Assembly: GCF_019679435.2 (NCBI RefSeq)
Contig: NZ_CP139781.1
Span: 4,770,001 to 4,834,000, forward strand
DNA: 64,000 bases
Direction: 5' to 3'
Source: Actomonas aquatica
Lineage (GTDB): Bacteria; Verrucomicrobiota; Verrucomicrobiia; Opitutales; Opitutaceae
Part shown: positions 1 through 64,000 of the stretch, piece by piece
How positions within the stretch are numbered: position 1 is the stretch's first letter
Layout: each line of letters begins with the position of its first letter
Notes under the pieces: generated by a model
Seen by the model: only the letters and a program-made list of their open reading frames with translations
Database searches by the model: none
What the model was told of the DNA's origin: nothing
Translations under genes and position numbers: made by a program

Positions 1-1747
1 CGCGGGCGCGGATGCGGCGGCCGAGTTCGACCTTGCCGGTGATGAGCGAGACCGGGATGGAGAAAACGAGTCCGGCGAGCACCGGCGACAACCACCAGGC
101 GAGGGCGGGTTGTATCCACCACGCCACGACAAACCAGGCGATGCCGATGCCGGTGTGGGCGACGTGGGTGAGGATTACCTCGCGCCATTCCGGTTCGCCG
201 TCCTGACCGCGGCGTTGGGCGATCCATTGCACGCCCTGTCCGCCGAGAACCTTGGCGATGAATTTGCTGTGGAAGAGCATGAGCACCGGTGCGATGAGCG
301 TGAAGGCGATGGTTTCCAGCACGACGCCGCCGAGCAGCCGAGCGCCGCCGCCGAAGGCGCGCCACTCGTCGGGGTGGCGGCGCAGGTCGAGCAGCGCGAG
401 GAGTTTGGGCAGGAAGAGCAGACCCATGGTGCCGGCGAAGAGCAGGATGCCTTGCGTGGCGAAGGTCAGATTCCAGGTGGGGAAAACCGAAGCGCCGGGC
501 AGCACGCTGAGGCCGGTGGCCTGTTGGCGGAAGGCGATGACGGTGGAGAGCACGAGGAACGCGAGCCACAGCGGCGAGGCGAGAAAGGCCATGATGCCGA
601 GCAGCAGGTGGAGGCGGTTGGCGCCGTGGAGACCGCGCGCGGCGACGAGCCAGGCGTGTTGGAGGTTGCCCTGCAGCCAGCGACGATCGCGTTTGGCGTA
701 GTCGATGAGGTTGGCCGGGCCCTCCTCGTAACTGCCGGCGAGATCGGTCGCGAGCCAGACGGCCCAACCGCCGCGGCGCATGAGGGCGGCCTCGACGTAA
801 TCGTGCGACAGGATGCGACCGCCGAAGGGTTCGTTGCCGGGCAGATCGGGCAGCGAGCAGTGCTCGATGAACGGGGCGGTGCGAATGATGGCGTTGTGGC
901 CCCAGTAGTTGCCGTTGCCGAGTTGCCAGGTGTTGAGGCCGGCGGCGAAGACGCTGCCGTAAAGGCGGCTGGCAAACTGTTGCAGGCGGGCAAAGAGGGT
1001 TTCGCCGCGCACGAGGCGCGGGATGGTTTGGATGATGCCGGTGCGCGGGTTGGCTTCCATCAGGCGCACGAGGGTCACGATGGTGGAGCCGGCCATGATG
1101 CTGTCGGCGTCGAGCACGACCATGTATTGATGGCGCGAGCCCCAGCGGCGGCAGAAGTCGGCCATGTTGCCGGCCTTCTTGTTGGTGTTGACGCGGCGCT
1201 TGCGGTAGAAAATCCGGCCGCGGGCATCGAGCTCCTTGGTGAGGCGCACCCACAGGGCCTCCTCCTCGACCCAGCGGTTGGGATCGGAGGAATCGCTGAG
1301 GATAAAAAACTCGAAGCGGTCGAGCTCACCGGCCTCGGCGATCGATTCGTAGATGGCGCGCAGGCCGAGGAACACCCGCTCGGGGTCCTCGTTGCAGATC
1401 GGCATGACGATGGCGGTCGAGGCGTTGGGCGGCAGCGGCGTTTGGTCGGCGTCGGGTGGGAGCGTGTTGAGCACGCGCAAGGGGTCGGCCGCGCCGTAGC
1501 GGCGGCGTTGCCAGAAGCCGACGAGGGCCTGGCTGGAACCGAAAGCGACGAGGCTGAAGAGCACGACAAAGAGGATGAAGTGGGCGATCTTCCAGGCGTC
1601 GAAACCGAGGCGCCAGTGGAGGTCGAACATGAGCAGACTGGCGGGCAGCACGAAAGCGGCGGTGGCCATGCCGACACGCCAGCGCAGCCAACGGGCCTGG
1701 CCGCGGCTGAGGTCTTGCACGGAAGGAGCGGAACGGGAGGAGCTCAT
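1..1747 (-). CDS. opgH: Glucan biosynthesis glucosyltransferase OpgH (MdoH), 3' end outside window
   Basis: Inner-membrane family 2 glycosyltransferase that polymerises UDP-glucose into the backbone of osmoregulated periplasmic glucans. About 582 residues are visible and the C-terminus runs off the window start. Two N-terminal membrane segments (about residues 18-45 and 50-78) precede the cytosolic catalytic domain. That domain has the opening motif IVMPICNED, then LSDSSDPNRW near 150, LDADS near 212, SHDYVEAAL near 315 and the acceptor-site motif RDRRWLQGN near 350. Further membrane segments follow. The ATG overlaps the stop of the upstream gene by 4 bases (ATGA), so the two are translationally coupled. 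Unlike E. coli OpgH, which has a long cytosolic N-terminus, this protein starts just before the first membrane segment. Identification is firm from several motifs; the missing C-terminus prevents a length comparison. Confidence 0.95.
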   Translation of the reverse strand, partial: MSSSRSAPSVQDLSRGQARWLRWRVGMATAAFVLPASLLMFDLHWRLGFDAWKIAHFILFVVLFSLVAFGSSQALVGFWQRRRYGAADPLRVLNTLPPDADQTPLPPNASTAIVMPICNEDPERVFLGLRAIYESIAEAGELDRFEFFILSDSSDPNRWVEEEALWVRLTKELDARGRIFYRKRRVNTNKKAGNMADFCRRWGSRHQYMVVLDADSIMAGSTIVTLVRLMEANPRTGIIQTIPRLVRGETLFARLQQFASRLYGSVFAAGLNTWQLGNGNYWGHNAIIRTAPFIEHCSLPDLPGNEPFGGRILSHDYVEAALMRRGGWAVWLATDLAGSYEEGPANLIDYAKRDRRWLQGNLQHAWLVAARGLHGANRLHLLLGIMAFLASPLWLAFLVLSTVIAFRQQATGLSVLPGASVFPTWNLTFATQGILLFAGTMGLLFLPKLLALLDLRRHPDEWRAFGGGARLLGGVVLETIAFTLIAPVLMLFHSKFIAKVLGGQGVQWIAQRRGQDGEPEWREVILTHVAHTGIGIAWFVVAWWIQPALAWWLSPVLAGLVFSIPVSLITGKVELGRRIRAR

Positions 1748-2379
1748 GGGCGGAAGAGGTGCCAGAGGAGGACGGCGGCGGCGGCGATGGCAGACCAGTA
1801 GAGGAGGGTGCGCAGGCGCGGGGCGCGGCGGACCTTGTCCCAGGTTTGACCGGCGAGATTGGCGACCGGGCCGAGGTCGATCGGCCGCGGGGCCATGTTG
1901 GAAAATTTCAGTTCGGGACCGGCGGAAAGGTAGGCGGCGCGCATCGCCTGTTGGAGGTCCTCGGGGATGGGGCCGGAGTCGAGAAACGCGTCGGGCCAGC
2001 GCTCGGGGACGTCGGCGATCTCGAGGGCGAGGCGGGCGCGGCCGCGGGCGAGATCGGATTCGCTGGCGGAGGAGCCGACCACGCGCTCGATCCAGTCGTT
2101 GATGTGGTGGTCGGCCACCTGCATGGCGGCGGCGACGGGCGTCTCGTGCGGGCAGATGCAACGCTGGGCGCGACCGACGAGCACGGCGGTGAGTTCGGTG
2201 AGGCGCGAACGGCGTTCGAGGCGATGGGCGCGCAGGTAACTCTCCACGCGGGCGAAGGCCTCTTCCCAATCGTCGACGGAGCGCGCCGGTGGGACGGACA
2301 CGGGGGCAGGCGTCGGCGCGGCGGGCGCGGGTGCGGGCGGAGCGGCGGTAGCGACGGCGGATGGAGCGGTGGCGTTCAT
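1744..2379 (-). CDS. Small membrane-anchored protein between opgG and opgH, possible detached OpgH N-terminal domain
   Basis: A 211-aa protein with a Pro/Ala-rich N-terminus (residues 5-32), a soluble helical domain (about 35-150) and one hydrophobic C-terminal segment (about 190-207) ending WHLFRP. It overlaps opgG upstream and opgH downstream, each by ATGA, so all three are made from one transcript with coupled translation. The stretch FSNMAPRPIDLGPV followed by TWDKVRR lies just before the membrane segment. It resembles, from memory, the E. coli OpgH region around PDPWRTNPVGRFWDRLRG, which also precedes its first membrane segment. I infer a separately encoded counterpart of the cytosolic OpgH N-terminal domain, but the match is short. 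Otherwise it is an uncharacterised partner of OpgH. Confidence 0.85.
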   Translation of the reverse strand: MNATAPSAVATAAPPAPAPAAPTPAPVSVPPARSVDDWEEAFARVESYLRAHRLERRSRLTELTAVLVGRAQRCICPHETPVAAAMQVADHHINDWIERVVGSSASESDLARGRARLALEIADVPERWPDAFLDSGPIPEDLQQAMRAAYLSAGPELKFSNMAPRPIDLGPVANLAGQTWDKVRRAPRLRTLLYWSAIAAAAVLLWHLFRP

Positions 2380-3890
2380 GACGAGGAAGTGGGCAGGCGC
2401 CAGGTTTCGCTGATGGCGTCGGGGCCTTGGCGCAGGGTGCAGGTGAGACCGGCCGTCGGGCGTGCGTTGGTCACGATGATGACGCGCCAGCCGGCGCCGT
2501 CGGGCAGGGCTTCGAGGGCTTGGTGCACGACCTCGGCGTCGCCGCCGATTTGGAGGTCGGCGCCGAAGTCGGACGGCGCGAGCTGGGCGAGGTTTTCGCC
2601 GGCGAAATCGACCCACCACATCGGCCGACCCTCGCCGTCGTGGCCATGGCGGGTGGCGGTGACCTGAGCGAGGGAGGCGGGCGGCGGTTGGTCGCCCCAG
2701 ATGAGACGGTAGGAAAAGTGGGACTCATCGCCGGCGGCGACGGGTTGGTCGGGACGCCAGTAGGCGACGACGTTGTCGTGATACTCACTGTCGGTGGGCA
2801 GCTCGCTGAGGCGCAGCTGGCCGGGACCCCAATCCTCGAGGGGTTCGACCCAGGCGGACGGGCGACGATGGTAACCGGCTTCGAGATCCTGATAGTTGGC
2901 GAAGGCGCGGTCGCGTTGGATGAGACCGAAGCCGCGGAGGGAGCTGGTGGGGATGTCGGTGATGCGGGCGTGGGCGACGCGTTGGAGCGGTTGCCATTGG
3001 CGACCGGCGTCGGCGGTTTCGATCCAGAGGCCGTCGGAGTCGTGCACCTCGGGGCGCAGGGTGTTGGCGGGGCGGTCGGAGTTTTCGCCAAACCAGAACA
3101 TGCTGGTGAGGGGCGCCCAGCCGGGATCGGCGACGGCGTTGCGCCAGTAGAGGGCGACGCGCACGGTCATGACGGTTTCGTGGCCGGGATCGATGGTGAA
3201 GGCGTAGGCGCCGGCAACGCTCGGGCTGTCGAGCAGGGCGAACCATTCGAGCGACTCGGCGTCGGCAGTGGGTTTGCGAATCCAGAAGGAAACGAAATCG
3301 GGAAACTCTTCGGCGCGGCCGGGCAGGGCGGCGTCGAGCGCGAGTCCGCGGGCGGAGAGGCCGTAGATGTTGCCGGGGGCGAGGGCGCGGAAGTAACTCG
3401 AGCCGAGGAAGGACACGAGTTCGTCCATGGCCTCGGGGCGGTTCAACGCGTAGTGCACGCGGAAGCCGGCGTAGCCGGAATCGGAGCGCATGCGGCCGGG
3501 ATCTTCGAGGGCGCGGTAGTTGAAGAACTCCTCGCGGAAAGGAATCTCCTGCACGTGGGTGGCACTGGTCTCGTGGAGGAGCACGCGTTGGCTGTTCGCG
3601 CCGCCGCGATGGTAGAAGCGGAGTTGGAAAGGCAGGGCCTGTTCGCCGCCCCAGAGGGAAGCGTCGGCGCGAAACTCGATCTCCCGATAGTCGTTGTAGT
3701 CGAGATCGCGCAGTTTGCGCGGAAGGCGCGGCGCCTCGGGCGGTTTGTAGTCGTTGGCCGCGCGTTCGGCGGCCAGCGATTTCACGTAGTCAAAGTCGAC
3801 CGTGAGTCGTTCGACGCCGGCTCCCCATGTGAAGGACGCCGGTGCGGTGGCGAGCATCGAGAGCAGCAAAAAGGAAGTGAAGCGGGACAT
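2376..3890 (-). CDS. opgG: Periplasmic glucan biosynthesis protein OpgG (MdoG)
   Basis: Periplasmic protein that, with OpgH, builds and branches osmoregulated periplasmic glucans. The chosen start gives 504 aa opening with a Sec signal peptide (MSRFTSFLLLSMLATAPAS then GAGVERL). An ATG 57 bases upstream would put a polar stretch containing two cysteines before the signal, so it is less likely. Family blocks visible include DLDYNDYREIEFR near 65, LALDAALPGRAEEFPDF with FWIRKP in the middle, and the C-terminal immunoglobulin-like part with MWWVDFAGENL. Length fits the usual 500-530 aa. It is the first gene of the opgG/small protein/opgH operon. A TTTATA-like -10 element lies about 45 bases upstream. 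OpgG and the related OpgD cannot be separated by eye. Confidence 0.93.
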   Translation of the reverse strand: MSRFTSFLLLSMLATAPASFTWGAGVERLTVDFDYVKSLAAERAANDYKPPEAPRLPRKLRDLDYNDYREIEFRADASLWGGEQALPFQLRFYHRGGANSQRVLLHETSATHVQEIPFREEFFNYRALEDPGRMRSDSGYAGFRVHYALNRPEAMDELVSFLGSSYFRALAPGNIYGLSARGLALDAALPGRAEEFPDFVSFWIRKPTADAESLEWFALLDSPSVAGAYAFTIDPGHETVMTVRVALYWRNAVADPGWAPLTSMFWFGENSDRPANTLRPEVHDSDGLWIETADAGRQWQPLQRVAHARITDIPTSSLRGFGLIQRDRAFANYQDLEAGYHRRPSAWVEPLEDWGPGQLRLSELPTDSEYHDNVVAYWRPDQPVAAGDESHFSYRLIWGDQPPPASLAQVTATRHGHDGEGRPMWWVDFAGENLAQLAPSDFGADLQIGGDAEVVHQALEALPDGAGWRVIIVTNARPTAGLTCTLRQGPDAISETWRLPTSSS

Positions 3891-4183
3891 ACGCGCTGCA
3901 TGGAGCGGGCAGTTTGAGCATCGGTTCCCGGTATAAAACGAATGCATCGGGAGGACGGTGAGAGGGCGTTTTGCTTAGGTGGGCGAAATGCATGAGACTC
4001 GGTTTTGTGGCGTGGCAAAATGCACGAGCGCCGTGGCGCGGAGCGTGAGGCGGTTGGATGATTTTCCCGGGTAACGCGGGGGGATCGGGGGTGGATCCGG
4101 CGCCTTGGCATGGCCGTTGCGCGAGAACGGAACCGGTCTGCGAAACTTTTTTTGGCCGATCTGAACCATCGCTGCTTTTGCTC
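3891..4183. promoter_or_regulatory. Divergent intergenic region opgG / SDR with paired direct repeats
   Basis: This 293-base gap separates the divergent opgG operon and the dehydrogenase gene. Near-identical 11-mers AAATGCATGAG (3986-3996) and AAATGCACGAG (4018-4028) lie 32 bases apart, about three helical turns, as expected for paired operator half-sites. No coding potential is evident. Function is inferred only from position and spacing. Confidence 0.35.
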
Positions 4184-4996
4184 ATGAAAATCCCGTCCGA
4201 TTCCCCCCTTCAGCACGTCGCTCTCGTCACCGGTGCCGGCTCCGGCCTGGGCCGTGCCACGGCCAAATTGTTGGCGCATGCTGGGGCCAATGTTGGCCTG
4301 CTCGGTCGCACGGAGGAGGAGCTGGAAGAGGTGGCGGAGGAGATTAACGGCAGCGCCGAAACGGTGGGAGAAGCGATGGTCTTGACGGCCGATGTGACCG
4401 ACATGGCGTCGCTGCGCGATGCGGTGGCGGCGTTGGAGTCGCGCTGGGGGCGGCTCGACATCGTGTTTGCCAACGCCGGGATCAATGGCGTGTGGAATGG
4501 CATCGACGCGTTGGAGGAGGACGACTTTGCGAAGACGATTGATATCAATCTCACCGGCACGTTTCGCACCTTGAAGGCGGCGGTGCCGCTCATCCGGCGC
4601 GGCGGGCGTGGTGGGTCGATCATCATCACGGCGTCGGTCAACGGCACGCGGATGTTTTCCAACACCGGCGCGACGGCATACGCCTCATCCAAGGCCGGGC
4701 AGGTCGCGATGGCACGGATGCTGGCGGTGGAGTTGGCGCGCGACGGGATCCGGGTGAACACGATCTGTCCGGGTGCGATTCACTCGGAGATCGACGACAA
4801 TACCGAGCGGCACGATCCGACCCGCATGCGCCTGCCGGTAGAGTTTCCCGACGGCAAGATCCCGCTGACGGGTGAAGAGCCGGGCACGGCGGGGCAGGTG
4901 GCCGAGGCGGTGTGGTTTCTGGCCAGCGACGCGTCCAGTCATACGACGGGCACGGAGCTGTTCATCGACGGCGCGCAGTCGCTGTTCCAAGGCTAA
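4184..4996 (+). CDS. Short-chain dehydrogenase/reductase (SDR)
   Basis: A 270-aa classical SDR, cytosolic, NAD(P)-dependent. Visible motifs in order: cofactor loop TGAGSGLGRA (about residues 16-25), ADVTD (about 68), FANAGIN (about 99-105), IIITASVNG containing the catalytic Ser, and AYASSKAGQ with the catalytic Tyr and Lys. The usual C-terminal block GTELFIDGAQSLF closes the protein. The ATG at MKIPSDSPL starts the Rossmann fold correctly; an in-frame upstream extension from 4058 is not SDR-like. The substrate cannot be deduced: the fold covers sugar, steroid and fatty-acyl substrates. It stands alone, divergent from opgG and followed after 77 bases by an exonuclease gene. Confidence 0.93.
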   Translation: MKIPSDSPLQHVALVTGAGSGLGRATAKLLAHAGANVGLLGRTEEELEEVAEEINGSAETVGEAMVLTADVTDMASLRDAVAALESRWGRLDIVFANAGINGVWNGIDALEEDDFAKTIDINLTGTFRTLKAAVPLIRRGGRGGSIIITASVNGTRMFSNTGATAYASSKAGQVAMARMLAVELARDGIRVNTICPGAIHSEIDDNTERHDPTRMRLPVEFPDGKIPLTGEEPGTAGQVAEAVWFLASDASSHTTGTELFIDGAQSLFQG

Positions 4997-5073
4997 GGCT
5001 GAGGCGGAGTAAATCGCGACCTGACAGCTGCGGGCTTGTGCTGCGGGGCGGAACCGGGTTTCGCTGGTCGGTG

Positions 5074-5739
5074 ATGTCCTGGCCGGCGCAGACCATACAC
5101 TTCATCGATTTCGAAGGCGGGGCGACGTGCGGCATCCTCGAATACGGGGTGGTGACGTTGCGCGGTGGTGAGATTGTGGATACGGCAACGCGGCTGTGTC
5201 GGGCGACCGGCCGAGTGCGGCCGGAGGACGTGGCGGTGCACGGCATCGAGCCGATGGCGGTGGCGGAGGAGGCGCCGTTTACGGAGGAGTTTGAACGTTT
5301 CGCGAGTCTGCGGGAGAGCGGACCGCTGGCCGCGCACTTTGCGAACGCGGAGAACACGATGCTGAAAAGCGTGTGGCCCTACGCGCGGCAGGCGCCGGAT
5401 TGGGTGCGCCCGGGGGCTGTATCCACGGAGTGGGGACCATGGATCGATACGGGGCGTTTGTATCCGCAACTTTACCTCGGGTTGGAGTCGGCGCGACTGG
5501 AGGAATTGGTGGGGCGGATGCGGTTGCAGAACGAGTTGGACCGGGTCGCGTTGGAGCTGTGTCCGCTGGATCGGCGACGTTACCATGCGGCGCTCTATGA
5601 TGCGCTGGCGGGGGCGCTGTTGCTGCGACATCTGGCCACGGAACCGGAAGTGGCGGCGCAGTCGTTACCGTGGCTGCTCACCATGAGCACGCTTGATCCG
5701 GACAAGCGGGAGGCGATGACGCAGGGCGACCTGTTTTAA
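5074..5739 (+). CDS. DEDDh 3'-5' exonuclease, DnaQ-like
   Basis: A 221-aa protein resembling the proofreading exonuclease superfamily. FIDFEGG near the N-terminus supplies the D-x-E of motif Exo I, the AHFANAENTML block near 90 fits Exo II, and RRYHAALYDALAGALLL near 175 fits the H-x(4)-D of Exo III. It lacks polymerase or clamp-binding regions and is too short for PolC. The start was taken at ATG 5074 (MSWPAQTIHF); a GTG one codon earlier is equally possible. The next gene starts 32 bases downstream across an 8-bp-period repeat array. Likely a stand-alone DNA or RNA exonuclease; whether it supports Pol III or nucleic acid turnover cannot be told. Confidence 0.85.
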   Translation: MSWPAQTIHFIDFEGGATCGILEYGVVTLRGGEIVDTATRLCRATGRVRPEDVAVHGIEPMAVAEEAPFTEEFERFASLRESGPLAAHFANAENTMLKSVWPYARQAPDWVRPGAVSTEWGPWIDTGRLYPQLYLGLESARLEELVGRMRLQNELDRVALELCPLDRRRYHAALYDALAGALLLRHLATEPEVAAQSLPWLLTMSTLDPDKREAMTQGDLF

Positions 5740-5742
5740 AAA

Positions 5743-5769
5743 GCTGAAACGCTGAAGGCTGAAAGCTGA
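5743..5769 (+). repeat. GCTGAAA-type degenerate tandem repeat array
   Basis: Four imperfect copies, GCTGAAAC, GCTGAAG, GCTGAAA and GCTGA, fill the 32-base gap between the exonuclease stop and the next ATG, where a ribosome binding site would be expected. The same 8-bp unit occurs at 7097-7127 and 12312-12343. Confidence 0.85.
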
Positions 5770-5771
5770 TT

Positions 5772-6341
5772 ATGGGGAAGCGCGCTAAACCGGAACTGTC
5801 GGCAGCTGAGTTGAAGCGCAAGGGCGTGCCCGCGCCGCAGAGTGGTTTGGAGCGAGCGATGTTGGAGGGCTACAAGGAGGACATGATGGCTTTCATGGAT
5901 GCGCACCCGGCGGCGCTGGCGGAGGCGATCATGTTGGCCCCGACGGATCGGCAGCCGTATGCGTGGCGGGCGGCGTGGTTGATCAATACTCGCATGGAGG
6001 ACAATGATGCGCGGGTGCGGCCGGCGATCGATGGCTTGTTGGCGGCTTTGCCGGAGCGAGCCGACGGGCATCAACGGGAGATTCTGCGCATCCTTACGCG
6101 CATGGATTTGAACGACGAGCAGGAGGGCACCTTGTTCAACCATACGGTGGCGTTCTGGGAGGACGTGCGCAAAAAGCCGGCGCTGCGGTGGTTCGCGATC
6201 CGGTTCATCCTGCAGATGCTGGCCAAATATCCGGACCTGGAGGGCGAGGTGAAAGTCCTCACGCAACGACCGTATCTGCAGCCGCTATCGCCGGGGGTGC
6301 GCCGTTCGGTGGAACGGATGTTGGCGAAGGTGTTCGGTTAG
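5772..6341 (+). CDS. Helical repeat-like protein of unknown function
   Basis: A 189-aa soluble, mostly alpha-helical protein with no signal peptide or membrane segment. After a basic N-terminus (MGKRAKPELSAAELKRKG), amphipathic helices succeed one another (MDAHPAALAEAIMLAP, AWRAAWLINTRMEDND, VRPAIDGLLAALPERADG, QREILRILTRMDLN, RWFAIRFILQMLAKYP). This resembles HEAT or Armadillo-type repeats used for protein binding. I recognise no specific family. It begins three bases after a repeat array with no clear Shine-Dalgarno, and its TAG stop overlaps the stop of the convergent glycosyltransferase gene. Confidence 0.8.
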   Translation: MGKRAKPELSAAELKRKGVPAPQSGLERAMLEGYKEDMMAFMDAHPAALAEAIMLAPTDRQPYAWRAAWLINTRMEDNDARVRPAIDGLLAALPERADGHQREILRILTRMDLNDEQEGTLFNHTVAFWEDVRKKPALRWFAIRFILQMLAKYPDLEGEVKVLTQRPYLQPLSPGVRRSVERMLAKVFG

Positions 6342-7081
6342 CTTCGCCCGGTGAGGAGCTCTCGTAGCATGAGCCAAAAAAAGCGCGGGTGGGTGCGGAG
6401 GTAGCGCGGACCGAGGCGGCCCGGTTCGCGGCAGATGCGGTAAAGCCACTCAAAGCCAATGCGCTGGATCCAGCGAGGGGCTTGGGCAATGCGGCCGCTG
6501 TGAAAGTCAAAGGCGGCGCCGACGCCGATGAGCAGGCCTGCTTCGAGGCGCGGCGCGAGGCGGGCCATGAAGCGTTCCTGTTTCGGCGTGCTGATGCCGA
6601 CCCAGACGACGTGTGGACGCGCCGTGGCGATGTCGGCGATGAGGACATTTTCCTCCTCGGCGGTGAGCTCACGATAGGGCGGAGTGTGGGTGCCGGCGAC
6701 CGCGAGGCCGGGGAAGCGTTGGGAAAGTTTGGCGGCGAGGTCGGTCGCAACTCCGGGTGCTCCGCCGTAGAAATAGTGGCGGAGTCCACTGGCGCGGCCG
6801 GCGTCACAGACGGCGAGAAGCAAGTCGGGACCGTAAACGCGTTGGGTGCCGGGCGGGCCTCGCCAGACGAGTGGCATGCCATCGGTGGTGACGAGGAAGG
6901 CTTGGTTGAAGATCTCCCGCAGCGCCGGGTCGTCGCGGGTTTCGATGATGCTGCGCGCGTCGGCAACACACACGTAGCCGGAGCGCGGGGTCGCCGATGT
7001 TTCGATCACCAGCCGGGTGGCGCGAGCGAGGTCGAGGGCGTGCACGCCGACGCCGAGGACATTGTAGCGAGGAGGAAGCAA
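6338..7081 (-). CDS. WecG/TagA/CpsF family glycosyltransferase
   Basis: A 247-aa family 26 glycosyltransferase that transfers a sugar (ManNAc or ManNAcA in known members) onto a lipid-linked acceptor during surface polysaccharide or teichoic acid synthesis, at the cytoplasmic face of the membrane. Typical blocks are YNVLGVGVHALDL at the start, LVTTDGMPLVWR near 70 with the T-x-D-G-M-P signature, VYGPDLLLAVCD, YFYGGAPGVA, VWVGISTPKQERFMA near 165 and GFEWLYRICREP near 215. No ATG is available at the N-terminus. I chose TTG 7081 (translated as MLPPRYNVLG), which places the fold correctly; a GTG inside GVGVHAL would be too short. The long in-frame extension upstream to 7933 is a shadow of the HAD gene. 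Confidence 0.88.
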   Translation of the reverse strand: MLPPRYNVLGVGVHALDLARATRLVIETSATPRSGYVCVADARSIIETRDDPALREIFNQAFLVTTDGMPLVWRGPPGTQRVYGPDLLLAVCDAGRASGLRHYFYGGAPGVATDLAAKLSQRFPGLAVAGTHTPPYRELTAEEENVLIADIATARPHVVWVGISTPKQERFMARLAPRLEAGLLIGVGAAFDFHSGRIAQAPRWIQRIGFEWLYRICREPGRLGPRYLRTHPRFFWLMLRELLTGRS

Positions 7082-7096
7082 ACGACGTCTACAAAC

Positions 7097-7127
7097 GCTG
7101 AAAGCGGAAAGGCTGAAAAGCTGAAAT
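7097..7127. repeat. GCTGAAA-type degenerate tandem repeat array
   Basis: Four tandem units, GCTGAAA, GCGGAAAG, GCTGAAAA and GCTGAAAT, lie in the gap between the HAD gene and the downstream glycosyltransferase, just before its TTG start. Same family as 5743-5769 and 12312-12343. Confidence 0.85.
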
Positions 7128-7152
7128 AGGCCGGCGCGAAGGCTGACTTTAA

Positions 7153-7800
7153 CTATAGCGAAGTCAGCAATGCGGCCGGGGGGACGTCGGCGAGCGTGTC
7201 GAGGCGGCGGGCGGCGTGAGTGAAGGTGTGGTCGACGGTGCAGGGGTTGGGGATGACGACCACCCGCAGGCCCGCGGCGTGGGCGGCGTGGTGACCGGGC
7301 ACGGAGTCTTCGAAAGCGATGGCGGCGGCGGGATCGGCAGTGAGGCGGCGGCAGGCCTCCAAGTAGACGTCGGGGGCGGGTTTGCCGTGCGGCACGTCCT
7401 CGCGGCAGACCACGGTGGCAAACCGTTCGAAGAGGCCGAGGCGTTGCAGGTGACGATCGACGTGGTCGTGCGGCGAGTTGGAGGCGACGGCCAGCGGGAT
7501 GCCCTCGGCGTGGGCGTGATCGAGCAGGGCGACCACGCCGGGCAGGATGGGTTGGTCGGAAATGATGCGGTCTTTCAGGATTACAAAACGATCCTGCAGG
7601 TGGTCGCGGTCGACGGCGGGGGGGATGCCTTCCCACGGATCGAATACAATGCCGACGTGGCCGATGATGCCGGCGCCGCGGGCGCGATCGAAGGCGCAGC
7701 CCTGTTCCTGATGAACCGCGGACCACGCGTCGATGAGGGCGGTTTCCGTGTCGAGGATGAGGCCGTCGAAATCGAGCACCAATGCAGAAGGCAATGCCAT
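7153..7800 (-). CDS. HAD superfamily phosphatase, beta-phosphoglucomutase-like
   Basis: A 215-aa cytosolic HAD hydrolase with a helical cap. Motif I is LVLDFDGLILDTE with the nucleophile and acid Asp residues (about 10-17), motif II is VASNS (about 107), motif III is HGKPAPDVY with the Lys (about 138), and motif IV is IAFEDSVPG (about 160). Family relatives are phosphoglycolate phosphatase, beta-phosphoglucomutase and sugar phosphatases; the substrate is not readable from sequence. It lies upstream of the glycosyltransferase on the same strand, separated by 71 bases that include a repeat array, so the two may share a transcript. Confidence 0.92.
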   Translation of the reverse strand: MALPSALVLDFDGLILDTETALIDAWSAVHQEQGCAFDRARGAGIIGHVGIVFDPWEGIPPAVDRDHLQDRFVILKDRIISDQPILPGVVALLDHAHAEGIPLAVASNSPHDHVDRHLQRLGLFERFATVVCREDVPHGKPAPDVYLEACRRLTADPAAAIAFEDSVPGHHAAHAAGLRVVVIPNPCTVDHTFTHAARRLDTLADVPPAALLTSL

Positions 7801-7920
7801 GGCAGAGGGATGCGCGGGCAGATGCAGAGCGCAAGCAGCAGGGCGGATTTGGCGGGCGAGCGGGAACCAGCCGGAAGGCGCCCGGTCCGTGCCATCGAAC
7901 CCTCAACCGGAGAAATCCCC

Positions 7921-8109
7921 ATGTCCAAAGCACAGCCCAACTCCTCCAGCCCCAACCCTGAAGCCGCCGCGGTTAAGCGTCCGAGCGAGAATCAGAAGGC
8001 ACAGATCAAGCAGCAAAAGATCGAACAAACGGGGCTGAACAGCCGGATCCGCGGCCATGTCTCGGCGCGAGGTCGACGAGAGCAGGCGAAGAGCGACGCG
8101 AAAGGTTAG
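7921..8109 (+). CDS. Small basic protein, 62 aa, unknown
   Basis: A 62-aa, strongly hydrophilic protein rich in Lys, Arg and Gln (SENQKAQIKQQKIEQTG, then RIRGHVSARGRREQAK). There is no membrane segment. A good ribosome binding site (CCGGAGAA) precedes the ATG by about seven bases, which supports real translation. It lies between the divergent HAD gene and the M3 peptidase. The composition suggests nucleic-acid or ribosome binding, but I recognise no family. Confidence 0.7.
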   Translation: MSKAQPNSSSPNPEAAAVKRPSENQKAQIKQQKIEQTGLNSRIRGHVSARGRREQAKSDAKG

Positions 8110-8218
8110 GCCGGTCGGCTAAACTGGCGGCGGGAGGGGCATGTCGCAAAGCGATGGACAGACCGGTTTGCCCCTGCACTTGGCTTGCCGCGGGCACGGG
8201 ATTAGCTGGGGATGAGCA

Positions 8219-10129
8219 ATGCAATTCATCTCTCCGCGCTGGAAGGTCGCCTGTATGGCAGGTGTGACGACCTTGTTGTTTAACCCCTCGCTTATGGCTA
8301 AACCCGATACCATGAACCGCGACGAGATCGCGGAGGACTACAAATGGGACTTTTCTCAGATCTATCCGAACTGGGAAGCGTGGGAGGCGGACATGGCGGT
8401 GTTGGACGGCCTCATCGACGACTATGCGGCGTTGCAGGGCACGCTGGCGAGTGGGCCGGAGGCGTTGGTGCGGGCCTCGGAGTTGTCCGACGACATCGGT
8501 CGGTTGCAGTTTAAACTCTACCGCTATCCGCAGCTGCAGCGTGACGTGGACACGCGCAACACCGAGATTTCGGGGCGCTTCCAGCGCGTGACGGCCTTGT
8601 TTGCCAAGCTCGGCACGGCCGCGTCGTGGTTCACGCCGGAGTTGCTCGAGGTCGGCTACGGCACGGTGGGCGAGTGGCTCAACTCCGAGCCGAAGCTGGC
8701 GCCATATCGTTTCCCGATCGAGGAAGCGTTCCGCCAGGCTGAGCACACGCTCGATGCGGACGGTGAGCGTCTGATGTCCTACTCCTCGCAGTTCTCGGGC
8801 ACGCCGCGCACGATCTATCAGGAGCTGAGCACTTCGGATATCGATTTCCCGGAGGTCGAACTCTCCACCGGCGAGAAGGTGAAACTGTCCTATGGCGGTT
8901 ACTCGCGGACGCTGAACACCGCGCGCAATCAGGCCGATCGTCAGGCGGCATTTGAGGGCCACTACGAAACCTATGCGGCCAACAGGAACACTTACGCGGC
9001 GATTTACAATGCGAGCCTGCAACGGGATTGGTTTGGCGCGCAGGCGCGCAACTACAGCTCGACCTTGGAGGCCGCACTCGACGGCAACAACGTGCCGGTC
9101 GACGTCTACAAAACCCTGGTCGAAACCGTGCGCGGCGGCACGGAGCCGTTGCAGCGTTACGTGAAGATCCGGGCCAAGATGCTCGGGCTCGACAGCTACC
9201 ACCTCTACGACGGCTCGCTGCCGCTCCTGGAGGACGACCGCGTGTATCCCTACGACGACGTGAAGGACACGGTGCTCGAGTCGGTCGCGCCGCTCGGTGA
9301 AGCCTATCAGCAGAAAATGGCGGCCCTGCTCAACAACCGTCGCCTCGACGTTTATGAAAACGAAGGCAAGCGCAGCGGCGCCTACAGTGCCGGCGTGTAT
9401 GGGGTGGGGCCCTACATGCTGATGAACTACAACGACACGATGGATGCCGTGTTCACCTTCGCGCATGAGATGGGGCATTCGATGCACACGGAGCTGGCTT
9501 ACGAAACCCAGCCTTTCGCGACGGCCAGCTACACCATCTTTGTGGCCGAGGTTGCTTCGACCACCAATGAACGGTTCCTTCTCGAGTTGTTGCTCAGCCG
9601 CACGGAGGACCCGAAGGAGCGTTTCCTCCTCCTACAACAGGCGATCGATGACATCGTGGGCACCTTCTACACCCAGGTGATGTTTGCCGACTACGAGTGG
9701 CAGGCGCACCAGAAGGTGGAGCAAGGGCAGCCGATCACGCCGGACAGCCTATCGGAAATCTATATGGGTCTGCTTGAGGACTACTATGGCGATGCGGTGG
9801 CCAAGGATGAACTCTACCGCTACACGTGGACGCGCATCCCGCACTTCTTCAACTCGCCGTATTATGTTTACCAATACGCGACCTGCTTCGCCTCGTCGGC
9901 GCAGGTTTACAAGGCGATGACGACCGGCACCGCCGAAGAAAAAGCGGCGGCGACGGAGCGTTACCTCGACCTGCTGCGCAGCGGCGGCAACGACCACCCG
10001 ATGGAGCAGCTGCGCAAGGCGGGGGTCGACCTGTCGGATCCGGCGACCATCCAAGCGGTGGTCGACCAGATGTCCGATCTGGTGGACCGCCTCGAAGTCG
10101 AAGCCGAACGCATTCAGAGCTCGAGCTGA
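8219..10129 (+). CDS. pepF: M3 family oligoendopeptidase F, apparently exported
   Basis: A 636-aa zinc metallopeptidase that cleaves short peptides. The active-site motif HEMGHS (about residue 418) carries the two zinc His residues and the catalytic Glu; the third ligand lies in FVAEVASTTNE (about 445). The N-terminal half shows the usual helical M3 oligoendopeptidase order (WDFSQIYPNWEAWEAD, then FKLYRYPQLQRDV). The protein starts with a basic and hydrophobic stretch ending SLMAK (about residues 1-27) that reads as a signal peptide. This is unusual, since most PepF proteins are cytosolic. A later start at MAKPDTMNRDE would give a cytosolic form. A strong terminator follows at 10164. Confidence 0.93.
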   Translation: MQFISPRWKVACMAGVTTLLFNPSLMAKPDTMNRDEIAEDYKWDFSQIYPNWEAWEADMAVLDGLIDDYAALQGTLASGPEALVRASELSDDIGRLQFKLYRYPQLQRDVDTRNTEISGRFQRVTALFAKLGTAASWFTPELLEVGYGTVGEWLNSEPKLAPYRFPIEEAFRQAEHTLDADGERLMSYSSQFSGTPRTIYQELSTSDIDFPEVELSTGEKVKLSYGGYSRTLNTARNQADRQAAFEGHYETYAANRNTYAAIYNASLQRDWFGAQARNYSSTLEAALDGNNVPVDVYKTLVETVRGGTEPLQRYVKIRAKMLGLDSYHLYDGSLPLLEDDRVYPYDDVKDTVLESVAPLGEAYQQKMAALLNNRRLDVYENEGKRSGAYSAGVYGVGPYMLMNYNDTMDAVFTFAHEMGHSMHTELAYETQPFATASYTIFVAEVASTTNERFLLELLLSRTEDPKERFLLLQQAIDDIVGTFYTQVMFADYEWQAHQKVEQGQPITPDSLSEIYMGLLEDYYGDAVAKDELYRYTWTRIPHFFNSPYYVYQYATCFASSAQVYKAMTTGTAEEKAAATERYLDLLRSGGNDHPMEQLRKAGVDLSDPATIQAVVDQMSDLVDRLEVEAERIQSSS

Positions 10130-10163
10130 CGCCCGGCGGGTTTTTTCAACCGCCAAGAACGTC

Positions 10164-10191
10164 AAAAGCCTCCCGATGGGGAGGCTTTTTT
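10164..10191. terminator. Bidirectional rho-independent terminator
   Basis: GCCTCCC (10168-10174) pairs with GGGAGGC (10179-10185) around the loop GATG, with four As before and six Ts after. It sits between the convergent pepF and corA genes and could stop both transcripts. Confidence 0.9.
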
Positions 10192-10231
10192 GTTGGTGAA
10201 CCGGGCTCGGTGAGCGGCTGTTTTGTTGCTT

Positions 10232-11203
10232 TTACAGCCAGCCGCGGCGGCGGATGAAGGCGGCCATGCCGGCGGTGCAGGCGACGGTTACGGCCAAGGT
10301 GAGCGGGTAGGCCCAGCCGCTGTCGAGGATGTCCATGTGCTCGAAGTTCATGCCGAACCAGCCGCCGATGAGCAGCGGCGGAATGGAGAGTGCGGTGAGC
10401 GAGGTGAGCACACGGATGCCTTCGGAGGCTTCGTGGCTGGAGCGGTTGAGGAAGACGCGGAAGGACAAGATGAGCTGGTCGGACCAGCCGGAGGCCTGCG
10501 ATTCGAGCCGCTGCATTTCTTCCCCGAGATCGCGCAGGTAGGGCAGAATGACTTTGCGGATGAACTTGGTTTTACCGCGGGAAAGTTCGCTGACGGTCTG
10601 TCGCTGCGGGCGCACGATCTGGCGCAGTTGAGCGAGCTCCTTGCGCAGGTCGAGCACGCGCGGGAAGAGGTCTTCGGGCGTGCCTTCGTGGAGGGCGTCC
10701 CATTCGATGTCCTCGAGTTCCTGACGCAGCTCGGCGAGGGCCGGTTGGTAGGCGTCGACCATGTAGTCCAGGATGGTGTGGGCAAAACGATCGGGGCCGC
10801 GAACGAGGCGTTTGGGCGTGCGCACAAACTTGTCGATGGCGGCCTGCACCGGACGCAGGGGCTGATGGTGGAAGGTGAGCAGGAAGTTCTTCCCGATGAT
10901 GAGATCGAGTTCGGTGGTGGTGAACTTGTCGGTGCGAGAGTAGTCGACCGCGTGCATGACGAGGTGCAGGTAGTCGTCGTAGATCTCGAGTTTGGGGAAG
11001 GGGTTGTCGGAGGCGCAGTCCTCGATGACGAGCGGGTGCAATTGCAGGAGGTCCTGCATGATGCGCTTCACGTGTTTCTCCGCCGGGTTGACCATGTCGA
11101 TCCACATCATGACCCCCGGCTCTTCGCGTAACGCCGCCAGCGTGCTCGTGGGCGGATTCTCCACGGCGAGGCGGTTGTGACGGTAGATGAGGGAGGTGAC
11201 CAC
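10232..11203 (-). CDS. corA: CorA-type Mg2+/Co2+ transporter, copy 1
   Basis: A 323-aa CorA family divalent cation channel of the inner membrane. The long soluble funnel domain includes HPLVIEDCAS and LHLVMHAVDY, and the acidic helix QELEDIEWDALHEG. Two C-terminal membrane helices follow (about 262-285 and 296-315). The signature GMN is present as GGWFGMNFEHMD in the loop between them. The C-terminus IRRRGWL is basic, as is common. A similar second copy ends 125 bases upstream on the same strand, so the pair arose by tandem duplication and divergence. The intervening gap carries two 7-bp repeat arrays. Confidence 0.96.
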   Translation of the reverse strand: MVTSLIYRHNRLAVENPPTSTLAALREEPGVMMWIDMVNPAEKHVKRIMQDLLQLHPLVIEDCASDNPFPKLEIYDDYLHLVMHAVDYSRTDKFTTTELDLIIGKNFLLTFHHQPLRPVQAAIDKFVRTPKRLVRGPDRFAHTILDYMVDAYQPALAELRQELEDIEWDALHEGTPEDLFPRVLDLRKELAQLRQIVRPQRQTVSELSRGKTKFIRKVILPYLRDLGEEMQRLESQASGWSDQLILSFRVFLNRSSHEASEGIRVLTSLTALSIPPLLIGGWFGMNFEHMDILDSGWAYPLTLAVTVACTAGMAAFIRRRGWL

Positions 11204-11209
11204 GGGTGG

Positions 11210-11244
11210 AAGTAAGAAGTAGGATGTATGAAGTAAGAAGTGGA
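11210..11244. repeat. Heptamer tandem repeat array, AAGTAAG type
   Basis: Five exact 7-base steps are readable: AAGTAAG, AAGTAGG, ATGTATG, AAGTAAG, AAGTGGA. It begins 6 bases before the corA copy 1 start codon (in transcription sense). Confidence 0.9.
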
Positions 11245-11280
11245 GTCAGCGGCGCCGACTTGGCGCGGGGGGGGCTGTTT

Positions 11281-11312
11281 CTTGAGACTTGAAACTTGAA
11301 TGTTGATACTTG
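11281..11312. repeat. Heptamer tandem repeat array, CTTGAAA type
   Basis: Steps CTTGAGA, CTTGAAA, CTTGAAT, GTTGATA, CTTGCG keep a period of 7. It is a different unit from the neighbouring array at 11210 but lies in the same gap between the two corA genes. Confidence 0.88.
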
Positions 11313-11328
11313 CGCGGCGGAGCCGCGC

Positions 11329-12297
11329 TTAGATCCAGCGGCGTTTTTTGCACCACCACCACATGGTGCCGGAGACGGCGAGGGTGAGGAGGAGGACGAC
11401 CGGGTAGCCGGCGGCGGTGTGCAGCTCGGGCATGTGGTTGAAGTTCATGCCAAACCAGGTGCCGATGACCATGGCGGGCAGGGTGATGGCGGTAAGGGCG
11501 GTAAGGACTTTGATGCCTTCGTTGGCTTGGAAGCCGGACTTGGACAGGAAGAGGTCGAAGGCGATGAGCAGCTGATCGGAGAAGGTGATGGCACGCTCGT
11601 TGATGCGCACGAGGTTGTCCTTCAAGTCGCGGAAGTAGGGCAGCATGACCGGCCGGATGAGGTCGGATTCACCGAGGGCGAGGCGGTTGATGACGTCGCG
11701 CTGCGGAGCGATGATGCGACGCAAGTGGGCCAACTCCTCGCGGGTTTCGAGCAGGGTGGGAATGAGGTCCTTTTGCTCGGGTGAAAGCAGCTCGGCCTCG
11801 ATGTCCTCCAACTCCTCGCGGAACTCGTCGGTGACGGGTTGGTAGAGGTCGATGATGGCATCGAGGACGTAGTGGGCGATGCGATCGGGGGCCTTGGCAA
11901 AGGGGGCGGTGGTCTTGCGGCAGCGATCGAGCACGCCGTCGACGGCTTTGAGTTCGGCACGGCGGAACGTGACGACGAAGTTTTTGCCGAGGAAGAGATC
12001 GAGCTCGGTGGTGTTGAACTTCTCCGTGCGGGTGAAGTCGACCGCGTGCATGACGATGAAGAGGTAATCGTCGTAGTCTTCGAGCTTGGGCACATCGGTC
12101 GGCGTCACGCAGTCCTCGATGGCGAGCGGGTGAAAGGCGAAGAGGGTTTCGAGGACGTCGCGGATCTCCTCGGGCGTGGGGTCGCTGAGGTCGACCCAGA
12201 GGAAGAGTCCCTTGTCGGCGCGCACGAGTCGCAGGGCATCGAGCTCGAGGTCGGTGCCGACGACTTTGCCATCGCTGAAGACGAAGGAGGAGATCAT
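11329..12297 (-). CDS. corA: CorA-type Mg2+/Co2+ transporter, copy 2
   Basis: A 322-aa paralogue of the neighbouring CorA. It keeps the same order: funnel domain with HPLAIEDCVTPTDVPKLE and LFIVMHAVDFTR, acidic helix REELEDIEAELLSPEQ, then two C-terminal membrane helices joined by GTWFGMNFNHMPE with the GMN signature. The C-terminal tail CKKRRWI is basic. The two copies share many blocks (IEDC, VMHAVD, TTELDL, GKNF) but are clearly diverged, so this is an old duplication. It is upstream of copy 1 and may be cotranscribed with it and with the EIIA gene further upstream. Confidence 0.96.
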   Translation of the reverse strand: MISSFVFSDGKVVGTDLELDALRLVRADKGLFLWVDLSDPTPEEIRDVLETLFAFHPLAIEDCVTPTDVPKLEDYDDYLFIVMHAVDFTRTEKFNTTELDLFLGKNFVVTFRRAELKAVDGVLDRCRKTTAPFAKAPDRIAHYVLDAIIDLYQPVTDEFREELEDIEAELLSPEQKDLIPTLLETREELAHLRRIIAPQRDVINRLALGESDLIRPVMLPYFRDLKDNLVRINERAITFSDQLLIAFDLFLSKSGFQANEGIKVLTALTAITLPAMVIGTWFGMNFNHMPELHTAAGYPVVLLLTLAVSGTMWWWCKKRRWI

Positions 12298-12311
12298 CGC
12301 GGTGGAAGAAA

Positions 12312-12343
12312 GCGGAAATGCCGAAACGCGGAAACGCTGAAAT
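12312..12343. repeat. GCTGAAA-type degenerate tandem repeat array
   Basis: Four exact 8-base steps: GCGGAAAT, GCCGAAAC, GCGGAAAC, GCTGAAAT. It lies in the 62-base gap between the EIIA gene and corA copy 2. Confidence 0.88.
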
Positions 12344-12359
12344 TGAGCAGCGGGGGCGT

Positions 12360-12824
12360 TTACAGCTTCGCCTCGGCGTCGGTGACGGCGGCGATGAATT
12401 CGGCGGGGGTCTCGGCTTCGAGCAAGGCGGTGCGCAGGGCGGGCTGCTTGACCAGTTTGCAGAGGCGGCTGACGAGGGAAAGGTAGGCGGTGGGATCCTT
12501 CTTGGGGGTGCCGAGCAGGAACATGAGTTTCACGTGTTCGTCGGCTTTCTCGAAATAGATGCCGCGGTCGTGGCGACCGACGGCGAGCAAGGTTTCCTTG
12601 AGGTGATCGGTGCGGGCGTGCGGCAGGGCGACGCTGTTACCGAGACAGGTGGAGTCGAGGCGTTCGCGCGCGAGCAGGTCTTTGTAGAAGCCCTTGTAGT
12701 TGGTCATCGCCTCATGCGATTCCAACAGGCCGGCAACCTGGGCGAGCGCGGTCGTGCGACGCGCGCTGCGCACGTTCAAATCGATGCGAGCAGGATCGAG
12801 GAGATCGGAAATTCGAACTGCCAT
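12360..12824 (-). CDS. PTS EIIA type 2 domain protein (PtsN-like)
   Basis: A 154-aa single-domain phosphotransferase protein of the fructose/mannitol EIIA fold. The phosphorylation site is the His in NSVALPHARTDHL (about residue 73). LLARERLDSTC precedes it and VKLMFLLGTPKKDPTAYL follows, both typical of the family. The start at MAVRISDLLDP was chosen over an upstream in-frame ATG because the family begins with this strand and helix. No EIIB or EIIC is adjacent, so a regulatory PtsN-like role is more likely than sugar transport. It is the first gene of a possible operon with the two corA genes, which would fit regulation of ion transport; that is inference. Confidence 0.9.
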   Translation of the reverse strand: MAVRISDLLDPARIDLNVRSARRTTALAQVAGLLESHEAMTNYKGFYKDLLARERLDSTCLGNSVALPHARTDHLKETLLAVGRHDRGIYFEKADEHVKLMFLLGTPKKDPTAYLSLVSRLCKLVKQPALRTALLEAETPAEFIAAVTDAEAKL

Positions 12825-13128
12825 GGCGAAGGTGATTTGAGGAGGGACGGTGGGCTGAGACCGAACCCGCTTCGCCAGAGTCACCAGATACAGGAACGCC
12901 GGCTACCGCAGGTTCGGCTGCGGAGGCAGAGGATCGGTATCTTCTGGTTCGAGGAGGTGATTCACGGCGGTGAAAAGAGAGGAAGGTAAAGGAGGCTGCA
13001 GGCGTGGCGGAGAGTCAACTGTGGCGTGGGAGAGCGCGGGGAAAATGTTGCGGGTGGGGAGGCGGTGCTTGCCGAGGCAGGGATGTCTCGGCCACGGGAG
13101 GGGGAGGTGGGTGGCGGAGGGGCAGCGG

Positions 13129-13198
13129 AGCGCGAGTAAACTCGCAGCCTACATGGTGGGGGCGAACACGGAATGTAGGCTGCGAGCTTGCTCGCGCT
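13129..13198. repeat. Paired REP-like element (inverted copies)
   Basis: The arms 13129-13154 and 13173-13198 are inverted copies matching at 24 of 26 positions, with an 18-base loop. Each arm is itself palindromic (GCGAG-TAAA-CTCGC on the left, GCGAG-CTTG-CTCGC on the right) followed by the tail AGCCTACAT. This nested arrangement is typical of paired REP (BIME-like) elements. Confidence 0.85.
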
Positions 13199-13237
13199 GC
13201 GGTGGGGCGGGGTTGCGTGCCGAGAGGCAAGGTGGCG

Positions 13238-13259
13238 TGCCGCAAGCGGCAGCCCTACA
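13238..13259 (+). repeat. Single REP-like element, second stem sequence
   Basis: The hairpin TGCCGC-AAG-CGGCA is followed by the tail GCCCTACA. The architecture matches the element at 13129 but the stem sequence is different. Confidence 0.65.
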
Positions 13260-13318
13260 GGTGGAAGGGTGGATGCCACGGCCACAGGAAGACGCGTCGA
13301 GCTGAGAGGCACATGGGA

Positions 13319-13342
13319 GCGGCCGACACGGCCGCTGCTACA
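13319..13342 (+). repeat. Single REP-like element, third stem sequence
   Basis: GCGGCC-GACAC-GGCCGC forms a perfect 6-bp stem followed by TGCTACA. It ends 15 bases from the stop codon of the GH63 gene and may also limit readthrough. Confidence 0.6.
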
Positions 13343-13356
13343 CTCGGCGTGCGCGG

Positions 13357-16008
13357 CTAGCTTTCGAGGAGGCGGGTGACGAGGGCGGTCCAGCCGGTTT
13401 GGTGGCTGGCGCCGAGGCCCTGGCCGGTGTCGCCGTGGAAGTATTCGTGGAAGAGCACGAGGTCGCGCCAATGCGGATCATTGGCGTAACGGTCGTCGTT
13501 GCCGAGGGAGGGACGGCGGCCGGTCTCGGGATCGGGCAGGAAGAGTTTGCCGAGGCGTTGGGCGAGATCTTCGGCGATCTGCGCGAGGGTGAGGGCGTTG
13601 CCGCTGCCGGTGGGGTATTCGATGGTGAAGTTGTCACCGTAGAAGTGGTGATAACGCTCGAGGGCCTCGATGAAGATGTAGTTGAGCGGGAACCACACGG
13701 GGCCGCGCCAGTTGGAGTTGCCGCCAAACATGAAGGAGGAGGACTCGCCCGGTTCGTAGGACACGCAGTGCGTTTCGTCCCCGGTGTGCATGATGAAGGG
13801 GTCGTCGTAGTGGGCCTTGGACAACGAGCGCAGACCGTAGGGGGAGAGAAATTCGTTCTCATCGAAAACGTAGCGCAGGACGCGGGTGAGGCGTTCGCGC
13901 GACGGGATGGCGAGCAGGTGCAGGCCCTCCTTGCCGCCGTCGGGCGTGAAGTAGGAAATCTGCGCAGCGAGGTCTTTGCGGTTCTCCAAAAACCAGCGGG
14001 TGCGTTGCGCGAAACCGGGGAGTTGGTCGAGGCGGTTGTGGTCGATGAACTCGACGGCGAAGAGCGGGATGATGCCGACCATGGAGCGCACGCGCAGGGG
14101 TTCCGGAGGGCCGTCGGGCGGCAGGTATTGGTCGTAATAAAAACCGTCTTCCTCGTGCCAGAGACCGGTGCCGCCGAGCTCGTTCATGGCATCGGCGATG
14201 GACACGAAGTGTTCGAAGAACTTGGACGCGATGTCTTCGTATTCCGGTTTGGTTTCGGCGAGTTCGAGCGCCATGGCGAGCATGGTGCTGCAGTAGAACG
14301 CCATCCAGGCGGTGCCGTCGGCCTGGGCGAGGGAGCCGCCGATGGGGAGCGGTTTGGAGCGATCGAAGACGCCGATGTTGTCGAGGCCGAGGAAGCCGCC
14401 GCCGAAGAGGTTGTTGCCGTTGGGATCCTTGCGGTTGACCCACCAGGTGAAGTTGAGGAGCAGCTTTTGGAAGGTGCGGGCGAGGAAGAGGGTGTCGCGC
14501 TGGCCGCGGGGGCCGGTGAGTTTGTAGACGCGCCAGCAGGCCCAGGCGTGGACGGGTGGATTGACGTCGGAGAAGTTCCACTCGTAGGCCGGGAGTTGGC
14601 CATTGGGGTGCATATACCATTCGCGCAGGAAGAGGTTGAGTTGCACCTTGGCGAACTCGGGGTCGATCCGCGCGAAGGGGATCATGTGAAAGGCGAGATC
14701 CCACGCCGCATACCACGGGTATTCCCACTTGTCGGGCATGGAGATGACGCGGCGGTTGTAGAGGTGGCGCCATTCGGAGTTGCGGATGGCGTGGCGGCCG
14801 GGCGGGGGCGGCGGTTGGTGCGGATCGCCTTTGAGCCAGTCGGCCACGATGTAGTGGTAAAACTGTTTCGACCAGAGGAGGCCGGCGTAAGCGCGTTCGA
14901 CGACGGTGGCGGCGGCGGGGTCGGTGGGCCGATCGGGCAGGGCGGCGTAGAAGTCGGCCGCCTCTTGTCGCCGTTTTTCGAATACAGCGGTGAAGGTCTC
15001 GCCGAACCACTCAGCGCGCGGCGGGGCGCCGGCGGCCGGGCGGAAGCGGGCGCGCAGCACGTGGGAGGCGCCGGGCTCGAGCGTGACGCTGGCGTGGGCG
15101 GCGCATTTGGTGCCGTGTTGGTCGGGATTGACCGCGTCCGTCTCGCCGTGGATCACGCGGCGGTGAAAGGCGTCCTTGGTGTAGGGCGTGGTGTTGGGGC
15201 TGTTGAAGAGACGCTGGTTGTTGGTCTCGTTGTTGGTGAAATACCAAGGCAGCGCGTCGTCTTCGACGGCGAAGAGCCAGTCCTCGAGCTGCTCGTGTTG
15301 GGCGGCGACGAAGCCGGGGTTTTCGGTGGCGCGGATGGAGGGCGCGGCGAGGCAACCCTCGTGGGCGCAGCCCCAGGACCAGGTGTTGCGAAACCACCAC
15401 GTGGGCAGGAGGTGAAGCGGGGCGGGGTCGGGACCGCGGTTGATGGCTTCGATCTCGATCAGAAGGTCATCGGCGTCGGCTTTGGCGTAGCGGATGAAGA
15501 TATCGAAGTAGCGGTTGTCGGCGAAGGCGTCGGTGTCGGTGAGTTCGAACTCGGGCTGCTCGCGATTGCGACGGCGGTTTTCGGTGACGAGTTGGTCGTA
15601 GGGGAAGACCGACTGCGGATATTTGTAGAGCGCCTGCATCCAGCTGTGGGTGGGCGTGTTCTCGAGGTGGAAGTAGAGTTCTTTGACGTCTTCGCCGTGG
15701 TTGCCCTCGGGGCCGGTGAGGCCGAAGAGCCGTTCCTTGAGGATCGGGTCCTGGCCGTTCCAGAGGGCGAGGGCGAAGCACAGGCGGCCCTCATTGTCGC
15801 AGAGGCCGAGCAAGCCGTCTTCGCCCCAGCGGTAGGCGCGGGCGGCGGCGTGGTCATGGGGGAAATTGCGCCAGGCGTCGCCGTCGGCCGAGTAGTCTTC
15901 GCGCACGGTGCCCCACTGGCGGTCGGCGAGGTAGGGACCCCAGCGTTTCCAGTAGATCTCCCGGCGTTCGTTTTGGTGGAGGCGGTGGCGTTCGGCTTCG
16001 TCGGACAC
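13357..16008 (-). CDS. GH63/MGH1-like glycoside hydrolase
   Basis: An 883-aa predicted glucosidase-type enzyme with an (alpha/alpha)6 barrel. Recognisable blocks are YWKRWGPYLADRQWGTV and RAYRWGEDGLLG at the N-terminus, GLTGPEGNHGEDVKE near 100, then WDLAFHMIPFARIDPEF near 440, QLPAYEWNFSDVNPPVHAW and FLSPYGLRSLS in the catalytic domain, and NYIFIEALERYHHFYGD near the C-terminus. Known relatives act on glucosylglycerate, mannosylglycerate or alpha-glucosides; substrate is unresolved. No signal peptide is evident, so it is probably cytosolic. I chose GTG 16008 (VSDEAERHRLHQNE); the ATG at 16092 lies in the terminator hairpin of the upstream gyrA gene and adds a Cys-rich, unrelated stretch. Confidence 0.88.
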   Translation of the reverse strand: MSDEAERHRLHQNERREIYWKRWGPYLADRQWGTVREDYSADGDAWRNFPHDHAAARAYRWGEDGLLGLCDNEGRLCFALALWNGQDPILKERLFGLTGPEGNHGEDVKELYFHLENTPTHSWMQALYKYPQSVFPYDQLVTENRRRNREQPEFELTDTDAFADNRYFDIFIRYAKADADDLLIEIEAINRGPDPAPLHLLPTWWFRNTWSWGCAHEGCLAAPSIRATENPGFVAAQHEQLEDWLFAVEDDALPWYFTNNETNNQRLFNSPNTTPYTKDAFHRRVIHGETDAVNPDQHGTKCAAHASVTLEPGASHVLRARFRPAAGAPPRAEWFGETFTAVFEKRRQEAADFYAALPDRPTDPAAATVVERAYAGLLWSKQFYHYIVADWLKGDPHQPPPPPGRHAIRNSEWRHLYNRRVISMPDKWEYPWYAAWDLAFHMIPFARIDPEFAKVQLNLFLREWYMHPNGQLPAYEWNFSDVNPPVHAWACWRVYKLTGPRGQRDTLFLARTFQKLLLNFTWWVNRKDPNGNNLFGGGFLGLDNIGVFDRSKPLPIGGSLAQADGTAWMAFYCSTMLAMALELAETKPEYEDIASKFFEHFVSIADAMNELGGTGLWHEEDGFYYDQYLPPDGPPEPLRVRSMVGIIPLFAVEFIDHNRLDQLPGFAQRTRWFLENRKDLAAQISYFTPDGGKEGLHLLAIPSRERLTRVLRYVFDENEFLSPYGLRSLSKAHYDDPFIMHTGDETHCVSYEPGESSSFMFGGNSNWRGPVWFPLNYIFIEALERYHHFYGDNFTIEYPTGSGNALTLAQIAEDLAQRLGKLFLPDPETGRRPSLGNDDRYANDPHWRDLVLFHEYFHGDTGQGLGASHQTGWTALVTRLLES

Positions 16009-16090
16009 AGGCGTTGAGAATATGGAGCAATGACACCGGAAGCAAATTCCAGTTCGAGGTGGGCAGACAGATTGCCCGGCAAGCAGATAC

Positions 16091-16123
16091 AAAATCGCCG
16101 CGGTGGGGTGACCGCGGCGATTT
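16091..16123 (-). terminator. Terminator of the gyrase operon
   Basis: A perfect 13-bp stem pairs 16092-16104 with 16111-16123 around a 6-base loop. Read on the minus strand it ends in TTTTGTAT. It lies about 20 bases beyond the gyrA stop, so gyrA is the last gene of its transcript. Confidence 0.85.
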
Positions 16124-16143
16124 GATGTAGAGTTGGATTAGGT

Positions 16144-18741
<2,598 letters not shown>

Positions 18742-18748
18742 GGGTTAC

Positions 18749-18783
18749 GAATGGGGAATGGAGAGTGGTGAAGAGTGAAATCA
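18749..18783. repeat. Heptamer tandem repeat array, GAATGGG type
   Basis: Five 7-base steps are readable: GAATGGG, GAATGGA, GAGTGGT, GAAGAGT, GAAATCA. It begins 7 bases upstream of the gyrA ATG on the minus strand and fills the hicA-gyrA gap. Confidence 0.85.
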
Positions 18784-18794
18784 GACGGGGAAGG

Positions 18795-19001
18795 TCAGAG
18801 ATCGGCTTCGGTGAGCTGGGCGGTTTTTAAAAGATGGTGGAGGAGTCCGGTTTTGAGAGGCTGGTTGCCGTGGACGGGGACGACGAGGCGCTCGCGGTGG
18901 CCGGGTTTGCCGAGGATGTGGTGGCTGCCTTGGATGCGTTTGAGTTGCCAACCATGGTGTTCAGCGGTGCGCACGAAGTCTTTGCCGGAGATTTGCTTCA
19001 T
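18795..19001 (-). CDS. hicA: HicA-type mRNA interferase toxin
   Basis: A 68-aa toxin of the HicA family, a double-stranded-RNA-binding-like fold that cleaves mRNA. The start MKQISGKDFVRTAEHHGW and the core RIQGSHHILGKPG are characteristic; the His after GS is the expected catalytic residue. The full family length is present with no sign of decay. HicB is encoded 75 bases upstream on the same strand, and a perfect palindrome (19024-19037) lies in that gap. Unusually, the pair lies between gyrB and gyrA, so toxin expression may be tied to gyrase expression. Confidence 0.93.
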   Translation of the reverse strand: MKQISGKDFVRTAEHHGWQLKRIQGSHHILGKPGHRERLVVPVHGNQPLKTGLLHHLLKTAQLTEADL

Positions 19002-19023
19002 GCTGGTTCAGTTTAAGACAGAT

Positions 19024-19037
19024 CTTGGTCATCCAAG
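19024..19037. promoter_or_regulatory. Palindrome between hicB and hicA, candidate HicB operator
   Basis: CTTGG-TCAT-CCAAG is a perfect 5-bp inverted repeat about 23 bases upstream of the hicA ATG, in an AT-rich stretch unlike the surrounding GC-rich DNA. Position suggests an internal promoter or operator for hicA; function is inferred. Confidence 0.45.
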
Positions 19038-19076
19038 GGAAATACCTTGTTAATATTTGTTAATCCCGTCGGCTCC

Positions 19077-19280
19077 TCAAAGAGCCACTTCGACCACTTG
19101 GTCTTCGGAGCCGTAGGCGGCTTGTTCCTCTTCGACGGCCAGCCAGCCTTCGATGGCTTCGCGGAGATTGGCGTTCAGTTCGTCGAGGGTTTCGCCTTGG
19201 GTGACGCAGCCGGGCAGGGCGGGAACTTCCGCCCAATACCCGCCTTCGTCGGCCTTGTGGATGATGGCTTTGAGCTTCAT
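19077..19280 (-). CDS. hicB: HicB family antitoxin
   Basis: A 67-aa antitoxin with the HicB partial RNase H-like fold: MKLKAIIHKADEGGYWAEVPALPGCVTQG-type core and the helix TLDELNANLREAIEGWLAVEEEQ. It would neutralise HicA by direct binding. There is no obvious C-terminal DNA-binding domain (RHH or HTH), so autoregulation may be weak or exerted by the complex. The ATG follows the gyrB stop by only 5 bases, which implies cotranscription with gyrB. The order is antitoxin first, unlike the hicA-hicB order of E. coli. Confidence 0.92.
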   Translation of the reverse strand: MKLKAIIHKADEGGYWAEVPALPGCVTQGETLDELNANLREAIEGWLAVEEEQAAYGSEDQVVEVAL

Positions 19281-19285
19281 GGCGC

Positions 19286-21906
<2,621 letters not shown>

Positions 21907-22028
21907 AGAGCATCGGAAATCGATGTCCCTCACAACTGAAAATTTGTGACGGGAAGTGCAGGTGAGTGGCATGTTTTCAAGTATTTTAGGTTGCCGACTC
22001 AAGATATCCTTTTAGGGTCCGGCGCTTA

Positions 22029-22442
22029 GTGAAGCTCTCGGTCAAAGTTGATTATGCCTGCCGGGTCCTGGCGCAGATGGCGCGGTCGTTTGGGACGGAC
22101 GAATTGTCGCACATCGAGGATCTGGCGAGGATCGAGGCGGTGCCGGCCAATTACCTGGTGCAGATCCTGAGTGAGCTGCGCAACGGCGGCCTGATCATCA
22201 GCAAGCGGGGCAAGCAGGGCGGTTATGCCCTGGCGCGGGCGCCGGAGTCGGTGACCCTCTATGATATCGTGCGGTTGATCGAGGGGGAGGTGCTCGATCT
22301 GAATGCCTCGGGAGAGGGCTTCAGCGGGGCGCAGGTGGATGCGGTGTGGCAGGAGGTGCGGGAGACCTTGGAAGCGAAGTGTCGGACGTGCACCTTGGAG
22401 CAAATGGTGAATCGTAGCGCCGATGAAATGTATTACATCTAG
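22029..22442 (+). CDS. Rrf2 family transcriptional regulator
   Basis: A 137-aa winged-helix DNA-binding protein of the Rrf2 family. The N-terminus KLSVKVDYACRVLAQMA and the recognition part YLVQILSELRNGGLIISKRGKQGGYALAR are typical. Only two Cys residues are seen in the sensor region (KCRTCTLEQ, about residues 118-121), whereas IscR and NsrR bind their cluster with three. It may still bind a cluster using another ligand, or respond differently. The start is GTG. It is divergent from gyrB, and no iron-sulfur assembly genes are adjacent, so its regulon is unknown. Confidence 0.92.
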   Translation: MKLSVKVDYACRVLAQMARSFGTDELSHIEDLARIEAVPANYLVQILSELRNGGLIISKRGKQGGYALARAPESVTLYDIVRLIEGEVLDLNASGEGFSGAQVDAVWQEVRETLEAKCRTCTLEQMVNRSADEMYYI

Positions 22443-22557
22443 TGCGGCGTTGCGGCGCCAAATCCCCAGTTTGGAAATCCTAAATCCTCAACCTGATGCG
22501 AATGCGCGCTTCCCGTCGCTCGGCTGATCGGTAGGGTTTCCCCGAGTTATCCCTTTC

Positions 22558-23265
22558 ATGCGACACCCGGCCATCGAACCCATCCTCGTCCTTCAAGATC
22601 GCGAACAGGCCCGTAGGGGGCTCGTTCACCAAATCGAAGCCATCCCGGGCGACGTGGGGCGGGTGCAGGCGAAGATCGATGCGGAAAAGGCGGCGATCGA
22701 AACGGCAAAGACGGAGTGGCGCGAACTCGAGACCAAGAAGAAGTTATTGGAGACCGAGATCGGCACGGCGGAGGACAAGCTGGCCAAATACAAGACCCAG
22801 CAGTCGTTGGTGAAGAAGAACGACGAGTATCAGGCGCTGGGCCAGGAAATCGAATCGATGGAAGGGAAGATCGGCGAACTCGAGGGGCAGGAGCTCGAGA
22901 TCATGTATGCGATCGATGCGGCCAAGGAGCGTTTCAACGCGGCCGAAACGTCGTTGAAGGAGAACATTTCCGGGCACGAAGAGAAGATCGCCGTGCTGCG
23001 CGAGCGGGAGACCAACTTGAAGGCCGAGCTGGCCGAAGTGGAGGCGGCGGTGGCGGCGGCGCGGGAACCGATTTCGGAGCGTTACCAACGGGAGTTTGAT
23101 CGCATCGCGGAGCGGCAGTTTCCGGTGTGTGTGGCGATCGAGGGGGGCAATTGCTCGGGCTGCCACCTGAAGGTTTCCGGCGAGATCGACTCCGTGGCGC
23201 GCAAGGGCGAGGAGCTCGCCAAGTGCGATCAGTGCGGGCGCATCGTGTGGTTCCAGTCGGCCTGA
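22558..23265 (+). CDS. Coiled-coil protein with C4-type zinc ribbon
   Basis: A 235-aa cytosolic protein. Residues about 25-175 form a long charged coiled coil (for example AAIETAKTEWRELETKKK, then VLRERETNLKAELAEVE). The C-terminus is a zinc ribbon with CSGCHLKVSG and CDQCGRIVWF supplying four Cys. This matches the widespread C4-type zinc ribbon family (relatives include Helicobacter HP0958/FlgZ). Related proteins act in RNA or flagellar regulation, but no flagellar genes are present here, so the role is open. It ends 28 bases from the stop of the convergent pseudopilin cassette. Confidence 0.9.
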   Translation: MRHPAIEPILVLQDREQARRGLVHQIEAIPGDVGRVQAKIDAEKAAIETAKTEWRELETKKKLLETEIGTAEDKLAKYKTQQSLVKKNDEYQALGQEIESMEGKIGELEGQELEIMYAIDAAKERFNAAETSLKENISGHEEKIAVLRERETNLKAELAEVEAAVAAAREPISERYQREFDRIAERQFPVCVAIEGGNCSGCHLKVSGEIDSVARKGEELAKCDQCGRIVWFQSA

Positions 23266-23293
23266 GGTAGGCCGACGCGGGCGGGGTCGTGGA

Positions 23294-24700
23294 TCAGAGG
23301 CTCAGCCGGGCGATGTAGGGGCTGCGGCTGGCGGCGGTGTTGAGTTCGCTGTAGTTGTCGATGGCGACGGAACCACCGGAGCCGAAGTTTTTGAGCGACT
23401 CGTCGAAATGATAGGAGCCGCTGCCGGAAAGGGTGGCGGAGTTGACGACGGCGGCGCCGGCAAAGTCGGTGTGGCCGGGCAGAATCAAGTCGGCGTCGGG
23501 GGCGTATATGGCGGCGTTGAGGGCGCCGCTGCCGGCGAGGCGGATGGTTTGTCCTAGGCTGCCGTTGCGGTTGCTCCAGATTTGCAGATTGGCGGGCGCG
23601 GAGGGGTTGGTGATGCCGGCACCGGATACGGTGATGTTGCCCGGGGTGTAGATGGTGAGCGACGCGTCGGGGGCGAGTCGGATGCGGCCGCTGCCGGCGA
23701 CGTTGAGGGTGGTGATGCCGGAGGGGGGCAGGTAGAGGGTGACGTCGCCCTCGATGGTGAGGGTGGCAGCGCCGGCGACCGACATGGAATCGAGTTGGAG
23801 GTAGGTGGTGGCGCCGGGGCTGCCGATGGTTTCGGCGGCGAGGTAGTAGGGTGGGCCGGCAACGCTGCGGGGCAGGACGTAGGGGGAGCGCGGGGTGGCG
23901 CCGGAAGGCACGGTGACGGTTTCGAAGTTGGCAGTGAAGTTGGTGGTGAGCGCGCCCGGGGCGAGGTTGTAGGGGCCGGCGATCGGCATGCCGCGGGGGC
24001 CGACCTGACCACCCCAGCTCATGGCCAGGCCTGCCATGAGAGAGCTGCCGACGGCGGTGGTGCCATAGAGGTCGGCGCTGCCGATGGAGATGGAGGGCAG
24101 GGCGGTGGAGGCGCTGGCGAGGCTGCCGTTGTCACGGGCGACGCCGGGACTCCAGCCGACGGGGGGCGTGGCCGGATCGTTGTCGGGGTCGGATTGCCAG
24201 CTATCGACCCAAGCGCCGCCGGACATGACGATGGTATCGCGGGCGAGCAGGCCGAAGGCGAAGAGGCCGCGGGAGGCGGTGGTGACGCGGAGCCATTTCT
24301 CGAGGGTGGCGCCGTTGGCGAGGGTGATGCGGGCACGGGCGCACACGGCGGGAGCGCTCGCAGCGTAGTTTTCCACCAACACTTTGACGGTGCCGGTGAC
24401 GCCGGCTCCGTAGTCGAAACCGCTGAGGGTGCGGGTGGCGTTGGAGCCGTTGATGGTCCAGCCAGTCCAAGCGTTGGGGTTGCCGTCTTCCTGCGCGTTG
24501 ATGGACCACATGCCGTGCTCGAGGCCGGTTTCGGCGAGGTCGACCGTGGCGGTGAGATAGAGGGCGCGGTGCGCGGTGTGGACGGCGGTTTGGCTGACGG
24601 TGAGGTAGCTGGCGAGGGATATCCCGATAACGGCGACAAACACGAGCGCGGTGATAAGGGCGCCCCCGCGGTTGGGGGCGGTGGTGGGCGCGTTTCGCAT
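23294..24700 (-). CDS. PilX/DUF7305-like large pseudopilin, cassette 1
   Basis: A 468-aa protein with an N-terminal membrane helix (GGALITALVFVAVIGISLAS, about residues 11-30). It lacks a classical FTLVE prepilin site, as in PilX-like proteins. The motif AETGLEHGMWSIN follows. The large exported part is Gly, Ser and Thr-rich with beta-helix-like blocks (LTIEGDVTLYLPP, LTIYTPGNITVSGAG, AAIYAPDADLILPG) and ends near GSGSYHFDESLKNFG. It closes the first of three V-W-X cassettes: the upstream gene stops 4 bases before this ATG. Probable role: tip or minor subunit of a pilus-like fibre, perhaps an adhesin. Substrate and partner are unknown. Confidence 0.85.
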   Translation of the reverse strand: MRNAPTTAPNRGGALITALVFVAVIGISLASYLTVSQTAVHTAHRALYLTATVDLAETGLEHGMWSINAQEDGNPNAWTGWTINGSNATRTLSGFDYGAGVTGTVKVLVENYAASAPAVCARARITLANGATLEKWLRVTTASRGLFAFGLLARDTIVMSGGAWVDSWQSDPDNDPATPPVGWSPGVARDNGSLASASTALPSISIGSADLYGTTAVGSSLMAGLAMSWGGQVGPRGMPIAGPYNLAPGALTTNFTANFETVTVPSGATPRSPYVLPRSVAGPPYYLAAETIGSPGATTYLQLDSMSVAGAATLTIEGDVTLYLPPSGITTLNVAGSGRIRLAPDASLTIYTPGNITVSGAGITNPSAPANLQIWSNRNGSLGQTIRLAGSGALNAAIYAPDADLILPGHTDFAGAAVVNSATLSGSGSYHFDESLKNFGSGGSVAIDNYSELNTAASRSPYIARLSL

Positions 24701-24704
24701 CGCG

Positions 24705-25241
24705 CTAGACGACCTTCTTGTTGCGCAGCACGAAGCGCGCGGAAGCGACACGTTGGGAGGTGTTGCTGTTGTCGACGGTGTTGGCGTGGAAACCGAGTTC
24801 GAGTTGAATCATTTTCACCGGTCCGCCGGCGGCGGCGGGATTGGCGGACAGGTTGATCTCGGAGGCGTTGATATCGAAGGCGCGGAACGAAAAGGTGTTG
24901 AGGTCGCGGGCGACGACGTCGGCGGACCCGGCGGCGGTGCGGGTGAGGGAGTCGGTGCCGGAGTCGAAGGCGTAGGTCACGGTTCCGCTGTCGGTGGCGA
25001 GGTTGAGCGTGTTGGCGTCGGACCAGTTGGCTCCGGTGGCGGCGCGACAGTCCTCGCCAAACTGCAGGAGGGTGGAGCGGGCGGCGGTCTCAATGTCGGC
25101 GTAGTTGGAGAGGCGAAAGCCGCTGCGGGTGAGATGGAAGTAGGTTGTTACGGCTCCCAGCAACAGGAGGCTGGAGAGGGTGAGTCCCACCAGGACCTCA
25201 GCCAGGGAGAAGGCACGTCGAAGCTCAGCTCTGGGCGGCAT
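24705..25241 (-). CDS. PilW/PulJ-like minor pseudopilin, cassette 1
   Basis: A 178-aa protein with the prepilin site RRAFSLAEVLVGLTL: basic leader, Phe, and Glu at +5 of the mature chain. One N-terminal membrane helix follows. The soluble part includes QFGEDCRAATGANWSD and ends ARFVLRNKKVV, both shared with the cassette 2 and 3 counterparts. The sorting site has Ala before Glu rather than the usual Val, a tolerated change. The protein would be cleaved by a prepilin peptidase not in this window. It overlaps the upstream gene by 17 bases. Confidence 0.87.
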   Translation of the reverse strand: MPPRAELRRAFSLAEVLVGLTLSSLLLLGAVTTYFHLTRSGFRLSNYADIETAARSTLLQFGEDCRAATGANWSDANTLNLATDSGTVTYAFDSGTDSLTRTAAGSADVVARDLNTFSFRAFDINASEINLSANPAAAGGPVKMIQLELGFHANTVDNSNTSQRVASARFVLRNKKVV

Positions 25242-25725
25242 TGTAGTAGTAATCGAAGAGGCCGTTGCGGCTGTAGTGCAGTTGGAAGGCGCGGCGGTGG
25301 GGTTGTCCGTCGATGGAGGTCCACGTGGCGATCAGGACGATGGCTTTCATCTGCGTGGGGCTGCCGAAGCCGGGCACATCCTGCACGGTGCGGGTGATGG
25401 TGAGGCGGTCGGCCTCAATGGAATTACTGGTGTAGGTGGCGGGGATGTTGATCTCGGCGGAGGCCGGCAGAGCGTTGAGTTGGCTCCAGTTGAGCAAACG
25501 GATGCGCTCCATCTCGCTTTGCATGGCCTGCCCGGCGGCGGTGGCGGTGCGGGCGGTATCGAGGTTACGAAAGCCGGCTTGGAGCACGATGATGGCGGAG
25601 GCTAGGGCGAGAGTCAGCACGCTGGCGGCCACCATGACCTCCACGAGCGTGAAGGCGGTGTTTCCCTGCGGGCGCGTCTTGGGTCGCCCACCGAGGGTGC
25701 TTGCCGCCGAGTTAGTTAGAGCCAT
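25225..25725 (-). CDS. PilV-like minor pseudopilin, cassette 1
   Basis: A 166-aa prepilin with processing site NTAFTLVEVMVAASVL and one N-terminal helix. It carries the block GFRNLDTART-TATAAGQAMQSEMER shared with cassette 2, and ends with NGLFDYYYN, a tail found in all three PilV-like proteins here. It is the first gene of its cassette. A sigma70-like promoter (TTGAGA-18-TTATAG, 25732-25761) ends six bases before the ATG, suggesting a leaderless message. The inverted repeat GACCT/AGGTC overlaps the -10 region. Confidence 0.88.
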   Translation of the reverse strand: MALTNSAASTLGGRPKTRPQGNTAFTLVEVMVAASVLTLALASAIIVLQAGFRNLDTARTATAAGQAMQSEMERIRLLNWSQLNALPASAEINIPATYTSNSIEADRLTITRTVQDVPGFGSPTQMKAIVLIATWTSIDGQPHRRAFQLHYSRNGLFDYYYNAAQS

Positions 25726-25728
25726 TCG

Positions 25729-25761
25729 GACCTATAATTGTCAGGTCTGGATGGATCTCAA
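25729..25761 (-). promoter_or_regulatory. Promoter and overlapping inverted repeat, pseudopilin cassette 1
   Basis: On the minus strand, TTGAGA (25761-25756) and TTATAG (25737-25732) are 18 bases apart, close to the ATG at 25725. The inverted repeat GACCT (25729-25733) / AGGTC (25743-25747) spans the -10 element and could be a repressor site. Confidence 0.5.
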
Positions 25762-25917
25762 CGTTCGTGAACCGGATTAGGGGGGCGTATTTTTGCCTAG
25801 GAAAAATTCCGTGGTTAGTTTGTAGGGTATTTGGCACTACAGTCGGTGGCGGAGGGCCGAAGAGGGCGGGCGTGCGGCGGGCTTGCCAAACGGGGGCGAA
25901 GGCGTGAGTTTGCGCGG

Positions 25918-26401
25918 CTTGGTTCCGGGGCCAGATCGTCGCTCCGGGGTTCTTTGTATCCCAAGGCGCGGGTAATGCCGCGTCCGATAAGAGTCATTCC
26001 CCGGAGAGGAAAGTCCGGACACCACAGGGCAGGATGCCGTGCGAGCTTCACCGCAAGCATGGGAGGCGTGCGTCAAGGCACGTCGACGGCCAGTGTCACA
26101 GAGAATATACCGCCCGGCGGCTTGCCGTCGGGTAAGGGTGAAAAGGTGGGGTAAGAGCCCACCGCGTCGCGCAGCAATGCCGGCGGCATGATAAACCCCT
26201 TCCGGTGCAAGGCAAAATAGGCGGCTGACCGGCCCGGTTGTAAGCCGCGGGTATGTCGCACCCACCTACGCCTCGGCGCTTTGGCGCCGGAGCTGCGGCG
26301 GGCGGGTTCCTCTGGCAACGGAGGGGCTCGAGATAAATGACGATCACGGGATCGCTTCGGCGGTGCCGCACAGAATCCGGCTTATCGGCCCCGGAACCAA
26401 G
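25918..26401 (+). ncRNA. rnpB: RNase P RNA (class A-like)
   Basis: The catalytic RNA of RNase P, which trims the 5' ends of tRNA precursors. The universal P4 halves are present: GAGGAAAGTCCGGAC (from 26006) and ACAGAATCCGGCTTA (26370-26384). Conserved internal blocks GGGTAAGGGTG, GTAAGAGCCCACCG and GCAAGGCAAAATAGG appear in the right order. The ends pair perfectly as P1: CTTGGTTCCGGGGCC (25918-25932) with its complement at 26387-26401. A run of five Ts follows, which may mark termination. At about 484 nt it is longer than the usual 350-400 nt; an extra GC-rich hairpin (around 26270-26330) may account for part of this. It lies between pseudopilin cassettes 1 and 2 on the opposite strand. Confidence 0.95.
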
Positions 26402-26445
26402 TTTTTGCCGATGAGGAGGTGGCGCGCGTGAGGCGCAGCCACGGC

Positions 26446-27873
26446 TCAGTTGGACATGTAGGGGAGGTAGGGGGCTCGATCGGCGGCGGAGCTTATTTCC
26501 TGATAGTTGGAGATGCGCATGGAGCCGCCTTCGCTGTAGTTGAGCAGCGATTCGTCGAAGTGGTAGGCTCCGGAGCCGGAGAGGTTGGCGCTGTTGACGA
26601 TGGCGGAGCCGCCGAAGTCGGTGTCGCCGGGGAGCGAAAGGTCGGCGTAGGGGGCGTAGATCACGCCGTAGAGGGCACCGCTACCTTCGAGGGTGATGGA
26701 TTGGCCCGTCGTGGTGCGGGGACTCCAGATCTGAAAATCTTTGGGGTAGCCGTTGTTGATCACGCCGGCACCCGAGATGTTGATGTTGCCCGGGGTGTAG
26801 ATCGTGAGACTGGCGCCGTGAGCGAGTTTGATACTGGCGGCGCCGGTGACGGTGAGGGTGGTGATATGATCGGGGGGGAAAATGAGGATGACATCGCCGG
26901 CGATGGTGAGTTCGCCGTCGTTGTTGATCGTCATCTGATCCATTTGCAAAATGGTGGTCGCGGAGGGGGAGCCGATGGTTTCGCGATTGAGATACCAGGG
27001 AGCAACGGTGAGGCCGCGCGGGAGTGTGTAGGGGGAGCGGACGGTGGCTCCGCCCGGCACCTCGACATCTTCGAAACTGGCGGTGAAATTGGTGCTGAGA
27101 GCCCCCGGGGCGAGGTTGTAGGACCCCGCGATGGGCATGGAAGACGGGCCGACCTGGCCGCCCCAGTCCATGGCGAGACCGGCGGAGGTCGAGGCCCCGA
27201 CGGAGACGGTGCCGTAGATATCGGCGCTCCCGATGCTGATCGACGGGGTGGCACTGGAGACACTGGCGAGGCGGGTGTTTTCCAGGGCAACGCCGGCGGA
27301 CCAAGCTTGGGCGGGCGTGGAGTCGTTGTTATCGGGATTGGAGATCCAGCTGTCCATCCAAGCGCCGCCGGACATGACGATGCTCTGGCGGGCGAGCAGG
27401 CCGTAGGCAAAGACGCTGCGGGCGGTGGTGGTGATGCGGAGCCATTTTTCGGAGCTCAGGCCGGCACCGGAGGTGACGAGGCCGCGGGCAATCACGGTGG
27501 GGGTGGCGCTGGTGTAGTTTTCGACCAGGACGTAGGCGGTGCCGGTTACACCGTTGGCAAAATCGAAGCGATCGAATTTGCGGCGAGCCAGATTGCCGTC
27601 GACGGTCCAGCCGGCCCAGGCGGCGGCGTTGCCGTCGTTGGTCTGGTTGATGGCCCAGAGGCCGTGCTCAAGTCCGGTTTCCGCCAAGTCGTGGGCGGCG
27701 GTGCGATAGACGGAGCGGTGGGAGAGGTCGGCGGTGGTGCGGGTGAGCGTCATGTAGCTCACGAGCGAGACGCCGATGAGCGCGACGAAGATGAGGGCGG
27801 TGATGAGGACCCCACCGCGCTCGGGAGAGCACGGGCCAGCCGATGGGGAGGACGGCGCTGGCGCGGGCGACAT
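26446..27873 (-). CDS. PilX/DUF7305-like large pseudopilin, cassette 2
   Basis: A 475-aa paralogue of the cassette 1 protein. The N-terminal helix GGVLITALIFVALIGVSLVS is followed by LAETGLEHGLWAIN. Shared blocks include VMSGGAWMDSW, SAGLAMDWGGQVGP, MPIAGSYNLAPGALSTNF and AYHFDESLLNYSEGGS. The beta-rich region reads LTIYTPGNINISGAGVI. The close match to cassette 1 over the whole length points to a duplication more recent than that of cassette 3. It is the last gene of cassette 2 and is convergent with rnpB. Expected location is the cell surface, anchored or assembled through its helix. Confidence 0.85.
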   Translation of the reverse strand: MSPAPAPSSPSAGPCSPERGGVLITALIFVALIGVSLVSYMTLTRTTADLSHRSVYRTAAHDLAETGLEHGLWAINQTNDGNAAAWAGWTVDGNLARRKFDRFDFANGVTGTAYVLVENYTSATPTVIARGLVTSGAGLSSEKWLRITTTARSVFAYGLLARQSIVMSGGAWMDSWISNPDNNDSTPAQAWSAGVALENTRLASVSSATPSISIGSADIYGTVSVGASTSAGLAMDWGGQVGPSSMPIAGSYNLAPGALSTNFTASFEDVEVPGGATVRSPYTLPRGLTVAPWYLNRETIGSPSATTILQMDQMTINNDGELTIAGDVILIFPPDHITTLTVTGAASIKLAHGASLTIYTPGNINISGAGVINNGYPKDFQIWSPRTTTGQSITLEGSGALYGVIYAPYADLSLPGDTDFGGSAIVNSANLSGSGAYHFDESLLNYSEGGSMRISNYQEISSAADRAPYLPYMSN

Positions 27874-27874
27874 G

Positions 27875-28429
27875 CTAGCTAACCTTCTTGTTGCGCAGCA
27901 CGAAGCGGGCGGAGATCAGGCGCTGGGTGGAGCGCACGGTCGTCACTTCCTGACGGGAGAGGTCGAGATCCACTTGGATCATCTTGGCCGGGCCGCCGGC
28001 GGTGCTGGGGGCGGAGGCAACGTCGAGGGCGTTGGTATTGATATCGAAGGCCTTGAAGGAGAAGGCGGAGATTTCGTCGGCGATGACTTGGGAATTGCCG
28101 TTGGCGGTGCGGATGAAGGAGCCGCCACTGGCATCAAACTCATAGACGATCGCGTCGCCATCGACGGTGAGGACGAGGGTGGTGGCGTCGGACCAACTGG
28201 CGTCGGTGGCGGTGCGGCAGTCTTCGCCAAATACCTGATAGGTGGCACGGGCTTGAGTCTCCATTTCGTTATACTGACCGAGACCCACGCCGGAACGGCT
28301 GAGGAAGAGGAAGGTGCTGATGATACCGGCCAACACGAAGACGGATGCGGCCGAACTGACCATGAGTTCAACCAAGGTAAAACCGGCGACGGAGGCGGAG
28401 GAAGAGAGGGGGCGCTTAGGTTTGAGCAT
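27875..28429 (-). CDS. PilW/PulJ-like minor pseudopilin, cassette 2
   Basis: A 184-aa prepilin. The site VAGFTLVELMVSSAASV is canonical (Phe at +1, Glu at +5). QYNEMETQARATY and FGEDCRTATDASWSD follow, and the C-terminus ARFVLRNKKVS matches the cassette 1 protein. A second, weaker hydrophobic bias is not seen, so there is one membrane helix only. It overlaps the upstream PilV-like gene by 14 bases and precedes the PilX-like gene by one base, indicating one transcription unit. Confidence 0.88.
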   Translation of the reverse strand: MLKPKRPLSSSASVAGFTLVELMVSSAASVFVLAGIISTFLFLSRSGVGLGQYNEMETQARATYQVFGEDCRTATDASWSDATTLVLTVDGDAIVYEFDASGGSFIRTANGNSQVIADEISAFSFKAFDINTNALDVASAPSTAGGPAKMIQVDLDLSRQEVTTVRSTQRLISARFVLRNKKVS

Positions 28430-28898
28430 GGTTGTAGTAGTAGTCGAAGAGGCCGTTGCGGGCGTAGCGCATGCGGAACAGTCGGGTGGCGGGGTGGCCG
28501 TTGATCGTCGTCCACGTGGCGGTCACGATGATCTCTTTCATCTCGCCGCCGAAGCTGGGCACGTCGCTGACGGAGCGGATGACGGTGATGCGGTCGGTTT
28601 CGATGGTGCTGGTGGTGAAAAATGAGGCAGGGTCGATTTCCTCCGAGGCGGGCAGGGCTTCGACGCTCTCCCAGTTGAGGAGGCGGATGCGTTCCATTTC
28701 ACTTTGAATCATCTGGGACGCGGTGGTGCCCAGACGCGCGGTGTCGAGATTACGGAACCCGTTTTGTATAACGATGATGGCGGATGACAGGGCCATGCTG
28801 AGCACGGAGGCGGCCATCAACACCTCAAGCAGAGTAAAGCCGCCCCGACGTGTGGCTTTGGGGTCGCCAGGGGCCTGACTTCGGGGGCGAAAAAGCAT
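28416..28898 (-). CDS. PilV-like minor pseudopilin, cassette 2
   Basis: A 160-aa prepilin with processing site RGGFTLLEVLMAASVL. It shares SAIIVIQNGFRNLDTAR, IQSEMERIRLLNWESVEALPASEEID and the NGLFDYYYNHAQT tail with the cassette 1 protein. The family assignment rests on the prepilin site plus its position before a PilW-like gene. Upstream, a TATATT -10-like element lies 10 bases before the ATG, and a perfect 8-bp inverted repeat (28945-28964) stands 47 bases upstream. Confidence 0.88.
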   Translation of the reverse strand: MLFRPRSQAPGDPKATRRGGFTLLEVLMAASVLSMALSSAIIVIQNGFRNLDTARLGTTASQMIQSEMERIRLLNWESVEALPASEEIDPASFFTTSTIETDRITVIRSVSDVPSFGGEMKEIIVTATWTTINGHPATRLFRMRYARNGLFDYYYNHAQT

Positions 28899-28944
28899 GT
28901 AATTAGGGAATATAACCCAGATGCTCTATCGCAAATGGTTATAA

Positions 28945-28964
28945 TACGTAAGGGGGCTTACGTA
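28945..28964. promoter_or_regulatory. Inverted repeat upstream of pseudopilin cassette 2
   Basis: TACGTAAG-GGGG-CTTACGTA is a perfect 8-bp inverted repeat with a 4-base loop. Its position just upstream of the presumed promoter fits an activator or repressor binding site. Confidence 0.5.
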
Positions 28965-29024
28965 GTTTGCTTAAGTCCGTTCTGGTATAGCCTGAACGGG
29001 GGGGCAGCGAACGAGGGACGGAAT

Positions 29025-29054
29025 AAAAAAGCCGCGACCCGTCGGGGGCGCGGC
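29025..29054 (-). terminator. Terminator of pseudopilin cassette 3
   Basis: On the minus strand a GC-rich stem (GCCGCGCCC pairing with GGGTCGCGGC, one mismatch, loop about 4) is followed by TTTTTT. It lies 40 bases beyond the last gene of cassette 3. Confidence 0.8.
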
Positions 29055-29093
29055 ACTTTGTGTAAGCGGCGTGTGGGATGGACTTCGCGTAGC

Positions 29094-30506
29094 CTAGAAA
29101 CTCAAGATACCGCTGTATAAGCTACGGGCGGAGGACGTCGTGAGCTCCGTCCAATTGGCGATGCCAAAGGGGTTGCCGCTGGTCATATCGGACAGGGCTT
29201 CGTCGTAGTGAAACTCGCTGCCACCGTTGATGGTGATGGTGTTGGATACCACCGCGCCATAGACGCTGCCGCTGACGCCGCCGCCGTTCATGCTGACGTC
29301 GGCGTTGGGGGCGTAGACGACGGCGCTGAGTTGGCCGTTGCCGGAGATGTCGACGGACTGGGAGCCGGGCGCGCCGGCGGCGCGGGTGCTCCAAAACTGG
29401 AAGGCGGCGGGGTCGTTGGCGTTGGCGATGCCGCGACCGGCGATGGAAATGTTGCTGGCGGCATACAGTTCCAGGGTGGCGCTGCCGAGGACCTGGATGG
29501 AGGCGTTGCCGCCCACGCTCACACCGGTGCCGGAAGCGCTGGTGATGCGGATGACGACGTCGCGACCGGGAGCGATGGAAAGGATGCGGGAAGACGGGCC
29601 GCTGAGGGAGATAGACGTGACGTCGTAGTAGAACTTGCCGTCGGCGGCCGGAAGATCGAGGGCGCGGGGCAGGGTGAAGGCGCTGTTGATGGAACCGATG
29701 CTGTAGCCGGCGGTGGTGGGAGCGGCGGCGTCTTCAAAGTTGGTGGTGAAATCGGTGGTGACACGGCTGTAGTCGATGGTGCCGGCGGCGGCGGCGAAGT
29801 TGCCGGAAACGACGCCGTTGGGGCCGACGTCGAGGCCGGAGTAATCGGCGGTGCCGATGGAGACGTAGCCAAAGATGTCGGAGTTGCTGAGGGTGAAGCT
29901 GTTGACGGCCACGGAGCCACTGCCGGCGGAGCCGCGGGGAAAGCGGTTGTTGGCGCCGGCGCCGAGGGAGGCATTGTAGACGCCGAGACGGGAGTCGTAG
30001 GAATCGACGCTGGCGTTGCCGCCGCTGAAGGTGAGGGTGTCTTTGGCGACGAGGCCGTTGGCGAAGAGGGAGCGTTTGGTGAGGCTCACGCGAATCCACT
30101 TTTCGATCGGGTCGCCCTGCGCGGGGGTGATGGTGGCGCGGGCGACGATGACGGGCGCGATGCCGAGGGTGTGGTTGCGCACGTAGACCCGCACGTTGCC
30201 GGTGGAGTTGGCGTCGAAGTCGAAGCCGGTGAAGTTGCGCCAGGCGTTGTTGGCGTCGGCGCTCCAGCCGTTCCAGGCGTTGGGGGCACCGTCCACGGCT
30301 TTGTTGATGGACCACATGGCCTGCTCGAGTCCGGTTTCGGCGAGGTTGATGGCGGCGTTGGCGTAGAAGGCGCGGTTGGAGATGCGCAGGTTTGTCTGGC
30401 CGATGTTCAGATAGCTGGCCAGAGATACGCCGATGGCCGCGAGTAGCAGCATGGCGACGACCAGGAGGGAGCCGCGGCGACGAGATGGGACGCGAAAGGG
30501 GGTCAT
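29094..30506 (-). CDS. PilX/DUF7305-like large pseudopilin, cassette 3
   Basis: A 470-aa protein with N-terminal helix RGSLLVVAMLLLAAIGVSLAS, then LAETGLEQAMWSINKA. It keeps the architecture of the cassette 1 and 2 copies: EKWIRVSLTKRS, a Gly and Ser-rich region with beta-helix-like repeats, AVVYAPNADVSMNGG and EFHYDEALSDMTSG near the end. The central part is clearly diverged from the other two (DVGPNGVVSGNFAAAAG replaces the WGGQVGP block). The chosen ATG overlaps the upstream stop as ATGA; in-frame sequence further upstream is a shadow of the PilW-like gene. Confidence 0.85.
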   Translation of the reverse strand: MTPFRVPSRRRGSLLVVAMLLLAAIGVSLASYLNIGQTNLRISNRAFYANAAINLAETGLEQAMWSINKAVDGAPNAWNGWSADANNAWRNFTGFDFDANSTGNVRVYVRNHTLGIAPVIVARATITPAQGDPIEKWIRVSLTKRSLFANGLVAKDTLTFSGGNASVDSYDSRLGVYNASLGAGANNRFPRGSAGSGSVAVNSFTLSNSDIFGYVSIGTADYSGLDVGPNGVVSGNFAAAAGTIDYSRVTTDFTTNFEDAAAPTTAGYSIGSINSAFTLPRALDLPAADGKFYYDVTSISLSGPSSRILSIAPGRDVVIRITSASGTGVSVGGNASIQVLGSATLELYAASNISIAGRGIANANDPAAFQFWSTRAAGAPGSQSVDISGNGQLSAVVYAPNADVSMNGGGVSGSVYGAVVSNTITINGGSEFHYDEALSDMTSGNPFGIANWTELTTSSARSLYSGILSF

Positions 30507-31090
30507 GTGGTGACGCGTTTGTTGCGCAGGATGTAGCGGGCGGAGAGCACGGTGTTGGTGGCGGTGGTGACCGTCACGGAGGAGCGGGAGGCCTTGAGAT
30601 AGACCTGCAGCTGTTTGGTCACGTCGCTGGCCGCGTCGCGCTTGGCGGCGGTGGAGAGGTCGTTGAGGGCGACGGAGGTTCCCGTGATCATGTAGCCGGT
30701 GAAGGAAAATTCGCTGACGCCACTCACGAGCACGGTGGAGCCGCTGCCGGTGGTGCGGGTGAAGGTTTGGTCGCCGGAGTTGTAGGCATACGTGATGGAC
30801 GACCCGCCGACGGAAAGTCGCACGCTGGAGGCACTGTTCCAATACAGGTCGGAGGCTTGGCGGGTGTCCTGGGCGAAGAGCTCCAGCCCACCGCGAGCCT
30901 CGGTCTCCATCTCGGAGTAGTTGCTGATATTGGCCCCGCTGCGGCCGAGGAAGAGGAAGGTCGAAACGACGCCGGCCAGCACAAAGCTGGCGAGGCTGGC
31001 CCCGACCATCACTTCCACCAAGGTCAGGCCGCTGCGATGGTGCCGCGGGTGGCGGGGCTTAGGAACGCGCGAGGGTGTAGTAGTAGTCAT
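30503..31090 (-). CDS. PilW/PulJ-like minor pseudopilin, cassette 3
   Basis: A 195-aa prepilin with site RSGLTLVEVMVGASLAS; Leu replaces Phe at +1 of the mature chain, which is tolerated in some minor pilins. SNYSEMETEARGGLELF and the C-terminal ARYILRNKRVTT correspond to the other cassettes. The N-terminal helix is SFVLAGVVSTFLFLG. Coupled to its neighbours: it overlaps the PilV-like gene by 32 bases upstream and the PilX-like gene by 4 bases downstream. Confidence 0.87.
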   Translation of the reverse strand: MTTTTPSRVPKPRHPRHHRSGLTLVEVMVGASLASFVLAGVVSTFLFLGRSGANISNYSEMETEARGGLELFAQDTRQASDLYWNSASSVRLSVGGSSITYAYNSGDQTFTRTTGSGSTVLVSGVSEFSFTGYMITGTSVALNDLSTAAKRDAASDVTKQLQVYLKASRSSVTVTTATNTVLSARYILRNKRVTT

Positions 31091-31541
31091 AGAGACCGTC
31101 CTTGGCGTAAAAGGTCTTAAATTGGCGGGTCAGGGGGCGGCCGTCTACGGTCGTCCAGGATACGACGAGCAGGATTTCCTTCATCTCGCCGACTTTGCCG
31201 GCGACGTCACTGACGGTGCGGGTGAGGGTGAATTGGGCGGCCAGATGGGCGTCGGTCGTGAAGACGGCGTTGAGGTCGACCTCGTTGGTGCCGGACAGGG
31301 CGGCGATGTCTCCCCAGTCCATGAGGCGCAGTCGCTCCATTTCGCTTTGGAGGATTTGGGACGAGAGGGTGATGTTGCGCGCAACATCGAGGGTCTTGAA
31401 GCCGCTCATCACGGTGTAGGTCGAGGTCGAGATACCAAAGGCCATCACGAAGGTCGCGATGGTCACCTCCAGAATAGTGAAGCCCCGGCGGCGGCGAGGG
31501 GGGCGCGCGGGGCGTTTCGGTGGGAGCGGGGACGAGTGCAT
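31059..31541 (-). CDS. PilV-like minor pseudopilin, cassette 3
   Basis: A 160-aa prepilin. A basic leader (PARPPRRRR) precedes the site GFTILEVTIATFVMAFG. SGFKTLDVARNITLSSQILQ and QSEMERLRLMDWGDIAAL correspond to the cassette 1 and 2 blocks but with more change. The tail KDGLYDYYYTLARS keeps the YYY motif. It is the first gene of cassette 3. A short inverted repeat (ACTAT-CGG-ATAGT, 31551-31563) and a TATAG element lie immediately upstream. Confidence 0.87.
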   Translation of the reverse strand: MHSSPLPPKRPARPPRRRRGFTILEVTIATFVMAFGISTSTYTVMSGFKTLDVARNITLSSQILQSEMERLRLMDWGDIAALSGTNEVDLNAVFTTDAHLAAQFTLTRTVSDVAGKVGEMKEILLVVSWTTVDGRPLTRQFKTFYAKDGLYDYYYTLARS

Positions 31542-31550
31542 CTCCCCTAT

Positions 31551-31563
31551 ACTATCGGATAGT
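31551..31563. promoter_or_regulatory. Inverted repeat upstream of pseudopilin cassette 3
   Basis: ACTAT-CGG-ATAGT is a perfect 5-bp inverted repeat, 10 bases upstream of the ATG and next to a TATAG -10-like element. Short, so chance is possible. Confidence 0.3.
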
Positions 31564-31767
31564 GAGGGAGTTGCGTTAGAGAGACTCGGGCTAAATTATG
31601 TCCCTAGTGGCTTAGGTCTGTTCGGAGAATGGATACCTCCAAATGGGCTGGATTGTCCGCACCAAGCCCTTGGCTTCAAGCCACGCTTATCACCTGATCG
31701 GGAATCTCGCCCGCGTTTTGGGGGCCGGGGAGGGAGGCCGCTCGTTAGCGAGCGAGCCGGACCGGAA

Positions 31768-32430
31768 TCAGGAGTGTTGCGACTGCGATTGGACGTAGAG
31801 GGCCGCGGCTTGGGAGCGGCGGCGCACCTGCAGTTTGTCGAAGACGCTGCACAGGTAGTTTTTCACCGTGTTGTCCGAGAGTCCCATCTCGTCGCCGATC
31901 TGCTTGTTGGTCTTACCTTCGGCGACCAACGCGAGCACGCGCCGTTCCTGGGGGGAAAGAATACTGAGGTCGCCGGCTTCGCCCTTGCCGCCGCGCATCA
32001 TGCGCATGACGCCGGCCGTGATGTCGGGGGAGAGGATCGACTTGCCTTCCATGATGTCGCTGATCGCCTTCACCAATCCCAAGGGGTCGATCTCCTTCAT
32101 GAGGTAACCCTGGGCACCGCTGGTGATCGCTTCGTAGACGAAGCCGTCGCTGGTGAACGAGGTGAGGACGAGGATGCGGGTGTCGGGAAGGTTTTTGAGG
32201 ATCTCCCGGCAAGCGGTGAAGCCGGAGCCGTCGGGCAGGCGAATGTCCAGCAGGACCACGTCGGGACGGTGTTCAATGGCTGAGGAGATCGCTTCGGCCA
32301 CCGTAGCGGCTTCGCCACAGACTTGGATGCCGCTTTCGGCGCCGTGGTCATGCAGCACGGAGCGGATACCTTCGCGAACCAGGGTGCTATCATCGACAAT
32401 GAGAACGCGGATGGTGTCTTGGGCAGTCAT
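31768..32430 (-). CDS. NarL/FixJ-type response regulator
   Basis: A 220-aa transcription regulator. The receiver domain (residues 8-125) has acidic residues in VLIVDDSTL, the phosphoacceptor Asp in VVLLDIRLPDG (about 60), the Thr/Ser in VLTSFTS and the Lys in YLMKEID. The LuxR-type helix-turn-helix (about 155-215) contains LSPQERRVLALVAEGKTNKQI and DNTVKNYLCSVFDKL. It is encoded just after the CHASE4 histidine kinase (5-base gap) and is its likely partner. The location immediately upstream of the pseudopilin cassettes makes these possible targets, which is speculation. Confidence 0.95.
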   Translation of the reverse strand: MTAQDTIRVLIVDDSTLVREGIRSVLHDHGAESGIQVCGEAATVAEAISSAIEHRPDVVLLDIRLPDGSGFTACREILKNLPDTRILVLTSFTSDGFVYEAITSGAQGYLMKEIDPLGLVKAISDIMEGKSILSPDITAGVMRMMRGGKGEAGDLSILSPQERRVLALVAEGKTNKQIGDEMGLSDNTVKNYLCSVFDKLQVRRRSQAAALYVQSQSQHS

Positions 32431-32435
32431 TATTG

Positions 32436-34082
32436 TTATGTTTTGGCAGGTTTAAGGGGAATCTCCACGACGATGCGAGCCCCTTTTGGGAGGACGGTTT
32501 CGACCTTTAGCTCACCGCCGAGGGCAAGCACCCGATCGCGAATGTTGGTCATGCCACGACCGTGACCAGCGGGTTCGGTGGCGGGCAGGCCCCGGCCATC
32601 ATCGGCGATGCAGACGATGACTTTATCGAGTCCCGGGTGGAGTTGGATCTCGACGAGCGAGGCATGGGCGTGGCGGACGATGTTGCTCAGCGCTTCGCGA
32701 ATGACGTGCAGGAGTTGGGCGCGTTGAAAGGGAGTGAGTTTTTCAGCACACGTCTCATCGATATCGGTTTCGGTCGCGAGATCGGCCGTGCCGCAGGTGA
32801 AGTCGACCAGATGCTGCACGGATTCGTGGAAGGTGCGCACCTGGGTGGCTTCGGGCTCCAAGCCGGTGATAAAGAGCCGCAGTTCGCGGATGGTTTCGTT
32901 GAGGCGTTCCTGCACGACCTCGAGGCGACGTTCGACTCCAGCAGGATCATCAGGGAGTTGGCGCCGGGCGGTGGCGATGGCCATGCCGGACGCGTAGAGC
33001 GTCTGAATCACGCTATCGTGCAAGTCGCGGCCCAAGCGCACCCGCTCTTCGATGGTCTGGCGCAGGGTGGTTTCGCTGAGTTGGAGGGCTTCGGCGACTT
33101 CGTGGCGTCGAGAGACCTCCTCGGCGAGGCGCCGTTTTTGTGCAAAGGAACCGTCGACCAGACGCGCGAGGCGACCGAATTCTCCCGGTTGATGGATCAA
33201 GGGGCCGAGGGGGCTGGGGTCGTCTGCACCCAATCCGGCTTCGAGGCGGCTCAGCGGCTTGAGCACCCAGCGGCGCAAGGCCAGGCTGAGCAGCACGAAG
33301 GTTAACCCACCAAATCCGATGAAGATTCCGAGTTCGCTTTGGTCGGCGGCATCCCGGATCGCGAGTGCCGTGGAGTTACGGTCGATCACGAGGTCGGCCA
33401 ATTTACGCCCGCGATAGTCTTCCATCGGGCGCACGATGCGGATGGGTTGCTCTGTGGTAGAGAGAGGCAGGTCCTGCAGGGTGGGGACGAGGGCAACATC
33501 TGCGTGCAGAAGCTCAGCGAGTTGATCGACGCGGGCCGGGTGCCAAATGCGACCGGCCACAAACCAGCCGTGGGCGGGATCGCTGCGATCGGTGGTTTCG
33601 GAGGGTTGGATGGGGGCCGCGCGCAATTCGACGATACCGGATGGCGTCTCGGCGAAAAAGGAGGCATGGCGGTCACGGGCCAGTAGGCGGGTGGTGTCGG
33701 CAGGAGCGACTGGAAACGCCAAAGTTGAAAACGCCTCGCGGCTCTCGCGGTGGATCGGGCTGCCGTCCAGTGCGAGCACCCACATGACGTCGACGTCGAA
33801 GAAATCGACCATTTGCGCCAGATTGATCTGAGCCCACTCCGGGTCGGGATTTCCCACGAACTCCACCATGTCGTCCCACCAACTGTAGTCGTCGACAAAC
33901 TGGCGTAGCGGAGCAGAGGCCAACTCGAGGAAACGGGTCACATCCTCGGTCTGCTCCGCTTGCAGATTGGCGCGCAAAGCGGCTTGTTCACCCTGTTCGG
34001 CCCAATGCAAAAGTCCCAATGCCAGGGCAAAACCAACCATGAGCACGGCGAGCAGGGATAAGAGGCGAAGGCGGAGGGTCAT
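32436..34082 (-). CDS. CHASE4 sensor histidine kinase, NarX/DesK-type
   Basis: A 548-aa inner-membrane kinase. A first membrane helix (about 3-25) precedes a periplasmic CHASE4 sensor domain with the hallmark DDYSWWDDMVEFV and LDGSPIHRES, followed by a second helix (LGIFIGFGGLTFVLLSLAL, about 250-268). A HAMP-like linker leads to the HisKA_3 helix with RLGRDLHDSVIQTLYA, where the His is phosphorylated. The HATPase domain shows EALSNIVRHAHAS (N box), DDGRGLP and GHGRGMTNIRDRV (G boxes). The start was set at MTLRLRLL; an ATG five codons upstream is equally possible. Ligand unknown. Confidence 0.93.
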   Translation of the reverse strand: MTLRLRLLSLLAVLMVGFALALGLLHWAEQGEQAALRANLQAEQTEDVTRFLELASAPLRQFVDDYSWWDDMVEFVGNPDPEWAQINLAQMVDFFDVDVMWVLALDGSPIHRESREAFSTLAFPVAPADTTRLLARDRHASFFAETPSGIVELRAAPIQPSETTDRSDPAHGWFVAGRIWHPARVDQLAELLHADVALVPTLQDLPLSTTEQPIRIVRPMEDYRGRKLADLVIDRNSTALAIRDAADQSELGIFIGFGGLTFVLLSLALRRWVLKPLSRLEAGLGADDPSPLGPLIHQPGEFGRLARLVDGSFAQKRRLAEEVSRRHEVAEALQLSETTLRQTIEERVRLGRDLHDSVIQTLYASGMAIATARRQLPDDPAGVERRLEVVQERLNETIRELRLFITGLEPEATQVRTFHESVQHLVDFTCGTADLATETDIDETCAEKLTPFQRAQLLHVIREALSNIVRHAHASLVEIQLHPGLDKVIVCIADDGRGLPATEPAGHGRGMTNIRDRVLALGGELKVETVLPKGARIVVEIPLKPAKT

Positions 34083-34184
34083 GGTCGGGAGGGGCAAGGG
34101 GCGGGGAAAATGGTTGGCGAATTCGCCCTTGACTCGATCACACGGCTTTGAGTGTTTTGCCCTCTTACAATTTTAACTATCGCC

Positions 34185-34442
34185 ATGGCCAACACCAAAT
34201 CAGCCCTCAAAGCTGCTCGCCAGACCGAGCGCAACACCGCCCGCAACAAGACGGTGAAGACCCGCTTGAAGACGCTTCGCAAGAAGTTCATGACCGCCGT
34301 TGCCGCGGGCGACAAAGACGTCGTGGCCTCGGCCGGTGCGCAATACGCGTCGGCCATGGATCGTGCGACCAAGTCGGGCGTCGTCCATCGCAACGCCGCG
34401 GCCCGTGCCAAGTCGCACGTGTCGAAGGCGCTCGCCAGCTAA
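34185..34442 (+). CDS. rpsT: 30S ribosomal protein bS20
   Basis: An 85-aa, strongly basic protein of the small ribosomal subunit that binds 16S rRNA. The canonical start MANTKSALKAARQTERN and the end HRNAAARAKSHVSKALAS are both present. The ATG is set at MANTKS; an in-frame ATG 11 codons upstream is not supported by the family. It is divergent from the histidine kinase and followed by a terminator, so it is monocistronic. Confidence 0.97.
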   Translation: MANTKSALKAARQTERNTARNKTVKTRLKTLRKKFMTAVAAGDKDVVASAGAQYASAMDRATKSGVVHRNAAARAKSHVSKALAS

Positions 34443-34482
34443 GCAGCAGCCCGGTTCCGGCGCCCGCCGCCGGCACTTTTTC

Positions 34483-34514
34483 AACCCTGTGGCTCACCGC
34501 CACGGGGTTTTTGT
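34483..34514 (+). terminator. Terminator after rpsT
   Basis: AACCCTGTGG (34483-34492) pairs with CCACGGGGTT (34500-34509), one G-T pair, followed by TTTTGTTTT. Confidence 0.85.
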
Positions 34515-34557
34515 TTTGGCGGTGAGCGACGAGCCCGCCTAGCTGAGTGGCTTGTCG

Positions 34558-37401
34558 ATGCCGCCCGATTCCCGCTCTGCCGCTGCGCCGCGCCTATGCG
34601 CCCTGCCTTGGTCGTTACCCCTGCCGGAGGCGGCGGCCGGCTGGTTGATCGAGCAGGCGGCGTGGACGGGGGAGGGGCCTCTGGATTTACGCGATTGGTT
34701 GATCGTAGTGCCAACCCGCCAGTCGAGTCGGCGGTTGCGGGAGGCCTTGGCGCAGGCGGCGGCGGAGCGCGACCAAGCCGTTTTCTCGCCGCGCGTGGTG
34801 GTGCCGGAGCAAATCCCGGCGTTGTTGGTGGAGTTGCCGCCGGTGGCCAGTCGGCTCGAGAGCACGCTCGCGTGGGTGCGGGTGCTGCAGGAGGTGCCGT
34901 TGGGCGAGCTGCGGGTGCTGCTGCCGGTGGAGCCGCCGCAGCGAGATTTTGCGTGGGCGCTGGGATTGGCGACGCGACTGCTGCGCGTGCAGGGGCAGTT
35001 GGTGGAGGAGGGACTGAGTTTTAAGGCGGTGGCCGAGCGGGAGGGCCATCCGGAGCAGGAGCGTTGGCGGCAACTGGGATGGTTGGAGGACCGTTGGCGG
35101 GTCGTTTTGGCGGAGGCGCAGCGCCAACCGCGAGGAGATGCGGAGGCCGCCGGACTGGATTCGGTGCAGGTGCCGGAGGGCTGCGCGCGGGTGGCTTGGA
35201 TCGGCGTGCCGGATGCGCTGGGGGTGGCGGTGAATTACGGTGAACGGCTGGCCGCGCTCTGTCCGGTGGACGTGTTGGTGTATTTCGATCCGGCGTTTGG
35301 CGCGGTGGACGACGCCTTCGATGCGTGGGGGCGTCCGAGGTCCGATTTTTGGGCGGGACGGGAGTTGCCGTGGCAGGATTTTGAGCGGCAAGTGCGTCTG
35401 ATGGCCAACCCGGCGGCGCAGGCGGAACGCATCGCTGCGGTCGCGCAACAACATGAGCGGCCGGATGAATGGCTGGCGGTGGCGCTGGTGGATCCGGAGG
35501 TGCGGGCACCACTGGAGCAGGAATTGGCGGCGGCCGAGGTGCACAGCTTCAACCCCGAAGGCGAACCGTGGGCGCAGGGTCGGCTTTACGGCCTGCTGGC
35601 GAAACTGGCCGCGTTGGTGGCGGCGCCGGGTGAAGCCGAGATCGGCGCGCTGCTACGGCATCCGGATGTGTTGGCGACGCTGATCGCCGGGCGCGGTCCG
35701 CAGGGGGAGACGGCCCTACCCACGACCTTGCTGGAGCAATGGGACCGCCTGCGCGAACAGCACCTGGTGGAGGACTTGGCGCAGGCGCGGACTCATGCGG
35801 GGCGTTGGCCGCTGCTGCAGGCGGCGCTGGCGCAGGTGGCGGACTGGCGCGAGCAGATGCTGGATGGTGCCTTCGTCGACGGGGCGATCGCATTGCCGGC
35901 GCGATTTTACGGCGATCGGGAAATCGAGGGCGGCTCCGCGTTGGCTGAGGCTGCCCGGCATTGGGTGGAAACGGTCGAAGCGTGGGAAGCGGCGGGCGGG
36001 TTGGTAGACGGGCTTAGTCGGGCGGAGCAATGGCGCCTCGCGGTGCAAGGTTTTGGCGAGGGCGCGCGCTTTGCGCCGAAGCCCGCCGACGCGCTCGAGC
36101 TCGGCGGTTGGCTCGAGCTGCTCTGGGCCGATGCCGAGCGCGTGGTGGTGGCCGGCGTGAACGAAGGTCTGTTGCCGGAATCGGTGGTGGGCGACGCGTT
36201 CCTGCCGGAGGGCCTGCGGGTGGAACTCGGGCTGCGCAGCAACGCCCAGCGCGGGGCGCGCGACGCCTACCTGTTGGCGGCGGTGCTGGCGTCACGAAAA
36301 GGTGAATACGTCGAGCTGTTGGTGGGCAAAACGGCGGACAATGGTGAACCGTTGCGGCCATCACGACTGTTGCTGGCGGGCAACGACGAAGCGCTGCCGG
36401 CGCGGGTGCGCCGTCTTTTCCGTCCGTTGGAGTCACAGCAAGCCAACCTGCCGTGGCGCCGCGCGTGGCAACTCGAAACGCCGCGCGCGAAACTGCCGGA
36501 CGCGGTGTCGGTCACGGCGCTGCGCGATTGGTTGGATTGTCCGTATCGGTTCTACCTGAAGCGCGTGCTGCGCATGGAGCCGCGTGACCTGCAGAAGGCC
36601 GAACTTGATGCGCGGGACTTTGGCTCGTTGGTGCATCTCGCGCTGGAGGCGATGGGCGAGCAACCGGCGCTGCGCGACTGCACCGACGAGGGCAAACTGC
36701 GGGACGGATTGTTGGCGGTGCTGGAGGCGGCGGCGAAGGAACGGTTTGGCGACACGTGGAGCCTGCCGCTGCAAATCCAAATGGAGTCGGCGCGCCAACG
36801 CTTGCGGCGGGTGGCGGCGGTGGAAGTGGCGGAGCGTCAGGCTGGCTGGCGCACCGAGCGGGTGGAGTGGGAATTTGCGGTGCCACTCGGACCGCTGACC
36901 GTGCGCGGCAAGATCGATCGGATCGATCGGCACGAAGACGGGCGCGTGAGGGTGATCGACTACAAAACGTCGGACCGGCCGGTGGAGCCGATCGAGGCGC
37001 ACCTCGACCGGTTGCGGGAGGATGATCACGACCGGCCGGAATGGTTGCGGGTGGAGTATGGTGGCAAGGAACGCCGCTGGTGTGACCTGCAGTTGCCGCT
37101 CTATCGGCGGGCGTTGGCGCCGGAGTATGGCGACGAGCTGGATTGCTTGTATTTTAACCTACCCAAGGCGGTGGGCGAAACCGGCCTGCTGGCATGGCCG
37201 GAGGGCCTGCCGGAGTTGCAGCAGGCGGCGGAGCGGTGCGCGGAGCGCGTGGCGGAATCAATCGCGGCGGGCGTGTTCTGGCCGCCGGTGGAGGATGCTG
37301 GTCGGGCGGGGGATGAATGGGAACAGCTGTTCCATGACGGTGTGGCCGCGAGCGTGTCCGAAAATTGGATACGGCAGTCCGGCAAGGAGGTGGCACCATG
37401 A
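34558..37401 (+). CDS. addB: AddB-like PD-(D/E)XK exonuclease
   Basis: A 947-aa protein, the nuclease and inactive-helicase-type partner of the AddAB recombination machine that processes double-strand DNA breaks. The C-terminal nuclease domain has SVTALRDWLDCPYRFYL (about 648), FGSLVHLALEAM, then KIDRID and VIDYKTSD (about 785-805) with the D...D-x-K triad, and DLQLPLYRRAL with the Gln. The N-terminal 600 residues are helicase-like with degenerate motifs (RDWLIVVPTRQSSRRL), and GVNEGLLPES near 540. There is no recognisable iron-sulfur Cys set like that of Bacillus AddB. The stop overlaps the next ATG by 4 bases. ATG 34558 was preferred to a TTG two codons earlier. Confidence 0.88.
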   Translation: MPPDSRSAAAPRLCALPWSLPLPEAAAGWLIEQAAWTGEGPLDLRDWLIVVPTRQSSRRLREALAQAAAERDQAVFSPRVVVPEQIPALLVELPPVASRLESTLAWVRVLQEVPLGELRVLLPVEPPQRDFAWALGLATRLLRVQGQLVEEGLSFKAVAEREGHPEQERWRQLGWLEDRWRVVLAEAQRQPRGDAEAAGLDSVQVPEGCARVAWIGVPDALGVAVNYGERLAALCPVDVLVYFDPAFGAVDDAFDAWGRPRSDFWAGRELPWQDFERQVRLMANPAAQAERIAAVAQQHERPDEWLAVALVDPEVRAPLEQELAAAEVHSFNPEGEPWAQGRLYGLLAKLAALVAAPGEAEIGALLRHPDVLATLIAGRGPQGETALPTTLLEQWDRLREQHLVEDLAQARTHAGRWPLLQAALAQVADWREQMLDGAFVDGAIALPARFYGDREIEGGSALAEAARHWVETVEAWEAAGGLVDGLSRAEQWRLAVQGFGEGARFAPKPADALELGGWLELLWADAERVVVAGVNEGLLPESVVGDAFLPEGLRVELGLRSNAQRGARDAYLLAAVLASRKGEYVELLVGKTADNGEPLRPSRLLLAGNDEALPARVRRLFRPLESQQANLPWRRAWQLETPRAKLPDAVSVTALRDWLDCPYRFYLKRVLRMEPRDLQKAELDARDFGSLVHLALEAMGEQPALRDCTDEGKLRDGLLAVLEAAAKERFGDTWSLPLQIQMESARQRLRRVAAVEVAERQAGWRTERVEWEFAVPLGPLTVRGKIDRIDRHEDGRVRVIDYKTSDRPVEPIEAHLDRLREDDHDRPEWLRVEYGGKERRWCDLQLPLYRRALAPEYGDELDCLYFNLPKAVGETGLLAWPEGLPELQQAAERCAERVAESIAAGVFWPPVEDAGRAGDEWEQLFHDGVAASVSENWIRQSGKEVAP

Positions 37402-40400
37402 GTGCCGGACCCGGCCATGTAATGATTCTGGCTTCGGCCGGCGCGGGTAAAACCTATGCGCTGACGACGCGTTTTGTGCGGCTGTTGGCGGCGGGCGCGG
37501 AGCCGGCGCGGGTGGTGGCGCTGACCTTTACGCGGAAGGCGGCGGGCGAGTTTTTCGACGACATCCTGAATCGCCTCGCGGGCGCGGCGGCGAGTGAGGC
37601 GGCGGCGGAGCGGTTGGCGCGGGAGATTGAGCGACCGGAGTGGGGGACGGCGGATTTCCGCGGGCTGTTGCGCGCGATGATTGATGCAATGCCACAGCTG
37701 AACCTCGGCACCCTGGACGGGTTCTTCTCGCGCATGGTGCAGGCCTTTCCGTTGGAGCTCGGGTTGAGCGGTGAATTTAAGCTGCTGGAGGAGGCCGAAG
37801 CGCGCGGCGAACGGCAGCGGGTGCTGGGGCTCATCTTCGCGGCGGGCGCGGTGACCGAGGTCGCGCGGGAGGATTTTATCGAGTCGTTTAAGCGGGCCAC
37901 TTACGGGGTGGAGGAAAAGGCGTTGGGGCGGCGGTTGGATGCGTTTCTGGATGAACACGGCGAAACGTATCTGAGTGCACCGTCGGCGCAGGCGTGGGGC
38001 AATGCGCGGCGGATCTGGCCGGACGGCTGTGCGTGGCTGGAGGACGTGCAGCCGATGGAAGCGGCGCTGGCGCGGTGTCAGGCGGCGTGGCCGTGGGCGG
38101 AGTTGAAGGACAAGCAGCGCGCGCGTTTGGAGCGGTTTGGCGAGCAAGTCGGCGCGTGGTCGCCGGGCGCGGCGTTTGGGCCGGACATGGAGTTTGTGCT
38201 CAAGAAAGCGTTGGCGGATTGGCCGGCGTTGTTGAGTGGCGGTGCGGAGCTGGTGATCGATCGGCTGAAGGTTTCGCTGGGGCCGGAATCGTGTGCGGGG
38301 TTGCGGGGCGTGGTGCAGATGGTGGTGGCGGCGGAGTTGGGGCGGCGGCTCGAGATTACCCAGGGCATCCACGCGGTGTTGCGCTGGTATGACCGGGTCT
38401 ACGACCGGCAGGTGCGGCGGGTGGGCAAACTCACCTTTGGCGACGTGTTGCGGATCCTGACGCCGGAAGGTCCGGGGGAGGGGGCGGCGGCGCTGGAGCG
38501 CGACCTGATCGACTGGCGACTGGATGCGCGGTTCGACCACTGGTTGCTCGACGAATTCCAGGATACGAGTCGGGTGCAGTGGAGCATCCTCAAGCCGCTG
38601 ATTGATGAGGCGGTGCAGGATCCCGAAGGGCGGCGCAGCTTTTTCTATGTCGGTGACGTGAAGCAGGCGATCTACGGCTGGCGGGGCGGCGATGCGCGGC
38701 TGTTTCGGGAGATTTTTGATCACTACAACGCGGCGCAACCGGGCGCGGTGCAGGAGGCGCATCTGCAGGTGTCATGGCGATCCGGACCTTCGGTCATCGC
38801 GATGGTGAATGCGGTGTTTGGCGACGAGGCCGCGTTGGCGGCGGTGTTGCCGGAAGCGACAGTGGCGCGGTGGGGGCGGGAGTGGCGCGCCCATGACAGT
38901 GCGCGGCCGGGGCTGGGCGGCTGGGCGGAATTGCGCGAGGCGGCGGATGAAGCGGAGCGTTTCGCGGAGACCTTGCGCATCCTGCGCGAAGTTGGAGCGG
39001 CCGAGCGTGGACTGACGGTGGCGGTGTTGGTGCAGAAGAACGACACGGGGGCGCGATTGGCGGAGTATTTGCGAGCCGAAGGCAGCTTGGCGGCGGTGGC
39101 GGAGAGTGACCTGCATGTGGCGTTCGATAATCCGCTGACCAGCGCGCTGCTGGCGCTGGTGCGGGCGGCGGCGCATCCGTGGGATCGGTTTGCGCGCGGG
39201 CAGGTGGAGCTCACGCCCGTGGGAGCGGTGTTGGCGGATTTGGGGTGGCGCGACGGCGAGCGTTGGGTGCTGCGGGTGCTGGGGGAAATCGAGGAGCTCG
39301 GTTTTGGGGGCGCGCTGGCGGCGTGGGTAGCGCGACTGGAGCCGAAGTTGGCGGCGGACGATGCGTTCAGTCGCTTGCGGGCGCGACAGGTGGTGGATGC
39401 CGCGCGGCGATTTGACGAAAACGGCGGCGGCAGCGTGGCGGCGTTTTGGCAATGGATGGAGTCGTTCACGCTGCGCGAAACGGAATCGCCCGGTGTGGTG
39501 CGCGTCATGACCGTGCACAAGGCGAAGGGCCTCGGCTTTGATATGGTCATCGTGCCGGATCTGCAGGGGCAGAGTGTGGATCGGCGGCGCCAGGGACTGG
39601 CGGTGCATCGCGACGTGGCGGGTGACGTGGATTGGGTGATGGATTTGCCGGCGAAACTCATGGTCGACAACGACGAGGCGCTGTCGGCGTTGGCGGAAGA
39701 AGACGCGGCAGAGTCGGCTTACGAAGCACTTTGTCGGCTGTATGTCGCGCTGACCCGGGCGAAGCGCGCCTTGTATGTGCTGGTGGAGCCCACCGGGCGA
39801 TCGCGGTCTCGGAATCTGCCTAAACTGTTGCAGGGCGCATTGGGTGACACGTGGTCGGACGGAGATGCGTTGTGGTGGCAGGCGATTGCCGAGGTGGACG
39901 ATGTCGCCGGGGCGGGGCAGGGCGGCGACGAGCCGGAGTGTTTGCCGGTGCAGAGGCGGCGGCGTCGCTTGCTGGCGCGCACGCCGTCCGGCGATCGGGG
40001 TGCGGCGCTGGCGGGCAAAGTGTGGTTCTCGCGACGTGCGGGCGACCGAGCGGAGCGAGGCACCGCAGTGCATGCGTTGCTAGCGACCATTGAGTGGTTG
40101 AACGAAGGCGCGACGGGATTGGCGGAGTGGAGCGAGGCGCAACGGGCGGTCGGGCATGACGGAGAAGCGCTGGCGTGGCTGGAGCACTGCTTGGCCGCGC
40201 CAGAACTGATGGTGGCGCTTGCACCGCCGGTGATGCAGGAAGGGGAAGCGACGGTCGAGCTGTGGCGCGAGCGCGCGTTTGAGGTGGCGTTGGCAGACGT
40301 ATGGTTAAGCGGCTCGTTTGATCGGGTGACGGTCTGGCGTGATGCGGCAGGCAACGCGTGCCGCGCGGTGGTGGATGATTTTAAGACGGACCGGGTGGAC

Positions 40401-40553
40401 GCGGGCGCGGTCTTGGAGGAGCGAGCGCAACGCTACCGGGAGCAGCTCGAGCGGTATCGTCGAGTGGTGGGGCGCCTGACTGGATTGCCGATGTCGGCAG
40501 TGGGGGCACGGCTAGTGTTTTTGGAGCCGGGGCGGGTGATTTCGCTGGGGTGA
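37398..40553 (+). CDS. addA: AddA-like UvrD-family helicase/nuclease
   Basis: A 1,051-aa superfamily 1 helicase fused to a nuclease. Walker A is ASAGAGKT (about residues 12-19), then VVALTFTRKAAGEF (motif Ia), LLDEFQDTS (motif II, about 383), VGDVKQAIYGWRGGD (motif III), SWRSGPSVIAMVN (motif IV), VMTVHKAKGLGFDMV (motif V) and YVALTRAKRALYVL (motif VI). The C-terminal nuclease has VVDDFKTDRV (about 992) and YREQLERYRRVV. Together with the coupled upstream gene it forms an AddAB-type complex. A strong Shine-Dalgarno (AAGGAGG) lies 7 bases before the ATG, inside the addB coding sequence. Confidence 0.93.
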   Translation: MSAGPGHVMILASAGAGKTYALTTRFVRLLAAGAEPARVVALTFTRKAAGEFFDDILNRLAGAAASEAAAERLAREIERPEWGTADFRGLLRAMIDAMPQLNLGTLDGFFSRMVQAFPLELGLSGEFKLLEEAEARGERQRVLGLIFAAGAVTEVAREDFIESFKRATYGVEEKALGRRLDAFLDEHGETYLSAPSAQAWGNARRIWPDGCAWLEDVQPMEAALARCQAAWPWAELKDKQRARLERFGEQVGAWSPGAAFGPDMEFVLKKALADWPALLSGGAELVIDRLKVSLGPESCAGLRGVVQMVVAAELGRRLEITQGIHAVLRWYDRVYDRQVRRVGKLTFGDVLRILTPEGPGEGAAALERDLIDWRLDARFDHWLLDEFQDTSRVQWSILKPLIDEAVQDPEGRRSFFYVGDVKQAIYGWRGGDARLFREIFDHYNAAQPGAVQEAHLQVSWRSGPSVIAMVNAVFGDEAALAAVLPEATVARWGREWRAHDSARPGLGGWAELREAADEAERFAETLRILREVGAAERGLTVAVLVQKNDTGARLAEYLRAEGSLAAVAESDLHVAFDNPLTSALLALVRAAAHPWDRFARGQVELTPVGAVLADLGWRDGERWVLRVLGEIEELGFGGALAAWVARLEPKLAADDAFSRLRARQVVDAARRFDENGGGSVAAFWQWMESFTLRETESPGVVRVMTVHKAKGLGFDMVIVPDLQGQSVDRRRQGLAVHRDVAGDVDWVMDLPAKLMVDNDEALSALAEEDAAESAYEALCRLYVALTRAKRALYVLVEPTGRSRSRNLPKLLQGALGDTWSDGDALWWQAIAEVDDVAGAGQGGDEPECLPVQRRRRRLLARTPSGDRGAALAGKVWFSRRAGDRAERGTAVHALLATIEWLNEGATGLAEWSEAQRAVGHDGEALAWLEHCLAAPELMVALAPPVMQEGEATVELWRERAFEVALADVWLSGSFDRVTVWRDAAGNACRAVVDDFKTDRVDAGAVLEERAQRYREQLERYRRVVGRLTGLPMSAVGARLVFLEPGRVISLG

Positions 40554-40627
40554 AATAGCGCTTTACAGGGCGGAAAGCGTTCCGCAAGTTGTCCGGCTCT
40601 TTACTTCAATCCGACCACTTTCCAGTC

Positions 40628-40723
40628 ATGGGTAATCTCAAAAAGAAACGCCGCCTCCAGATGAACAAGCACAAGCGCCGCAAGCGCTTGAAGTCGAATC
40701 GCCACAAGAAGCGCTCGTGGTAA
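40628..40723 (+). CDS. Very small basic AURKAIP1/COX24-domain protein, 31 aa
   Basis: A 31-residue protein starting [20 protein letters not shown] and ending NRHKKRSW; more than half of the residues are Lys, Arg or His. This matches the AURKAIP1/COX24-type tiny proteins that bacteria of several phyla encode and that resemble a mitochondrial small-subunit ribosomal protein. A role on the ribosome is inferred from that relation. It has its own terminator 54 bases downstream. It is easily missed because of its length. Confidence 0.88.
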
Positions 40724-40776
40724 TCGACCGGTGCGACGCATTTGGCGTCGCGCCTCTGGCACGAACTGGCCATCCG

Positions 40777-40807
40777 GCTCGCCGTTGATTTCACGGCGGG
40801 CTTTTTT
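40777..40807 (+). terminator. Terminator after the 31-aa basic protein gene
   Basis: GCTCGCCGT (40777-40785) pairs with ACGGCGGGC (40793-40801) with one G-T pair, followed by six Ts. Confidence 0.88.
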
Positions 40808-41027
40808 CGTATCTGTTTGGTAGGCGGGGGTGTGAGGTGGTTGTCTGAGGGGATGGCCCGATTCTGCTAACGGATGGTAAATACCAGTTTGCAACTTAAT
40901 CGGGGCCGGATTTTGCCTTGTCTTGCCTTGGTTGTAGTAAGAGGTTTGCGGCGCTGGTCCCCCCTCGCACCCGGGTTCTGAGAGGATTCGGGAAGGGTCC
41001 GGTATTCTACCCAATCCACACTTTCGC

Positions 41028-42071
41028 ATGTTATTTGCCTCAAAGCCGAAAGGTTTGTTCGTCGAGTTCGCGAACCACGCGCGGCGTGTTGTGCGCGCGA
41101 ACGCGGCTACCTCTCCGATGGTGATCGAAGAATTTGCGGAGTGTGACGAGTCGGACACCGAAGGCTGGGGGGAGATTGTGGAGCATTTTTTGCCGAAGAA
41201 AGCACCACACGGCCTTCTGCAGTCCGTCTGTTCGGTGGTTCCGCCGAAACGGTTGCTGCGCAAGGCCACGATTGAACCCAAGAAGTTGGGGGATGCCAAA
41301 TACCTGAGTGAGTTTGCGGCGGGGCAATTTCGCATCGATCCGGCGGCCTATAAGTTGGCCATGATCAATGCCAAGGACGGCCGTGAGTATGACATGAAGG
41401 CGGCCGCGGAGAAGGAGGTCCTGATCACCGGGATGCCCAAGGCGGTGGTGGAGGAAGTGCAGGAGCACATTCTGGAGGAGAGTGTTTACCCGGAGCGCTT
41501 GGAGCTGGGGTCGCTGGCAGCCATCGGGGCGTTGCGCGATTACCTGCGTTTTGCAGATATCCGCAATCCGGTCGTGATGATTGAGTTGGAACTCGATTCC
41601 ACGCATTCGTTCATCGTTTCTCCGGACGGGGTGGAGGCGTCTCGCCTGTTGCCGCACGGGCTGAATTCCATGATCCCGGTCGTGCAAAAGGAGTTGGGAC
41701 TGAAAGATGAGGAGTCGGCGAAGAAGCTGTTTTTCTCCAACACCTTCGATTTTACCGGGATGGGTCCGGCGCTGATCAAGCGACTCCTGCACGAGCTTCA
41801 GTCATCGATCGGCTTCTTTGAGGTGCAGACGGGCCAGTCGATTGGTCAGGTCTTCTGCTTCAACCTCGCTTCGAAGCTCTTGTGGCTCGAAGACGTGATC
41901 GCGGCTCAACTGGGAGTGGAAACCATGAGCTTCGATCTGAAGCCGTGGTTGGAGTCGCACGAAATCACTTTCTCGGAAGAAACGTCCGCCATGGAACTGA
42001 GCCGTGACTGGTTTGGTGTGCTGAGCCTGCTGCCCCGATACGATGCTATCAAAACTGAAGAAAAAGAGTGA
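41028..42071 (+). CDS. pilM: PilM-like pilus assembly ATPase-fold protein
   Basis: A 347-aa cytosolic protein with an actin-like fold that recruits PilN to the inner face of the membrane in type IV pilus or type II secretion machines. Identification rests on position (first of pilM-N-O-P-Q) and on the predicted core: the N-terminal strand GLFVEFANHARRVV, the second subdomain VVMIELELDSTHSFIVSPDG, and the C-terminal helix ELQSSIGFFEVQTGQ. The sequence is divergent from proteobacterial PilM. The preceding 220 bases hold no gene. It overlaps pilN by 29 bases, implying coupled translation. Confidence 0.85.
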   Translation: MLFASKPKGLFVEFANHARRVVRANAATSPMVIEEFAECDESDTEGWGEIVEHFLPKKAPHGLLQSVCSVVPPKRLLRKATIEPKKLGDAKYLSEFAAGQFRIDPAAYKLAMINAKDGREYDMKAAAEKEVLITGMPKAVVEEVQEHILEESVYPERLELGSLAAIGALRDYLRFADIRNPVVMIELELDSTHSFIVSPDGVEASRLLPHGLNSMIPVVQKELGLKDEESAKKLFFSNTFDFTGMGPALIKRLLHELQSSIGFFEVQTGQSIGQVFCFNLASKLLWLEDVIAAQLGVETMSFDLKPWLESHEITFSEETSAMELSRDWFGVLSLLPRYDAIKTEEKE

Positions 42072-42660
42072 TGCGACGGAAGTAACGGTGCCGTCGTGGC
42101 ACTTGGACTTCCGTGATACGGACGCGCTTCCGGATATGAAGCCGATCCGGACGGCGTTTTTCATCAATGGTCTGGCGATCCTGATCGCGGCGATGTCGCT
42201 GCTGTTGTTCGCCTACCAGGAGTTGGAGCTCTATTCCCTGCGTAGCCAGATCGATGATTGGGATCGTCAAATCGAGCAGGACCGTGCGCAGAGCGGGCAA
42301 GCCGCGGCGGCGTTCAAGCAATTCCAAGCCCAAGAGCGTAAGATTAAGGAAACGGAAGCCTTCCTGAAAACGCCGATGAAGCTATCGACGTTCCTGCTGC
42401 GTTTGGGCGAAATCCTGCCGGAAAACATCAAGATCGACACGATCGACTGGCGGGGTCGCACGATCACGTTGCGCGGGACGGTTTCGGGGTCGCCGGATGA
42501 GGCCAGCGGCTACGCATCAGGCATGGTCGAGTTGTTGAATAGCGACGAGGTGTTCGGACCGGTTTTTGACGATGCGGTGTTGACCAGCCTTCTGCGCAAT
42601 CCGGCGTCGGGCATGTTGGCGTTGGAAATTCGCTTGGAGTTCACTCAGGAGGCCAAGTGA
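42043..42660 (+). CDS. pilN: PilN-like bitopic assembly protein
   Basis: A 205-aa inner-membrane protein with a cytosolic N-terminus (about 35 residues, PilM-binding in the family), one membrane helix (AFFINGLAILIAAMSLLLFAY, about 38-58) and a periplasmic coiled coil (LYSLRSQIDDWDRQIEQ and AFKQFQAQERKIKETE). The ferredoxin-like periplasmic domain follows (LRLGEILPENIKID, RGRTITLRGTVSG). It pairs with PilO to form the alignment ring under the secretin. Size and layout are those of PilN, though identity is by structure and position rather than strong motif. Confidence 0.85.
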   Translation: MLSKLKKKSDATEVTVPSWHLDFRDTDALPDMKPIRTAFFINGLAILIAAMSLLLFAYQELELYSLRSQIDDWDRQIEQDRAQSGQAAAAFKQFQAQERKIKETEAFLKTPMKLSTFLLRLGEILPENIKIDTIDWRGRTITLRGTVSGSPDEASGYASGMVELLNSDEVFGPVFDDAVLTSLLRNPASGMLALEIRLEFTQEAK

Positions 42661-42670
42661 GGACATAGTC

Positions 42671-43246
42671 ATGAACGGTTCAGCCATCATCACTTTCATC
42701 AAAAAGCACCCGGTCGGAGTCGGGTGTATGTTGCTCGCGATCGTGCTGTTCATCGGCCGTTCAGTGCGGGCTGGCAGCATGGACAATCTGGATGCGGAGC
42801 TGCACGAAAAGACGCGCCAAGGGGAACGTTTCAAAAACAACCTGCGTTACGCGTCCAAACTCGATGAGCATCTGGCGACCGTGAATCGGGCGGTGGGAAT
42901 CATCGACGAGCGCGCGATCAATCCGGCCTCACTGGCGACCAACCTGCAGTTCTTTTACCGCCTCGAGTCAGAGTTGGGGCTTACGCTGATCGATCTGCGC
43001 CAAGGCTCGCCGGAGCGGGGCAAGCAGAATGGGTCTTACATCGGCGTGCCCTACACCGTGGCGGTTGAAGGCACTTATCGGCAATTGATGCAGTTGCTGC
43101 AGCGGCTCGAAAACGGGTCGCACTATGTGCGGTTTCTTTCCTCCAACCTGGCTCCCAGCCGCTCCCAAGCGGAGCAAGGCTCCGACCCCACGGATCCGGT
43201 GCTGGTCTTGAGCCTCAACCTCGAACTCCTCGGTCGCACGCAATGA
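42671..43246 (+). CDS. pilO: PilO-like bitopic assembly protein
   Basis: A 191-aa protein with a short cytosolic tail, one membrane helix (VGVGCMLLAIVLFIGRSV, about 15-32), a coiled coil and a periplasmic domain with VPYTVAVEGTYRQLMQLLQRLE, which fits the ferredoxin-like fold of PilO. It forms a heterodimer with PilN. The stop overlaps the next ATG by 4 bases. Sequence is divergent; order and architecture give the call. Confidence 0.85.
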   Translation: MNGSAIITFIKKHPVGVGCMLLAIVLFIGRSVRAGSMDNLDAELHEKTRQGERFKNNLRYASKLDEHLATVNRAVGIIDERAINPASLATNLQFFYRLESELGLTLIDLRQGSPERGKQNGSYIGVPYTVAVEGTYRQLMQLLQRLENGSHYVRFLSSNLAPSRSQAEQGSDPTDPVLVLSLNLELLGRTQ

Positions 43247-43737
43247 GAACCTCGTCCAGTCGGGTCCTGATCACCGTCCTCGGACTGGTCATTTCGACCG
43301 CGCTCCTCCGGTCACAGGGGGCCGACGTTTTGCCCGGCAATCGGCGGCTGCCGACGGTCGAGCTCGCGGCCTCGCTCGCCGACCGGGACCCGATCGCGGC
43401 CTTGCCGGAAGATCTTAACAACCCGTTTTACCCGGACTATCTGAAGCCGAAGGAGCAGCCTGATGAGCCGGGAAGTCTGCTCCCGGACACTCCGACCGGA
43501 CCGTCCAGTAACTACGAGTTGTTGGAGACGATCGCGCCGGAACTTACCCCGAGTGGCACCATGGTGTTGGGTGGGGAACCGCTGCTGTTATTTGGTCAGA
43601 AGAAAATCCGGGTCGGTGGCGAACTGCCGATCATTTACGAGGGGCGTCGTTACACGCTGATCATCAGCGCCATCGAATCCTCCTTTTTCACTCTCCGGCT
43701 CGGTGAAGCCGAATACACCCGTCCCATCAAACCTTGA
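43243..43737 (+). CDS. pilP: PilP-like periplasmic or inner-membrane linker
   Basis: A 164-aa protein with an N-terminal hydrophobic segment (VLITVLGLVISTALL, about 8-22). No lipobox Cys follows it, so it is either secreted or anchored by an uncleaved signal, unlike lipoprotein PilP. A Pro-rich linker (KPKEQPDEPGSLLPDTPTGP) leads to a C-terminal beta domain (GGEPLLLFGQKKIRVGG, then YTLIISAIESSFFTLRL) that in PilP docks with the secretin. Identification depends on position between pilO and pilQ. Confidence 0.8.
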   Translation: MRTSSSRVLITVLGLVISTALLRSQGADVLPGNRRLPTVELAASLADRDPIAALPEDLNNPFYPDYLKPKEQPDEPGSLLPDTPTGPSSNYELLETIAPELTPSGTMVLGGEPLLLFGQKKIRVGGELPIIYEGRRYTLIISAIESSFFTLRLGEAEYTRPIKP

Positions 43738-43745
43738 TATCCATC

Positions 43746-45530
43746 ATGAGGACACGACTCATCCCCCTTTCGTTAGCAGCGTTCACTCTCAGCCTGACTG
43801 CCTGGGCCCAGAACGCCGTGCCGCCTGGTGTGACCGACTTGCCGCCGGCGGACCAGATGCCCGCTGCACCGGACATGATCGACGAGAATGATGATACTGC
43901 CATCGCCGAACCCGCGCCGCCAGAGCCCGCGGTGGTGATCGCCGACGATGTTACGGCCTCCTCTGTAGCCCGTGCTCGCGACACGCTGTCGGTGGATTTT
44001 CCGGATGAGGAAATTCGCAACATTTTGCGTAACGTCGCCGACCTCTTTGAGCTGAATCTGGTCATCCCCGACACCCTGCAGGGCAACACCTCGATCAAGT
44101 TGCGCGATGTCACTTGGCGCCAGATCTTCGAGGTCGTGTTGGCCCCGGTGGGCTACACCTTTGTCGAAGAGGGCAATATCATCAAGGTGGTGAGTCAGGA
44201 GTCCTTGTTGCAGGAGCCGGTGAGCACGGATGTCTTCGTGATCAATTACGCTCGAGCCGGTGATCTGCTGGGTTCCATCGAGCCGCTCATCGATACCGCG
44301 GTCGGAGGTCGCATCGTGGTGAATGCGCGCAGTAACGCGTTGGTGATCACCGAACGCCCCTCGCGCCTCAGTCGCATCCGCCCGATCATCGAGCAGTTGG
44401 ATAAGGCCACCGACCAGGTCATGATCGAATCTAAGTTTGTGGAGGTCACCGACCGCGACGTGAAGAACATCGGGGTGAACTGGTCCTCTCTGAGCGGTTA
44501 CCAAGTCGGTGTCGGCGGTATCGGTCGCACCTACGATTCAACCAGTGGCAATACCTACTCCAACGAGTCTTCGACCGAGAGCGTTCGTGAGAATGAGAAT
44601 ACGAACGAAAGCGAATCTTCGTCGGGGACCGATGGCTCCACGACGAGCGGTTCCACCTCCACCACGACTTCCACCATCACTACAGGTGGCGGTGCCACGA
44701 GCACCAGCACCTTGGCCAACTCCCTGGGCAGCACGAATGGCACGACCAGCAGCTCGACTGACACGGTCACGGCGGTCAATTCTCTGACTGATACGATCAA
44801 CAATCTCAGCAGCCTGATCGGCACGGGCGGCACGCAGCGCAGCACCACCGCGGTATTTTCGGCCGATGAGTTCGCCCTCGTGCTCAGCGCGCTGCAGTCG
44901 CAGAACGAAACCAAGCTGGTTTCGAATCCGACGGTCGTGACCCTCAACAATACCGAAGCGCAGATCAACGTCGGCGCGGAGTATCCGATTCCCAACTACA
45001 CTTACAACGCTGAACGCGGCACGTTCGAAGTGGCCGGTTTTGAATACCGCCCGGTGGGCATCATCCTCAAGGTGACGCCCCAGGTGAATGCCCAAGGCTT
45101 CATTAAGCTCTCCATCGAGCCGGAAGTCAGCAGCCAGAATGGTTTCACCAGCTTTGGCGGCGCGGGTGGCGCGCAGATCCCGATCATCGCGACGCGCAAA
45201 GCGAAGACACAGGTTTCTCTCCGCGACGGTTATACCATGGGCATCGGTGGACTCATCGAGTCCAACACGTCCAATGGCCAAACCAAGGTGCCACTGCTCG
45301 GTTCCATTCCTGGACTCGGCCGTCTCTTCCGATCGGATAACAAAACGGAAGACAGCCGGAACCTCCTCATCTTCATCACGGCCAAGACGCTTTCCGCTGA
45401 GGGCGCTAGCGTCGAAGAGGTCTTCGACCCGCGCACGGTGCGCCGCATGAAACTGCGACGCGACGAACTCCCCGGTTTCCGCGATGGCTCTGATCCCTTC
45501 CTGCCAGCGGCCGAAGAGGATCCGGAGTGA
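43746..45530 (+). CDS. pilQ: Type IV pilus/type II secretion secretin (PilQ-like)
   Basis: A 594-aa outer-membrane secretin that forms the gated channel for the fibre. The signal peptide is MRTRLIPLSLAAFTLSLTAWA. N-domains follow: SVDFPDEEIRNILRNVADLF (secretin/TonB short N domain), then the N1-type block VFVINYARAGDLL and IVVNARSNALVITERPSRL. A Ser/Thr/Gly/Glu-rich insert of about 90 residues (about 261-350) interrupts the chain before the C-terminal secretin domain, which has NETKLVSNPTVVTLNNTEAQI, VGIILKVTPQVNAQG, and VPLLGSIPGLGRLF. ATG 43746 was chosen over TTG 43734. It overlaps nothing but follows pilP after 8 bases. Confidence 0.95.
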   Translation: MRTRLIPLSLAAFTLSLTAWAQNAVPPGVTDLPPADQMPAAPDMIDENDDTAIAEPAPPEPAVVIADDVTASSVARARDTLSVDFPDEEIRNILRNVADLFELNLVIPDTLQGNTSIKLRDVTWRQIFEVVLAPVGYTFVEEGNIIKVVSQESLLQEPVSTDVFVINYARAGDLLGSIEPLIDTAVGGRIVVNARSNALVITERPSRLSRIRPIIEQLDKATDQVMIESKFVEVTDRDVKNIGVNWSSLSGYQVGVGGIGRTYDSTSGNTYSNESSTESVRENENTNESESSSGTDGSTTSGSTSTTTSTITTGGGATSTSTLANSLGSTNGTTSSSTDTVTAVNSLTDTINNLSSLIGTGGTQRSTTAVFSADEFALVLSALQSQNETKLVSNPTVVTLNNTEAQINVGAEYPIPNYTYNAERGTFEVAGFEYRPVGIILKVTPQVNAQGFIKLSIEPEVSSQNGFTSFGGAGGAQIPIIATRKAKTQVSLRDGYTMGIGGLIESNTSNGQTKVPLLGSIPGLGRLFRSDNKTEDSRNLLIFITAKTLSAEGASVEEVFDPRTVRRMKLRRDELPGFRDGSDPFLPAAEEDPE

Positions 45531-45559
45531 GCCCTGCAACCATCGATCCCACCACGATC

Positions 45560-48500
45560 ATGAAAACTTCCTTTTCCCCGATGCGCTGCATCGCCTGGGT
45601 CGTGGGGCTGTGCCTGATCGGCATGACCCAACTCGCGGCCGCTCCCATCATCAGCGTAACCGGCGCGACGGTGAGCCCCGGCTCAGTCGAGCCAGGCGAC
45701 GCGATCGAGATTGAGCTGGCCTTGGCGAATTCCCAAGCCGCGCAGGAGCCGGCCGTGCCCGGAGACACCCTAGCTGCGGGCACCAGCATTACGGCCACGA
45801 TTACCTTCACGCACATGGACACAGGGACGCAGTTTGTCGTCTCCGGGACCGGACAGACTCCCGATGCGATCGACCCGGAGGGTAACGGCACGGTAAAGAT
45901 CTCGGGCTTCGTGCCCACCCAAACCACCGACCAAGGCGGTTATCGTATCGACGTGGCGGTTACGGCTCCGAGTGCTTCTTCGTATTCCAGTGCGGATCAG
46001 GCGCTCACGCTGAATGGCAGCCCCGACTTTGTGGTGACGTCGCTCACCTATCCGGCGGGTATCAGCTACGAAGGCGGCGATACCATCCCGATGAGCCTGA
46101 CCTACACGAATCGGGTGAATACTTACGGCTCCAACAACGTGCCTTACGTGCCGGGCGCTTTAGGTTTTTCGGACTACTTCCGTATCGAAGTCATCCTTTC
46201 CTCGAACCCTACCTTCGGGGATGCCGATGACTTCCTTCTCACCTTCTTTGATATCGGTAGCCGCGTGGATGCCGATGGAGTGGATCGCACGCTGAATTGG
46301 ACTCAGCTGCTACCAGGCAACTTCCCGGGTTCGTTCTACGTTATAGCCAAGATCGACACGCTCGAGCAGGTCTCCGAGGTGGAGGAGAACAACGGTCGCG
46401 ACGACGGCAACAACGTCTGGCTCGATCCGGAAGGCACCCGCATCGCGCTCGATCCGACCAATTTCCCTACCGTCTACTGGACCAGTGACGAAGGTAACAA
46501 CTGGAGCGACCAACCGGTCACCAGTGAAGACGGCCGCTACACGGTGTTTGCCTCCGATTCGACGAACCTCGTCGACGGTGACGGCAACAACCAACGCGAC
46601 ATCTTCGTTTACGACCAACAGACCTCGACCATTCGTCGACTCAACGTCTCCGAGCAAGGCGCCGAGGGTAACGGGGCATCCCAATATCCCTTCATCTCAG
46701 CCAACGCCAACCGGGTGGCCTTCTCCTCCGAGGCGACCAATCTGGTATTGGGCGACACCAACGGATTCTCAGATATTTATGTGGTGACCACCTTCACCGG
46801 TGCGATTTCTCGCGTGAGTCTTTCCAGCACCGGCACTCAGGCCAACGGCTCCAGCTTCCGCCCGGCGCTCAGCCAGGATGGACGGTATGTGGTTTTTGAA
46901 TCCTCGGCCACGAATCTCGTGACGGGCGGCACCGCGACCGGCGTGACGCACATCTTCCTGCGCGACACCCAGACCGGCACCACCGAGCTGATATCGGTCG
47001 ACGGCTCCGGCGCCGCAGGCAACGACGACAGCACCCAGGCGCGCGTCAGCGCCGATGGCCGCTACGTGGTGTTTGCGTCCGACGCCAGCAATCTGGTCGC
47101 CGGCGATGCCAACGGCACCCGCGACATCTTCGTGCGCGACCGCACCGCCGGCACCACGACGCGAGTGTCGGTCGCCACGGGCGGCACCGAAGCGAATGGC
47201 TTCAGCCGTTCACCGTCACTCACCAGTGATGGTGGTATGGTCGCCTTCAGCTCGGCGGCCAGCAATCTGGTGGCGGGCGATACCAACGGCATCCCCGACA
47301 TCTTCGTGCACACGGTCGCGACCGGCGTCACGACTCGCGTGAGTATTTCCTCGGCGGGCGCTCAGGCTTCCGATCCATCCTCGGCCAACTTCCAACTGGG
47401 CTCGATCAATCCGAGCATCAGTGCCACGGGTCGTTTCGTCGCTTTTGCCTCCTTGGCCAACAACCTCACCGACGGTGATGCCGTAGGCCAATATCAGGGC
47501 ACCGACAGCAACCGTTCCCTCGACATCTTTGTGCATGACCGCGACGTCACTGCGACCGGCACCTTCGATACTCCCGGCAATATCGCGACTGAGATGGTCA
47601 GCCGAAACCGTTTCGGTTATCAGACCCTCCGCGTGCTGGGTGAACCCTCCACCGCGGCATCCGACATCTTCCCCGCGATCAGTTCTGACGGCCGTTGGGT
47701 CGCGTTCCCGTCGGACGCGGAAGGTAACTCGGGCCTCGCCCACGGTGCGACCAATCGCACCTCGCCCGACACCAATGATTACCGCGACGTCTTCCTCCAT
47801 GACCGCCGCATCAATGCGCTGCCGAATCCGGGCAACGACCCGACGGTGAGCATCACCGCGCCGATCAACGGCGGCTCGGTCGCGATCGGTTCCACCGTAT
47901 CCGTGGTGGCCTCGGCCTCGGCTCCGGCCGGCACGGTCGCGTCGGTTGAATTCTTCGTGAACGGCAGTAGCATCGGCACCGTGACGCAGGCTCCCTATTC
48001 GGTGAATTGGAGCCCCACGGTCGCGGCGACCTACACGCTGAGTGCGTTGGTGATCGACAGCTTCGGAAACCGTGGCGTGTCCGGCACGATTTCGGTTACG
48101 GTGTCCACCACCAGCCCGGCGACGCCGTCGGTGACGGTGACCTCGCCGTCCGCCGGTGCGGTATTGCCGGTGAACACCAGCACCACGATCAACGCGACCG
48201 CCTCCGACAGCGATGGAACGATCGCCTCGGTCGAGTTCTTTGCCAACGGCCAGAGTTTGGGCATCGATACCAACTTCCCCTACAGCATCGCTTGGACGCC
48301 GCAGGCAACGGGTTCGTTTGCCATCACGGCCGAAGCCACCGACGACGGAGGCAACACCTCGGTTTCCGCGATCGTTCTGGCCACCGTGACTGGTGGTGGG
48401 GCGCCTTCGGCGACTCTCACGGCTCCGGGGGCGGGCAGCAGCTTTGTGGTCGGCACGACGATCCCGCTCTCTGCCACCGCCTCCGCGGTGTCGCCGGCCA

Positions 48501-50674
48501 GCGTGCAGAGCGTGCGTTTCCTCGCCAACGGCCAGCCGATCCTCGTTGATGCAGGCGAGCCCTATGTCGGCTCTTGGACGCCGGTAGCCTCCGGCGTCTA
48601 CGCGTTGACCGTCGAGGTCACGGACAGCCTGGGCAACGTCTCGACCAGTGCCTCGACCTCCGTATCGATCATCGCGAACGGAGCCCCGACGGTCGCGTTG
48701 ACTTCCCCCGTCAGCGGCACCAGCGCGCAACAGGGCACACCGCTGGCTCTCACGGCCACCGCGCTCGATCTCGACGGTTTGGTCGCCAATGTGACCTTCC
48801 TCGTGAACGGTGTGCCGGTGGGCACAGCCGCGGCCATGCCTTACACGGCGGTGTGGACTCCCCCGGGCCCGGGCAATTACAGCGTAGTTGCTCGAGCGAC
48901 CGACAACTCGGGTAATTTCACCGATTCGGTGCCGGTGGTGGTGACGGTCGCGGCCAACGGTGCACCTACCGTCGAGCTGACCTTCCCGGCCAACGGCGCG
49001 ACCACGCTGCTCGGCAACGGCCTGGAATTGCAGGCCTCAGCCAGCGACTCCAACGGTTCCATCGCGGCGGTGGAGTTCTTTGCCAACGGCGTTTCGGTGG
49101 GACGGGATACCACTGGTCCCTTCACGGCCAATTGGGTCCCCAATTCCACCGGCCTTTACCGGATTCGGGCTACGGCGACCGACAACGGTGGCTCGATCGC
49201 CTCCACCTCCGAAATCACTGTGGCGGTGCTCGATGCCGACGAAGCGGAGACGCTTTACTCGGGCATCTACATCGCCGGCTTTGAGTCGGGCAACTTCACC
49301 GTGGCCCGCCAAGGTGACCGCGGGGTGATTTTCGTCGGTTACACGGACTCGACCTCCGCGGGAATTCTCGGCATCGAGCCCCGCATCTACCACTACAACG
49401 TGCCGTCCATTTCCGCTGGCGGAAACTTCAGCCAGACGGTCGGCAACGCCACGGTCATTTCCGGAACGGTCGACGGTGCGGCCGCCTATGGCACCTTCGC
49501 CGCCGCCGATGCACAGGCCACCTTCAGCGGAGCGCTCTCCTCGGGTTCATCCGATGGTTACGCTGGTCCGACCGGGGTGATCTACGGCAGCCTCACCGAC
49601 AACCAGGACAGTGAACTGCTCGCCTTGGTGGGACCGGATGCCTCGGTCACCTTCTACGCCCGCAAGGGCACGGCAGAGGACGTCAGCCTGCCCGGTAGCC
49701 TCGCCGCCGACGGCTCCTTTGACATCGCCACGGTGCGCGGTGGCACGATCTCCGGTATGATCGATCCGGAAACCGGATTCCTGTCCGGCACGCTCACCAA
49801 CTCGCCTGCGTCAGGCGCGCTTTCCGGAGCTGCGAGCACCCCGACCCCGGCCGCCGATGGCTTCCTGCGCAACCTCTCCACCCGCGGTCACGTGGGCACC
49901 GGTCAGTCGGTGTTGGTGGCCGGTTTTGTGGTGAACGGTTCCACGCCCAAGCGTCTTCTGGTGCGCGCCATCGGTCCGACTTTGGGCACGTTCAATGTCT
50001 CTGGCGCAGTGGCCGATCCTGTTCTCCAGCTCTATCGCGGGGAAACGGTGGTCGCCACCAACGATAACTGGGGCGACGCCGCCGGAGTGCCGGCCGCATC
50101 CGCCACGGTCGGGGCCTTTGCGCTGCCGAGCGGCAGTGCCGATGCAGCCCTGGTCGCGACCCTGCAGCCTGGTGCCTACACCGCACAGGTTTCCGGTGCC
50201 GGTGGTAGCTCGGGCGTGGGTCTCGTCGAACTCTACGACGTCGATACCCAGACTCCGTTCTCTGCCGAAAAGGTGCTCAACGTCTCCACACGTGGTGAGG
50301 TCGGCACGGGCTCGAGCGCCCAGCTCATCGCGGGTGTGACCATCAACGGCACGACCGCCAAGCGCGTGCTCATCCGGGCGATCGGTCCGACCCTCAGCGA
50401 GTTCGGTATCGGCAATCCGCTCAACGATCCGGTGCTGCGCATCGTGCGCCAGTCCGACAGTGCGGTGGTGCGCGAGAACGACGACTGGGAAGTCGGCAAT
50501 GACGTCGGTCAAGTGACCGAAGCCGGCGGCTCCGTCGGGGCGTTTGCGCTGCCGTCCGGTAGTCAGGACGCGGTGCTGCTCATCACGTTGCCGCCAGGTG
50601 CCTATACCGCGCTGGTCTCCAGCGGCGATGGAGATACCGGTGTAGCGATCGTGGAAGTCTACGAAGTGCCCTGA
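45560..50674 (+). CDS. Giant secreted protein: TolB-like propeller, Ig-like modules, C-terminal repeats
   Basis: A 1,704-aa exported protein. A signal peptide ends near LAAAPII. Residues about 150-290 resemble a CARDB-like adhesion domain. About 315-760 is a TolB/WD40-like beta-propeller built of repeated blades such as GRYVVFASDASNLVAGDANG followed by RDIFVRDR. Five Ig-like modules (about 762-1223) share the pattern SVEFFVNG and ATDNSGN. A middle domain opens LYSGIYIAGFESGNF. Two C-terminal copies of about 130 residues follow, marked by STRG, AIGPTL and GAFALPSGS. It starts 29 bases after pilQ and ends before a terminator, so it belongs to the pilus operon. Adhesion or binding of an extracellular polymer is inferred. 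ATG 45560 was preferred to GTG 45527, which precedes the signal peptide. Confidence 0.92.
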   Translation: MKTSFSPMRCIAWVVGLCLIGMTQLAAAPIISVTGATVSPGSVEPGDAIEIELALANSQAAQEPAVPGDTLAAGTSITATITFTHMDTGTQFVVSGTGQTPDAIDPEGNGTVKISGFVPTQTTDQGGYRIDVAVTAPSASSYSSADQALTLNGSPDFVVTSLTYPAGISYEGGDTIPMSLTYTNRVNTYGSNNVPYVPGALGFSDYFRIEVILSSNPTFGDADDFLLTFFDIGSRVDADGVDRTLNWTQLLPGNFPGSFYVIAKIDTLEQVSEVEENNGRDDGNNVWLDPEGTRIALDPTNFPTVYWTSDEGNNWSDQPVTSEDGRYTVFASDSTNLVDGDGNNQRDIFVYDQQTSTIRRLNVSEQGAEGNGASQYPFISANANRVAFSSEATNLVLGDTNGFSDIYVVTTFTGAISRVSLSSTGTQANGSSFRPALSQDGRYVVFESSATNLVTGGTATGVTHIFLRDTQTGTTELISVDGSGAAGNDDSTQARVSADGRYVVFASDASNLVAGDANGTRDIFVRDRTAGTTTRVSVATGGTEANGFSRSPSLTSDGGMVAFSSAASNLVAGDTNGIPDIFVHTVATGVTTRVSISSAGAQASDPSSANFQLGSINPSISATGRFVAFASLANNLTDGDAVGQYQGTDSNRSLDIFVHDRDVTATGTFDTPGNIATEMVSRNRFGYQTLRVLGEPSTAASDIFPAISSDGRWVAFPSDAEGNSGLAHGATNRTSPDTNDYRDVFLHDRRINALPNPGNDPTVSITAPINGGSVAIGSTVSVVASASAPAGTVASVEFFVNGSSIGTVTQAPYSVNWSPTVAATYTLSALVIDSFGNRGVSGTISVTVSTTSPATPSVTVTSPSAGAVLPVNTSTTINATASDSDGTIASVEFFANGQSLGIDTNFPYSIAWTPQATGSFAITAEATDDGGNTSVSAIVLATVTGGGAPSATLTAPGAGSSFVVGTTIPLSATASAVSPASVQSVRFLANGQPILVDAGEPYVGSWTPVASGVYALTVEVTDSLGNVSTSASTSVSIIANGAPTVALTSPVSGTSAQQGTPLALTATALDLDGLVANVTFLVNGVPVGTAAAMPYTAVWTPPGPGNYSVVARATDNSGNFTDSVPVVVTVAANGAPTVELTFPANGATTLLGNGLELQASASDSNGSIAAVEFFANGVSVGRDTTGPFTANWVPNSTGLYRIRATATDNGGSIASTSEITVAVLDADEAETLYSGIYIAGFESGNFTVARQGDRGVIFVGYTDSTSAGILGIEPRIYHYNVPSISAGGNFSQTVGNATVISGTVDGAAAYGTFAAADAQATFSGALSSGSSDGYAGPTGVIYGSLTDNQDSELLALVGPDASVTFYARKGTAEDVSLPGSLAADGSFDIATVRGGTISGMIDPETGFLSGTLTNSPASGALSGAASTPTPAADGFLRNLSTRGHVGTGQSVLVAGFVVNGSTPKRLLVRAIGPTLGTFNVSGAVADPVLQLYRGETVVATNDNWGDAAGVPAASATVGAFALPSGSADAALVATLQPGAYTAQVSGAGGSSGVGLVELYDVDTQTPFSAEKVLNVSTRGEVGTGSSAQLIAGVTINGTTAKRVLIRAIGPTLSEFGIGNPLNDPVLRIVRQSDSAVVRENDDWEVGNDVGQVTEAGGSVGAFALPSGSQDAVLLITLPPGAYTALVSSGDGDTGVAIVEVYEVP

Positions 50675-50710
50675 TTCCGCACCGCACGCTCACTAACTCA
50701 TTTCGCCAAG

Positions 50711-50737
50711 CGCGACGGGTGATCCCCGTCGCGTTTT
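50711..50737 (+). terminator. Terminator of the pilM-giant protein operon
   Basis: GCGACGGG (50712-50719) pairs perfectly with CCCGTCGC (50725-50732), followed by GTTTTTG. Confidence 0.9.
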
Positions 50738-50777
50738 TGTTGGTTCCGGAGGGAAGGGGGCGGGGCGGCGGTGAGGT

Positions 50778-51392
50778 TCAGAACCAGCCGACCACAAACC
50801 CTTGCGCGGCTTTGATGATGATGACGGCGAGATTCTTGGCGCCGTGGGCGGCGAAACACGGCAGCAGCGAGCGGCTGGAGTTAGCCGACATGAACCGCAC
50901 GTAGTAAAACCACAGCGAACTGACGAACACCGCCGCGGTGCTGAACCAACCCTTGGTGCCGAAGTTCAGCGTCAGTCCTTCGTCGCCCCAGCTCCACAAG
51001 AACGGGTGGGCGAGGGCAAATACCAGAGAAGCAGCGAAGACGCCGCCGAGCAGAGTCGCTCTTCCCCGTGATTCCGCCGGCACGATAAAACCGCGAAAGA
51101 TGATCTCCTCGATGACGGCCGCCAGCAGGGTGTAGAGGCAAAATAGCACGGTCACCTGCGACTGCTCGTCGGCGATGCCAAGTCGTAGTTCGCCCCACGT
51201 TTCGGCCGCGACGATCAGCAGGCCGCCCAGCACCGCGACGATAACGGCCAGCCAGGTCGTCGGCGTCGCCCCAGGTAGCGCTCCGGGATTAGGTTTGCCG
51301 GCGCGTTGGGCGGAAAAGTCCTGCCACCAAAGGAAGGTGAAATAACCACCGCCCGCGATGAGCGCCAAAGTGAGCCAAGGGGAGTCCGTCAT
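50778..51392 (-). CDS. CPBP family intramembrane metalloprotease
   Basis: A 204-aa polytopic membrane protein of the CPBP (Abi/Rce1-like) family. The glutamate pair motif EEIIFRGF (about 95-102) and the second motif FALAHPFLW (about 126) supply the predicted zinc or catalytic residues. The last motif HGAKNLAV (about 183) matches the conserved His plus Asn of the family. About six membrane helices are predicted. Relatives process peptides or prenylated proteins; here the substrate is unknown. It is divergent from the polyprenyl synthase gene. Confidence 0.92.
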   Translation of the reverse strand: MTDSPWLTLALIAGGGYFTFLWWQDFSAQRAGKPNPGALPGATPTTWLAVIVAVLGGLLIVAAETWGELRLGIADEQSQVTVLFCLYTLLAAVIEEIIFRGFIVPAESRGRATLLGGVFAASLVFALAHPFLWSWGDEGLTLNFGTKGWFSTAAVFVSSLWFYYVRFMSANSSRSLLPCFAAHGAKNLAVIIIKAAQGFVVGWF

Positions 51393-51457
51393 GGGCGAAA
51401 AGCGTGCGAGGGCAGGGGAGCGGTCGGTAAGGCGCGGTTAAGGACGGGCGGGGTGGG

Positions 51458-51496
51458 GTAGAATGCGAACTAATTCTACGACTATTGGTTAGCCAA
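51458..51496. promoter_or_regulatory. Two inverted repeats in the CPBP / polyprenyl synthase divergent region
   Basis: GTAGAAT (51458-51464) and ATTCTAC (51473-51479) form a perfect 7-bp inverted repeat with an 8-base spacer. Six bases later TTGG-TTAG-CCAA (51485-51496) is a second. Together they occupy the middle of the 136-base divergent gap, a likely place for regulator binding. Confidence 0.45.
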
Positions 51497-51528
51497 ATCG
51501 AAGTGGGAGAGTTTGGGTAACCAATTCC

Positions 51529-52551
51529 ATGAAACCCTCGGCCTCATCGACCTCGGCTCCGGCCCCGGCGCTCGACTTTGCGTCCGTCTTCCAACGGCTC
51601 GGGCCGCACGTCGCCGCGTTGGACGCCTGCCTGCGTGAGCAAATCGAGTCCTTCGAGACGGAGATTCGCGACATGGCCGACTATTGCATCGATACGTCGG
51701 GCAAACGCATCCGGCCGTCGTTGGTGTTTCTCAGTGGTTGGCGGAATGAGACGGTCAACCCCGCGCTGGTCAAGGTCGCCGCGGTGATCGAGTTGGTGCA
51801 TCTGGCGACGCTGGTGCATGACGACATCATGGATGAAGCGGACATTCGCCGCGGGCGGGACACGGCGGTGCGTAGTTTTGGTCCTGAGGCGGCGGTGCTG
51901 CTGGGAGATGCCTTGTTCGCCCATGCGCTGCATCTGGCGGCGCAATTTCCGACCACGGAGGTTTGCTCGGCGGTGGCGGAGTCGACGCGTCGGGTGTGTG
52001 CGGGCGAGATCATTCAGACCATGCGCCGGGGCACCACAGAGATCTCACGGGCGGATTATTTCCGGGTGATCGATCTCAAGACGGCCGAGCTTTTCCGGGT
52101 GTCCTGCCGGTTGGGGGCCCGCCTGGCCGAGTTCTCCGATGCCTTTGTCGACGCGGCGGCCACCTATGGTCGGCAGCTCGGCATCGCCTACCAGATCTAT
52201 GATGATCTGGCCGATTTCTTTGGCGAAGAGGCGCGTATCGGGAAAACCCTCGGCACGGATCTCGTGAGTGGGAAGCTCACGCTGCCGTTACTTGAGCTGG
52301 GAGACGCGTTGCCCGAGGACGAGCGAGCCGGGCTGGTGGCGGAGCTCACCGGCCAAGCCAAACCCGATATGGCTCGTCGGCTGGGCCAGCTGCAGGAGTT
52401 TGCTATCTTCGAGCGGGTGGAATCGGAGATTGAGCGGCAGATGGAGATCGGCGAGGAGGCGCTGGCACCTTTTTCGGATCAACCGCCGGTGGCCCGCCTG
52501 CTCACACTCGGATCGACGCTGCGCGCGCAGATTGCGGTCCTGCGGCCGTAG
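51529..52551 (+). CDS. Polyprenyl diphosphate synthase
   Basis: A 340-aa trans-prenyltransferase that chains isopentenyl diphosphate units into a polyprenyl diphosphate for quinones. The first Asp-rich motif is LVHDDIMDEADIRRG (about residues 100-115), the second is IYDDLADFFG (about 223), with GKRIRPSL (about 59) and GKTLGTDLVSGKLTLP typical of long-chain synthases such as IspB. The chain length, probably C30-C45, depends on residues before the first Asp motif and is not deduced here. It is followed after 67 bases by the sigma factor gene. Confidence 0.94.
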   Translation: MKPSASSTSAPAPALDFASVFQRLGPHVAALDACLREQIESFETEIRDMADYCIDTSGKRIRPSLVFLSGWRNETVNPALVKVAAVIELVHLATLVHDDIMDEADIRRGRDTAVRSFGPEAAVLLGDALFAHALHLAAQFPTTEVCSAVAESTRRVCAGEIIQTMRRGTTEISRADYFRVIDLKTAELFRVSCRLGARLAEFSDAFVDAAATYGRQLGIAYQIYDDLADFFGEEARIGKTLGTDLVSGKLTLPLLELGDALPEDERAGLVAELTGQAKPDMARRLGQLQEFAIFERVESEIERQMEIGEEALAPFSDQPPVARLLTLGSTLRAQIAVLRP

Positions 52552-52618
52552 GCCGCGGACATTCCTCATTATCTTTCAAGTTGCGCGTTGAGAGTGCGAG
52601 GGCATCTTCGGGGAAGGT

Positions 52619-53254
52619 ATGTCTATCGCCGCAAAAGTCCTGGGAAAGACTCTGGTGAGCTCGGAAGAGCGTCGCCAAGAGGCTGACAGTGACTGGACGA
52701 TCGTCAAACAGGTGCAGGCTGGCGAGGTGGGAGCTTTTGATCAATTGGTGCTGCGCTATCGGGAGCGGGTATACGGTGTCGTCTATAACATGACGTCCAA
52801 CCGGGAGGACGCGGCCGATCTTACGCAGGACGCCTTCATCAAGGCCTTCCAGTCGATCAACCGTTTTCAAGGGCAGTCTTCGTTCTTCACCTGGCTCTAC
52901 CGCATCGCGGTCAATTCGACGCTAAGTCACTTGCGGAAGAACAAGTTGCGCACCTTTTTTAGTTTCGAGAAGATCACCGAGGACGACAAAACCACGGAGA
53001 TTTTGGCTCAGCTCACCGACAAGGATGGCGCGGACAAGGAAGTCTATGTCCGCGAACTTCAGGAAAAATTGAACGAGGCGATGCAGAAATTGTCTATCAA
53101 GCATCGCACCGTGGTGACTTTGTTCGAAATCGATGGGTTAAGCCATGAGCAGATTGCCGAAGTGGTGGGCTGCTCCGTTGGCACCGTGCGTTCTCGACTC
53201 CATTACGCCAAACAGATCCTGCAGTCAGAACTACAGTCCTACTTGCGCCCATGA
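52619..53254 (+). CDS. ECF-type RNA polymerase sigma factor
   Basis: A 211-aa extracytoplasmic-function sigma factor. Region 2 spans LVLRYRERVYGVVYNMTSN and DAADLTQDAFIKAFQSINRFQG, with the promoter-melting block SSFFTWLYRIAVNSTLSHLRK. Region 4 has LSIKHRTVVTLFEIDGLSHEQIAEVVGCSVGTVRSRL. A Shine-Dalgarno-like GGGAAGG precedes the ATG by 3 bases, closer than optimal. The next gene starts inside its stop (ATGA), and encodes a membrane protein that could be its anti-sigma factor. Confidence 0.95.
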   Translation: MSIAAKVLGKTLVSSEERRQEADSDWTIVKQVQAGEVGAFDQLVLRYRERVYGVVYNMTSNREDAADLTQDAFIKAFQSINRFQGQSSFFTWLYRIAVNSTLSHLRKNKLRTFFSFEKITEDDKTTEILAQLTDKDGADKEVYVRELQEKLNEAMQKLSIKHRTVVTLFEIDGLSHEQIAEVVGCSVGTVRSRLHYAKQILQSELQSYLRP

Positions 53255-54111
53255 AGCAGCCCTCCAATCAACGCCCCCCTTCTCTGGACGACTTGTTTGC
53301 GCTTAAGCGCGCGGAGCGTCCGTCGCAGGAATTCTGGGACGATTTCCAGCGGGAGTTCCATGTCCGTCAACGTGCTGCCGCGATCGAACCCAAGCGCTGG
53401 TGGTTTGTGCTGCCCCGTATTTTTGTGGGCCTGTCCCGCTACCAGATGCCCATGGGAGCCGCGGCGGTGCTGGCCGTGACCTTCCTGTCTTTCCGTGAGT
53501 ATCGTGAGCCTGGTTTTGAAGTGGCCTTCGCGCCGGCTTCGCCCGTGGCGACGAATCAATCAACCCGTGAACTGCTGGCTCCGGAGTCCGCGCAAATCGC
53601 GGCGGTGTCAGACGAGATCAGCGAGTCTCAGCTGGTGCAAAATGACGATTCCATCGCGACGCAGCAGGTTCGGGTCGCCGTGAGCTCGGTAGACGTCGCA
53701 GCCGATCCGATGCCGCTCTCTCCGATGGTGGTGTGGGCCGGAGTGGCCGATCGGTCGCCGTCCAAATCGGTTGCTGAACCCTCACCGTCCGCCCGTTCCA
53801 TTGCGGCCAACTTGGCGGCGGTCCGCGCGGAGCAGCCTGAGATCGCTCGCCTGCCGGGTGAGCCCCAGATCAACTTGACCGCCAGTGCCCCGAGTTCGGA
53901 GCCCTTGGCCGGTATCGCGATGTCGGTCGGTTCCGCCCGCGAGCCTCTCTTCGCTTATCAGCCTGCGGGATCGCAGCTGAGCGATGACCAGGACGACGCG
54001 GATGGACCGGACATCCACTCCCGTATCGCCAGCCGCCTGAGTGACGACCAACTCTATGAGTCCGTTCGTCGTCTCACCGCCGGCGGCGATCGGCTGACGC
54101 TGAAGTTCTGA
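53251..54111 (+). CDS. Putative anti-sigma factor, single-pass membrane protein
   Basis: A 286-aa protein with a cytosolic N-terminus of about 65 residues (PPSLDDLFALKRAERPSQEFWDDFQREF), one membrane helix (MPMGAAAVLAVTFLSF, about 67-82), and a long, low-complexity periplasmic part rich in Ser, Ala and Pro. The topology and translational coupling to the sigma gene match anti-sigma factors, but there is no zinc-binding HxxxCxxC motif, so it would be of another class. A terminator follows its stop. Sequence alone does not prove sigma binding. Confidence 0.75.
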   Translation: MKQPSNQRPPSLDDLFALKRAERPSQEFWDDFQREFHVRQRAAAIEPKRWWFVLPRIFVGLSRYQMPMGAAAVLAVTFLSFREYREPGFEVAFAPASPVATNQSTRELLAPESAQIAAVSDEISESQLVQNDDSIATQQVRVAVSSVDVAADPMPLSPMVVWAGVADRSPSKSVAEPSPSARSIAANLAAVRAEQPEIARLPGEPQINLTASAPSSEPLAGIAMSVGSAREPLFAYQPAGSQLSDDQDDADGPDIHSRIASRLSDDQLYESVRRLTAGGDRLTLKF

Positions 54112-54144
54112 GCCAACTTCACGCGTCTTCCTCACGCACAACCG

Positions 54145-54173
54145 AAGCCCCGCTGGTCGCAGCGGGGTTTTTT
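54145..54173 (+). terminator. Terminator after the sigma factor operon
   Basis: AAGCCCCGCT pairs with AGCGGGGTTT around GGTCGC (54155-54160), followed by six Ts. Confidence 0.88.
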
Positions 54174-54242
54174 GTAGGCGCAGTGCGGGCCAGAGCAGAG
54201 ACATGGTTGCCTGCTTCAGCGTGAGCCGTTGCAGTCGGCCGC

Positions 54243-54662
54243 ATGGCCGTCGTGCAGGAACTGCTCAACATCAGCACTCGGGGGCAGGGCACCACCGAGG
54301 TCACCCGCGAAGTCGCCCGTATCGTCGAGCGCAGCGGGTTGCGCACCGGCACGGTCACAGTCTTTTGCCAGCACACCAGCTGCAGCCTGGTCATCATGGA
54401 GAACGCTGATCCGTCGGCCCGACGCGACCTAGAAGGGTGGCTCGACCGTCTTGTGCCGCCGGACGATCCCCACTTTACCCACACCTACGAAGGTCCGGAT
54501 GACATGCCCAGTCACATCAAGATGTCGCTCACGCGGACGTCCGAGGTGGTGGCGTTCGGCGACGGCGAGCTGCTGCTCGGCACCTGGCAGGGAATCTTCC
54601 TGTGGGAGCATCGCACGGCCGCGCATCGTCGCCGTTTGGTGGTGACGGTGGTGGGCGAATGA
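54243..54662 (+). CDS. YjbQ/UPF0047 family protein
   Basis: A 139-aa protein of the secondary thiamine-phosphate synthase-like family (YjbQ). The conserved blocks are CQHTSCSLVIMENADPSARRD, GPDDMPSHIKMSLT and LGTWQGIFLWEHR, carrying the His and Asp residues that bind a metal in structures. Its physiological role is poorly defined. The gene lies in a cluster of unrelated short genes. Confidence 0.93.
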   Translation: MAVVQELLNISTRGQGTTEVTREVARIVERSGLRTGTVTVFCQHTSCSLVIMENADPSARRDLEGWLDRLVPPDDPHFTHTYEGPDDMPSHIKMSLTRTSEVVAFGDGELLLGTWQGIFLWEHRTAAHRRRLVVTVVGE

Positions 54663-54712
54663 AGCGCTTTCACTGAGCTTGGCGTCGCGGCCGCGATCTC
54701 CATCGTGGTCCC

Positions 54713-55312
54713 ATGACACTCTTTACCGCTGCAGCGACCTTGCTGCTCATTCTCGATCCGTTCGGGAATATAGTAATCTTCAACGCCATTCTGGCCAAAG
54801 TCCCGCCGGAGCGAAGACGGCGCGTGCTCCTCCGAGAGACGCTCATCGCTTACGGCCTGCTGATGGGGTTCCTGCTGCTGGGCGCGCAATTGCTGGCCTT
54901 TCTGGGGCTACAGCAGTCCTCGCTCAGTTTGGCGGGTGGCATCCTGCTCTTTCTCATCGCCATCGGTATGGTGTTTCCCAATCGCGCGGTGCAGTTCGGC
55001 ACCGACGGTGACGAAGAACCGTTTATTGTGCCGCTGGCCACGCCGATGATCGCGGGGCCGAGTGGCATCGCTTTCCTGCTACTGCTCGCGTCCAAAGAGC
55101 CCGGCCGGCTCCCAGAATGGATCATTGCGGTCACGGTCGCATCGGCCATCAGCACGGCCATTCTCATCGCGGGTGAGCGGATCGCGCGCATGCTCGGATC
55201 GCGTGGTATGCGCGCGGCCGAGAAGCTCATGGGCATGCTGCTCATCCTCGTCGCGGTGCAGATGATCACCGACGGGATCAGCCTCTACTGGCATGATTTG
55301 ATGATGAAATAA
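54713..55312 (+). CDS. MarC family integral membrane protein
   Basis: A 199-aa polytopic membrane protein with about six helices. The MarC signatures are LILDPFGNIVIFNAIL near the N-terminus and PLATPMIAGPSGIAF in the middle. The family was named for the E. coli mar locus, but no antibiotic role is established, so the name does not predict resistance. The gene is 50 bases downstream of the YjbQ gene. Confidence 0.93.
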   Translation: MTLFTAAATLLLILDPFGNIVIFNAILAKVPPERRRRVLLRETLIAYGLLMGFLLLGAQLLAFLGLQQSSLSLAGGILLFLIAIGMVFPNRAVQFGTDGDEEPFIVPLATPMIAGPSGIAFLLLLASKEPGRLPEWIIAVTVASAISTAILIAGERIARMLGSRGMRAAEKLMGMLLILVAVQMITDGISLYWHDLMMK

Positions 55313-55438
55313 ATGAAAGTTTCGTGCGGCGGGGAATGGCCTTGGCCAAGCCCCGCCCAGAGGCGTATGAACGTTGCTTCTGCACCTGGCGGTGCTTCTG
55401 CACCAGCTGCGGTGTAGTTGAATATCCCCTACGCCGCC

Positions 55439-57538
55439 ATGAAAATTCATACGCTTATCCCGGCGGTCACGCGTGCAGTTGGTCTCGTCCTTTTAGCGAC
55501 GTGCGCGAACTGGGCCCGGGCCGAATCCAGTCCAGCCGACCTGCAAGGCAGGTGGGTCCTGATCAAGGAGCAGAGCAGCGCCATCGATGTGTTTGATGGA
55601 GTCTCGCTCGACTTTCGCGAGGTGTCGGAGGGGCGACTCGAGATCCACCGGCGTTGGGGCACGCGCCGCTACCAGGAGGAGGTGCTCGACCTGCAGGTGG
55701 GCGGCGAAGTCAATGCGGTGCCGATTGGCCACAAGGTATTTCCCACCAATGTCTTCATGGGCCTGCGCCGCGAGGTGGGCGGCACCAGTGAGGTGGTGGC
55801 CCAATGGACGGAGCCCTTCCGCGCGTTCACCCTCGATGTGAGCGAACCCTTGCTCTCCTCCCAAGGGCGGCACGATTTCCAAATCCACTCCACGTTCGCG
55901 CTCAACGCCGATGCCACGATCCTCACTTGGACCCTGCAGCGGCCGACGCGTCCGGCGGACGACCCCTTGATTTTCAAACTCAAGCGCGAGGGGTGGCGCG
56001 ATGCCTACGTGATGGAGATGAGTGACAACTGGGGCATCGACGAAGACCTCCCCGAGCAGGCGTCGCTCATCACTTTGCAGGGCGTGGTCAACCGCGAGAA
56101 GCCGCAGCTCTACTTCCTCTACGGCCCGCAGTGGGACTTCCGTTTCACCAAGGAGATCAAGGACTACTATCAGGAGAAAAAGGCCTTTTCGTTCAAAACG
56201 CTGCGCAGCTTCAAGCAGGCGCTGAAGACCTTTGAAGGGCAGGTGACGCGCTACATTGTCTGGGACAAAGACGTGCGCACTTCGCTCATCGTCTCCTTCA
56301 CGCTCGCCGGTCTCGAAGACGCGATCGTGGTGTCGGAGGAGTTCATTCCGCTCATGCAGGAAATGGGCCTCGAGCAAATCGAGGACTTCCGTGGTCGGTT
56401 CGTCGGCATGAGTGACGTCGAGATCTACGAATGGGCTTACGATGCCTATTGGGATCGCTGCAGTAAGGACGCCATCGTGTGGATGGGCGGCGATGCCGGT
56501 CGGCGCATGCGTCCGGGGGTGGCCGACTTCGGCATGGTGCAACACGCCTTCTTTACGGACTTGTCGACCGACGCCAATGAACCGAAGTGGGCCGAGGAGT
56601 ATGCGCTGGCGGACAAGTTGTTGAGCGAGATGAACCCGCTCGCGATGTGCTTCGGTTGGCACTCCTACGGCAAGGACAAGGAGCGCGATCACGTGAAGCT
56701 GGCCTCGTCCTACGCGATTCGCGTTTCGGGTCTGCACACGTTGCCGAACACCAGCTTCAACACCCTCGTCCCGCTCACGCCGGGCTTTAAGTTCCGCAAT
56801 CATCACAACCTCATCCCGGGGGATCCGCGTAAGCCGGAGAAGAAGGTTTACATCGCGGCGGTGCAGACGGACTCACTCGGCATCGGCGCGTGGACGCGGC
56901 CCGGCCGCGGCACGATCCCCTACGCTTGGCAAGTCACGCCCAACTGGCTGTGGATGAGCCCGTCGGTGTTGGAAATGTTCTACGACCAAGCCACCGACAA
57001 AGACCTCTTCATCTCGGGTCTTTCCGGGCCGGGTTACATGTATGCCAAGGCGATCCCGCCCGCGCATCGTGATGAGATCATCGACATGTCGCGGGAAATT
57101 ATGGAGACGCTCGATCTCTCGGTTTTCGAGTTCATGGACTATTCGGAAGGCGCCTCGATCGAGGGCAATCCGGACCTGCCGCAGTCGGTCATTGATGCCT
57201 ATTTCAAGGGGCTGCCGGATGCCGTCGGATTCATCAACGGTTATGCGCCGGCCTATACCTTTACGCATCAGGACGGCCGGGCGTTGCTGTCCTACGACTA
57301 TTACATGTCGCCCGATCGTTCGGAGCGTGAGGTGGTGGCCGACCTGCGCGAACTGGCTGCGATCAACGCGGTGCGACCCTATTTCCTGCTCATGCACGTG
57401 CGGCAGTGGAGCGACATTACCCGCGTGAAGGCCGTGCTGGATCAGCTCGGACCGGCCTTCGAAGTGGTGCCGTTGGATGTCTTCCTCGAGATGGCGGCGC
57501 AGGACCCGACTTTCGAAACCTACACCAAACCGGAGTAA
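55439..57538 (+). CDS. GxGYxYP domain protein, secreted
   Basis: A 699-aa exported protein of the GxGYxYP family, which is often encoded near polysaccharide-use loci in Bacteroidetes and Verrucomicrobia. The signature appears as SGPGYMYAKAIP (near residue 531). The signal peptide covers about residues 1-32 (MKIHTLIPAVTRAVGLVLL...). The first 170 residues form an unrelated beta-rich domain (DLQGRWVLIKEQSS), which resembles a lipocalin-like or wrapping domain. ATG 55439 is the best start: it opens the signal peptide directly. Enzyme activity and substrate are unknown; a carbohydrate role is inferred from family context. Confidence 0.88.
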   Translation: MKIHTLIPAVTRAVGLVLLATCANWARAESSPADLQGRWVLIKEQSSAIDVFDGVSLDFREVSEGRLEIHRRWGTRRYQEEVLDLQVGGEVNAVPIGHKVFPTNVFMGLRREVGGTSEVVAQWTEPFRAFTLDVSEPLLSSQGRHDFQIHSTFALNADATILTWTLQRPTRPADDPLIFKLKREGWRDAYVMEMSDNWGIDEDLPEQASLITLQGVVNREKPQLYFLYGPQWDFRFTKEIKDYYQEKKAFSFKTLRSFKQALKTFEGQVTRYIVWDKDVRTSLIVSFTLAGLEDAIVVSEEFIPLMQEMGLEQIEDFRGRFVGMSDVEIYEWAYDAYWDRCSKDAIVWMGGDAGRRMRPGVADFGMVQHAFFTDLSTDANEPKWAEEYALADKLLSEMNPLAMCFGWHSYGKDKERDHVKLASSYAIRVSGLHTLPNTSFNTLVPLTPGFKFRNHHNLIPGDPRKPEKKVYIAAVQTDSLGIGAWTRPGRGTIPYAWQVTPNWLWMSPSVLEMFYDQATDKDLFISGLSGPGYMYAKAIPPAHRDEIIDMSREIMETLDLSVFEFMDYSEGASIEGNPDLPQSVIDAYFKGLPDAVGFINGYAPAYTFTHQDGRALLSYDYYMSPDRSEREVVADLRELAAINAVRPYFLLMHVRQWSDITRVKAVLDQLGPAFEVVPLDVFLEMAAQDPTFETYTKPE

Positions 57539-57550
57539 GCGTTTCGTTTG

Positions 57551-57573
57551 TAGTAGTAGTAGTTGTAGTAGTT
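57551..57573. repeat. Short TAG/GTA trinucleotide repeat
   Basis: About seven near-perfect 3-base units (TAGTAGTAGTAGTTGTAGTAG) lie between the GxGYxYP stop and the following terminator, with no coding frame. Confidence 0.8.
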
Positions 57574-57586
57574 AATTCGATACAAA

Positions 57587-57619
57587 AGCGGGCACCGTTT
57601 CCGGTGCCCGCTCTTTTTT
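57587..57619. terminator. Terminator between GxGYxYP gene and class I fumarase
   Basis: AGCGGGCACCG (57587-57597) pairs perfectly with CGGTGCCCGCT (57602-57612) around TTTC, followed by CTTTTTT; As precede on the left, so it may act in both directions. Confidence 0.9.
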
Positions 57620-57642
57620 GTGCCGGAGCAAATCTCCGGCAC
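57620..57642. repeat. Second perfect hairpin downstream of the fumarase terminator
   Basis: GTGCCGGAG (57620-57628) pairs with CTCCGGCAC (57634-57642) around CAAAT. There is no T-run. It may be a REP-like element or a second stem for the minus-strand transcript. Confidence 0.5.
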
Positions 57643-57663
57643 GGATGGGGTTTTAAACTCGAA

Positions 57664-59304
57664 TCACTTCGACGGCACGCAGGCACTGCAGCCGTTGACG
57701 AAGAAGTCGTTGCCCTTGTTGTCGACGAGGATGAAGGCGGGGAAGTTTTCGACTTCGATCTTCCACACGGCTTCCATGCCGAGCTCGGGATACTCCAGCA
57801 CTTCGACCTTCTTGATGCTCTCCTTGGCGAGGATGGCGGCGGGACCGCCGATCGAACCGAGGTAGAAGCCGCCGTGCTTTTGGCAGGCGTCGGTGACGGC
57901 CTGGGAGCGGTTGCCCTTGGCCAGCATGACCATGGAGCCGCCGTTCTCCTGGAAGAGATCAACGTAGCTGTCCATGCGGCCGGCGGTGGTCGGACCGAAG
58001 CTGCCGGAAGCGTAGCCCACCGGGGTCTTGGCCGGGCCGGCGTAGTAAACCGGGTGGTTTTTGATGTAGTCGGGCAGACCTTCGCCGGCGTCGATGCGCT
58101 CCTTGAGCTTCGCGTGGGCGATGTCGCGGGCGACGATCATGGGGCCGTTGAGCAGCACGCGGGTCGTGACCGGGTGCTTGCCGAGTTCGGCGAGGATGTC
58201 GGCCATCGGCTGGTTGAGGTCGATGTTGACCGCGCCTTCCTGCTTGAGGGTGCGCATCGCCTCGGGAATGAGGGCGCCGGGGTTGGTTTCCATCTGCTCG
58301 AGCCAGATGCCGTCCTTGTTGATCTTGGCCTTGATGTTGCGGTCGGCGCTGCAGGACACGCCCATGCCCACGGGGCAGGAGGCGCCGTGGCGGGGGAGGC
58401 GAACGATGCGCACGTCGAGGGCGAAGTATTTGCCACCAAACTGGGCGCCGATGCCGGTGGTCTGGGCGAGCTTCAGCACCTTTTCCTCGAGTTCGATGTC
58501 GCGGAAGGCCTGGCCCTTGTCGTTACCGGAGGTGGGGAGGGTGTCGTAGTATTTGGTCGAGGCGAGTTTGACCGTCTTGAGGCAGGTCTCGGCGCTGGTG
58601 CCACCGATCACGAAGGTGAGGTGGTAGGGCGGGCAAGCGGCGGTGCCGAGCGTCTTCATCTTCTCCAGCAGGAAGGCCTCGAGGCTCTTGGGGTTGAGCA
58701 GGGCGCGGGTCTGTTGGAAGAGGAAGGTTTTGTTGGCGGAGCCGCCGCCTTTGGCCACGAAGAGGAATTTGTATTCGTCGCCGTCGGTCGCGTAGAGGTC
58801 GATCTGCGCCGGCAGATTGGTGCCGGTGTTCTTCTCCTCATACATGGTGAGAGGCGCGGTCTGCGAGTAGCGCAGGTTTTCCGTGGTGTAGCACTCGTAG
58901 ACACCCTTGGAGAGCCACTCGGCATCGTCGGCGCCGGTCCAGACGCGCTGGCCCTTTTTGCCCATGATGGTGGCGGTGCCGGTGTCCTGGCAAAACGGCA
59001 GGATGCCCTGGGCGGCGATCTCGGCGTTCTTGAGCAGCGTGGTGGCGACGTAGCGGTCGTTGTCGGAGGCCTCGGGGTCGTCGAGGATGGCGGCGACCTG
59101 CTTCAGGTGCTTGTTGCGCAACATGAAGGAGCAGTCGTGGAAGGCCTGCTGGGCGAGAAAAGCGAGGGCGGAAGGCTCAACCTTCAGAATGGTCTGACCC
59201 TCAAACTCGGTGGTGCTGATGCCTTCCTTGGAAAGGAGGCGGTATTCGGTCTCATCCTTCCCCAGCGGAAAGGTGTCCTGGTATTCGAAGGGCGGCGTAG
59301 GCAT
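57664..59304 (-). CDS. fumA: Class I fumarate hydratase, iron-sulfur type
   Basis: A 546-aa fumarase of the 4Fe-4S class that interconverts fumarate and malate in the citric acid cycle. Predicted cluster Cys residues are in [15 protein letters not shown] (about 105), [10 protein letters not shown] (about 222) and [17 protein letters not shown] (about 309-318). The block [20 protein letters not shown] matches the C-terminal domain. The length fits the single-chain FumA/FumB form rather than the two-subunit type. It is divergent from fumC with 166 bases between them. FumA versus FumB cannot be distinguished. Confidence 0.95.
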
Positions 59305-59470
59305 GGCGGTAAGGGCGGGGAGATTAGGGGATTTTGTAGGGGGACGGGGATCACGAAATCACCGGAGAGCAAGGATTCACAAATAATGCAGCATGCGGTG
59401 CAAGCCGCCGCCGACGGGCGCGGATCCGGTGCCTCGTTTGCGTGGAATCGAATCGCGCACTTCTTGTGGT

Positions 59471-60889
59471 ATGACACCGGACACCCGCATCGAAAAAGAC
59501 ACCATGGGCGAGATCGCCGTCCCGGCTCAGCGCTACTGGGGCGCCCAAACCCAACGCTCGATCGAAAACTTCCCGATCGGCCCCGCTGGCTCCATGCCGA
59601 TCGAGATCGTGCGGGCGTTTGGTCTGCTCAAGAAAGCCGCCGCACTGGCTAATCGCGATCTAGGTGTGTTGTCCGCTGAAAAGGCCGACGCGATTGCCGG
59701 GGCCTGTGACGAGATCATCGCCGGAGACCTCGACGACGAGTTTCCTCTGGTGGTGTGGCAGACCGGGTCTGGCACGCAGTCGAACATGAACTGCAACGAA
59801 GTCGTGGCTAATCGCGCCCATGTGCGCGGCGGCGGCCAGCTGGGGCAGGGCGAACGCTTCATCCATCCGAACGACGACGTGAACAAATCGCAGTCGTCGA
59901 ATGACACCTTCCCCACGGCCATGCATCTCGCTGCCTACGCGGTGCTGGTCGAGCGCACCGTGCCGGCGGTGGCGCGGCTTGCTCGGACGCTCAAGGCGAA
60001 GGCCGACGCTATGTCGGACATCGTGAAGATCGGTCGCACCCACTGGATGGATGCGACGCCGCTGACTCTCGGGCAGGAGTTTTCGGGCTACGTGGCGCAA
60101 CTCGAGTCGGCCCTCGAAGCCGTGCAGCGTTGCCTGCCCGATCTCACGGAACTCGCGCTCGGTGGCACGGCGGTGGGCACTGGGCTCAACGCGCCGGTCG
60201 GCTTCGACGAAAAGGTGGCGCAGCATCTCGCGAAGCTCACCGGGCACCCCTTTGTGAGCGCACCCAACAAGTTTGCCGCGCTGGCGGCGCACGACGGTTT
60301 GGTCGGCGCGCATGGCGCGCTCAAGCGGCTGGCGGTCGCGCTCACGAAGATCGCGAACGATCTGCGCCTGCTCGGTTCGGGTCCGCGCTGTGGCATCGGC
60401 GAACTCCAGTTGCCGGCCAACGAGCCCGGTTCGTCGATCATGCCCGGCAAGGTGAACCCGACGCAGGTCGAGGCGCTCACCATGGTGTGTGCTCGCGTGC
60501 TCGGCAACGACACCACCATCGGTTTTGCCGGCGCCAGCGGGCAGTTTGAGCTCAATGTCTACAAGCCCGTCATCATCGATGCCTTCCTGCAGTCCGCCAA
60601 CCTGTTGGCGGATGCCTGCGTCGCCTTTGAGGAGCGGTGTGTGGCCGGTCTCGAACCCAACCGCTCGCGGATCGCGGCGCACCTCGAGAACTCACTCATG
60701 CTGGTGACCGCGCTCAACACTCACATCGGCTACGAAAAGGCGGCGAAGATCGCCAAACACGCCCACGCCGAAGGCACGACGCTCAAGGAAGCCGCGCTCG
60801 CCCTCGGCTTGGTCTCGGCCGAGGACTTCGACGCGTGGGTCGATCCGACACAGATGACCGGTCCGCTCGCGGCGAGCAGTCGGGCGTAA
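59471..60889 (+). CDS. fumC: Class II fumarate hydratase FumC
   Basis: A 472-aa, oxygen-stable fumarase lacking an iron-sulfur cluster. The family signature [13 protein letters not shown] (about 317-329) is exact. Supporting blocks are [33 protein letters not shown] and [20 protein letters not shown] 59471 was chosen as the start ([15 protein letters not shown]); upstream in-frame ATG at 59393 leads into a non-homologous stretch. The last few codons and stop lie inside the left arm of an inverted repeat (60878-60902). Confidence 0.97.
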
Positions 60890-60947
60890 AGCCCGACCCA
60901 CAGCAAAGCGACGCACTCCGATTGTGGGTCGGGCTTTACGCCCGACT
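60878..60947. repeat. Paired REP-like element after fumC
   Basis: The 25-base arms 60878-60902 and 60923-60947 are perfect inverted copies around a 20-base loop. Each arm contains an inner hairpin (TCGGGC-GTAAA-GCCCGA) followed by CCCACA. The architecture matches the 13.1-kb elements. It sits between the convergent fumC and kdsD and could also block readthrough. Confidence 0.85.
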
Positions 60948-60973
60948 CCCGTCCTACGGTTCTTGGCTTGGAC

Positions 60974-61963
60974 TCAAACGATTTTCAGCTTCGGCAGGTC
61001 CTGGCCATCGACGAGGCCGACGGGCTTGCCGGCGCGATCGACCACGATGAGGTCGTCGATTTTGTGGGCCTCGAAGAGACGCAGCGCATCCACGCCGAGC
61101 GCGTCGTCGCGCACCGTCTTGGGGTTGCGCGTCATGAAGGTCTTCACCGGCTGCGTCAGAAAATCGGGGCCGGTGAGCGCGCTACGGCGGAAGTCTCCGT
61201 CGGTGAGGATACCGGTGAGTTTGCCGGACTTGGGGGCCACCAGCGCGATGCTGCCGCTCTTGGCTTTGGTCATGCGCAAAATCGCGTCCTGCGTGCTCAC
61301 CGTTTCGGGCGCGATGGGCAGGCGGTCGTCCTTGCGCATGATGTCGGCCACACGCAGCAGGAGGATGCGACCGAGGTTGCCGGCGGGATGGAATTTGGCG
61401 AAGTCGTCGCGGGTGATGCCACGTGCTTCGAGCAGGACCATGGCGAGGGCGTCACCGATCGCGAGAGCGGCGGTGGTGCTGGCCGTCGGCGCGAGATCGA
61501 GCGGGCAGGCCTCGCGCGGCACGACGTAAAGGAGGACGTGATCCGACTCCTTCGCGAGGTCGGAGGTCGGCGTCGAGGTGCAGGCGATCGTCGTCACGCC
61601 AAAGCGCTTCAACAGCGGCAAAAGGCGCAGCACTTCCTCGGACTGGCCACTGTTGCTGAAGAGGATGGCGATGTCGCCCTCGGCGCACAGGCCCAGATCG
61701 CCGTGCAACGCCTGAGTGGCGTCGAGGAAACAGGTCGGGATGCCGGTGCTGTTGAAGGTGCCGACCAGCTTCTGCGCTATGTGCGCGGATTTGCCGACGC
61801 CGGTGCAGATCAACTTGCCGCCGGTAGCGGTCGCGGCCGCGATGGCGCGGGCGGTGGCGACGAATTTTTGATCGAGCGCGTCGGAGGTGGCCGCGAGGGC
61901 TTCCGATTCAATCGCCAAGCAGGCGCGGGCGCGTTTAAGAGCGGATTTGGGGGCGATTGCCAT
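60974..61963 (-). CDS. kdsD: Arabinose-5-phosphate isomerase, KdsD type
   Basis: A 329-aa cytosolic enzyme that converts ribulose 5-phosphate to arabinose 5-phosphate, the first step toward Kdo in lipopolysaccharide. The SIS domain (about 35-175) has ICTGVGKSAHIAQKL, FLDATQALHGDLG, LFSNSGQSEEVLRL and FHPAGNLGRILL. Two CBS domains follow (about 205-265 and 275-329; for example LTGILTDGDFRRS and VKTFMTRNPKTVRDD). The length and HGDLG fit KdsD/KpsF-type proteins; GutQ is an alternative name. No kds neighbours are present. Confidence 0.95.
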   Translation of the reverse strand: MAIAPKSALKRARACLAIESEALAATSDALDQKFVATARAIAAATATGGKLICTGVGKSAHIAQKLVGTFNSTGIPTCFLDATQALHGDLGLCAEGDIAILFSNSGQSEEVLRLLPLLKRFGVTTIACTSTPTSDLAKESDHVLLYVVPREACPLDLAPTASTTAALAIGDALAMVLLEARGITRDDFAKFHPAGNLGRILLLRVADIMRKDDRLPIAPETVSTQDAILRMTKAKSGSIALVAPKSGKLTGILTDGDFRRSALTGPDFLTQPVKTFMTRNPKTVRDDALGVDALRLFEAHKIDDLIVVDRAGKPVGLVDGQDLPKLKIV

Positions 61964-62036
61964 TTAGGGTTTGAGTCGGAAGTGGGGTTGCCAGACTTAG
62001 ATTGGCCTCCGAGGCGTTCAAACCCTTTTCCCGTTC

Positions 62037-62864
62037 ATGTCGTCGTATCGATCCGTTCTCCGCACCCTGCTTTTGATCTGCTGCATCGCAGTGGTGGGTT
62101 GCGATCGGCTGCCCAAAGGCGAGCCGGTGGCGGAGATCAACGAACCCGACTACGTCGAGGGCAAACGCCTGTCGCGCCAAGGCAACGAACAGGGGGCGCT
62201 GGCGGCCTTCACTCGCGTGATCAACTCCCGTCCGGAGGACGCCGCCGAATCGCATCTCGAGGTGGGCCTGCTCTATTCGGAGCACGTCAACGATCCCGTC
62301 GCCGCGATCTATCATTTCCGCCGTTATCTGGAGTTGAAGCCCAACTCCCAGCAGCGCGAACTCGTTGAGCAACGCATCGCCGTGGCCTTCCGTGATTTCG
62401 CGCGCACGCTGCCCGCACAGCCGCTCGAAAACCAAGCCATGCGCAGCGACCTGCTCGATGTGGTCGAGCGTCTCAAAGTGGAGAACACCCGCCTCAAGGA
62501 CGAGGTGGCGTTGCTCCGCGCCGCGACTTCGGCCGATGGGCCGGCCGCGCTGCGCCAGACGGCCAACCTCTCCGCCCAACCGCTCACCACGCGCCCCGCG
62601 CAGACCACGTCGCGTTTCAGTGCGGCACCGATTGAGCCCGAGCCCCAACCGCGCACCGTGGCTCCGCCCACGCGCCCCGAGGCGGCTCCGGCCGCTAGTG
62701 CCCGGCGGGTGCACACGGTGGTGAAGGGCGACACCCTCTACAGCCTCGCGCGCCGTTATTATAACAACTCGACCCGCTCGCGGGACATCTACGAGGCCAA
62801 CCGCAACCAGATGCGCTCGCAGAACGACCTGCAGATCGGGATGCAGTTGGTCATCCCCGAGTAA
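62037..62864 (+). CDS. LysM-domain lipoprotein with TPR-like region
   Basis: A 275-aa lipoprotein. The signal peptide ends in a lipobox, AVVGC (Cys about residue 22). Residues about 40-110 form TPR-like helices (ALAAFTRVINSRPEDAAESH, AIYHFRRYLELKPNSQQR), then a coiled helix (LLDVVERLKVENTRLKDEV). A Pro-rich linker leads to the C-terminal LysM domain (VVKGDTLYSLARRYYNNSTRSR) that binds peptidoglycan. It presumably sits in the periplasm, tethered to a membrane. Likely an envelope scaffold; the partner is unknown. Confidence 0.92.
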   Translation: MSSYRSVLRTLLLICCIAVVGCDRLPKGEPVAEINEPDYVEGKRLSRQGNEQGALAAFTRVINSRPEDAAESHLEVGLLYSEHVNDPVAAIYHFRRYLELKPNSQQRELVEQRIAVAFRDFARTLPAQPLENQAMRSDLLDVVERLKVENTRLKDEVALLRAATSADGPAALRQTANLSAQPLTTRPAQTTSRFSAAPIEPEPQPRTVAPPTRPEAAPAASARRVHTVVKGDTLYSLARRYYNNSTRSRDIYEANRNQMRSQNDLQIGMQLVIPE

Positions 62865-62897
62865 GCGGCGGAGCCAGGTCGCGAGGCGCACGACACA

Positions 62898-62909
62898 ATA
62901 TGCGCATAT
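62898..62909. promoter_or_regulatory. 12-bp palindrome upstream of hemN
   Basis: ATATGCGCATAT is a perfect 12-bp palindrome, 45-56 bases before the hemN start, in an otherwise GC-rich gap. A regulator binding site is plausible; the sequence is not the FNR consensus. Confidence 0.4.
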
Positions 62910-62953
62910 CTTGCGGCAACGGCTGCGGAGCGAGTTGCGCCTCATTGGGGGCA

Positions 62954-64000
62954 TGATGTCCACTCGCATGATCACCCCGGACGACGGCTCCTCATCTTTT
63001 GGCTCCACGGCTAGCGCCGCGGCCACCGCCTTGGATCTCGATATGATCCGCAAATACGCCGTGCCGGGTCCGCGTTACACCTCCTATCCGCCGGCCAACA
63101 AATTCCACGACCGGCTCGATGAGGTGGACGTGGGGCAGGGGATCGCCGCCGACAACGCCGACTCCGCCCGCCCACTCTCGCTCTATTTTCACCTGCCGTT
63201 CTGCGAATCGCGCTGCTGGTATTGCGGCTGCACCACCATCATCACGCGACGCAAGGACTGGGCCGACGAATATGAGCGCGACCTCGAGCGCGAGATGGAG
63301 GTGGTCGGGCGCCAGCTCAACCCGCAGCGGCTGGTCGACCAACTGCACTTTGGCGGAGGCACCCCGACCTTCTTCGCGCCGGAGGTGCTCACCAAACTCG
63401 GTGAGTCCATCCACCGTCGTTTCAGCTTTGCCGCCGACGCCGAGCTGAGCGTCGAGATCGACCCACGTTGCGCCACCCCCGAGCACCTCGCCGCACTTAA
63501 GTCGATCGGTATCAACCGCGCCTCTCTCGGCATCCAGGACACCAACCCCGAGGTGCAGGAAGCGATCCATCGTATCCAGCCTCATGATACGAATCGTCGT
63601 GTGGTCGATGGACTGCGTTCGATCGGCATCGATTCGGTCAATCTCGACCTGATTTACGGTCTGCCGCTGCAGACGCCCGACTCGGTGGAGCGCACGGTCG
63701 ACGACGCGCTCGAGCTCTCGCCCGCGCGGCTGTCGGTCTTTTCCTACGCGCACGTGCCGTGGATCAAACCGGCGCAGCGTATCTTCGACAAACGCGGCCA
63801 AATGCCCGGGCCGGCCGAGAAGTTGGAAATGTTTTCGCGCATTCGCGCCAAGCTGCTGGCCGCCGGTTACGTCGACATCGGACTCGACCATTTTGCCCGT
63901 CCGGACGACGAACTCGCGATCGCGTTGCGCGAGGGCAAGCTGCACCGCAATTTCCAAGGCTACAGCACGCGCTCGGGCGCGTCGCTCTACGGTTTCGGCA
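62954..64000 (+). CDS. hemN: Oxygen-independent coproporphyrinogen III dehydrogenase HemN, 3' end outside window
   Basis: Radical-SAM enzyme that oxidatively decarboxylates coproporphyrinogen III in haem synthesis without oxygen. The N-terminus has IRKYAVPGPRYTSYPPANKFH, and the cluster motif is FCESRCWYCGCTTI (C-x3-C-x2-C, with the extra Cys seen in HemN). Further blocks are LHFGGGTPTFF, INRASLGIQDTNPEVQEAIHRIQP and NLDLIYGLPLQT. 349 residues are visible of the usual 450-460. The start is one of two adjacent ATGs; an Ala/Ser-rich stretch of about 30 residues precedes the conserved part. True HemN rather than HemW is supported by the N-terminal PGPRYTSYP block. Confidence 0.96.

Follow-up and report, generated by a model that had tools for sequence, protein, structure and literature searches.

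It is still being worked out how a single pilus machine comes to carry different tips for binding. Three minor-pilin/PilY1 clusters serve one type IVa pilus machine in Myxococcus xanthus (PMC7541494), where the HsfBA two-component system shifts which PilY1 is made (PMC9109919). In Pseudomonas aeruginosa, the minor-pilin operon fimU-pilVWXY1Y2E is controlled by FimS-AlgR, which is itself affected by the minor pilins (PMC5979040). Modular tip pilins, PilA-B-C, are described for Streptococcus sanguinis (PMC8179133, PMC9934059).

Three V-W-X cassettes of pilin-like genes were examined in Actomonas aquatica (Opitutaceae), the genome of which is one complete contig of 6.11 Mb. The window is the whole stretch of DNA that was analyzed, 64,000 nucleotides in length, and coordinates given without a contig name refer to it. 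A sequence-only reading had described three cassettes of the same gene order with overlapping or nearly touching genes, and all nine genes were confirmed on the - strand at 23294-31541:

25225..25725, - strand: cassette 1 V, a PilV/GspI-like prepilin of 166 aa
24705..25241, - strand: cassette 1 W, a PilW-like prepilin of 178 aa
23294..24700, - strand: cassette 1 X, a modular pilin with DUF7305 and without Glu5 (ORF also open from a GTG at 24751)
28416..28898, - strand: cassette 2 V
27875..28429, - strand: cassette 2 W
26446..27873, - strand: cassette 2 X, with an AF2 model of pLDDT 92
31059..31541, - strand: cassette 3 V
30503..31090, - strand: cassette 3 W
29094..30506, - strand: cassette 3 X, with DUF7305 and a match to the ice-binding-like adhesive domain pAdhesive_15 that exceeds the Pfam cut-off

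V and W overlap by 14-32 nt in the three cassettes, and the W/X junctions measure -4 to +4 nt when ATG starts are taken for X1 (24700) and X3 (30506), which are the better starts. Pairwise alignment of the nine proteins gave identities of 58% (V1-V2), 38% (V1-V3) and 44% (V2-V3) for V, 45% (W1-W2), 36% (W1-W3) and 40% (W2-W3) for W, and 60% (X1-X2), 41% (X1-X3) and 39% (X2-X3) for X. Alignment z-scores against shuffles ranged from 36 to 131, far above chance, and the copies are therefore true paralogues. By identity, cassettes 1 and 2 are the closer pair in V, W and X, which the sequence-only reading had noted for V and X, and the motifs it listed (DYYY, LRNK(K/R)V, AETGLE and H-x-DE(S/A)L) were each found.

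The only strong X copies in the genome are these three. A count of cassettes elsewhere in the genome yielded no close copies and one remote fourth V-W-X trio with DUF7305, at ~3.220-3.223 Mb (L081:15126-17907), with no machine genes adjoining. Across the family, X homologues were present in 82/150 sampled genomes, with up to seven matches per genome, and the V-W-X order was nearly universal, with occasional truncated sets or an extra X. In three arrays the extra X follows X without a V and W of its own (L069:9682-12445, L074:5468-8479 and L076:10662-13786).

Many relatives have a common gene order, gyrA-gyrB-rrf2-zinc ribbon gene-rnpB-[X W V]n-regulator-kinase-rpsT-addB-addA-pilM, in which one feature had been given a central place by the sequence-only reading:

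25979..26397, + strand: rnpB (RNase P RNA class A), an incidental neighbour

The cassettes had been placed around rnpB; in fact cassette 1 alone lies beyond it, and rnpB itself is on the opposite strand. In 7/7 relatives tested it stands at the 3' end of the array, so cassette 1 of the window was displaced or duplicated across it. A functional partnership between rnpB and the cassettes was rejected on the same observations.

Each cassette encodes two pilins with Glu5 (V and W) and one modular pilin without it (X). Matches to N_methyl were found for V and W, above the cut-off for V2, V3 and W3, along with weak matches to PilV/GspI/ComGE and prepilin-peptidase-dependent profiles; V1 and W1 have Ala instead of Gly at position -1 of the predicted cleavage site. 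The N-terminus of X is prepilin-type, with Thr or Val in place of Glu5, and the AF2 model of X2, built with 57 family sequences, has a 61-residue N-terminal helix followed by an extended beta-rich body. The type III prepilin signal and N-terminal helix of type IV pilus minor pilins are thus present, in the N_methyl matches of V and W and in the X2 helix. The cassettes contain neither PilY1 nor FimU.

All three X proteins match DUF7305 (PF23981) above its cut-off of 27 bits, at 55.4 (X1), 51.8 (X2) and 64.5 (X3). PF20597 (pAdhesive_15) is matched by X3 at 25.7 against a cut-off of 23.8 and by X2 below it, at 18.4, with no match for X1. No X matched PilX_N (PF14341) at E values up to 1 or the GspK family above its cut-off; X resembles PilX in position and in the absence of Glu5 only. 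The modelled body of X2 can be read as a beta-solenoid from its strand pattern and PDB fold matches: the best 11 PDB matches from Foldseek were ice-binding-protein beta-helices, but weak ones, none with E below 0.001 and the top ones above 0.02. When the PDB was searched by sequence, neither X nor PilM gave a strong match. That X is a modular tip pilin can fairly be inferred, and it may have an adhesive function.

Trees and distance matrices for V, W and X were calculated from 51 cassettes. The three trees agree on the placement of the window's copies: cassette 3 clusters with cassettes of its own genus, and cassettes 1 and 2 fall in a second clade with L063 and with a G020 cassette that is sister of cassette 2. 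The distance matrices correlate at 0.78-0.80, and for each gene pair, 0/2000 within-locus swaps of members reached the observed fit, which indicates that V, W and X evolve as cognate sets.

Genes of a pilus machine lie 10.5 kb from the cassettes in the window:

41028..42071, + strand: pilM homologue, with no second one in the genome at E 1e-8
42043-42660, + strand: pilN-like gene, named by order and size
42671-43246, + strand: pilO-like gene
43243-43737, + strand: pilP-like gene, named by order and size
43734..45530, + strand: PilQ/GspD-type secretin gene

Profile matches for these genes included PilM (TIGR01175, 3.5e-8), PilQ (TIGR02515, 1.8e-75) and Secretin (1.8e-48); the PilM and PilQ matches fall short of their curated NCBIfam cut-offs, which makes the proteins homologues and not strict members. 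PilO was matched in relatives at 1.7e-6. Directly after the secretin, at 45527-50674, the window encodes a protein of 1715 aa whose repeats are of bacterial Ig, beta-propeller-like and PKD type; it is kept in some relatives and missing or replaced in others.

Linkage to a PilM-N-O-P-Q machine, as seen for type IV pilus minor pilins, is present here and in relatives. In many Opitutaceae the cassettes lie ~10 kb from pilM-N-O-P-secretin, and pilM occurs in 79/82 X-positive genomes versus 41/68 others (counts that ignore phylogeny). X lies less than 13 kb from pilM on 44 tabulated contigs, which were chosen for carrying both genes and so form a list and not a rate. At this same gyrAB locus, two distant family members have V-W-X and pilMNOPQ 2 kb apart. 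Other genomes have a contiguous V-W-X-pilM-N-O, with V-W-X abutting pilM, once in tandem; these arrangements tie V-W-X to a PilMNO machine. At L109:4677-16886, V-W-X-pilM-pilO occurs twice in tandem, the pilus modules being duplicated along with the minor pilins.

The same genes bear on whether the cassettes could instead supply pseudopilins to a type II-like secretion system, exporting enzymes in place of building surface pili. V and W do resemble GspI/J, X resembles GspK in missing Glu5, the secretin scores nearly equally for GspD, and the PilO-like gene is also GspM-like. However, the linked machine has PilM, where type II systems have GspL, and a separate secretin-GspE-GspF-pseudopilin locus is found at 5.1 Mb of the same genome. 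We consider this explanation improbable.

Candidate regulatory features lie upstream of and between the cassettes:

31768..32430, - strand: NarL-type response regulator gene, directly upstream of cassette 3
32436..34097, - strand: histidine kinase gene (CHASE4, HisKA_3, HATPase_c)
31575..31606, - strand: promoter element of the form TAGG-N23-CTAA, 65 nt before V3, conserved upstream of V3 orthologues
28945..28964, no strand assigned: 8-bp palindrome upstream of V2, a possible operator
29026..29059, - strand: terminator-like hairpin with T6 between X3 and V2, its fold not significant against shuffles

Two-component genes linked to a minor-pilin operon, in the manner of FimS-AlgR or HsfBA, are thus present. 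In 23/26 related loci such genes are found upstream of a V, no more than 1.5 kb away, and some relatives have a second two-component pair serving the next cassette. On 26 tabulated contigs a regulator match lies 0.3-1.3 kb from X (chosen rows, from which no rate follows). Regulator and X also tend to occur in the same genomes (27/28 versus 55/122, ignoring phylogeny). At L070:14043-14046 and L078:7464-7467 the kinase gene and V share 4 nt, and no regulator gene separates them. A similar layout was seen with another protein family at ~526.6-536.5 kb of the window's own genome (L086:4626-14479), where kinase and regulator genes are followed by two sets of pilin, pilin and large pilin-like protein, the last being 814 and 882 aa.

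The TAGG-N23-CTAA element is conserved in the genus, and 23-24-nt versions occur in several other family members. The TAGG/CTAA pattern was found in 10/51 upstream regions versus 0.7 expected, with the pattern derived from five of the ten matching sequences and the other five giving independent support. A fuller pattern has a single exact match in the genome, before V3. An operator common to all three cassettes was rejected, the element being at cassette 3 and absent from cassettes 1 and 2, and a promoter scan gave nothing above chance. The sequence-only reading had assigned each cassette its own promoter-proximal inverted repeat; the three repeats are unrelated in sequence, and the 8-bp palindrome of cassette 2 alone stands out (fold z of -6.1, versus about -1.2 for the inverted repeats of cassettes 1 and 3).

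Selection of the cassettes by phase or by condition had also been proposed, and these two halves of the proposal fared differently. For phase-variable display, switched by DNA inversion, recombination or slippage, the short promoter-proximal inverted repeats were the one favourable sign. Those upstream palindromes are unlike one another, the DNA copies do not exceed 74% identity over stretches of at least 100 nt, and a search across the array for invertible, recombinogenic or slippage sequences found no inverted repeats of at least 22 nt, no near-identical direct repeats and no slippage tract. Phase variation was rejected on these grounds; it is largely refuted and we regard it as very improbable. 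Selection by condition is favoured by the conserved two-component system that stands directly upstream, together with the promoter element at cassette 3, absent from cassettes 1 and 2.

Expression of all three cassettes together, without any selection, would give either a mixed population of pili or a single larger composite tip; we judge this rather unlikely. The cassettes are close together in one orientation beside a single two-component system, and a recognizable promoter element stands at cassette 3 only, so read-through is possible. Against this, the gap between cassettes 3 and 2 is 195 bp with a terminator-like hairpin, the upstream sequences differ, cassette 1 is set apart by rnpB on the other strand, and the cognate co-evolution of V, W and X speaks against a mixed complex.

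The explanation that we favour, and hold to be probable, is that each cassette of the array encodes its own cognate minor-pilin complex (tip or priming) for one type IV pilus-like machine, and that the three are deployed as regulated alternative tips, much as in M. xanthus. In each set, V and W would serve as PilV/W (GspI/J)-like pilins, and X as a PilX/GspK-like modular pilin atop the complex, its beta-solenoid carried out as a binding head. The CHASE4 kinase and NarL-type regulator would control at least cassette 3, probably via the TAGG-N23-CTAA element. Given their different upstream sequences, cassettes 1 and 2 are probably deployed under other conditions, which would result in alternative tips on one machine. 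The idea of alternative fibre tips, already put forward in the sequence-only reading, is plausible and partly supported, by the single pilM 10.5 kb away, by the conserved linkage and by the coherent, co-evolving cassettes.

In seven genomes from two Opitutaceae genera (G039, G073, G095, G115 and G132; G136 and G153), regulator and prepilin V form a single in-frame fusion:

L118:1163-2287: regulator-V fusion ORF
L119:1483-2589: regulator-V fusion ORF
L120:1498-2592: regulator-V fusion ORF
L121:1498-2622: regulator-V fusion ORF
L122:1495-2592: regulator-V fusion ORF, without ATG, GTG or TTG between the halves
L123:1498-2595: regulator-V fusion ORF
L124:1495-2589: regulator-V fusion ORF, without ATG, GTG or TTG between the halves

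The fusion ORFs encode 364-374 aa, comprising receiver, LuxR-type HTH, short variable linker and V prepilin without a stop, and the predicted phosphoacceptor Asp and a conserved Lys are invariant. A Pfam scan of three fusions found all three parts in each, with N_methyl above the cut-off in one, and an AF2 model was confident for both halves with the linker open. No ATG, GTG or TTG occurs from the HTH to the mature pilin in G095 and G153, so V can hardly be made alone there, and an internal V start was rejected as an explanation of all fusions; the others have a GTG that could serve as a start, placed within the linker in two of them and in the last helix of the regulator in the rest. Assembly error is an unlikely cause, the fusion being common to seven separate assemblies, with the other six 65-76% identical to that of G039. 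G030 has regulator and V in the same frame, separated by a TGA. A sample of 373 genomes from across the order gave a fusion match again in G136 only.

A functional tie between the neighbouring regulator and the cassettes is strongly supported by the fusion. A more tentative proposal is that signal transduction and the assembly of the pilus tip form one physical module in this family, with the regulator as leader of V. Prepilin peptidase would then free one regulator per tip pilin, coupling tip production to cassette transcription, and the kinase-regulator-VWX arrangement of the window would be its unfused counterpart. Should the fusion act in this way, it would be a new coupling of protein export processing to gene expression. 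No earlier report of a regulator-prepilin fusion was found in the open-access library that was searched, which is without most subscription papers.

Among known prepilin families, Verru_Chthon (TIGR02596/02598/02599/02600) is similar in having paralogous prepilin cassettes and is named after Verrucomicrobia. Membership was rejected: V reached 16-17 bits against a cut-off of 51.4, and X had no match to protein A. A Verru_Chthon-like four-gene prepilin cluster, below the family cut-offs, is located at ~464-468 kb of the same genome (L117:3848-8482), separate from the V-W-X array.

The system of M. xanthus is alike in having three paralogous V-W-X sets per machine, a PilX without Glu5 and a two-component system that changes the tip protein. 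Its clusters are dispersed and include FimU and PilY1, whereas the Opitutaceae cassettes have neither, carry a large putative beta-solenoid on X and stand in tandem beside their own two-component genes. P. aeruginosa likewise has a minor-pilin operon under a two-component system, but as one operon, with PilY1 and without a fusion, and AlgR is another type of regulator than the NarL-type regulator beside the cassettes. S. sanguinis shares minor pilins whose pilin part bears a large grafted binding module; it differs in having a single set and modules unrelated in fold as far as tested, and the abstracts of its two papers describe no two-component system. Since the tip sets of this family are matched, lie in tandem, are linked to a regulator and include a modular subunit that is self-contained, tip swapping is testable here. 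Compared with all three systems, the Opitutaceae cassettes are set apart by lacking PilY1/FimU, by placing the putative head on X and by a regulator that is adjacent or fused; taken by analogy, the Opitutaceae system is like a combination of those of M. xanthus, P. aeruginosa and S. sanguinis.
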